Positions 1-38,214 of a stretch of 38,214 nt of DNA are shown piece after piece; position 1 is the first letter of the stretch, and every line of letters starts with the position of its first letter. Both the position numbers and the translations under genes were made by a program. The DNA is taken from contig JAGVMN010000023.1 of assembly GCA_020053795.1 (NCBI GenBank), forward strand, positions 1 through 38,214, in the 5' to 3' direction. The notes under the pieces are model-generated. The model was not told where the DNA came from, ran no database searches, and saw only the letters and a list, made by a program, of their open reading frames with translations. This stretch comes from Bacteroidia bacterium (GTDB lineage Bacteria > Bacteroidota > Bacteroidia > NS11-12g > UBA9320).

Positions 1-156
1 CTTAAGCATGGTTTTCCAACGCAGAGCCCTTTGATCCGTGAGGTCCAGATCTTTACCTAAAAGAATATTCCGTCGAATCCGTCCGACATTTTTGGCGAAA
101 AAATAGATGGCAATAGCCAGAAGTAGGATGAAAATTATTTGAGGAATCAGTGTCAT
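1..156 (-). CDS. N-terminal part of a membrane (Fe-S)-binding oxidoreductase-like protein (partial, runs off the left edge)
   Basis: Reading the minus strand from the ATG at 156 gives 52 uninterrupted codons to the window edge. Residues 5-20 form one hydrophobic segment (IIFILLLAIAIYFFAK). A basic stretch follows (VGRIRRNILLGKDLDLTDQRALRWKTMLK). This order, a short periplasmic start, one helix, then RRNILLGKD and RWKTML, matches what I recall of the N-terminus of the Bacteroidota membrane-anchored (Fe-S)-binding proteins related to heterodisulfide reductase subunits. The family assignment is from memory of the N-terminus only. The cysteine clusters that would prove it lie outside the window. 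No clear Shine-Dalgarno is seen. It is divergent from the tRNA gene. Confidence 0.6.
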   Translation of the reverse strand, partial: MTLIPQIIFILLLAIAIYFFAKNVGRIRRNILLGKDLDLTDQRALRWKTMLK

Positions 157-224
157 AAGAGACCCGTGTCGGGACAGTTTCAAATATTTGTTTTCCGTGA
201 CACTTTCAAAATAAAAAAAAAGGA

Positions 225-232
225 TATTTTTG
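225..232 (+). promoter_or_regulatory. Candidate Bacteroidota -7 element (TATTTTTG) for tRNA-Phe
   Basis: The octamer fits TAnnTTTG, the -7 element of primary sigma-factor promoters in Bacteroidota. It ends 54 nt before the mature tRNA. No good TTTG/TTG -33 box lies 19-21 nt upstream (only TTTC, 17 nt away), so this is supported by one element and its position. Confidence 0.4.
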
Positions 233-286
233 CACACCTTTTAGAAAAGGGTTGGGGAAACTGGCGGTGGAGATGGATATTTTTAA

Positions 287-359
287 GGTGCGGTAGCTCA
301 GTTGGTAGAGCAAAGGACTGAAAATCCTTGTGTCGGGGGTTCAATTCCCTCCCGCACCA
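287..359 (+). tRNA. tRNA-Phe (anticodon GAA)
   Basis: A complete 73-nt cloverleaf. Acceptor strands GGTGCGG (287-293) and CCGCACC (352-358) pair fully, with discriminator A at 359. The D-arm includes AGCTCAGTTGGTAGAGC. The anticodon stem AAGGA/TCCTT encloses the loop CTGAAAA with anticodon GAA at 320-322. The T-stem GGGGG/CCCTC holds the loop TTCAATT. The 3' CCA is not encoded, so it must be added after transcription, as is usual in this phylum. Confidence 0.97.
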
Positions 360-378
360 CGATTAGAAAATTAGTTTG

Positions 379-408
379 AAAAGCCATTGTGTGAGCAATG
401 GCTTTTTT
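379..408 (+). terminator. Intrinsic terminator of tRNA-Phe
   Basis: A perfect 9-bp stem, AAGCCATTG (381-389) with CAATGGCTT (396-404), has a 6-nt loop TGTGAG and runs into a T-tract (403-408). It lies 20 nt after the tRNA. This is the only textbook Rho-independent terminator I found in the window. Confidence 0.85.
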
Positions 409-550
409 GTCGGGCTGTGTTTTCTGAAATCATAACAGATACGCTACAGGCACCAAACAATTTTTCTTGAAACACACATTCCATTTATGGATTCTGTCAA
501 ATCTTGATTAAATTCGAATCTTTTATGATCAAAACCAGCAATCTTCTTTT

Positions 551-3500
551 GTGAACATAGAAAGAACAAAACAGAGCAATTTTAATTTGAATAGGAAATC
601 CTTGTCGGTTATTGCCATTGTTTTATTGGCACTCACTTCAATTACAAATTCAGCTTATGCTCAAATCAGGATAAAGTCGTTCCGGCCGGTAAAAGTGAAA
701 ACCGGAGATACATTAATAATTAGGGGTCAAAATTTCGACACAATTCTCAAGAACAATATCGTTCTCCTTGGAAACAGCAGGGCCAAAATTATTTCAGGAA
801 CAGATTCGAACTTAATGGTAATCGTTTCTAAAATGGCGGCATCAGGATTCGTAACCGTGGTAGACAGTTTTCTCAAAACATCGGCAACCTCCAATGCTGT
901 GTTATACTGTTTTAATGCGGATACCGATAGTCTAAATGCTAAAAAACCGTCAAGAATGTTTGATAAGGTTTACAATACAACTATTTGCTCAAGTTCAGGA
1001 AATGATGTCGTTTCAGCCTTGTATGACATGAATTCAGATGGCAAGGCCGATGTATTTATTAGGAGGCAATCCGGAGAAAATCTACTGCTCCTTAACCGAT
1101 CTGTTGGCAATTCACTTGAATTCGACACCATCCCTTTGTTAATGAAGGATTACTACTACTTTCAAGGCGTCAGGGATATGAATGCTGATGGTCAGTTGGA
1201 TATCATATTCAGAAACAGCAGTTATCTTGCCTATTGTTTGATGGATTTTAACAAATCCAAACCCGAAATAAAAGACACCATTTTTTTCAATCCCCCAATT
1301 GCTTTTAGTTACTATGATCTAAATGCAGATGGGAAAGATGATATGTTATACGGAAGTTCAAAAATAATTGGAGGGAAAGATTTGTGTGGAATGTTCTTCC
1401 ATTTGAACAAAAGCACCAGCAATATTAATTTCGATACTTTACAGTTTCTTCCATTTTTCAATAACGGGTACTGTGGTGTTTCGGCTTTTGTTGATTACAC
1501 AGATAGTGGAACCGTAATTTATGCGGTGAGGTTCAATCTTGACTCTGTGATGCTAATAGACATTGGAAAGGACACAAATGGATTAAATTATAAAAATTTG
1601 CAAGTTGTAAAATTCGAATCTATAGCTAAGCTCGCAATGTTTGACTTTAATTCAGACAATCGAAATGAGTTATTAAATACAAGGAATAAATCAACAAGTA
1701 TTTTACGAGTTAATGGCAACAGGCTTGATTCATTCAGCCATTTATATAGCACAACCGTTCCCAGTCCCCAAAATTCATTTGCAACTGCATTTTCTGATTC
1801 ATCATTTTTTATGGTTGGAAATAATTCAAACAATAATCTGACGACGGCATTCTTGATTGATTACAGAAATGACACAATTAAATCAATGGTTATTGATACT
1901 TTCCCAGTAATAAGTGAAGGCCAATTTGCCGACATGAACGGTGATGGGTTATTGGATTTGGTGGAAATGAGAAATTACAGACTGGGGTATGTCTTTTTTA
2001 ACATCTCAAAAACCCAACGCATCAAGAAACAGGAAGAGACTTTATATTTTGTTGCAGATTCGTTATTGGGTTCTGAGATTGATTCCATATTGCTCGTCAA
2101 TCTCGGATTGGTAGATTTCAAAATTGACAGTTTTTCATTACCTCCTTATTTTTCTGTTCAAGGTGTAAATCGGGATAGTATCCAATTTCCTTTTTATATT
2201 CCGAAAAACGATAGTCTTTATATCAAAGTGATTTACAAACCCTTGGACAAAACAAGAGTGAACGGTTATGTTTATGCTTACGGGAAGGGTGAAAAATATA
2301 GATTCAACTATCTACGGGGAAAAGTAGTTGACCAAAAACCTTTTGTAATAAAGCACTTTTCACCTCATTATGCCGTTCCGGGCGATACCATCAAAATTAT
2401 CACTTCCGGATTTGGAGGCACGCTTCCTTATAGTCTGGTGTATGTTGGGACTTCAAAGGCTAAGATAATTGATATTCGTTCGGACACCATTTACTTCATC
2501 ACCCCTGCTCACTTCAGAAGATCGAGGCTTCAATTAATGGATAGTCAGAAGAAGCTTGTGGCCATTTCAAATTCTTATCTGACTTTAGGATTTGATCGCC
2601 TTATTGATCAGAGACCGGTCCCGAATAATTACGTCGCAACTACGGAATACAATTTGAAACTGGATCAAGGATACTCACAAATAGATTATTTGGTAAATAA
2701 CATTTTCGGTGTCACTCAGAGTATTCCTTTAACGAATTATTACAAACCTGTAATGGGAATCAATAAATACACACTTGCAAAAAGCGAGACGCAATTTTTG
2801 GGAAACAATCCTGCATTTTATACCGATTTGAATATGGATGGCATGCTGGATGAAGTGTTTTACAATTGGTTTAACCAGCTTGTTTTGACGCATAATCTGG
2901 CATCGGACTCATCCGGTTTCCCTTTTATTCGCGACACTGTTGGAATAAAAAAACTTGGGGATATTTCTTTGCCCAATTATTTGGAGGATTTGGATAATGA
3001 TGGCTTGCTTGATTTTGTTTATAGAAAAGATGGGAAATATTACTTCCATAATCAGCATTTTGATTCTTTGGAATACGACTTTGAAAGGCAATATCAGATT
3101 GCAGATAAAAAAACGGGTCGTTATCATTTCGTAGATGTTAATCAGGACGGGTACAAGGATTTTTTAATACTTGACGATACCTCAATCAGCTATTATCAGA
3201 ATACATCCCGACAGGGTAAAATAAAATTCAAATTCATTAACGATCTTAAAACCGATTTTGGCAACCCTTCGTTTGTCAAGAATATGGACCATATTCTTGG
3301 TGATTTAGACAATGATGAAATAAGTGAGATCGCCTTTGTAAACCATACTGATTCTCTTTATTTGGCCAGAATGACTATTGAGAATGATAAACTAAAACTT
3401 TCTTTGATTGATCAAATTAGGATACCACCACCAGCTTCCAAGACCACGAAAGAAAGAAAATTACATTTTGAAGATGTTGATGCCAATGGGCTGACAGATA

Positions 3501-6500
3501 TTCTTGTGAACAGTTTTTATACTCAAGTTCTTTTAAATGCTCCTGATACAGCAGGACTTCATTTTGATTCATCCATTCAAATAAAAGTCAATGGAGATAT
3601 TTCATTTTTTGATCTCGATAGTGACAACTTGGAGGAAATCATTTATGGTAATACCGTTTTTCAAAATCAACAGATACATATCAATATTTATTCTAAGGTA
3701 GAATGGTTAAGTTTGTTGACAGGGAGACTACCATATGAAATTGAACCAACAGTGTTATATGCTGAGAACAAAGATTCATTCTCCAAAATTGAAACAATTT
3801 GGGTAGAAAATCCCGGTAATTCTCCTGTTCTTTTGGAATCTATTCAAGGTTCGGACGACATAAAGGTTTCTGACAGCATGAATATGTCCAATCCGAAATT
3901 TCCTCTTCAGATTAATTCAAGGGACACGATCAAGTTGTATCTCCGCTTTAATAAAAACTTGACCAAATACGGAATTAGTGATACACTGACCTTTAAATTT
4001 AACAATTACCAACATCCTATATCTAAGGAGATAAAAATTAGGTTAAAGAACCCACCCCAAATAGATAGCATTACGCCAACAATGGCCAGCCCGGGTGATA
4101 CTCTAATCATTTTCGGTTCCAATTTCCGTAATCACAATCCGAGTTTGTCAGTGGTTAGGATAGACCATACCCCGGCTGAAATAGTCATGGGCAGCGACAC
4201 CTTGTTGAAGGTGATTGTCCCAAAAAAAATAGCGAGGGGTTATGTAACTGTTGTTGACACCATCAATCATCTAAGGGCTCAATCGGGTCAACTATTTTAT
4301 CCTGTTTTTAAGGGTAAAGGAGGGAAGATCAATCCAAACTATTTTTACATCGACACAATATTCAGACGAAAAGTGGTATCCTATGACCAGGGTAATGCAT
4401 GGCCCACAACAGAACTGCAACTTATAGACCTCGATTACAATGGAAAGTTGGATTTAATTGGTATGAAGTATGGAGCTACTTCACTTTCATTGGACGCATA
4501 CTTGGATTTGTGTTTAATAAAGGATGAATATAGCTTGACGAAACCTTTATTTTTAGGATCAGGGATTGTGGCAAGTAAAAATAAACCGCGATATCGGCCA
4601 GGAAATATCCATGGGAATGGATTTGTTGATTTTCTTTTTTTAGATTATGGCAGTCCTTGTAACTCAAACCCAGGATATTGCACAAACGGAACAGCAGTCA
4701 CCAACGGAAGCCATATAATCGATTATGAAAAATCCGCCATTCAAAGTCGTTTTTTGTATCCTTACTCAAATCGTTATGATCAAAGAGGGGGAGCAACAAA
4801 TACGCAAGGTGATTTCAATGGCGATGGAATAACTGAAACCGTTTATAGAACAGACTCATCCTTTATTTTTGAGTCTTATTCCGATGAATATTTGGTTGAA
4901 CATTATACCCAATCATATGGCACAGGTGTTTTATTGGATGTGGTTCATTCAACCAAGGATACCATTCTTGGTCTTCCTAAATTTTCTGGTACACTTGAGT
5001 CAGTTGATATTGACGGTGATAATCGCATTGATATAGTAGATGGGGGAATTATCTATCTGAACAAATCAACAAAGGATTCTTTCATTTTTGAACCCCACAC
5101 CGATTTATTCGATAGTATCACAGCTTGTAAGGGTAGTGTTGCCTATACGATTCCTTTTTTTATAGCTGATCTGAACAACGATCGGAAAGTGGATTTTATG
5201 TTAAAAGACGTCAATTTTTGCTCCATGTCTGATTCTTCAATGACAGTGTTTGTAAATGAGTCTTCACCTGGTAAAATTAAATTCAAAAAGAAGGAAGCTA
5301 TTTTTGGATGGAAACTCATTGATCAGCTTTATTCGGCGGATTTTAACGGTGACGGGTTGCTGGATATCTATACCCAAGGTAGAAGAAATTCCAAAAACCT
5401 TTGCGACTCCTTGTTTATGTTCACCAATAGAACGGATAGTGTTATGAAGTTTGAGGTGTCTGTATTTAAGCATCACTCATTTTTTTCAATTGTTGAGCCT
5501 AAAGATATCAATGGAGATATGAGACCAGATATAGCTTTATACTCGACTGAAAATGACACTCAAAAAATAATCTATTTATTGAATCAGGATTTGGCAGCTG
5601 CATTTTCCAATAATCACGTCGCCTTTGCAACCCCAATTGGTTCGCAAGAGTCAAAAGTGGTTTACTTCAAAAACACCGGTGGTGAAGCATTCATGATAGA
5701 TAGCATCACCAAATCTTCACATAATCCCCATTTAAGCATTTCAGTTTCCGGAAATAACTTTGGCAAGCAATCAATGACTTATGATGAGTCCCTGAGCTTC
5801 ACAATTAAATTCGATTCCAGGACTATTGGAACTATAAATGACACCATCTGGATACATACTAATTTCTCGAAAAAGGCATTTTTATTGAGCATAGAAGCCA
5901 CAACCTTGCCCTGGCCAAAATTACTTTCAGATGCAGATACAATTTATTTTGGGAAGGTGGCTGTTAATGACTCTCTGGTTATTCCCTATACCATCTACAA
6001 TGTGGGGAGTGATACGCTGTACATTAGCTCACAAACGAATATTGTCCCCAATTTTATCAAAAGAGGTTTCATCAAAAACATTATTCCTCATAATGATTCA
6101 CTGACAGGATATATTGCTTTTATACCTGCAAGGAAAGCTCAGCAATCAACTACAGAGTTTATTTATCACAACGCCCTTTCTCAGAAAATATCACTCACCT
6201 TTTTTGGCGACGGTATTAGTCCTGTGATTACGAACAAGATATTGCGAAATCTGGATTCGATCAGAACTGGAACGTGGAAACGGGATTCATTTTTCATTTA
6301 TAATACTGGTAATGATACTTTAAAAATTACGTCGGTAACGGCGTCATCCAAATTAAAATCATTCACATTCCCAAATGTGATTTTGGGCGGAGATAGTGGA
6401 TTGATAAGCTACGAAGCAACTTCTGATTCTATTGGAAATTTTAGCGAAACGTTGCGAATAAATCACAATTACTATGAAGACACCCAAACATTGGTTAGCG

Positions 6501-9244
6501 TAGTATACACAGGCATTCAGAGTCGGATTCTGACATCAACTCAGCTCCTTGATTTTGGTTGGCTAAAAGAAGGTGACAGTCTCAATAAATCAATCCGAGT
6601 ATACAACAAAGGTAGTGACACGCTCAATCTATACAGTGTTGATGTTGGCAGAGATGTGAGTTATAACCTTGCCAAAACCTACACCTTTCCAATAGGTCTT
6701 GCCCCCGGTGATTCTACAGATATTGATATTCGTTTTAAGAGCCGGTCGCGAGCAGTAGTTTTTTCTGAGCTAGTAATTTTTCACAATGCCAAGGGAGGCT
6801 CAAGCACAATTAATTTGGTAGGTTCCCTCCTATTCGATTTAGGCAAACAAAAGGTCAAACAAAACCAAACACAATCTATTTGGATAGTGAATTCCAGAAG
6901 CACGGTAACCCGCATAAGCGATGCTTATTTTTATAATACAAAATTTGTTTTAAGTGGATTTACCCAAAAAAATATCAATGCATTTGATAGCATTCAGGGA
7001 AACCTGGTATATAAACCCGACAGATTGCAAAAAGACAGTAGTGAAGGAAGAGTCGAGTCATATTACCCCAGACATGAACTGAAAGCAATTGGTGAGGGTA
7101 TTAGTCCAAAGGTTGTTCAATATATCAACAGGAGTTTACCTATGGTGAAAGTTGATACACATGAAGTATATAATCTTTACCTCTATAATACCGGTACGGA
7201 TACCTTATTTATCAAGAATATAGATACCAGTCAAAGAATTGGATTGCTTTATTATGAGAAGGCAATATTGCCTTCTGACAGCGGTAAAATTCAATTCAAA
7301 TATTTCGCGAACTCATTGAATACCCACAATGAGTGGATGAAGATTTCCCATAACTATTATGAATACGACACAACTTATGTTTCTCTAACATATAAGGGTT
7401 TAGAACCACGAATATTCGTTTCAACGACAAAGTTGGACTTTGGTGATGTATGGGTGAACAAGAATAAAACGGATTCATTTTATGTAAAGAATAATGGAAA
7501 TGACAGTCTAAGAATTTCAGAAATAAAAATCGCCGGAAGTGGAAACTTTGGTACATCTGTCAAAAACCAGATTGTAATTGCACACAATGAATTGAGGTTT
7601 ATTAGTGTTGATTATAATCCAACTGATGATAGTAGTGATCAGGCTATTCTAACAATTTATCACAATGCGAAATCGGGAAGTTCAACTTTGGATCTGAAAG
7701 GCAGAGGGGTTACACCCAAAATTGATAGTCTGATTATAGTTGATACTGTTTATGCGACTGTCGGCTCCACAAAAACATTTGAAATCATTCTGCGAAATTA
7801 TGGAAACGGAAGCCTAAGGATCGACTCAGTGAAATCTTCGAATGGTATATTTTCAATAATTTCTGCACCTCAAATCATTTCACCTTATTCATTCGGCAAA
7901 TTGGTGATAGAAGGAAGTCCTGCCGATGCTATTTTTTACCCGGATAGGATATTGTTGTTTCATAACTATTCTCGTTATGGCATTAGCGAGATGCAATTAA
8001 CATTAAAAGGAACTGACGGATATGGTGCCTTCAACCCACATGTACTTGATTTTGGTGCCAGATCATTGGCTAAGATTGCTACCAAGACATTCTATATGTT
8101 GAATTTCGGTGAGGACACATTACAACTTGGCTATACATTTGTGAAATCGGGAAGTGAATTCTCACTGGCAACGGTTACAAATGGAAGAAAAATAGCTCCT
8201 GGTGATTCCATAAGTTTAATGGCTGAGTTTCTACCTAAGAATTTATCTCTGGTGCAAGACACTATTTGGTTTTGGTCTGACTCTAAAACATGGAAGCCAA
8301 ACAACTATATTGTCGTTAAAGGAGAAGGCGTAACAGGTAAACTCCTTGTTAATACCCCGGTAAATTTTGGCATGGTAAAGTATTTGCATTTTGGCAAAAG
8401 AAATCTCACTATCGAAAATATTGGCGGCGACACCTTAAGGATACTTTCCTTGAAATTTGTTTCCGGTTCCAAATTTTCAGTTGGTTTTGATGGTGATAGC
8501 ATTATGCCACCAAATGACAAAGAAGTTTTAAACCTGACTTTTGATGCTGACCAACTTCGGAATTACAGCTCAGATAGTTTAATAATTCACACAACTGCAT
8601 ACCAGGACTTTGATTCCGTGTTAATTGATGCTGAGACTATTTGGCCAATTTTGGAGTTTGCTGATAGTTTTTCTTTTGGTAAGGTTCTGATAAATACCAA
8701 ACCTGAGAAAGAGTTTACAATTTTCAACTCAGGTACTGACACTTTACAAATAGATAGTTTAAGCTTTATTGCCGCGAATGTGTTTGGTCATTCAGAATCC
8801 TCTTTGGATATTTTCCCCTCCGATTCCCAGAAAGTTAAATTGGTATTTAGCCCGGTTGTCTTGGGATACCAGTTTGATAGTCTTAATTTTTACAGCAATG
8901 ATCCTATCAGAAAGAATTCAGTTTTAGTGACAGGTTTATCGGTTGATAATCTGGCTGTCTGGAATGTTCCTGTTGTCAAAAGCCTTCAATTGTTTCAAAA
9001 TACTCCAAATCCGGTTTATGGCAAAACAATTATAGGTTTTTATTTACCCGAAGCAGGAGACACCAAATTGCTTTTATATGACCAAACTGGTAAACTTGTT
9101 AGAACATTGCTTGATGGAAAAGCTGTTCAGGGATGGGGTATGGTTGAGCAAGATTTCAAAGATTTGGATGCAGGTATGTATTATTATAGCATATACTTTG
9201 AAAATGAAAAATTGACTAAAACCATGATATTTATCCCTCAATAA
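551..9244 (+). CDS. Giant T9SS-secreted surface protein: three TIG/FG-GAP modules plus ASH-like repeats (2897 aa)
   Basis: Function is not known; it is probably an extracellular adhesin or structural protein. The start is GTG at 551. An in-frame TTG at 587 would give a more compact signal peptide, and the ATG at 525 is out of frame. The signal peptide ends near residue 38 (NSAYA|Q). TIG/IPT-like domains start near residues 39, 601 and 1170. Each is followed by FG-GAP/VCBS repeats with Asp-rich, Ca-loop-like sequences such as DMNADGQLD: starts at 159, 209, 256, 365 and 461; 759, 813, 862, 918, 975 and 1021; 1293, 1421, 1486, 1540, 1597 and 1652. Each block is then followed by ASH/choice-of-anchor-D-like beta domains (motif N-x-G-x-D-T-L): one after each of the first two blocks and about eleven from ~1690 to ~2800. 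Residues ~2812-2897 form a T9SS type A sorting domain (FQNTPNP, LYDQTGKLVRTL, DAGMYYYSI). These families usually signal T9SS export and outer-membrane attachment. No catalytic domain is visible. Confidence 0.9.
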   Translation: MNIERTKQSNFNLNRKSLSVIAIVLLALTSITNSAYAQIRIKSFRPVKVKTGDTLIIRGQNFDTILKNNIVLLGNSRAKIISGTDSNLMVIVSKMAASGFVTVVDSFLKTSATSNAVLYCFNADTDSLNAKKPSRMFDKVYNTTICSSSGNDVVSALYDMNSDGKADVFIRRQSGENLLLLNRSVGNSLEFDTIPLLMKDYYYFQGVRDMNADGQLDIIFRNSSYLAYCLMDFNKSKPEIKDTIFFNPPIAFSYYDLNADGKDDMLYGSSKIIGGKDLCGMFFHLNKSTSNINFDTLQFLPFFNNGYCGVSAFVDYTDSGTVIYAVRFNLDSVMLIDIGKDTNGLNYKNLQVVKFESIAKLAMFDFNSDNRNELLNTRNKSTSILRVNGNRLDSFSHLYSTTVPSPQNSFATAFSDSSFFMVGNNSNNNLTTAFLIDYRNDTIKSMVIDTFPVISEGQFADMNGDGLLDLVEMRNYRLGYVFFNISKTQRIKKQEETLYFVADSLLGSEIDSILLVNLGLVDFKIDSFSLPPYFSVQGVNRDSIQFPFYIPKNDSLYIKVIYKPLDKTRVNGYVYAYGKGEKYRFNYLRGKVVDQKPFVIKHFSPHYAVPGDTIKIITSGFGGTLPYSLVYVGTSKAKIIDIRSDTIYFITPAHFRRSRLQLMDSQKKLVAISNSYLTLGFDRLIDQRPVPNNYVATTEYNLKLDQGYSQIDYLVNNIFGVTQSIPLTNYYKPVMGINKYTLAKSETQFLGNNPAFYTDLNMDGMLDEVFYNWFNQLVLTHNLASDSSGFPFIRDTVGIKKLGDISLPNYLEDLDNDGLLDFVYRKDGKYYFHNQHFDSLEYDFERQYQIADKKTGRYHFVDVNQDGYKDFLILDDTSISYYQNTSRQGKIKFKFINDLKTDFGNPSFVKNMDHILGDLDNDEISEIAFVNHTDSLYLARMTIENDKLKLSLIDQIRIPPPASKTTKERKLHFEDVDANGLTDILVNSFYTQVLLNAPDTAGLHFDSSIQIKVNGDISFFDLDSDNLEEIIYGNTVFQNQQIHINIYSKVEWLSLLTGRLPYEIEPTVLYAENKDSFSKIETIWVENPGNSPVLLESIQGSDDIKVSDSMNMSNPKFPLQINSRDTIKLYLRFNKNLTKYGISDTLTFKFNNYQHPISKEIKIRLKNPPQIDSITPTMASPGDTLIIFGSNFRNHNPSLSVVRIDHTPAEIVMGSDTLLKVIVPKKIARGYVTVVDTINHLRAQSGQLFYPVFKGKGGKINPNYFYIDTIFRRKVVSYDQGNAWPTTELQLIDLDYNGKLDLIGMKYGATSLSLDAYLDLCLIKDEYSLTKPLFLGSGIVASKNKPRYRPGNIHGNGFVDFLFLDYGSPCNSNPGYCTNGTAVTNGSHIIDYEKSAIQSRFLYPYSNRYDQRGGATNTQGDFNGDGITETVYRTDSSFIFESYSDEYLVEHYTQSYGTGVLLDVVHSTKDTILGLPKFSGTLESVDIDGDNRIDIVDGGIIYLNKSTKDSFIFEPHTDLFDSITACKGSVAYTIPFFIADLNNDRKVDFMLKDVNFCSMSDSSMTVFVNESSPGKIKFKKKEAIFGWKLIDQLYSADFNGDGLLDIYTQGRRNSKNLCDSLFMFTNRTDSVMKFEVSVFKHHSFFSIVEPKDINGDMRPDIALYSTENDTQKIIYLLNQDLAAAFSNNHVAFATPIGSQESKVVYFKNTGGEAFMIDSITKSSHNPHLSISVSGNNFGKQSMTYDESLSFTIKFDSRTIGTINDTIWIHTNFSKKAFLLSIEATTLPWPKLLSDADTIYFGKVAVNDSLVIPYTIYNVGSDTLYISSQTNIVPNFIKRGFIKNIIPHNDSLTGYIAFIPARKAQQSTTEFIYHNALSQKISLTFFGDGISPVITNKILRNLDSIRTGTWKRDSFFIYNTGNDTLKITSVTASSKLKSFTFPNVILGGDSGLISYEATSDSIGNFSETLRINHNYYEDTQTLVSVVYTGIQSRILTSTQLLDFGWLKEGDSLNKSIRVYNKGSDTLNLYSVDVGRDVSYNLAKTYTFPIGLAPGDSTDIDIRFKSRSRAVVFSELVIFHNAKGGSSTINLVGSLLFDLGKQKVKQNQTQSIWIVNSRSTVTRISDAYFYNTKFVLSGFTQKNINAFDSIQGNLVYKPDRLQKDSSEGRVESYYPRHELKAIGEGISPKVVQYINRSLPMVKVDTHEVYNLYLYNTGTDTLFIKNIDTSQRIGLLYYEKAILPSDSGKIQFKYFANSLNTHNEWMKISHNYYEYDTTYVSLTYKGLEPRIFVSTTKLDFGDVWVNKNKTDSFYVKNNGNDSLRISEIKIAGSGNFGTSVKNQIVIAHNELRFISVDYNPTDDSSDQAILTIYHNAKSGSSTLDLKGRGVTPKIDSLIIVDTVYATVGSTKTFEIILRNYGNGSLRIDSVKSSNGIFSIISAPQIISPYSFGKLVIEGSPADAIFYPDRILLFHNYSRYGISEMQLTLKGTDGYGAFNPHVLDFGARSLAKIATKTFYMLNFGEDTLQLGYTFVKSGSEFSLATVTNGRKIAPGDSISLMAEFLPKNLSLVQDTIWFWSDSKTWKPNNYIVVKGEGVTGKLLVNTPVNFGMVKYLHFGKRNLTIENIGGDTLRILSLKFVSGSKFSVGFDGDSIMPPNDKEVLNLTFDADQLRNYSSDSLIIHTTAYQDFDSVLIDAETIWPILEFADSFSFGKVLINTKPEKEFTIFNSGTDTLQIDSLSFIAANVFGHSESSLDIFPSDSQKVKLVFSPVVLGYQFDSLNFYSNDPIRKNSVLVTGLSVDNLAVWNVPVVKSLQLFQNTPNPVYGKTIIGFYLPEAGDTKLLLYDQTGKLVRTLLDGKAVQGWGMVEQDFKDLDAGMYYYSIYFENEKLTKTMIFIPQ

Positions 9245-9281
9245 ACATAGGATGATTAAAAAGGAATGCCATTAACCCAAA

Positions 9282-10568
9282 CTAACCAGAAACAATCTTC
9301 TCAATAGCCGCTGCCAAAGCATCCAAATCCTGAATGGAAGTATAGAGATGCGGTGTCACCCGAACACCCTTTACAATCGGGTGGTCAATGGCCACAGTAA
9401 AGATTTTGAAATCCTTGTAAAGCTTGTCCGCCAGTTCGTTTGGTGTGAGGCCTTCTATTTTAAAATTGGCGATGGCACAGGAACGCCTGGCTTCCAAAGG
9501 CGTGTTGATAGAAACCTTTTGCATGTCAAACACTTTCTGTGTCCAGTAATCTTTCATGTATCGCAGTCGGGCTTCTTTCAGTTGCAGGCCAAGCATCAGG
9601 TGGAAATCAATCGCCTTGTCTATGGTTTCATACACCGCACATTGAACGGTTCCAAAATGTTCGAACTTTTTGACGTCATCCGCTTTCAGAGAAACATCGC
9701 CGAACAACGGCCATATTTTGCTGATGTGTTTCTTTTTGACACAAAACATGCCGGCCCCCAAAGTATTACAAAGCCATTTGTGCAAACTTGTTCCCAGATA
9801 GTCGGCATCCAAATCTTCGAAAGTCCATAGTATCTGGGCAAAGCTGTGAGCGGCATCCACCAATACTTCAACCCCTCTTTGGTGAGCGGTTGCTATAATT
9901 TCTTTGGCCGGAAGAATCTGACCGGTGAGGTTGATCATGTGTGTCAGCAGCAGCATCTTCGTTTTCGGATTCATGGCCGATGTGAAAGCCGCTATGATCT
10001 GATCATCGCTTTGCGGGTGCATGGGCAATGCAATCTTGCGAATGACAATCCCGTAGCGATTGGCGGCCTGTTCCAACTGATCCATCATGCTGCCATAGTC
10101 CTGATCGCTGATGACAACCTCGTCGCCCTTTTGCCAGGGATAACCCATGATCACAATGTTCATGGCCTCTGTGGTGTTTCTCACCAAAGCCAATTCTTCT
10201 TTGTCGCAACCGACCAACTGTGCCAGTTTCTCTCTGGTTTTTTCTCTTGATGCTTCCTGTTCTTTTCGCATGTACCAGCTCGAGCGGCTGTTGATATACA
10301 TGGTGCGTTGCTGAAAAAAATTGCGGGTAGAAATGGGGTGTGCAAGAAAATAGCCGTTTTCCAGGTTGATGAAATCTTTTACCGGCTCAAAAAGGTTTCT
10401 GACTGCCGACCAAAACTTTTCGTCGCTGACCAATGAGGCTGTGTCGCCGACTTTTTCTTTGTAATGTTTCAGATATTCCAGTTCAGCCGACAGGGCATCA
10501 GACCACAAGGCCATTGAGATTCCGGCTGCCGAAGATTTCATGATGAATTCGCGACGTGAGATAGGCAT
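9282..10568 (-). CDS. Tat-exported class V aminotransferase-fold PLP enzyme (isopenicillin N epimerase-like)
   Basis: I choose the ATG at 10568, giving 428 aa, over the longer ATG at 10625. The shorter form starts MPISRREFIMKSSAAG, an almost perfect twin-arginine signal (S-R-R-x-F-I then a modest hydrophobic stretch), and a TAnnTTTG element lies just upstream, inside the longer form. The mature part has fold type I features: RNTTEAMN for phosphate binding, VLVDAAHS with the cofactor-pairing Asp, and SLHKW with the probable Schiff-base Lys264. The closest families by eye are isopenicillin-N epimerase-like and cysteine-desulfurase-like class V enzymes. The substrate is unknown. Tat export would place a folded, PLP-loaded enzyme in the periplasm. 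It converges on the giant gene with a 37-bp gap and no visible terminator. Confidence 0.88.
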   Translation of the reverse strand: MPISRREFIMKSSAAGISMALWSDALSAELEYLKHYKEKVGDTASLVSDEKFWSAVRNLFEPVKDFINLENGYFLAHPISTRNFFQQRTMYINSRSSWYMRKEQEASREKTREKLAQLVGCDKEELALVRNTTEAMNIVIMGYPWQKGDEVVISDQDYGSMMDQLEQAANRYGIVIRKIALPMHPQSDDQIIAAFTSAMNPKTKMLLLTHMINLTGQILPAKEIIATAHQRGVEVLVDAAHSFAQILWTFEDLDADYLGTSLHKWLCNTLGAGMFCVKKKHISKIWPLFGDVSLKADDVKKFEHFGTVQCAVYETIDKAIDFHLMLGLQLKEARLRYMKDYWTQKVFDMQKVSINTPLEARRSCAIANFKIEGLTPNELADKLYKDFKIFTVAIDHPIVKGVRVTPHLYTSIQDLDALAAAIEKIVSG

Positions 10569-10581
10569 GGTTATTTTGAAG

Positions 10582-10589
10582 CAAAAATA
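10582..10589 (-). promoter_or_regulatory. Candidate -7 element (TATTTTTG) for the class V enzyme gene
   Basis: On the minus strand the octamer fits TAnnTTTG and ends 13 nt before the chosen ATG (10568). It implies a very short leader. It also argues against the upstream ATG at 10625, which would lie before the transcription start. No convincing -33 box was found. Confidence 0.4.
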
Positions 10590-10987
10590 GGTTTTGTTCG
10601 ATATATGGGCCACTGCCCAAACCATGGTCTATCTGAAACGACCTAAAAGCCAGAGTGAGTATTTCGAAGAAATGTACCTGTCCTATTTGTTTAAGCGAAT
10701 AACAAAAGTACAAATTTTGCCATAAGGAATGGAGTAATGGAGAAAAAATGGGCAGCAAGTTTTTTTCGGCAAAAGATAACCAATAATTGTAAAAACATTG
10801 TCACTTTATGGATTTTCCCTGCATAAATAAGATGAATGTAGCGACATAACTGATTGATAACCTGAATGATTCAAAATCGCCTGTTTTAAATCTTGTTGTA
10901 TGTATGCGTTTTGTCAATTTATTGTACCTCTGATATGTAATAGATTTGCCCATCCTTATCCTTTAAATGTCATTTAAATAAACAACT
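10590..10987. other. Divergent intergenic region between the class V enzyme and the second giant gene
   Basis: About 400 bp without a convincing gene. It is AT-rich and holds the promoter candidate at 10941-10948. Just before the ATG at 10988 there is an AT-only inverted repeat, TTTAAAT (10962-10968) with ATTTAAA (10972-10978), separated by GTC. It could be an operator or chance in AT-rich DNA. I see no RNA gene or direct repeat here. Confidence 0.5.
10941..10948 (+). promoter_or_regulatory. Candidate -7 element (TAGATTTG) for the second giant gene
   Basis: This fits TAnnTTTG 39 nt before the ATG at 10988. A TTG at 10922-10924 lies 16 nt upstream, slightly short for the usual -33 spacing. 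The palindrome TTTAAAT-GTC-ATTTAAA would fall in the 5' leader. Confidence 0.45.
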
Positions 10988-13900
10988 ATGAAACTTCAAA
11001 AAAAAATTCTGCCTTTTATCCTCATTGCTTTGACTAATTTTTGCTTTTCTCAGGTCAATTATTTAGGCAGTGGCCTTTATGCTGGATCAGCACCTTTTCT
11101 CAGAACAGTTTCTAATAGCACCACTACTAATGGAACCATTATTTTGAGAGACACCGCTGGCGGATCAATTAATACCAACATTTGGTCACGACCCGTGGCA
11201 TTGCCGTTTTCATTTAATTTTTATGGGGTCTCTGAAAGTTATTTCTGTGTCAGCAAAAACGGTTTGCTTACATTTGATACTACAGTTAACTACACAACAG
11301 TTAACAGTAACCTCAACAACAATACAAAGCTGCCGAACAACAATCTTCCGTATCGTTCCATTGCGTGGTATTGGGGAGATTTTAATGGCATCTCAAGTGG
11401 TGATCATGTTTATACATACACCCATGGATCATCACCCAACAGGCAATTTTATATTCAAACGTACTCCTATAAAATGGATGCCCTCTCTTTTACATACAAT
11501 TTTCTGGTGCTTGAAGAAAGCACTAACCGTATTTACATGATTGATGGCTACAATTCAACAGCAGTGTCAGGAACCTTCACTGTGGGGGTACAGCAAAATT
11601 CGGTCAATGCAATTCAGATCAGTGGATCACCGAATTTACCATTGTATAATACGTCATCAGCCATAACCGATGATGACTACTATCTCTTTTCCCCATTCGA
11701 TGTTCCGTTTAACGATGCCGGTATTGAGTCTATTGACACCCCGCTTTTGCAGCCATGTACACTTTCAAGAATAGCTGTCACTCTTGAAAACAAGGGAAAG
11801 GATACATTGAAAAAAGCCGATATTGTCGTATTGATTAACAGTGGTATGTCGGCAATAAGCTGGACAGGGAACCTTGCTCCAAACAGCACAATACAGGTCA
11901 GTCTGGGTACCTTTACTTTTAATTCTGGTGACACACTTGCCATTTGGACGGAAAAACCAAATGGAATAGTTGACTCTTTTACATACAATGACACGATGAG
12001 GAGAATAGTTTATCAGGCCATGGCCGGAACCTACACTATAGGTGTATCTGGAAATTATTCCCGTTTCAATGCCGCCGCAACTGCATTATTGAACAGAGGT
12101 GTATGTGGTCATGTCACTTTTATTGTTGATCCAAGCAGTGGCCCATACAATGAACAAGTGGTTTTTGGTGCCATCGGAGGAGTAGGTCCTAATGCCACAG
12201 TCAAATTCAGAGGCCAAAATACGACCCTGATATTTGCTCCAACCGTTTCTGCTGATCGGTTTGTAATCAAATTGGACGGCACCGATTATTTCACTTTTGA
12301 CAGCTTGAATATTGTCGTTGACACCACATCTGCAACTTATGGTTGGTGTGTCAATCTGACCAATGGTTCTGATCACAACACTATTTCGAATTGTAAGCTT
12401 CTGACGTCATATACCAATACCACCGCGGGCAGTTTTGCCGGAATTGTATTGTCGGGGAGTACGACTTCGGCAACCACAGCTACCAGCGGAGATTACAATA
12501 CCATTATAAACAATATGATTTCAGGCGGCTATTACAGCATCACCATGGTAGGCAGTTCGGCAAATCCCTTGCATGGTAACCAACTTATTGGAAATCAAAT
12601 CAGCGATTTCTATATGTATGGATCTTACCTATCCTATCAGGATAGTGCCATTGTCAGAGGAAATGATGTTTCGAGACCATACCGGACAACTCTGACAACC
12701 GGTTACAGCCTATACTTTGCCAATCCGAGTAATAGAATGCTGATCGAAAAAAACAAAGTGCATGATCTTTATACCAAAGAGACTACCTCAACTTCATCTG
12801 CTTATGGTATATATCTTACCAGTGCTGATGCTGATTCTTCAACACCCAATGTTATTGCCAATAATATCATCTACAATTTGAAAAGCAATGGTACTATTTA
12901 CGGCTTTTACAATTCCGGAAGTGCCGGGGCCCATTATTATTTCAATACCGTTTCTTTGGATGATGCCAATGCAACGGCGGGAATTACCCGAGGATTTTAT
13001 CAGACGTCTTTGGCAATTAACCTCAAATTCAAGAACAACAATATTTCGATCAGGCGAGGTGGAAGCGGAGTCAAATATGCCATTTATCTTTCAACTTCAA
13101 CCACGGAAATAGAGTCTGACAACAACAACCTTTATCTTAATTCTGCCGGTAGTGGTTCACAGAATGTGGGATATTACAATGCCAACGATTATTCTACACT
13201 TGCAAATTGGCAAACGGCAAACGGCGGTATTTATGATGCAAAGAGTGTCAACGTCAACCCTCTTTTTGAGAATTTAGGTGCCAATAATCTGAAACCAAAA
13301 GCAGCTACCCTTAATAATATCGGGACACCGATAACAGGTCTCAGCACCGATTTTAACGAAATCACACGAGACAGCACCAATCCTGACCCCGGGGCTTTTG
13401 AATTCACGCCACCGCCTTATGATGCAGGTATTACTGCCCTTGTGAATCCGGTAGGTCAATGTGCTGGAACAACTCTTGTAAGTGTGAAGGTTAAGAATTT
13501 CGGTTCGGTTTCTCTGGATAGCCTCAAAGTATTCTGGACAATTGATGACACTTTACAAGCCGTTTATCAAATGGCAGATTCCATTCAATCGGGCAAAGAA
13601 CAGACGGTGATTCTTGGCAATATGACTTTAGTGGAAGGAGTTTTCAAAACTTTGAAAATATGGAGCAGTGAGCCAAACGGTTTTAACGACATAGCTAACT
13701 CCAATGATACATTAAAAGTTTATGGTATCACCGCGGCCATGAAGGGTACTTTCAGCATTGGATCAGGCAAAACTTACGGCACTTTCTCTTCGGCAGTCTC
13801 AGATTTGAAAATGAAAGGCGTTTGCGGACCCGTGGTTTTCGATATAGACTCATCCATTTACAACGAGCAGATTGAAATAACGTATCTCGATGGATCCAGT

Positions 13901-16900
13901 TCAGCTAATACCATTACTTTCAAAGGAAATGGAGCTACTGTCAGATTTGCCCCAACCAATACCAACGACCGTCACATCATCAGACTCAACGGTGCTGATT
14001 ATCTTATATTTGAAAACCTCAATATTCTTTTAGATACCAGCATATCCTCTAATTACGGATGGACTTTGCAGATGGGAAATGGCTCCAATTACAACAAATT
14101 TCTGAGTTGCAGGTTTATGAGTTCCCTTACCTCGACCAGTAGCAATTATTCTACCATCGTAGCCACCGGAAGTAATACTGCTTTTTCGGCTACCTCAGTC
14201 AGCCACAACCTCTTTCAAAACTGCAGTATAACAGGAGGTTATTATGGTTTAAGACTTTCCGGAAACAATGGAGCAGAGGCCTACAACAACCAGGTCATCA
14301 ATTGTACCATCAAAGATTTTTACATTTATGGCTTATACATGGACAGCAATGACAGCACGCTCTTAAAAGGCAACGACATCAATCGTTATAACCGGACCGG
14401 AAGTACTTTCTACGGGATATATAATACCGGCTCAACTAACTCCATAATAGAAAACAACAAAATACACAATAGTCATGATTATTCAACCAGCACTACCGCT
14501 GCTTATGGTATTTATTTCACCGCTGCCGATTCGGATACGGGAAGAGAGAATAACGTGATAAACAACCTGATATACAATTTGAACAACAACAGTACAATTT
14601 ATGGTATTTACAATTCGTCCAGCAATGGTGTACACTATTATTACAACACAGTTTCTCTTGATGATCAAAACGCGACAGCCGGTATTACGAGAGGATTTTA
14701 TCAGTTGACTGCTGCCACAAACATCGTTTTCAAAAATAATATTATCTCCATAACAAGGGGTGGCGACGGTGTCAAACATGCGTTGTATTTTGGCACAAAT
14801 ACGTCAAGCATAACCTCAGACTACAACGATTTGTATGTTGATTCAAAAGGCAGTGGGACTCAATCGGTTGGCTATTATGGCGGCGATTTTACCACCCTCG
14901 CCAACTGGCAAACCGCCAACAGCAGTGCCTATGACATTAACAGCAAAGCTCAAAATCCGATTTTCTCTGATCTCCCCAAAGAGGAACTCATTCCATCGTC
15001 AAGTTCAATTAATAATGCCGGAACACCAATTACCGGTATCACGAAAGATTTTGCCAATAACATAAGAGACAGTTTAAAACCGGATATGGGAGCTTTTGAA
15101 TTTAATCCTCCGGCGAATGACGTGAGGATAAAGGCACTGATTGCACCAATGGGAGGCGGATGTGGAGATACCGGGATATCTGTTACCGTTAGCATTGCCA
15201 ACCTCGGTTTAAACTTGCAAACAGCCGTTCCGGTGACGGTTGAAATTTCCGGACCAATAAATGTTAAGCTCACCGGAATATCTTATGACAGTTTATTATC
15301 GGCTTCCGAAAGTATATTTACCATGCCTGAAACCATTTCCACCACAAGTGGAGGAATCTTTTATGTAAAGGCCTACACATTGCTTGCTGCAGATTCTAAG
15401 AAATTCAACGACACCCTGTTTACTTCATTTGAATTTGGTGCAAAAACCAGCCCACCTACCACTACATCGGCTGAAAGATGCGGACCTGGAACGGTAACTC
15501 TCAAGGCAAGCGGAAGCAGTACCTTAAGGTGGTTTTATACAGACACTTCGGCAACATCTTTTTTAACCGACTCTGTTTTTACTGCAAACTTGTCTGCCAC
15601 AAAAACATATTATGTGCAAGCCAACGAGTCCTCGAGAAATAGAATCTCAACTCTTTATACCGGAACGACTTCAACTTTTACCGGTAACTATTTTAACATT
15701 CAGCCCAATAAGAATCTGGTCATTGACAGTTTTGATATTAATACCTCGGCAACATCTTCTATTGATGTGGCTGTTTACTATAAACAAGGAACATACGTAG
15801 GTAGCGAGACAAATGCCTCAGCCTGGACACTGGCCGATTCAGTTAAGGTAATTGGTACAGGAACCGGCAACCAGACAAGAATAGGCGTGAAACAATTCAC
15901 CCTTTACAGTGGTCAGACTTATGGAATTTTCATTGTTATTTCGTCAGGAGGGAATATAGTTTATTCGTCAACAGGTAACAACTTCACCAACAATGATATG
16001 ACGCTGATAGCCGGTGCCGGAATCAATGGAGTCTTCACAGGATCTTTAGTTAGCCCGCGGACCTGGAACGGAACCATTTACTATTCGGCAGAAAACTGCC
16101 CTAGCTTCAGGACTCCCGTCACTGCTATTATTAACCCAATACCCGATGTAACCATCGCTCCAAATGGGCCAACAACATTCTGTCAGGGAAAAGGGGTCGA
16201 AATATCGGTGCCCGTGAGTTCGCTAAACTCTTATCAATGGAGACTCGACGGTCAAAATATAATGGGAGCTAATGCTGCTTCTTACACGGCCTTCAACAGC
16301 GGCAATTACAGTGTTGGTATTTTGAGCAATAAAGGTTGTTCAAACTTATCAGGGAATATTGCCATCAATGCAGTGGCCAATCCGCCTGCAGTTACTTTTC
16401 CGCAAGGAAACCAAAGTATCTGTGCCAATGAAATAATGACCCTTACGGCAAACAGCGGTACCGGACTCCAACATCAGTGGTTAAAGGATGGCAGCAATAT
16501 ATTAGGTGACACCAATGCCATCTTCAAAACCAATCAGGCTGGAACATATTCTGTAAAAATTAACAACGACCTTGGTTGTACGTCCTTGTCAGACAGTGTA
16601 ATCCTGAAAGTAAATGCCGTTCCCGTGCCTGAAAATATTGCCCCTCAGTCTGTCTGCAAATGGCAAGATGCCGTTTTTAGTGGTGCCGATTCCACGCTCA
16701 TTTACCTTTGGTACAATTTGGAAGTAGATGGTAATTTATTATCTGATGAACGAACTTTAACGATTAAATCTATGCAACAAAGCGATTCGGTTTACCTTTC
16801 TGTTTCAGACGGAGTTTGCCAAAGTTCGAGAACCATGGTGATCGCTGAGGTAAAACCCTTACCTGAATTGGCTGTTGTCAGAGACACGATTCTTTGTGAA

Positions 16901-18109
16901 GGGACTTTTGCCACCCTCAATGCCAGTTACACTTCAGGCTCTGCCATCTGGTTTGACGCCCCCACAGGCGGGAATATTATTGGTACAGGAGCGGCGTTTA
17001 ACACAGGGATTTTGCAGAATACGACGAAATTTTATGTGCAGACCGAATTGAATGGCTGTACAAGTGTTTCACGCACCAAGGCTGAGGTATTGGTTCATGC
17101 TTTGCCGGAAACACCCATTGCTTTTGACACATCTTTTTGTTTTGGAAACATGGCTAACCTGTTTGCTCAAAGCCCTTCGAAAGTCAGGTGGTTCAAAGAG
17201 CCAACTTCAAAAACACCCCTATTTGAGGGAACGACATTCAGAATTAACAACATGATCCAGTCAGATACTTTCTACATAGATGGATATGCCAATGGCTGTG
17301 CCAGCCAAAAACGACAAAGAATTATTGTTTCTCCTATAACATTGCCTGCAAAACCTATAGTGAACAACACGGCAGCCTGTGAAGGTGATGCAACATCTAT
17401 TGCTGCCACTGCTCCAATCGGATTGATTGAGTGGTATGAAAAGCCAGAAGGAGGAATGCCGCTCGGAACCGGAAGTACTTTTTCAATTCCATCCCTGACC
17501 AAAACGATGGTTCTCTTTGCGGGAGTGAATGATGGTAAATGCAACAGCGAAAGGCAGGAAGCTTTTGCCTTGAAAAATGAAAAACCTGATGCCGGATTTT
17601 CCCTTACGCTTACCGTAGGACCCAGACTTCACTTTGAAGTGAACCAACCGCAACCAGGAATACAATATTTCTGGGATTTCGGAGATGGAAGTCAGGGAAG
17701 TGGTGACAGTGTCACCCATACCTACCCTGCCAATGGAATCATGAAGGTGAAACTCAGTGCAGTCAATCCGGTTACTTTTTGTTTCGACAGTACCACGTCT
17801 GATATTAACATTATAACAACCGGTGTCAATGATTTTGATAAAAACCTTACGGCATACAATGTGTTTCCTAACCCTTATCGCGGAACCGCTTACATTGCCT
17901 ATCAGTTAGTTAAGAATACAAATGTCAAACTGGAAGTTTTTGACTTAGTAGGTAAACTCATTGCCGAAATTCTTGATGAGAAACAAGCTCCGGGATCTTT
18001 TACCTATACCTTGAAAACAAACGGCCAATCAAGTGAAGGGATTTATTTTGTACGTTTTACCGTGGATGGACAATCAAGAACCATTAAAGTGATTGATTTG
18101 GGGAGGTGA
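10988..18109 (+). CDS. Giant T9SS-secreted protein with duplicated CARDB-like/beta-helix modules, Ig-like and PKD domains (2373 aa)
   Basis: A probable cell-surface or released protein of unknown role. The signal peptide is residues 1-22 (MKLQKKILPFILIALTNFCFSQ). A beta-sandwich-like domain with an FSFNFYGVSESYF region fills ~23-240. A CARDB-like domain (~243-345) and a right-handed beta-helix region (~347-806, many N-N-x-I rungs, ending GAFEF) follow. The same pair recurs at ~811-919 and 920-1372, again ending GAFEF. A third CARDB-like domain is at ~1376-1475. Ig-like domains occupy ~1485-2220, interrupted at ~1555-1705 by another beta-rich domain. A PKD domain (FWDFGDGSQGSGD) is near 2230. 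The T9SS type A tail is ~2289-2373 (VFPNPYRG, LEVFDLVGKLIAEI, GIYFVRF). Beta-helices of this kind often bind or cleave polysaccharide, but no catalytic residues could be assigned. Confidence 0.9.
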   Translation: MKLQKKILPFILIALTNFCFSQVNYLGSGLYAGSAPFLRTVSNSTTTNGTIILRDTAGGSINTNIWSRPVALPFSFNFYGVSESYFCVSKNGLLTFDTTVNYTTVNSNLNNNTKLPNNNLPYRSIAWYWGDFNGISSGDHVYTYTHGSSPNRQFYIQTYSYKMDALSFTYNFLVLEESTNRIYMIDGYNSTAVSGTFTVGVQQNSVNAIQISGSPNLPLYNTSSAITDDDYYLFSPFDVPFNDAGIESIDTPLLQPCTLSRIAVTLENKGKDTLKKADIVVLINSGMSAISWTGNLAPNSTIQVSLGTFTFNSGDTLAIWTEKPNGIVDSFTYNDTMRRIVYQAMAGTYTIGVSGNYSRFNAAATALLNRGVCGHVTFIVDPSSGPYNEQVVFGAIGGVGPNATVKFRGQNTTLIFAPTVSADRFVIKLDGTDYFTFDSLNIVVDTTSATYGWCVNLTNGSDHNTISNCKLLTSYTNTTAGSFAGIVLSGSTTSATTATSGDYNTIINNMISGGYYSITMVGSSANPLHGNQLIGNQISDFYMYGSYLSYQDSAIVRGNDVSRPYRTTLTTGYSLYFANPSNRMLIEKNKVHDLYTKETTSTSSAYGIYLTSADADSSTPNVIANNIIYNLKSNGTIYGFYNSGSAGAHYYFNTVSLDDANATAGITRGFYQTSLAINLKFKNNNISIRRGGSGVKYAIYLSTSTTEIESDNNNLYLNSAGSGSQNVGYYNANDYSTLANWQTANGGIYDAKSVNVNPLFENLGANNLKPKAATLNNIGTPITGLSTDFNEITRDSTNPDPGAFEFTPPPYDAGITALVNPVGQCAGTTLVSVKVKNFGSVSLDSLKVFWTIDDTLQAVYQMADSIQSGKEQTVILGNMTLVEGVFKTLKIWSSEPNGFNDIANSNDTLKVYGITAAMKGTFSIGSGKTYGTFSSAVSDLKMKGVCGPVVFDIDSSIYNEQIEITYLDGSSSANTITFKGNGATVRFAPTNTNDRHIIRLNGADYLIFENLNILLDTSISSNYGWTLQMGNGSNYNKFLSCRFMSSLTSTSSNYSTIVATGSNTAFSATSVSHNLFQNCSITGGYYGLRLSGNNGAEAYNNQVINCTIKDFYIYGLYMDSNDSTLLKGNDINRYNRTGSTFYGIYNTGSTNSIIENNKIHNSHDYSTSTTAAYGIYFTAADSDTGRENNVINNLIYNLNNNSTIYGIYNSSSNGVHYYYNTVSLDDQNATAGITRGFYQLTAATNIVFKNNIISITRGGDGVKHALYFGTNTSSITSDYNDLYVDSKGSGTQSVGYYGGDFTTLANWQTANSSAYDINSKAQNPIFSDLPKEELIPSSSSINNAGTPITGITKDFANNIRDSLKPDMGAFEFNPPANDVRIKALIAPMGGGCGDTGISVTVSIANLGLNLQTAVPVTVEISGPINVKLTGISYDSLLSASESIFTMPETISTTSGGIFYVKAYTLLAADSKKFNDTLFTSFEFGAKTSPPTTTSAERCGPGTVTLKASGSSTLRWFYTDTSATSFLTDSVFTANLSATKTYYVQANESSRNRISTLYTGTTSTFTGNYFNIQPNKNLVIDSFDINTSATSSIDVAVYYKQGTYVGSETNASAWTLADSVKVIGTGTGNQTRIGVKQFTLYSGQTYGIFIVISSGGNIVYSSTGNNFTNNDMTLIAGAGINGVFTGSLVSPRTWNGTIYYSAENCPSFRTPVTAIINPIPDVTIAPNGPTTFCQGKGVEISVPVSSLNSYQWRLDGQNIMGANAASYTAFNSGNYSVGILSNKGCSNLSGNIAINAVANPPAVTFPQGNQSICANEIMTLTANSGTGLQHQWLKDGSNILGDTNAIFKTNQAGTYSVKINNDLGCTSLSDSVILKVNAVPVPENIAPQSVCKWQDAVFSGADSTLIYLWYNLEVDGNLLSDERTLTIKSMQQSDSVYLSVSDGVCQSSRTMVIAEVKPLPELAVVRDTILCEGTFATLNASYTSGSAIWFDAPTGGNIIGTGAAFNTGILQNTTKFYVQTELNGCTSVSRTKAEVLVHALPETPIAFDTSFCFGNMANLFAQSPSKVRWFKEPTSKTPLFEGTTFRINNMIQSDTFYIDGYANGCASQKRQRIIVSPITLPAKPIVNNTAACEGDATSIAATAPIGLIEWYEKPEGGMPLGTGSTFSIPSLTKTMVLFAGVNDGKCNSERQEAFALKNEKPDAGFSLTLTVGPRLHFEVNQPQPGIQYFWDFGDGSQGSGDSVTHTYPANGIMKVKLSAVNPVTFCFDSTTSDINIITTGVNDFDKNLTAYNVFPNPYRGTAYIAYQLVKNTNVKLEVFDLVGKLIAEILDEKQAPGSFTYTLKTNGQSSEGIYFVRFTVDGQSRTIKVIDLGR

Positions 18110-18460
18110 TAGAAGCTCTATAACCTGAGTTCGGTTAAAGCGACGAGGTATAATTGTTGATTAAAGGCATTAAGAAGTTGAGGATTGGTTTCTTCAATAT
18201 CCATTCAGATGGAGGGCTTTTTTGGAAAGAAAGAATAAGCGACAATTGCTCCCATAATGTTGATAAGGAAACCGCTGACAGAGCGATGTCTTGTGTGTTC
18301 AACCTGACAGATGTTTTTCAATTCAGGCTTAATAGAAATTATTACAACTCATCCTCATTAAAGAAATAGTCATCGGTGGTGGGATAAACTGACATCCCTT
18401 CAATAGCCTGTGGTTAAGACGAAATTCAATTTATCAAAAGACAAAAAAAATGACACTAAA
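18110..18460. other. Intergenic region between convergent genes
   Basis: About 350 bp between two convergent 3' ends. A 71-codon frame (18154-18369, plus) has no recognisable product and no ribosome binding site, so I do not call it. A weak 5-bp hairpin (GGGAT, 8-nt loop, ATCCC) near 18381-18398 lacks a real T-tract. I see no repeat, RNA gene or clear terminator. The region may contain decayed sequence. Confidence 0.4.
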
Positions 18461-20293
18461 TCAGGGCTTGTCACCAATTACCCCATCTGCCTTCATCCTG
18501 TTGATGTTTTTACGGGCATCCACCACAAAAAGACTTCCGGTATATTCGAAAATCAGTTTTTCGTAAAGTTCCAGTGCCTTTGCCTTTTCGTTGAGTTGGT
18601 GTTCATATAAAACAGCCAATTCCATGATGGCATTATCCGCTAAAATATCACCACCAAATTGGTTGATCACAATCAGATAATTCTTTTCGGCTTCAGCCAG
18701 ATTTTTCATTTTAACATAGGAACGGGCCTTCAACAAGAAAATATCATCCTCCAGACTGTGGTTGGGAAACCTGAACGGCATCATGTTCAAAATATTAAAA
18801 CTCTCGTCGAGCTTATTCTGGAAATAGAGCAACTCGGCATCGGCAAATGCTTTCAGGGCATCTGTGGTTGAATCGAGGCCTGTATTGTCCATAATCAACA
18901 AACTGAGTTCTATTGCGTTGTTCGAAATCAGCTGACTGGTTGCGGTTTTCAAAACATCCAGCTGATCTTTCGCCCAGTCAAAATCTCCGGTAAAATATGA
19001 AACCTTAGCGTTGCGAAATTTGGCCTCCTGACCCATTGGATCTTCCTTGAAATCGGTGTCCACCTGTCCGTAAATCAACTGGGCATCCCATACATCGCCC
19101 CGCATCAGATAAGCATCACCCAAAGCCAGTTTGCATTCGGCTTCAAGCTTTGGTTGCAAGCGGCTCATCGTTGATATCTCTTCCAGAATCAAAATCCCTT
19201 TATTCAAATCATGTATAAAGTACACATAGACGTCCGCCAGTTGTTTCATGGCAGGTGCCGTGCTAAATGTTCGACCGTGATCATTTAAAAATTGAATGAA
19301 CTCATTTTCTAGCAGGTTTAATTCCGCAGAGTCAGATAAAACACTCTTTGATGCCTTGGTATAGCGGGCATCGAGCAATCCCATGCGGGCCTGAATATAG
19401 AAATAACCCTGAGTCCCTTTCTGCAGCACATAGTTATAACAATCAATGGCTACATCAAAGAAACCATTGTTTAAACAGACAGAAGCCAATTCAATCAACC
19501 GAAGCCCCTCGCCTTTTTCGCGGCGATCAATGGCAGTGGTCTGTCTGTAAGCCGCTTTAAAATCTTTTTGCCGGATAAAAAACCAAACCAAAAGCTCTTC
19601 GAAAACCGGTTTCCCCGGATATTTTCCCATGAACAAAAGACATTGTTCACGCAAATAATCTGCCGCTTGCCCGCGGTCCAACATCCGTGTCAGGTATGTT
19701 TTCACCAAGGGCAATTGTTCTGCATCTTTTGTCAGCAGGTTCAAACCTTCGTCAACCAATTTATTGTTTACTCCTTCGGTCAAATAAATTGTCATCAGTT
19801 CATCAGAAAAAAAAATATCGGATCCCATTTTCTTTCTGGCAGCGAGATAAGTTTCAACAACTCTTTTCGGCATATTTCTTTTCAATAAAGCATTGGCCAT
19901 TTGAGACACTTTCTCTTCATCAGCCGGAATAGAGTTGATCATGGCAGTAAAATGCTCCGAGGCTCCTTTTGCATTGCCCTGAAGTTCCATCAGGTATCCC
20001 TGGTCTACGCTGTATTGATAATTCCCATTTGATCTTTTCAACTGTTTCTTAAGGAATTTTTCTGCCTCATCAAAATCCTTTGTTTCGGTCAGACATTGAA
20101 AATAGTTCTGGTAATAATAAACAGATTCCGGGTTTTTCTTCAACAGCTTTTCATAGAGGATTTTAGCCTTGTCAAATTCTCCTGCAGAAAAATATTGAGC
20201 TGCTAATTGCTCATCCGGATTTTGTGCATTGACCGTTATAGAACCAGTCAAAAATAACATGACTGTGACTGCCTGGAATATTTGTTTCATCAT
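18461..20293 (-). CDS. Secreted tetratricopeptide-repeat protein (610 aa)
   Basis: The protein begins with a signal peptide (MMKQIFQAVTVMLFLTGSITVNAQ, cut after NAQ or NA). The rest is helical TPR-like repeats, for example AAQYFSAGEFDKAKILYEKL near residues 31-50 and FDEAEKFLKKQL near 73-84. The C-terminal third continues the pattern (NLAEAEKNYLIVINQFGG; KAKALELYEKLIFEY). No enzyme domain is seen. TPR proteins of this type act as periplasmic or outer-membrane-associated scaffolds in Bacteroidota; the partner here is unknown. Start could be the first or second Met (20293 or 20290) with little effect. It is divergent from guaB and convergent with the second giant gene. Confidence 0.88.
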   Translation of the reverse strand: MMKQIFQAVTVMLFLTGSITVNAQNPDEQLAAQYFSAGEFDKAKILYEKLLKKNPESVYYYQNYFQCLTETKDFDEAEKFLKKQLKRSNGNYQYSVDQGYLMELQGNAKGASEHFTAMINSIPADEEKVSQMANALLKRNMPKRVVETYLAARKKMGSDIFFSDELMTIYLTEGVNNKLVDEGLNLLTKDAEQLPLVKTYLTRMLDRGQAADYLREQCLLFMGKYPGKPVFEELLVWFFIRQKDFKAAYRQTTAIDRREKGEGLRLIELASVCLNNGFFDVAIDCYNYVLQKGTQGYFYIQARMGLLDARYTKASKSVLSDSAELNLLENEFIQFLNDHGRTFSTAPAMKQLADVYVYFIHDLNKGILILEEISTMSRLQPKLEAECKLALGDAYLMRGDVWDAQLIYGQVDTDFKEDPMGQEAKFRNAKVSYFTGDFDWAKDQLDVLKTATSQLISNNAIELSLLIMDNTGLDSTTDALKAFADAELLYFQNKLDESFNILNMMPFRFPNHSLEDDIFLLKARSYVKMKNLAEAEKNYLIVINQFGGDILADNAIMELAVLYEHQLNEKAKALELYEKLIFEYTGSLFVVDARKNINRMKADGVIGDKP

Positions 20294-20479
20294 TTTTATT
20301 ATCGCTTCTTCCTATCTAAATCTTTCTATCTGGTAGTATTCTCTTAAACCTATCAACCCATCAGCCTATCCACCCTCAATCTATAATTTTCGAACGTTAA
20401 CTTCTTTACAAAATTACCCCTAAAAAAATTTGTTTGCGTTTATTTTGACCGGTACAAGAAAGAAGTTGACCAAAAGCAG

Positions 20480-20487
20480 TAGATTTG
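20480..20487 (+). promoter_or_regulatory. Candidate -7 element (TAGATTTG) for guaB
   Basis: This fits TAnnTTTG 36 nt before the ATG at 20524, implying a leader of roughly 30 nt. No TTTG/TTG box stands at the usual 19-21 nt spacing. The octamer is identical to the one before the second giant gene. Confidence 0.38.
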
Positions 20488-20523
20488 AGCCGCAAATAAT
20501 TGTCGCTCTTAATTGTTTGCTTT

Positions 20524-21993
20524 ATGTCACATCAAAGTTCAAAAATCGTTATGGAAGGTCTTACCTTTGATGACGTATTAGTACTCCCGCAGTATTCTGA
20601 AGTTTTACCCAGAGACGTTATCACTCAAACCTGGCTGACCAAAACTTTGCGAATCAATATCCCTATTATTTCGGCAGCAATGGATACGGTCACGGATTCT
20701 CGCATGGCCATTGCTATTGCCAGAGAAGGCGGCATCGGAATCATTCATAAAAACATGACCATTGCCCAACAGGCCGGTGAGGTAAAAAAGGTAAAAAGAT
20801 CTGAAAGTGGAATGATTAAAGACCCCATCACATTGCCCGGAACCGCTACCTTGCAGCGGGCACTCAAACTGATGCGGGAAAACGGCATCGGAGGAATTCC
20901 GATTGTTGACAAGGAAAATAAACTCAGGGGCATTATTACCAATAGGGATTTGCGATTTGAAAAAGACTTCACCAAGAGTATAGAAGAGGTGATGACAAAG
21001 GAAAATCTGGTGGTTTCTTCTGAGGACATTGATTTGGTTAAGGCTAAAGATATTCTGCAGCAATACAAAATCGAGAAACTACCTGTTATCAATGACAAAG
21101 GCGTTCTGGTCGGTTTGATTACCTTTAAAGACATTGAAAAAGTGAAAAGCCACCCCTTTTCTACTAAAGATAGTTTTGGAAGATTGTTAGTAGGAGCAGC
21201 CGTTGGAATCACCTCTGATACCATGGAAAGAGTTGACTCTTTGGTGGCAGAAGAGGTAGATGTAATTACCCTTGACACGGCTCATGGCAACTCTCTCGGG
21301 GTCATAAAAGAACTTGGGAAGATCAAAAAGGCCTATCCCAATTTACAAGTGATCGTTGGAAACATAGCTACCGCAGACGCAGCAAAAAGATTGGCTGATC
21401 ACGGGGCCGATGCCGTGAAAGTGGGTGTAGGACCCGGGTCTATTTGCACCACCAGAATTATAGCGGGAATTGGGGTACCGCAGCTTACAGCCATTATGGA
21501 ATGTGCAAAGGGGTTGAAAGGAAGTAATGTCCCAATCATTGCAGATGGTGGCATCAGGTACAGCGGCGATATTGTAAAAGCTCTTGTCGCAGGTGCCTGT
21601 TCCATTATGGCAGGTTCTATGTTTGCCGGAACCGAAGAATCTCCGGGAGAAACCAGTTTTTATGAGGGAAGAAAAGTGAAATCTTACCGGGGAATGGGTT
21701 CTATCGAAGCCATGAAAGACGGTTCAAAGGATCGTTATTTTCAAGATGCTGAAGAAGAATTAGCCAAGTTGGTTCCTGAAGGGATTGTTGGAACCGTTGC
21801 CTTTAAGGGAAGTCTCGCAGAAGTTATTTATCAGTATGTCGGCGGTTTAAAAGCCGGAATGGGCTATTGCGGTGCTAAAACCATTGAAGAACTGCAAAAG
21901 GCTAAATTCACCAGAATAACAACGGCGGGCGTTCGCGAAAGCCACCCTCACAATGTGACCATAACCAAAGAGGCCCCCAATTATAGCCGTTGA
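20524..21993 (+). CDS. guaB: Inosine-5'-monophosphate dehydrogenase
   Basis: It oxidises IMP to XMP with NAD+, the committed step to GMP, in the cytoplasm. The ATG at 20524 (MSHQSSKIVMEGLTFDDVLV) gives 489 aa, the normal family size; an in-frame TTG at 20500 is an unlikely start. The TIM barrel is split by a CBS pair at ~97-147 and ~156-207 (IGGIPIVDKENKLRGIITNRD; KLPVINDKGVLVGLITFKD), a nucleotide-sensing Bateman module. The catalytic cysteine is Cys308 in GPGSICTTR. The mobile flap follows (EGRKVKSYRGMGS, RYFQ). The sequence ends close to the C-terminus typical of bacterial enzymes. Its TGA directly abuts the stop of the convergent membrane-protein gene. A ~230-bp divergent region separates it from the TPR gene. 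Confidence 0.97.
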   Translation: MSHQSSKIVMEGLTFDDVLVLPQYSEVLPRDVITQTWLTKTLRINIPIISAAMDTVTDSRMAIAIAREGGIGIIHKNMTIAQQAGEVKKVKRSESGMIKDPITLPGTATLQRALKLMRENGIGGIPIVDKENKLRGIITNRDLRFEKDFTKSIEEVMTKENLVVSSEDIDLVKAKDILQQYKIEKLPVINDKGVLVGLITFKDIEKVKSHPFSTKDSFGRLLVGAAVGITSDTMERVDSLVAEEVDVITLDTAHGNSLGVIKELGKIKKAYPNLQVIVGNIATADAAKRLADHGADAVKVGVGPGSICTTRIIAGIGVPQLTAIMECAKGLKGSNVPIIADGGIRYSGDIVKALVAGACSIMAGSMFAGTEESPGETSFYEGRKVKSYRGMGSIEAMKDGSKDRYFQDAEEELAKLVPEGIVGTVAFKGSLAEVIYQYVGGLKAGMGYCGAKTIEELQKAKFTRITTAGVRESHPHNVTITKEAPNYSR

Positions 21994-23298
21994 TTAACGA
22001 CCTTTCCCTTGCATGGTCTTTTTGTAATCGGGACTCTCAAGCAGTTCTTTATAATTAGAAGGCAGACGGTTACTCAGGAAAATTGCTTTATAGGACAGAT
22101 ATGTCATGCTGTCCCAATGTAAAATGCCACGCTGATATTGACGCATTTGATAGTTGTTGAGATAAATACAGAAGCACCAAAAGAGAATCAACACACCTTT
22201 CAGAATTCTTTTATTTGACAATCTGTATAAAAATCCTCCAATTAAAATTAGACAGATGGGATAGTACTCTATCATTGTACGGCTTCCAAAAGAACCACCA
22301 TACCACCAGCACCACCAACTAAACACCACATATACGAAAACCGGAAATGTTATGATAAAAAATAATCTGTAAGACCTTAGTTTTTCGATGTTGAAAACCA
22401 AGGCTGGAATAAGGATCAATAATGCTGGACTATAAACAAACCAACCCTTTCTGAAACCGAAAAGTCCTTCCCAAACTTTAGGGTCAGAGAAATAGAACTG
22501 TTCATTACCATAAGTATAGAATATCCATTGATCGGTCACCTGTTTCCAATAAATCAATTGTGGAATCCAAGGTAATATACATGCCGCTAAAATCAAGAAA
22601 GCCCCAAACTTGTAATTCCTGAAAATAACTGTGATTTTACTATAGGAGCATATAAACACAGGAATCAACGCCAGAAACAAATTGGTTGGTCTTATCAGCA
22701 CGATAAGTGAAACACAAAGTGAAAGAATGATCAGTTTTGATAAGTTTGGTTGTTCATTGAATCGGAGAATAATCAGAATGATGGCACAAACAAGCAAGAA
22801 GGAATAAATATGGCTGGTACCCGGAGACACACTGATATAATAGGGCAGGTTTGTTGCAGCAAAACAAATGATGAGCAACAAAGCAGTGAGCTTATCATTA
22901 AAATATATGTTTAAAATTTTCCGCATTAATTGTAGAGAAAGAAGGCCCACCAACAATGTATTCAATGCAAGGGCAAACTGATAAGGAAACGAAAATCCGT
23001 TTCGGTTCCACTTTCTGTCGAAATAAGTATAAATATGTGCAACCACAAATGTGGGACTATAGAAGTAAGCCAAACCCAAGGTCATTTTCTGAAATCTTTG
23101 ACCACCTGGCAAGGTGCTAAACCAAAGTAGATCCTTAGGTTCATCTGCTGGCAAGTTTTCGGCAAACCTGAAGTTGAGATCATCAAAAATAAAAGCAGCG
23201 GGCAGATATCCGTAATAACTTGTTACATCGTGAATGATGGCCCGATTGTTTTTCCAGGATGCGAATTGAAAAAAAAGTAAAACAAGATACCCAAACAA
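21994..23298 (-). CDS. Polytopic membrane protein, GT-C-like glycosyltransferase candidate (about 434 aa)
   Basis: A very hydrophobic protein with roughly ten membrane segments. After the first helix comes a soluble loop with HDVTSYYGYLPAAF, where an acidic residue sits as in the first external loop of GT-C enzymes. Later there are WWCWWYGGSFGSRTMIEYYP and RKGWFVYSPALLIL, motifs I associate with Bacteroidota lipid-linked-sugar mannosyl- or arabinosyltransferase-like membrane proteins. The activity is inferred, not shown. The start is uncertain. The frame used begins at TTG 23298, but it stays open upstream with plausible residues (NLKKIRLDKLAQFI) and no in-frame ATG or GTG. It is the last gene of the thiN-methyltransferase cluster and its stop touches that of guaB. 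Confidence 0.75.
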   Translation of the reverse strand: MFGYLVLLFFQFASWKNNRAIIHDVTSYYGYLPAAFIFDDLNFRFAENLPADEPKDLLWFSTLPGGQRFQKMTLGLAYFYSPTFVVAHIYTYFDRKWNRNGFSFPYQFALALNTLLVGLLSLQLMRKILNIYFNDKLTALLLIICFAATNLPYYISVSPGTSHIYSFLLVCAIILIILRFNEQPNLSKLIILSLCVSLIVLIRPTNLFLALIPVFICSYSKITVIFRNYKFGAFLILAACILPWIPQLIYWKQVTDQWIFYTYGNEQFYFSDPKVWEGLFGFRKGWFVYSPALLILIPALVFNIEKLRSYRLFFIITFPVFVYVVFSWWCWWYGGSFGSRTMIEYYPICLILIGGFLYRLSNKRILKGVLILFWCFCIYLNNYQMRQYQRGILHWDSMTYLSYKAIFLSNRLPSNYKELLESPDYKKTMQGKGR

Positions 23299-23342
23299 AA
23301 TGAATTGAGCCAGTTTGTCAAGCCTTATTTTTTTTAGATTAA

Positions 23343-24383
23343 TTATGAGATTGCTTTTTTGGGAATCACAAAAATAGTTACGGCTGGCCAGAGAATGCGA
23401 CCTTTGTTCCCTAAGAATGAAATAATCAGATTCAAAAACCGACCGGCATACTTTTTTAACAGCCCCTTCGCCCCCCTATTGTAAAAAGTTCCAAAGAACT
23501 TTACTTCGTAAGAAGGTTTTGCCATTTCCTTGTATTGATCAAAGGTCAGTAATCTTTCAGCCCAGTTACCTGTGTATGGATCACAGGTATTGGTCGGGTG
23601 TTTTTCTTTGCAAATAATCATTTCTGAATTGCGAAACCTGTGTGCAGCCTTTTTTATTTCGGCTTCTATCATTCCCCGGGTAACGGTTGTCAAATGATGG
23701 AGGTCACTTTCACTAAAATGCTGATATTCGGTTTGAATTATCTTTTTTCTGATGTCGAAATAACTCAATTCGGTTTCTGTCTCTTTCAGCACCGAACCTT
23801 TGGTTCCAAAAAATTCGTTTTGAATGTGGTTTTTTCTGAAAAAAGACTTGCGAAAAACATTATAAATATTGGCAGATGTATTGTGGATTTGAATCATTTC
23901 GGTATTCCAACGGTGGCCCATTGAGAAGAATTCCTCTAAATCGTAAATATGTTCAATTACATCGCGGCTGATAATAAATTGCGGAGGCTCAATTTTAGAA
24001 CTGACCAGGGTTTTAATATCGCCATTCACTATTTCATCTATTTCTACAGACATCGCCTGGGATATATTCTTTACATCCTGACAAGCTCTGGGGTATAAGT
24101 CCACATAAATCAACCGACAACCAAAGCTCTCCTTAGCCAAAAAACCTAATAACCCTGTTCCCCCGCCATAATCACAAATGGAGACAGGGTTCGAAAACAT
24201 CGAATTATAGGTGTGCTGTAAAACACATCCGTTGAGGTAAAGACTATAGTCGAGGTGGGCAAGGTGAACTTCCAAATAAAGGCGGTTGTAGTGGCCAAGA
24301 TTCAAAGCCTTAGTATCTAGCAAATACATTTTACTTTTCAGCCGTTCAATACCGGATATTATTTGAGGATTTGTTATTCTCAT
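23343..24383 (-). CDS. Class I SAM-dependent methyltransferase (346 aa)
   Basis: Transfers a methyl group from S-adenosylmethionine to an unidentified substrate. Motif I is at residues 70-80 (CDYGGGTGLLG), motif II ends in Asp95 (LIYVDLYP), and ISRDVIEHIYDLEEFF near 138-153 is the acidic post-motif typical of the UbiE/COQ5-like fold. The C-terminal ~150 residues carry no domain I recognise and end in a hydrophobic stretch (LLKKYAGRFLNLIISFLG, then LWPAVTIFVIP) that could contact the membrane. Its ATG (24383) follows the stop of the thiamine pyrophosphokinase gene by one base, so the two are surely cotranscribed. A downstream GT-C-like partner suggests a glycan or lipid-linked substrate; that is inference. 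Confidence 0.85.
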   Translation of the reverse strand: MRITNPQIISGIERLKSKMYLLDTKALNLGHYNRLYLEVHLAHLDYSLYLNGCVLQHTYNSMFSNPVSICDYGGGTGLLGFLAKESFGCRLIYVDLYPRACQDVKNISQAMSVEIDEIVNGDIKTLVSSKIEPPQFIISRDVIEHIYDLEEFFSMGHRWNTEMIQIHNTSANIYNVFRKSFFRKNHIQNEFFGTKGSVLKETETELSYFDIRKKIIQTEYQHFSESDLHHLTTVTRGMIEAEIKKAAHRFRNSEMIICKEKHPTNTCDPYTGNWAERLLTFDQYKEMAKPSYEVKFFGTFYNRGAKGLLKKYAGRFLNLIISFLGNKGRILWPAVTIFVIPKKAIS

Positions 24384-24384
24384 A

Positions 24385-25044
24385 CTAATCCAGACACTCC
24401 ATCAATAACAGAATTCCTTCCTTGTACTCTATTTGTATCAACCCTTTCTCCAAAGTTTCATTGCTCGATCCTGTGCGTTCCGTTGCACTTAGTGTTTCAT
24501 CGTTCAGATTGTATTTCAAACCCTTTGTTTTGACCCCATAAACATGGCCCAAAGGTATTAAAGAAATAATACTACCCATTTCATAGTGTTTGGTATAGAA
24601 ATTTGGAAGTGGGAAAACCTTTGAATAATCATCAAGCATCACACAATTGATGCGGTCTTTGAACCATCCGATTGTGCAAATATTGTTAAAGGTGTGATCG
24701 GCCCGTTTTCCGGTGGCCCATATTATATTTACTGCATCAAAACCCTCTTCAATTAGAAACTCTATCCCTTTTTGAAGATCTGTTTTGCTTTGATCGGGCG
24801 TTTGTACTATCCTGACGTGATCCTGGTATTGTTCAATAGATGAAAGATCGGCACTGTCAAAATCTCCAAGCACCACATCGAATTTTATTTTTAGATGCGA
24901 AACCCTTTCTAATGCTCCATCAAGGACAACGATGAAAGGACTCCACTCCAAAAGCTGACCCAAAAGCTCTGATCCGCATTGGGTGCCATTGGCTATAATC
25001 AGAGCCGGTTCCTGTTTGTCCCTAACTAAATGATGAGATGACAT
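24385..25044 (-). CDS. thiN: Thiamine pyrophosphokinase
   Basis: Converts thiamine plus ATP to thiamine diphosphate and AMP in the cytoplasm. From the ATG at 25044 the protein is 219 aa (MSSHHLVRDK); an in-frame TTG at 25059 is less likely. Family motifs are in order: ALIIANG (14-20), VLDGA (40-44), VVLGDFDS (57-64) with the acidic metal site, QSKTDLQKGI (85-94) and GKRADHTFNNI (112-122), then a C-terminal beta-rich thiamine-binding domain (SLIPLG, TKGLKYNL). Length is normal. It heads a minus-strand cluster with a methyltransferase and a membrane protein, an odd setting for a cofactor kinase. The gene name thiN is used for this bacterial type. Confidence 0.92.
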   Translation of the reverse strand: MSSHHLVRDKQEPALIIANGTQCGSELLGQLLEWSPFIVVLDGALERVSHLKIKFDVVLGDFDSADLSSIEQYQDHVRIVQTPDQSKTDLQKGIEFLIEEGFDAVNIIWATGKRADHTFNNICTIGWFKDRINCVMLDDYSKVFPLPNFYTKHYEMGSIISLIPLGHVYGVKTKGLKYNLNDETLSATERTGSSNETLEKGLIQIEYKEGILLLMECLD

Positions 25045-25142
25045 GTTAATAATTACCAATTAATTACCGCTATAATTTTATTTTGTCAAAACAAATATGC
25101 TTTTTTGAAATATACTACCTGTCAGCTAAAATTAACTCAATT

Positions 25143-27206
25143 ATGTCAGTCAGAAGTTTTAATATTTTGGGATACGCAATATTACTTTTCTTTGGTTGTA
25201 AGAGAAAGGAAATGGCAGAATGGCCTTTAAATGTTTTAACGCCACTGGTTCAGACAGAGCTTGGATTAAATGACTTGGTAGCTGATAGCATGCTGATCAG
25301 CAACACAGACGGTTCTTATAACCTGGTTTACGACTACGAGCAATTGCTTGACAGTTTTGGCGATTACCTTGAAATTCCGGATACCATCAGCTCGGTTTCC
25401 ATGTCATTGAACAAACTTATTCTTGAAGACCGGAATATGGTTGACACTATCCCATTAAAAGAGATCATGCCGGCCAGTGTTTTCTTGGATGGCAAAATGG
25501 TACAATTGGAAGCACAGGATATAACTAACAGTTCGGGAAAACAAGAGATAGATATCTCCGAAGCCTTTTTCCGGAAGGCCAAATTTTTGAAAGGCCAAAT
25601 GGAGATAAGCATTTATAATGATTTACCTGTGGAAATTGAATTGATTATTTTTAAACTCTCCAATAAAAATAATGGGACTATAATAGCTCTGGACACCTTT
25701 TTTAACGTCAAACCCGGCAACTCGGATTACAAATTAATTTCACTGGCCGGAAAGGAAATAGATGGCATTCTGATAGGAGAACTGATACGGGTGAAAACGC
25801 TTGAAAGTCCGGGACCTGTTTTGATCGAATCAAACAAAGGCATCCGGGTAGAACTTAAGGTGACGGGTTTGGAACCTGAGTATGCTACTGCCATTTTCCC
25901 ATCGCAAAACCTGATTGAAAACTCAGAAGAAGTTACATATAATTTTAAAGGTCCTCAAATAACCGTTCTGAAAATTCGAACCGGATTTGTAAAAATGAAG
26001 GTTATAAATACGATTCAGGAACGTATTATCCTGACTTATAAGCTACCCAATAGCCGTTATGATGATCAACCAAATACGGCGGTTGTGCTGGAACTAATAG
26101 TACCTGCTGCATCTCCCGGTAAGCCAACTTTTGTTGAGAAACTCTTTCCAATAAATAAGTACGTAATTGATTATAACGGAAAGGATCGCATTTTGCCTCC
26201 GCACTTTAATACCATTTACAGCGAGCTTTCAGCCAGAATGGAAGCCTCCGGCATAGAAAGAAATTTGTCTTTGGGTGACAGTGTGTTTATTCAATTTGGC
26301 ATGGTAGATATCGTTCCTGAATTTGTTATCGGTGATTTTGGCTTAAAGACTTTTTCCATCAACGAATCAAATCCAATACCCGCATTCAAAAATATCAATG
26401 GTACGATAAGTCTCGAAGATATCAATGTGATACTGAGTTTCGAAAACACATTTGGTATAGAAGCCAATATAGATATTATAGAAATTAACGGATTCAACAG
26501 TCGCACCGGAAAATCAGCCAGGATTATTAGTTCGGAATTGGATCAAACAATAAATCTGAAAAGGGCTTATAGTTTACCTTTAAGGCCAGCTTTTAATATC
26601 AAAAAACTAACACCAACAAATTCTACGGTAAAAACATTTGTGGAAAATTTATCTGATGTCATTTATACCAAATTCAATATTACCAGCCGACCATATGGGA
26701 GTAAAGATTTTACCGACTTTGTTTTTCAGGACAGTTATCTCAAAGCCAAATTGTCTTTGAATATGCCCGTTACTTTTGGAGCAGAAGGCCTGCAATTAAC
26801 GCAAAAAAAAAGTTGGAAACCCGTTACTCCTGACGGGCAATTCAAAAAGATAAAAACCGGAAATCTAAAGCTTTGGATTTCTAATGAATTCCCGCTGGCC
26901 GCCAAAATTCAAATAGAATTTCTGGATTCGAAAGGGGCCATATTGACCACTTTATTTCAAGATGGAAACTGGGGTGAAGTGATTGCTGCTGATGTTTCCA
27001 CAGGTGCTGGTAGAACAACGGGTTCGTCTTCAACCTTGATTCCGGTTAATGTCAACGAAACCAAAATGAAATTGATTAAGTCATCAATTAATTATAGCGT
27101 AAAAGTGATTTTTGATACCCCCGGTTCACTTCGATATAAAATTTTCAATACCTACAAGATGAAGGTAAAAATTACTGGCGATTTTGTTTATGATCAAAGT
27201 TTGTAG
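25143..27206 (+). CDS. Large putative lipoprotein of unknown function (687 aa)
   Basis: I choose the ATG at 25143 (MSVRSFNILGYAILLFFGC), because the longer TTG-started frame (25083) would hide a signal. The segment ends in FFGCKRKEM; the Cys could be a lipidation site with a relaxed lipobox (Phe-Gly before Cys), so lipoprotein status is probable, not certain. The remainder is beta-rich, with repeated short segments such as LKAKLSLNMPVTFGAEGL and KIQIEFLDSKGAIL, and is not related to any domain I can name. It overlaps the next gene by 17 bp (start at 27190), so the two are probably translationally coupled and may form an outer-membrane complex. The divergent thiN promoter region lies in the 98-bp gap upstream. 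Confidence 0.72.
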   Translation: MSVRSFNILGYAILLFFGCKRKEMAEWPLNVLTPLVQTELGLNDLVADSMLISNTDGSYNLVYDYEQLLDSFGDYLEIPDTISSVSMSLNKLILEDRNMVDTIPLKEIMPASVFLDGKMVQLEAQDITNSSGKQEIDISEAFFRKAKFLKGQMEISIYNDLPVEIELIIFKLSNKNNGTIIALDTFFNVKPGNSDYKLISLAGKEIDGILIGELIRVKTLESPGPVLIESNKGIRVELKVTGLEPEYATAIFPSQNLIENSEEVTYNFKGPQITVLKIRTGFVKMKVINTIQERIILTYKLPNSRYDDQPNTAVVLELIVPAASPGKPTFVEKLFPINKYVIDYNGKDRILPPHFNTIYSELSARMEASGIERNLSLGDSVFIQFGMVDIVPEFVIGDFGLKTFSINESNPIPAFKNINGTISLEDINVILSFENTFGIEANIDIIEINGFNSRTGKSARIISSELDQTINLKRAYSLPLRPAFNIKKLTPTNSTVKTFVENLSDVIYTKFNITSRPYGSKDFTDFVFQDSYLKAKLSLNMPVTFGAEGLQLTQKKSWKPVTPDGQFKKIKTGNLKLWISNEFPLAAKIQIEFLDSKGAILTTLFQDGNWGEVIAADVSTGAGRTTGSSSTLIPVNVNETKMKLIKSSINYSVKVIFDTPGSLRYKIFNTYKMKVKITGDFVYDQSL

Positions 27207-28458
27207 GGTAGTTTTTATTTTGTTGTGGTCTTCCATGGCATTTGCTCAGACTGATTCCATCTGGAAAGAAAAAGCGGGTTTCGATATTTTGCCAAATGAC
27301 CTTTTTTTGGGAAATAACCAGTCCAATTTATTAGAGATGAATGGATCATCAAGACTTACAACTTCTCATTTGAACATGAAATTCATAAGGAACTTTTATA
27401 ATGGTGGCCGATTGGCCGATAACATCATAAATACAAATTCTGACAACCTTGATAGAAGAAACCGCTTCGGATTTGAAAATGATTACTCTGTCAATTGGAT
27501 GACATTCCGTGATGCAAAAATTGATTCGACTAAGAAGGTTCATTTTTCAACCGGATATAAGAGCCTTTTTACCGGACAATATGGAAAAGATGCCTTTCTG
27601 CTCTTTATGAAGGGAAACGCAGCATTTGCTGGCAAGTCGGCTAACCTGTCACACATCGGATTGAGAAGCATGGAATGGATATACTTAGGAGCCGGGACGG
27701 TTAAACTCAATGTTGGCAAAAATAATAAAACGATCTTTTCTTTGAACGGCCAACTGGTATTGAGCGGCAATAATTTCTTTTTAAATACATGGGGAAAGAC
27801 AGGAATTTACACTGATACTTTTGGAAGATTTTTAAATGTAGATGCAACCGGATCCTGGACCGCATCCCAGAATAGACCTTCAGGGTTGGGAGCTACATTT
27901 TCTCTAAGATATGCTTCAATGATTAGTAAGCAAGTATCATTTAACATTGGGTTCGAAGATGCCGGCCCGGTGATGCCCTTTAAAAATTCCAAAGGAAATA
28001 GTTTTGACACCTCTTTTGTTTTTGAAGGCTTTTATCTATACAACCTCAACAAAATCAGCGATCCTGATTATTGGGAAAGCAAAACAGATAGTTTGATTAC
28101 TCCATTGACCACGGACGACGGCAAGCAGATTCTGGGTTTAATGCCCGCCCGGATATTTGGTTCATTAACACTGATGCAATCAGAAAAGTCTTATTGGAGC
28201 CTTGCAGTTTCGTATCGTTTTGGGGTGTTTGCTATACCTTTAATTCAGGTCTCAAACCAGTTTTTACTCAAACCTTCCTTTCTTGTGCAAAGCTCTATTG
28301 GATATGGTGGTTGGGGTGCTCTTCAGTGGGAAGAGCGTTTTATCATTCAAAAAGGGCGATGGGCTGGTCAACTATCCTTACAGGGAATACACACCTTGCT
28401 AATCAAAAAATTGCCCGGGCAGGTTGGCTTACAATGTGGGGTAAGTAGAAGACTGTAA
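27190..28458 (+). CDS. Outer-membrane beta-barrel-like protein, DUF5723-like (422 aa)
   Basis: The ATG at 27190 ([20 protein letters not shown]) gives a clear signal peptide, cleaved after AFA or AFAQ; a TTG six bases upstream is not needed. The mature protein alternates hydrophobic and polar residues in many short beta strands with a Gly/Asn/aromatic bias, for example [20 protein letters not shown] and [20 protein letters not shown]. The segments [11 protein letters not shown] and [16 protein letters not shown] resemble Bacteroidota barrels grouped as DUF5723; this match is from memory and moderate. Function is unknown. It starts inside the lipoprotein gene. Its 3' end overlaps the convergent glyA by 30 bp. 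Confidence 0.72.
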
Positions 28459-29742
28459 ACTGCTTCCAGCGAAAAGTGGAAACCCATTCATCAATTCAAA
28501 TACCTCATTTCCAATTTTACGCAGTTCCGATTCATTGTTGTGATTTTTCAGACAACGATCAATTAAGTCAACTATTACGGGCATTTGCTCTTCTTTCATT
28601 CCTCTTGTCGAAATGGCCGGAGTACCAACCCGCATTCCGGAAGTTACAAAAGGAGATCTGGTTTCGAAAGGAACGGTATTCTTGTTTATGGTTATATGAC
28701 ATCCAACCAGGGTGTTCTCTGCCATTTTTCCGGTTATTTTTTCTCCTTTATTTCTTAGATCAATGAGCATCAAATGATTGTCGGTACCCCCCGAAATAAT
28801 CTGATAATCTCTATCAACAAAGGCTTTCGCCATTGCTTTCGAGTTTCTTATTACCTGACCGCAATACTCCTTGTATCCCTCACTTAGAGCCTCACCAAAG
28901 GCTACTGCTTTTGCCGCTATTATATGCTCCAAAGGCCCACCCTGTGTTCCGGGGAAAACGCCGGAATCCAAAATGGATGACATCATTTTAAGTTCGCCGG
29001 CGGATGTTCTTTGTCCCCAGGGATTTTCAAAATCTTTACCCATCATTATCAAACCACCTCTAGGACCTCTCAATGTTTTGTGGGTGGTTGTTGTAACCAC
29101 ATGACAATGAGGCAAAGGATTGTTCAAATAACCGGTTGCAATTAGTCCGGCAGGATGTGATATGTCAGCAAGTAATATGGCACCGACACTATCAGCAATT
29201 TCTCTGAGTCGTTTATAATCCCAGTCTCTAGCATAACTCGATGCACCACAGATGATCAATTTCGGACTTACTTTCAGAGCTTTTTCTTCAACTTTGTTCC
29301 AATCAATCAATCCTGTTTCTTCCTCAACCCCATAAAACGAAGGTGAATAGAGTTTGCCCGAAAAATTTACAGGAGAACCGTGGGTCAGATGTCCGCCATG
29401 AGAAAGATCAAAGCCCAAAATTTTGTCTCCGGGCTGAAGGCATGCCAGCATAACTGCCGCATTTGCCTGAGCACCTGAATGTGGCTGTACATTAGCCCAA
29501 ACAGCACCGAAGAGTTTGCAAGCCCTGTCAATTGCCATTCGCTCGATCTCGTCCACTATTTCACATCCACCGTAATATCTCCTGCCGGGCAATCCTTCTG
29601 CGTACTTATTGGTCAGAACACTTCCCATTGCTTCAAGCACTTGCAGAGATACAAAATTCTCAGAGGCAATTAGTTCAATTCCATTCTGTTGCCGTTCCTG
29701 TTCCTGTTGGATAAGATGGAATATTTGCAGGTCTCTTTTCAT
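28429..29742 (-). CDS. glyA: Serine hydroxymethyltransferase
   Basis: Interconverts serine and glycine, charging tetrahydrofolate with a one-carbon unit; PLP enzyme, cytoplasmic. The ATG at 29742 ([20 protein letters not shown]) gives 437 aa; an upstream TTG-like extension is unlikely. Hallmarks: IELIASENF (22-30), [15 protein letters not shown] (45-59), [20 protein letters not shown], and the PLP lysine Lys222 in [14 protein letters not shown]. The C-terminus, after ELMNGFPLF, continues with about 13 residues ([13 protein letters not shown]), and the last codons are antisense to the end of the barrel gene. That tail is slightly longer than I expect for this family. It is likely monocistronic, with a -7 element at 29760-29767. 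Confidence 0.97.
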
Positions 29743-29759
29743 ATTTAAAAATTCGGAAG

Positions 29760-29767
29760 CAAAGTTA
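29760..29767 (-). promoter_or_regulatory. Candidate -7 element (TAACTTTG) for glyA
   Basis: Minus-strand octamer fitting TAnnTTTG, 17 nt before the glyA ATG. The nearest TTG is 14 nt upstream, too close for a canonical -33 box. Confidence 0.4.
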
Positions 29768-29892
29768 TACAAGCCCTTTTACAAGAAGACATTTTATTGC
29801 ATTTTTGCCAGAATTAAATGGTATGTGAATAAAAAAGTTATTAAATCGAACCTGAATTGTGGATATGTTGTGTGTTACAAAAATATTTTATA

Positions 29893-29900
29893 TATCTTTG
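29893..29900 (+). promoter_or_regulatory. Candidate promoter (TTG ... TATCTTTG) for the tail-fibre-like gene
   Basis: TATCTTTG fits TAnnTTTG. A TTG at 29868-29870 lies 22 nt upstream, close to the expected -33 position. Transcription would start near 29907, leaving a leader of about 80 nt before the ATG at 29988. It is the best two-part promoter candidate in the window. It probably also serves the downstream PKD gene. Confidence 0.5.
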
Positions 29901-29987
29901 AGCCTATCTTTAACTACTACTTAGAGACAAATGATGGTTTCCAAAGAGACACAGCTTGTGTTGTGGCTTTTTTAGAGGAAAATATTT

Positions 29988-32900
29988 ATGATTGAGATGA
30001 GGATAAACATACTTAAAATGGCTGCTATCAAACACCTTAGAAAAGGTATTTTGCTTTTTTTCTTTTCACCGGTATTCCATATTTTTGGACAAGGCGTTGC
30101 CATCAATCCAACGGGTGCTGATCCCGACAATTCAGCCATGCTGGACGTTCAGTCTTTCAACCGCGGCCTTTTGGTTCCCAGAATGAGCAAATTTCAAAGA
30201 TTGAGTATTCCGCTGCCAGCTAACAGCCTTTTGGTTTACCAGTTGGATGATACCATAGGATTTTGGTTTTATGATAAAACTGCCTGGGTTCCTGTATTTC
30301 GATTCTTAAATGCCGGAACCGGCCTCAGTGGTGGTACTATTTATTCTTACGGAACAATCTCTATCGCTAATTCAGGGGTCAAACCGGGTGTTTATGGAGC
30401 CAGGGATTCTATTCCGCAGTTTTTAGTTAACGCTCAAGGACAACTCGTTTTTGCAGGTAATATTTCTATCAGCGAAAAAGACAGCATCATAGGGAATGAA
30501 GTCACCGACACATTGAATGCACTTGGAATGTTGCAGCGTTTTGGCAATGGAACCGATGTTTCTCCATTGAAAATCGGAGTTAATCCGGGTCTAAGACTAA
30601 ATGACGTTTGGATGTGGGATGGCAACAATTGGATTTCTGGTGTGTTACCCCCTGAAAAGGACAGTATCATAGGAAATGAAATTACAGATGTAGCTCAGGG
30701 AAGAGGAATACTTTCACGGACAGGAACCGGAACAAGTTTAGACCCTCTTCGGCTGGTCATTGCCGGCGGTGCTAATATCGGTGATGTTTGGACATGGAAT
30801 GGCTCCCAATGGATGGCATCAGCTCTACCCCCGATACCACCGCCTCCACCGGAAAAAGACAGTGTCATAGGAAATGAAATAACAGATGTTTCACAGGGCA
30901 GAGGAATTTTATTCAGAACCGGGGCAGGAACAGCAGCCAGTCCTTTTACTCTTCAAATCACTGCAGGAACAAATATTGGTAACGTCCTAATGTGGGATGG
31001 AACACAATGGGTTCCCTCTACCATTCTAATTCCTTTGGAAAAAGACAGTGTCATAGGCAATGAGGTAACTGATACCATGAATGCCCTTGGTTTTATGACC
31101 AGATTTGGAAATGGAACGGTGGCAAGTCCTTATAAAATTGGCGTTAATCCGGGACAAAACCAGAATGATGTGTTGACTTGGAACGGCAACAATTGGGTGT
31201 CGGTACCCATGTTAATTGAAAAAGACAGTGTTATTGGAAATGAAGTAACTGATACCTTGAATTCGAGAGGAGTTTTGGTAAAATATGGCAACGGAACTAC
31301 CGGTAACCCTTATAAAATTGGTGTCCAACCGGGCCTTAATCAAGGAGACGTGATGACTTGGAACGGCACTCAATGGATTTCTTCTATCGTTAAAAAGGAA
31401 AAAGACAGTGTGATAGGAAATGAAATGGCCGATACGTTAAATGCCTTTGGATTTTTAAACCGTTATGGAGGAGGTACTGACGTCAGCCCATATAAGGTTG
31501 GGGTATTACCCGGAATTAATCCCGGAGATGTTTTGACATGGGACGGAGTAAAATGGGTTTCGTCCATAGTTAGTAAAGAAAAGGATAGTGTAATTGGGAA
31601 TGAAGTGAAAGATACCATGAATGCATTGGGGATTTTGGTAAAATATGGAAACGGAACAGATGCAAATCCCTATAAAATTGGCGTTCAACCCGGTATAAAT
31701 TATGGAGATGTCATGACCTGGAACGGATCTATATGGGTTTCCGGTGCTCTTCCTCTTGAAAAGGACAGCATTGTTGGAAATGAAGTAACAGATACCATTG
31801 CGAACGGATTTCTTCAAAAAACGGGTTCAGGAATTTATGCAGATCCATATAAGATTGGTTTAAAAAATGGCAAACTCCCCGGACATGTTTTAAGATGGAA
31901 TGGTACGCAATGGATCAGTGATTCATTAAAAGGGAATACGTTGGACATGTCTTATGATGAAGGTGGACCCGGAAACGGAAGAATCATTATTGCCGATGCC
32001 GGAGCGGTTGAAATAAACGGAACCGACGGTTTGATTTCAACAGGCAATTTTGGTCTTGGTCAAAGCATCGGCAGTCCGGGGGCTGGAACCCGTATGTTTT
32101 GGAATCCTGCCAAAGCCTCATTTCGGGCGGGATTTGTTGATGGTAGTCATTGGAATGTTGGAAATGTTGGAAATTATTCTACTGCCTTCGGGCGTAATAA
32201 CACCGCTTCAGGATTGCATTCATTTGTAGCAGGAAACAACAGCCGGGCCTCCGGAATTAATTCATTTGTGATAGGCGACAGTTCTGAGGCTTTGGGTGGA
32301 AGTTCTTTTTCATTCGGAGAAAAAAATACATCTTCGAGTTTGAATACAATGTCTATTGGTTCTGCGAACATCTCCTCGGGGCAGTATGCAATGAGCATTG
32401 GTTCCGAGAATCTGACAACAGGCGTGCATTCAATTGCCATCGGTCATCAGAATATGTCAAGGAATTTATACTCAATTGCCATTGGGTACCTCGATTCAGC
32501 AGGTGCCGATTATTCAACTGCAATCGGTTATAGGTGTAAAACAAGTGGTTTACAAGGGGCCATTGCAATGGGTTATATTACCAGTGCTACTAACCCTTAT
32601 GCTGTTGCCATTGGATATAACGTACATGCCACGGCAGATCAATCCTATGCCATTGGGAGTTTTGTAGAAACCAACAACAAAAATGGTTCAATGGTTTTTG
32701 GCGACGCCTCTACTACTACCCCAACGACCAGTTTGAACCAAAATCAAATGACGATGCGTTTTAACAGTGGTTATCGTTTGTTCTCCAACAGTACATTAAC
32801 CACCGGAGTTTATATGAATGGCGGTGTAAGTGGATGGACAAACTATTCTGATGTCAACATGAAAGAGAATTTTGAAGAACTGAATGGAGAGGAGATTTTG

Positions 32901-33263
32901 CAAAAGATAAAAGACCTTTCGGTAACCCGCTGGAATTATAAGAACACAGATGAGTCAATAGAATATATAGGTCCTATGGCTCAGGATTTCTACAAAGCAT
33001 TTAGATTGGGTGGCACCGATAGTTTAGGAATAAATTCAATAGCCATTGACGGGGTGAATATGGCCGCTATAAAAGCTTTGATTGTAAGGACTGATGAACT
33101 GAAAGAGGCTCAGGAAAAGCTTCTGAAAACGCAAACCACCATAGAGGAGCAGCAAAAACAACTGAATGATATTCAGGCGGAGTTAGAAGCCTTGAAAAAG
33201 CAGGTACACGAGATTCAGCCTAACAAATCGGGTTTAAAAAGATTTCACAGGAAAGGAAATTGA
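29988..33263 (+). CDS. Tail-fibre-like surface adhesin: eight 60-residue repeats, YadA-head-like region, S74 chaperone domain (1091 aa)
   Basis: AGAGGAA lies 7-13 nt before the ATG at 29988; ATGs at 29997 and 30018 remain possible starts. The signal segment is MAAIKHLRKGILLFFFSPV, then VAINPTGADPDNSAMLDVQS, the N-terminal module common in Bacteroidota tail-fibre-domain proteins. Eight tandem units start with EKDS at residues 163, 223, 289, 351, 411, 471, 531 and 591; each has the core GNE-x-x-D, later GNGT and W-x-G-x-x-W. Residues ~725-905 hold YadA/Hep_Hag-like heptad units (SIAIGHQN, STAIGY, AVAIGYN). The S74 domain contains YSDVNMKENF: Ser954, Asp955 and Lys959 match the Ser-Asp-x3-Lys self-cleavage site of phage endosialidase chaperones. 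A coiled coil follows (~1025-1075). No T9SS tail is present. Trimerisation and self-cleavage are inferred from the family. Confidence 0.87.
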   Translation: MIEMRINILKMAAIKHLRKGILLFFFSPVFHIFGQGVAINPTGADPDNSAMLDVQSFNRGLLVPRMSKFQRLSIPLPANSLLVYQLDDTIGFWFYDKTAWVPVFRFLNAGTGLSGGTIYSYGTISIANSGVKPGVYGARDSIPQFLVNAQGQLVFAGNISISEKDSIIGNEVTDTLNALGMLQRFGNGTDVSPLKIGVNPGLRLNDVWMWDGNNWISGVLPPEKDSIIGNEITDVAQGRGILSRTGTGTSLDPLRLVIAGGANIGDVWTWNGSQWMASALPPIPPPPPEKDSVIGNEITDVSQGRGILFRTGAGTAASPFTLQITAGTNIGNVLMWDGTQWVPSTILIPLEKDSVIGNEVTDTMNALGFMTRFGNGTVASPYKIGVNPGQNQNDVLTWNGNNWVSVPMLIEKDSVIGNEVTDTLNSRGVLVKYGNGTTGNPYKIGVQPGLNQGDVMTWNGTQWISSIVKKEKDSVIGNEMADTLNAFGFLNRYGGGTDVSPYKVGVLPGINPGDVLTWDGVKWVSSIVSKEKDSVIGNEVKDTMNALGILVKYGNGTDANPYKIGVQPGINYGDVMTWNGSIWVSGALPLEKDSIVGNEVTDTIANGFLQKTGSGIYADPYKIGLKNGKLPGHVLRWNGTQWISDSLKGNTLDMSYDEGGPGNGRIIIADAGAVEINGTDGLISTGNFGLGQSIGSPGAGTRMFWNPAKASFRAGFVDGSHWNVGNVGNYSTAFGRNNTASGLHSFVAGNNSRASGINSFVIGDSSEALGGSSFSFGEKNTSSSLNTMSIGSANISSGQYAMSIGSENLTTGVHSIAIGHQNMSRNLYSIAIGYLDSAGADYSTAIGYRCKTSGLQGAIAMGYITSATNPYAVAIGYNVHATADQSYAIGSFVETNNKNGSMVFGDASTTTPTTSLNQNQMTMRFNSGYRLFSNSTLTTGVYMNGGVSGWTNYSDVNMKENFEELNGEEILQKIKDLSVTRWNYKNTDESIEYIGPMAQDFYKAFRLGGTDSLGINSIAIDGVNMAAIKALIVRTDELKEAQEKLLKTQTTIEEQQKQLNDIQAELEALKKQVHEIQPNKSGLKRFHRKGN
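30474..31940 (+). repeat. Eight tandem in-frame repeats of about 180 bp
   Basis: Unit starts are at 30474, 30654, 30852, 31038, 31218, 31398, 31578 and 31758. The spacing is exactly 180 nt between units 1-2 and between all of units 4-8. Units 2 and 3 are lengthened by 18 and 6 nt; the extra six residues of unit 2 are a proline-rich linker (PPIPPPPP). Units are diverged but keep EKDS-x-x-GNE and GNGT. The array encodes part of the protein at 29988-33263. Confidence 0.93.
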
Positions 33264-33264
33264 T

Positions 33265-35583
33265 ATGCACCGGTTGAAATGGTCATCATTCATTCTCCTT
33301 TCTGCTTTGGCTACTTTGGGCAAATCTCAGGGTTTAATTAACAATGGTGCATCTATCGTTGTGAAGAACGATGCCTTTTTGGTTGTTTCCGGTAAAGCAG
33401 GAAATTTTACCAACCAGAACAACGGAACAGTCAATGTCAATGCCCGGGGTTATATCAAAATAAAAGCCAATTGGTCGAATCTGGCTAATAACAGCGTGTT
33501 TGTTTCCAATAGCGGAACAGTCATTCTATATGGGGACACTCAGTACATAGGGGGCTTTTATCCGACTGGTTTTTACAACCTCGACCTAACCGGAGGGGCA
33601 CCAAAGGTGTTGAACATTAACACTTTTGTTGGAGGAGTATATAATTACTCTCGAAATGGACGACTGATATTAAATAGTACCTTAATCCTGAATTCGAACC
33701 GATTGATCATAAACAACCCAAAACCTTCTGCCGTTTACAAAGGCATTGGATACATTATCAGCGAAACCGATCCGATCTCTGGCTATGGTACCATGCAGTG
33801 GAATATTCGAGGATCAAATAATGATTCTCTTTACATCTTCCCTTTTGGAACTCAGAACGCCACCTACATCCCAACAGTTCTAAATGTTAAAAGTGCCGGT
33901 ATTCAAATAATGGATTCAGGTTATTTGTCATTAGCCACATACCCAACGAATGCTCAATTAAATCCTAACAACAGACCATTACCTCTTGGGGTAAATAATT
34001 TTCAAAACAAATATAATGTAGAAAATGGCCCCCAGGCCCTAGACCGTTTTTGGGTGTTGGGGGGAGATCAGTTTATTACCCTGCCTGATATCGACATGGT
34101 ATTTAGTTACAGAAAAAGTGAATGGGATGCCACCAACTCTAGCACAAATACCATTTTAGGTAATGAGTTGAAGGCTGTAAAATATGATCCTACAACGCAA
34201 AAATGGCAATATCCGGGTAATGGCACCAGCGATCCGGTTCTGAACAGAGTTTATTCAGGCGGGATGAAGAATTATCTTGGCAACTGGGTTTTAAGTGAAA
34301 ATCCTTACTGCCCCATTCCCGACTTTACGACTTTAGAAAAATGCTACACGGTTCCCTTTTTTTTTAAAGACGAATCAACCATCCCCAGATTTTCGATTAC
34401 GGGTTGGACCTGGGATTTTGGTGATGGACAACTGTCATCTGTTAAGGACCCTGTTCATCGTTATGAAAACCCCGGTCTATATCCGGTTATGTTAAGGGTA
34501 TTTTCTGACAAAGGATGTGAAGACTCTGTCATTTATAATATTGAGGCTTTTACCATACCCGTGGCTGATTACGAGTATTTGGACACTTGTTACAAAACAC
34601 CTACTTCCTTCAAAAGCACTTCAACAGATTCAAAGTATCTTTTGACAAAAACAGACTGGTTTTTCTCGGACGGCACCAATTCGCAGGGAAGTTCCGTTAG
34701 TCATCAATTTGCATTTGTCGGGAATCAGTTTGCAGACCTGATCGTTGAAAACTCAAGAGGTTGTCGCGACACCATGCGTCAATCGTTTATCATACAACCG
34801 CTGCCATTTGCCAGATTTGATGTAGAACCGATTTGTGAAAACACCACTGTTGATTATACCTCCGCGTCGGGAAGTCCTTCAGGTATTATTATCGCCTATA
34901 AATGGAATTTTCACAATAGCTTCAGTTCCGATTTGAAAGATACATCTGTATTTTATTCAAAAGCGGACAATTACATCATCAAACATTGGGTGCAAAATCA
35001 ATATGGTTGCGAAGACTCAATAGAGAAACTTCTATTAGTTAAACAAAGAGCCATTGCCAACTTTGACTTTGAGCCGAAACCGGCAACAATATCAACTCCT
35101 ATTATACGATTTACGGATAAAAGTAGCAATACTTCCATCTGGGAATGGGATTTTGGTGATTTTGGATTCACGGAAAATGTTCAGAATCCGGTTCATGAGT
35201 ATAAAGATACAGGATGGTACAGGGTAATACTCATTGCTAACAATGATGTGAACTGCCCGGATACAATTATGAAACTTGTTTTCATTAAACCTGAGGTTCG
35301 GGTTTATCTTCCAAATGCATTTACACCTCAGGGATTTGACGATTTGAATTCTACCTTCAAACCTGTTGGAATTCTAAATGGCACCATTGAATACACTTTG
35401 CAGATCTTTAACCGTTGGGGAGAAATGTTGTATGAATCGGATGATATTGATAAACCATGGGATGGAACTATCAGAGATGGTAAAGTTCAATGTCAGGCCG
35501 GGGCTTATCTCTATATCATCAGACTTATGGATGTTAACCGTGAGTTACATGTATATAAAGGAACCGTTAATCTGATCAGATAA
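33265..35583 (+). CDS. Secreted PKD-repeat protein with gliding-motility-associated (CHU_C) C-terminal domain (772 aa)
   Basis: The ATG at 33265 is 1 bp after the preceding stop; GGAAAGGAA lies just upstream, so the two genes form one operon. The signal peptide is MHRLKWSSFILLSALATLGKSQ (cut near residue 22). Residues ~23-360 are beta-rich and without a named domain. Four PKD-like domains follow: WTWDFGDGQLSS, WFFSDGTNSQGSS, YKWNFHNSFSSD and WEWDFGDFGF, at about 388-680. The last ~95 residues (YLPNAFTPQGFDDLNSTF, FNRWGEMLYES, WDGTIRDGKVQCQAGAYLYI) are the type B CTD that directs T9SS export and surface anchoring. It is likely an exposed, perhaps adhesive, protein, possibly the anchor or partner of the tail-fibre-like protein. 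The last is inference. Confidence 0.92.
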   Translation: MHRLKWSSFILLSALATLGKSQGLINNGASIVVKNDAFLVVSGKAGNFTNQNNGTVNVNARGYIKIKANWSNLANNSVFVSNSGTVILYGDTQYIGGFYPTGFYNLDLTGGAPKVLNINTFVGGVYNYSRNGRLILNSTLILNSNRLIINNPKPSAVYKGIGYIISETDPISGYGTMQWNIRGSNNDSLYIFPFGTQNATYIPTVLNVKSAGIQIMDSGYLSLATYPTNAQLNPNNRPLPLGVNNFQNKYNVENGPQALDRFWVLGGDQFITLPDIDMVFSYRKSEWDATNSSTNTILGNELKAVKYDPTTQKWQYPGNGTSDPVLNRVYSGGMKNYLGNWVLSENPYCPIPDFTTLEKCYTVPFFFKDESTIPRFSITGWTWDFGDGQLSSVKDPVHRYENPGLYPVMLRVFSDKGCEDSVIYNIEAFTIPVADYEYLDTCYKTPTSFKSTSTDSKYLLTKTDWFFSDGTNSQGSSVSHQFAFVGNQFADLIVENSRGCRDTMRQSFIIQPLPFARFDVEPICENTTVDYTSASGSPSGIIIAYKWNFHNSFSSDLKDTSVFYSKADNYIIKHWVQNQYGCEDSIEKLLLVKQRAIANFDFEPKPATISTPIIRFTDKSSNTSIWEWDFGDFGFTENVQNPVHEYKDTGWYRVILIANNDVNCPDTIMKLVFIKPEVRVYLPNAFTPQGFDDLNSTFKPVGILNGTIEYTLQIFNRWGEMLYESDDIDKPWDGTIRDGKVQCQAGAYLYIIRLMDVNRELHVYKGTVNLIR

Positions 35584-35632
35584 AACTCTTTTTGACCTTT
35601 CGTTTTATTTATTTTTACAATATTTGCGAGAA

Positions 35633-36628
35633 ATGAAAGCCATAATTCCGGTCGCAGGCATAGGTTCACGCCTTAGGCCTCATACACATACGCAACCTAA
35701 ATCATTGATACCGGTAGCCGGTAAACCAATATTGGCTCATATAGTTGATGAGTTGATACAGGAAGGAATCAATGATTTCATTTTTATCATTGGTTATATG
35801 GGTGATAAAATCGAAAGCTATATAACCAGCAATTACAAAAATGTTAAAAGCCGGTTTATCATTCAGACCGCCGGAAAGGGAACTGCACATGCCATCTTAC
35901 TGGCCAAAGAATTCATTGATGACAAGGACGAGTTACTTATCGTTTTCGGGGATACCATTTTCAAGGCAGATTTTGCCGAGATAAAAAAATCACCCTTCTC
36001 TACATTGGGCGTCAAAAAAGTTGAAGACCCCAGAGAATTTGGGGTGGCCGAAATAAATGAAGAAGGTTTCATTACAAAATTGGTAGAAAAGCCACGTATC
36101 CCAAAAAGCAATATGGCTTTGGTGGGCGTTTACAAACTTCTGAACGCCGGAAACCTGAAACGGGCGGTGCAATATATTGTAGATAACAATATCAAAACGC
36201 TTGACGAGTTCCACCTGACGGATGCACTCATGTACATGATTGAGCAAGGAGAGAAAATGACGGCTTTCAAAGTCGAGAACTGGTTCGACTGCGGGAAAAA
36301 AGACATTCTGCTGGAAACCAATGCCATTCTGCTAAAGGAGGGTGGTTTTAACAAACCGGAAGCAAAAAACTATATGAATACGATCATCATTCCGCCGGTT
36401 TATATAGGCAAAGACAGCCAGATTTCTAACTCTATTATCGGACCGTTTGTGTCAATTGGTGAAAAGACTATTCTCGATTACACCATCGTAAAAAATTCTA
36501 TTATTGGCCCAAACTCTCAATTAGAACATGCCAATCTGCAGAACTCAATTATTGGCAATGATGCCTCGTTAAAAGGCAATGCCCTCAGCCTGAATCTGGG
36601 TGATAGTACGGAAATAAATCTGGGTTAA
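35633..36628 (+). CDS. Sugar-1-phosphate nucleotidyltransferase, RmlA-like with left-handed beta-helix tail (331 aa)
   Basis: Joins a sugar-1-phosphate with an NTP to give an NDP-sugar for surface polysaccharide. The ATG at 35633 (MKAIIPVAGIGSRLRPHT) is preferred to TTG at 35624. The N-terminal GT-A-like domain holds the pyrophosphorylase signature G-x-G-S-R-L-R-P with PK at 22-23, VFGDTIF with metal-binding Asp107, FGVAEI and VEKP, and NWFDCGKKD near 225. The last ~75 residues are hexapeptide-like repeats (VYIGKDSQISNSIIGPFVSI). The substrate could be glucose-1-phosphate with dTTP, but hexose and nucleotide cannot be told apart from motifs. It lies 49 bp after the PKD gene and its stop is 2 bp from that of the convergent purS. 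Confidence 0.88.
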   Translation: MKAIIPVAGIGSRLRPHTHTQPKSLIPVAGKPILAHIVDELIQEGINDFIFIIGYMGDKIESYITSNYKNVKSRFIIQTAGKGTAHAILLAKEFIDDKDELLIVFGDTIFKADFAEIKKSPFSTLGVKKVEDPREFGVAEINEEGFITKLVEKPRIPKSNMALVGVYKLLNAGNLKRAVQYIVDNNIKTLDEFHLTDALMYMIEQGEKMTAFKVENWFDCGKKDILLETNAILLKEGGFNKPEAKNYMNTIIIPPVYIGKDSQISNSIIGPFVSIGEKTILDYTIVKNSIIGPNSQLEHANLQNSIIGNDASLKGNALSLNLGDSTEINLG

Positions 36629-36630
36629 AA

Positions 36631-36885
36631 TTATATCGCAGCGGTAAGATGAATCTCGAAGAACTCCATTACCGGGTTCACCAAAAGATTCTTACACGCT
36701 TTCTCCGCAATTAAATGAGCAGTGGTTTCATCCTCTGCTTCCAATTCCAAAGCAATATGTTTCCCAATGCGGACATCCTTCACATTTGAAAGTCCGATAC
36801 GCCCCATACTGTTGGCCACTGCCTTACCTTGCGGGTCGAGGAGGTTTTTGTGTGGCATCACATCTATTTCTACCTGAAAGATCAT
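36631..36885 (-). CDS. purS: Phosphoribosylformylglycinamidine synthase subunit PurS
   Basis: A small (84 aa) partner that bridges PurL and PurQ in purine biosynthesis. The protein has the family order: FQVEIDVMPHKNLLDPQGKAVANSM, with LDPQG at residues 16-20, then VKDVRIGKHIALELE (DVRIGK at 37-42) and the C-terminal ACEKLLVNPV-type element (AEKACKNLLVNPVMEF). The length is typical of PurS. Its ATG (36885) overlaps the TGA of pssA by four bases (ATGA), so translation is likely coupled. No purL or purQ is in the window. Pairing with a phospholipid gene is unusual as far as I know. Confidence 0.93.
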   Translation of the reverse strand: MIFQVEIDVMPHKNLLDPQGKAVANSMGRIGLSNVKDVRIGKHIALELEAEDETTAHLIAEKACKNLLVNPVMEFFEIHLTAAI

Positions 36886-37571
36886 GTGGCAAATTTACGA
36901 ATCAAAGACAAAAAGATATAAGAAAATACAATAAAAGGAATCCCTAAAAACTGAAACAAAGCCAAAAAGCCGATGCTGAAAATAATAAAGGTGTACTGGA
37001 GTTTATTTTGTTGCCATTGATAACTTCTGAATTTCAATGCAAAAAGCGGCAGACTTGAAACCATCAGAAAAGACAGAAGCACCGAAAACACAATGACGAA
37101 CAAAGGCTCAAAAATATATCTGCCTACGTTGAAATGATCATATTCAATAATGAATGGAAATGAGGCCACCATTAAGGCCATTGCAGGTGTTGGCAGACCG
37201 ATGAACTGTGACTTTTGGCGGGTGTCAACATTGAATTTTGCCAGACGGATAACAGCAGCCAAAGCCAGAAGAATGGCCGAATATCGCGTCCATTCCGGAA
37301 CCAAAGGTTCGATCAGGTAAAACAGCAACAAGGCCGGACAAACACCAAAGGTTACGGCATCAGCCAGCGAATCGAATTCTTTTCCAAAGGCAGACTCAGC
37401 TTTTAATAAACGAGCCAAAAAACCATCAAAGAAGTCTAAGACTGCCGCCAGAAAGATGCACGAGGCCGCCCCGATGAACTCGGATTTGGCCGAAAAAACA
37501 ATTCCGAACACACCCAGAATGAGGTTACCTGCTGTAAACCAGGAAGGAATGGATTTGCGAAAGCGTTTCAC
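36882..37571 (-). CDS. pssA: CDP-diacylglycerol-serine O-phosphatidyltransferase
   Basis: Makes phosphatidylserine from CDP-diacylglycerol and serine in the inner membrane, the step before phosphatidylethanolamine. The CDP-alcohol phosphotransferase signature is complete: Asp46, Asp49-Gly50, Ala53-Arg54, Gly63, Asp67 and Asp71 (DFFDGFLARLLKAESAFGKE and following). About seven membrane segments fill the 229 residues, the usual size for the membrane-type (type II) enzyme. The start is GTG at 37571, because an in-frame stop (TGA, 37577-37575) lies two codons upstream. The product could in principle be another phosphatidyl alcohol; the serine assignment rests on size and similarity. It is followed by purS with a 4-bp overlap. 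Confidence 0.92.
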   Translation of the reverse strand: MKRFRKSIPSWFTAGNLILGVFGIVFSAKSEFIGAASCIFLAAVLDFFDGFLARLLKAESAFGKEFDSLADAVTFGVCPALLLFYLIEPLVPEWTRYSAILLALAAVIRLAKFNVDTRQKSQFIGLPTPAMALMVASFPFIIEYDHFNVGRYIFEPLFVIVFSVLLSFLMVSSLPLFALKFRSYQWQQNKLQYTFIIFSIGFLALFQFLGIPFIVFSYIFLSLIRKFAT

Positions 37572-37575
37572 TTTT

Positions 37576-37583
37576 CAAACGTA
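37576..37583 (-). promoter_or_regulatory. Candidate -7 element (TACGTTTG) just before pssA
   Basis: Minus-strand TAnnTTTG match ending 4 nt before the GTG start, which would make the pssA transcript leaderless or nearly so. No -33 box is visible. Chance is a real alternative. Confidence 0.25.
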
Positions 37584-37691
37584 GGGATTTTTTTTGATGT
37601 CTGCCTTTAATAACTATCAGCCCCCGCAGAAAGGAAAGTTGATTGCGTGTTTTTAATCGACAAGGTACCGTTGACGAGTCGGGGATCAATA

Positions 37692-38072
37692 TTATTTTCT
37701 CCTGTTGAGTGCAAACAGCATGGCTGAAGAAACAATACACATGGCTATCGCCGCAATGATAAGTGCATTCTCCTTTTGTGAAATTCCGATAAAGAAGTCG
37801 CCTACAAACATTACCAAAAAGAAAATGTAGGCAATGGTGAGCATGGGAATTGATTTTTTCAATGTGGCAAAGGCAAAGATAAAACCAAGGGCAAATTGCC
37901 GGGCAGCCCACATATAAATGAGGTAGTCCACGCCTTTGGCATTTAGGTCAACGGTCTCCAAAACCGATTGCGGCGAAAAGCATATTTGAATACTTACCAT
38001 AAGTTCCATTAGTGCAATAAGTCCTGATACGATTAGTATCCATTTGGGTAATGATTTTTGTTCTTCGGTCAT
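37692..38072 (-). CDS. Small membrane protein with four predicted helices (126 aa)
   Basis: Starts at ATG 38072 (MTEEQKSLPKWILIVSGLIA). Four hydrophobic segments lie at about 11-30, 52-70, 74-93 and 101-120, with a short charged loop after the first (SPQSVLETVDLNAKGVDYLI). It looks like the small uncharacterised Bacteroidota membrane proteins of the DUF4345 or DoxX-like size class; no motif decides. It ends in a basic tail (LNRRK). It is the upstream gene of a minus-strand run with pssA, but the gap of ~120 bp suggests separate transcription. A -7 candidate is at 38127-38134. Confidence 0.75.
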   Translation of the reverse strand: MTEEQKSLPKWILIVSGLIALMELMVSIQICFSPQSVLETVDLNAKGVDYLIYMWAARQFALGFIFAFATLKKSIPMLTIAYIFFLVMFVGDFFIGISQKENALIIAAIAMCIVSSAMLFALNRRK

Positions 38073-38126
38073 GATTTTAAGTTTTTGTTTTTCCCAATAA
38101 TGCTGATTTTATAAGGGATTATCAGA

Positions 38127-38134
38127 CAAATGTA
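38127..38134 (-). promoter_or_regulatory. Candidate promoter (TTTC-N20-TACATTTG) for the small membrane protein
   Basis: On the minus strand TACATTTG fits TAnnTTTG, and TTTC lies 20 nt upstream at the expected -33 spacing (consensus TTTG). The element ends 54 nt before the ATG at 38072. Confidence 0.38.
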
Positions 38135-38152
38135 AATCAAATGCTCTATAAA

Positions 38153-38212
38153 ATGAAAAACGAACTTATCGAATTCATAATCAGTAAGAAAGTCCACTTT
38201 CAGGAGAAATGA
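38153..38212 (+). CDS. Possible 19-codon ORF at the right edge
   Basis: ATG at 38153 encodes MKNELIEFIISKKVHFQEK and stops at TGA 38210-38212. The sequence resembles the start of Crp/Fnr-family regulators in Bacteroidota, so this could be the head of a broken regulator. Alternatively it is a leader peptide: an ATG at 38209-38211 overlaps its stop (ATGA) and is preceded by AGGAG at only 2 nt spacing. The window ends before this can be decided. Confidence 0.25.
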   Translation: MKNELIEFIISKKVHFQEK

Positions 38213-38214
38213 AC

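Follow-up and report, generated by a model that had tools for sequence, protein, structure and literature searches.

The open reading frame at positions 29988-33263 on the plus strand encodes a chromosomal, non-phage fibre of 1091 residues that ends in a Peptidase_S74 domain with an intact active site. One base past its stop codon starts, on the same strand, a gene for a type IX secretion system (T9SS) type B substrate (33265-35583, 772 residues) that is found with the fibre in every relative in which this could be checked. The first-pass annotation, which is supported with regard to the chromosomal S74 fibre itself, had treated export route and anchor as open, but it overlooked this neighbouring gene. 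We consider it probable that a self-cleaving trimeric fibre is displayed together with its co-encoded T9SS partner, which would anchor or escort it. The window, i.e., the whole stretch of DNA analyzed (38,214 nucleotides), is an entire contig of a 2.3-Mb genome that is 74% complete.

According to the mechanism that we propose, the regions 29988-33263 and 33265-35583 would form one unit, both products of which would enter the periplasm by Sec, as suggested by their signal peptides. Three fibre chains would come together via their C-terminal coiled coils and S74 domains, and correct assembly would activate the Ser954/Lys959 dyad, leading to a cut at Ser954. In analogy to other members of the S74 family, this cut would free about 138 residues at the C-terminus, comprising S74 domain and coiled coil, and leave a stable trimeric fibre behind. 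The CHU_C tail of the partner would provide for its passage across the outer membrane and, together with a PorP/SprF-type carrier, hold it at the surface, while the fibre, having no export tail, would be carried out with the partner or held at the surface by it, most likely via contact between the conserved N-terminal domain of the fibre and the N-terminal region of the partner. The exposed repeats and the YadA-like head would then constitute an adhesive spike.

All elements that had been assigned to the fibre earlier, namely a signal peptide, eight repeats, YadA-head repeats and an S74 domain with S954-D955-x3-K959, were recovered within this single open reading frame. The predicted signal peptide, judged by eye, reads MRINILKMAAIKHLRKGILLFFFSPVFHIFGQ and is followed by G; orthologues, among them full-length ones at approximately 50% identity, match it with YGQ or AQ endings. 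The N-terminal domain (NTD; residues 33-166, 134 residues, 30084-30485) is conserved in all partner-linked fibres, as evident from alignments and from linkage to the partner, and a profile search returned no relative for it in the PDB. Eight repeats of about 60 residues (residues 163-650, 30474-31937), presumed to form the shaft, open with EKDS[IV][IV]GNE at residues 163, 223, 289, 351, 411, 471, 531 and 591, corresponding to spacings of 60, 66, 62, 60, 60, 60 and 60, and exhibit pairwise identities of 42-72%. They are followed by YadA-head-like repeats with a unit of about 14 residues (residues 725-905, 32160-32702; PF05658, 5.9e-12, four stretches), by the Peptidase_S74 or intramolecular chaperone core (PF13884, 32847-33002) with the codons for Ser954 and Lys959 at 32847-32849 and 32862-32864, respectively, and by a heptad-rich coiled coil (approximately residues 1016-1078, 33033-33221) that is part of the predicted released fragment. 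Besides the sequence, the coiled coil is indicated by a long helix in an otherwise poor AlphaFold model of the C-terminal 228 residues (mean pLDDT 54, about 85-91 over the best 30 residues of the helix); a model of the NTD plus two repeats is of low confidence (mean pLDDT 40). Scans with Pfam and NCBIfam profiles yielded no match to the sorting domains PF18962, PF13585, TIGR04183 and TIGR04131, so that the fibre indeed has no T9SS tail, as had been stated before. The same scans detected no family of the YadA beta-barrel anchor type, the C-terminus consisting of S74 domain and coiled coil.

The downstream partner starts with a signal-peptide-like sequence, continues with an N-terminal region of about 345 residues (33325-34359) that corresponds one-to-one with the fibre NTD according to alignment and co-occurrence in relatives, and further contains PKD domains (PKD_4, 3.4e-39). 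Its CHU_C type IX secretion signal domain (PF13585, 35308-35568) scored 55.8 bits in one scan and 52.1 bits in another (7.3e-14, cut-off 27), and TIGR04131 scored 35.7 bits (cut-off 35), pointing to export of the partner via the T9SS. PorP/SprF carriers are required by type B tails and also serve as their anchors (PMC12618676, PMC9143113). The partner has no neighboring PorP/SprF gene, i.e., it is an 'orphan' type B substrate, and the host genome encodes PorV, three PorP/SprF proteins and 25 CHU_C proteins above the cut-off. A search for SprA in the 74%-complete host genome came back empty, but was uninformative in that control genomes were equally silent. Within the window, the Bacteroidota -33/-7 promoter pattern had no match and scans for sigma-70 promoters and terminators gave results at chance level. 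The case for co-transcription of fibre and partner therefore rests on the one-base gap and on conservation.

The association of the two genes was followed in 117 relatives that were searched separately for the fibre NTD and for the N-terminal region of the partner. The searches returned 36 places for the former and 38 for the latter, making up 30 intact pairs, all on the same strand and with the partner downstream. Counted by genome, there were 33 with the NTD, 35 with the partner and 30 with both (hypergeometric probability 2e-19, a value that overstates the strength of the association given the non-independence of the lineages). More weight attaches to the absence of exceptions, the fixed order and the differing surroundings. 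All six unpaired fibres run into contig ends and seven of the eight unpaired partners either lie at a contig end or have a fibre fragment next to them at such an end. The remaining one (locus L277 in genome G047) has an S74 fragment directly upstream; here the fibre is in pieces and the order is kept. Among the 117 relatives no true counter-example to the pairing was encountered. In the fetched loci, S74 fibres with an NTD above 190 bits and with available downstream sequence were always followed by a partner homologue. Partner-linked fibres range from 581 to 1120 residues in length and reside in several different chromosomal neighborhoods, and in two relatives a second copy of the pair is present, both genes having been duplicated together (L039/L040 vs. 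L032/L034). When 395 genomes of the class were considered, the four best partner places (>400 bits) were all located beside S74 fibres, three of them next to a matching NTD and one (G002:C52) next to an S74 fragment where the contig ends. A gene of the NTD type occurred on the same strand within 7 kb of at least 22 of 92 tabulated partner places.

Genes with the same type of NTD that adjoin partner-like proteins and end without S74 were observed as well (L214, L215, L219, L237, L256, and L266), their ends being, e.g., HTH..INPDG.H.H tail-collar-like or of the '..TPMPEGFIYF..' type. On the basis of such genes, the constant part of the unit seems to consist of NTD and partner, with S74 as one of several C-terminal modules. 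Distance matrices for NTD, S74 domain and partner were also compared in search of co-evolution at an interface. The correlation between NTD and partner (r = 0.88, with L202 entering one matrix as zeros) is no higher than shared descent would give, and the comparison does not separate interface co-evolution from it.

An S74 domain in a Bacteroidota genome is not rare and the fibre is no isolated oddity: the domain was detected in 37 of 58 near relatives and in 88 of 297 genomes sampled across the Bacteroidota (about 30%). A survey of neighbors covered 121 loci with 143 S74 open reading frames. Genes for proteins with a T9SS tail were found on the same strand in 49 of 100 cases at position +1 and in 25 of 83 cases at position -1 relative to the S74 gene, compared to 3-15% (same strand) and 0-17% (other strand) at other offsets. 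Since Pfam proved more sensitive than an initial local tail profile, the main comparison uses Pfam counts. By this measure, CHU_C and Por_Secre_tail domains are encoded by 30 and 27, respectively, of 107 genes downstream of S74 genes and by 13 and 21 of 71 upstream genes, as opposed to 2 and 7 of 145 background genes from the same loci (5-6%). A Por_Secre_tail at the very end of the S74 protein itself is present in 24 of 142 cases, indicating that S74 fibres do exist as cargo of the T9SS in cis. Such a tail would leave with the S74 fragment upon cleavage, which fits a removable export tag. On the other hand, 59 of the 115 S74 genes without a tail of their own have no T9SS neighbor either, implying that other routes exist.

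Further arrangements were noted in the surveyed loci. A rhomboid-family membrane protein of 196-199 residues is encoded directly downstream of the S74 gene in four genomes (L082, L084, L086, and L089). In L033, L034, L038, L041, L043, L044, L166, and L170, the S74 gene is followed by a gene for a small protein of 139-176 residues, and several of these small proteins feature a 'QSLERQ/QSIERS'-like sequence after the signal peptide and T9SS-type-A-like tails. Tailed S74 proteins combined with giant CHU_C-type proteins of 1100-1600 residues form tandem arrays in L045 (two pairs) and L049 (three pairs) and a single pair in L168; the tails of these S74 proteins are T9SS-like, and the two kinds of protein alternate.

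As to the role of the partner, we tentatively put forward a more specific version of the proposal, in which the tail-less trimeric fibre is exported by the T9SS in trans on a dedicated, CTD-bearing partner and the S74 domain serves as an assembly check before or during export. This version is considered possible. Somewhat unlikely, in our estimation, is the competing explanation that fibre and partner are functionally related adhesins of one operon, with the partner contributing neither to transport nor to anchoring of the fibre. Passage of the fibre through the outer membrane would then follow an unrelated route and its own NTD would keep it attached, as is presumed for the MAT proteins of Bdellovibrio. 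This organism possesses surface fibres of the S74 type whose N-terminal domain measures about 130 residues, with no T9SS named for them in the available part of the report (PMC10769870). The many Bacteroidota S74 genes devoid of a T9SS neighbor agree with this explanation and co-transcription alone could explain adjacency. It accounts less well for a one-to-one pairing with a specific partner family that is free of counter-examples in 117 genomes and for pairs that duplicate together, since simple co-regulation does not require such partner specificity. Display of the fibre with the help of its partner is the reading that we favor.

That the displayed fibre would cleave itself is suggested by its S74 domain. 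Peptidase_S74 matched residues 954-1005 from profile position 1 onward (38.6 bits, cut-off 22, 1.3e-9; 44.1 bits in a genome-wide search), and this match begins with S954-D955-x3-K959, placing Ser and Lys five residues apart. A bare SDxxxK string is present in 21% of shuffled versions of the fibre protein, which makes the motif by itself weak proof. We take it as real in view of its location where the S74 profile match begins, its conservation and the matches of the C-terminal end, when used as a profile against the PDB, to MYRF (7dc3, 2.3e-5) and a phage long tail fibre (6f45, 2.1e-5). The motif is kept in all full-length orthologues of the fibre and in 138 of 143 S74 proteins from Bacteroidota, with the serine and the lysine each retained in 142 of the 143. 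S74 domains trimerize via their C-terminal coiled coil and the Ser/Lys dyad cuts only in the trimeric state (PMC8326128). In Bdellovibrio, self-cleavage at SDxxxK has been shown for the S74 surface fibre Bd3182 and is abolished by the exchange S782A (PMC10769870). By family resemblance, the fibre studied here would likewise trimerize and cleave itself, and it should lose about 138 C-terminal residues in the process. The first-pass annotation had placed the cut at the Ser-Asp bond. This bond should not be taken as fixed: the scissile bond of MYRF lies between P586 and S587 (PMC8326128), the tip of Bd3182 was traced to A781, directly before the catalytic S782 (PMC10769870), and both cases point to a position N-terminal to the serine, which may also apply to the fibre. 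Alternatively, the S74 domain might trimerize the fibre without cutting and stay on as its tip or base. In favor of this option are the low sequence similarity to solved S74 domains and the fact that the literature searched yielded no report of cleavage for a Bacteroidota member. A pure clamp, however, would not need the serine and the lysine that are so consistently preserved in the orthologues and throughout the Bacteroidota proteins, which renders this option improbable.

With regard to genomic setting, the fibre gene follows the gene for serine hydroxymethyltransferase (SHMT, glyA) in seven relatives, at about 50% identity and with unchanged number and register of repeats. Other genes in the window encode a glyA-type SHMT, IMPDH, thiamin pyrophosphokinase, a CDP-alcohol phosphatidyltransferase and large T9SS-type adhesins. 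The Pfam scan revealed no phage genes on the 38-kb contig, in agreement with the earlier description of the locus as free of them. All but one of the fibre relatives in named records are Bacteroidota metagenome-assembled genomes, and viral contigs and phages match the fibre only over short stretches. The idea that the gene is left over from a phage tail fibre or was recently captured as one, brought to mind by tail-fibre PHROG families that match the C-terminal third (5.8e-8, 6.3e-7), is highly improbable and was rejected given a contig without phage genes, a locus conserved after glyA in seven relatives, viral and phage matches confined to short stretches, and a signal peptide and T9SS partner that speak against a phage fibre.

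Several other features of the host genome deserve mention. The genes at 25083-27206 and 27184-28458 belong to no significant Pfam family and accompany the SHMT-fibre locus in relatives (the first at 35-44% identity). Beside a tRNA-Phe, 551-9244 encodes a protein of 2897 residues with FG-GAP, TIG and HYDIN/ASH Ig-like domains and a weak Por_Secre_tail, and 10988-18109 encodes a T9SS adhesin of 2373 residues with beta-helix, five Ig_7 domains, PKD and Por_Secre_tail. A second S74 protein of the host genome (L051, G000 contig C65) comprises at least 1504 residues with many 'NTAIG' repeats; it is cut by the contig end and has no T9SS neighbor downstream.

Self-cleaving S74 surface fibres have already been demonstrated in Bdellovibrio, and the fibre resembles in layout the S74 subgroup of the MAT proteins of Bdellovibrio bacteriovorus, e.g., Bd3182, which likewise have a signal peptide, a constant N-terminal domain of similar size (about 130 residues), variable shaft and tip, and a C-terminal S74 domain with SDxxxK (PMC10769870). 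Both kinds of fibre are non-phage and chromosomal, and both occur in S74 and non-S74 versions. The MAT proteins stem from another phylum and no T9SS partner is described for them, whereas the fibre features YadA-like repeats and a dedicated gene for a T9SS type B partner. What the constant N-terminal domain of MAT proteins binds at the surface is unidentified according to the authors (PMC10769870). Phage S74 tail fibres and endosialidases (K1F endoNF, T5 L-shaped fibre) have the C-terminal chaperone, the Ser/Lys dyad and the subsequent coiled coil in common with the fibre, which, unlike them, is no virion component, possesses a signal peptide and has no phage genes nearby. MYRF shares the S74/ICA domain by profile (7dc3, 2.3e-5) and exhibits trimer-dependent Ser/Lys self-cleavage, but is a eukaryotic membrane transcription factor. 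YadA_head repeats are shared with trimeric autotransporter adhesins (YadA, type Vc), from which the fibre differs by having S74 in place of the YadA beta-barrel anchor. T9SS type B substrates with PorP/SprF carriers such as SprB/SprF (PMC12618676, PMC9143113) resemble the partner in their CHU_C/TIGR04131 tail; in contrast to these, the partner adjoins the fibre gene instead of a PorP/SprF gene, and the fibre itself is tail-less.

Taken by itself, an S74 fibre is of a known kind, and what is new compared to known S74 fibres is the constant T9SS partner. A paper linking S74 fibres to the T9SS was not found in the openly licensed literature. Genetics here names a candidate for the holder or carrier of an S74 fibre, a T9SS type B protein that is inseparable from the fibre in the genomes examined. 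If the proposal is true, the T9SS displays cargo without a sorting signal of its own, which would help to make sense of the 'tail fibre domain' genes of Bacteroidota, a large and so far unexplained class. Should export in trans prove correct, the pair would represent a general strategy of Bacteroidota for displaying phage-like fibres by means of two genes.
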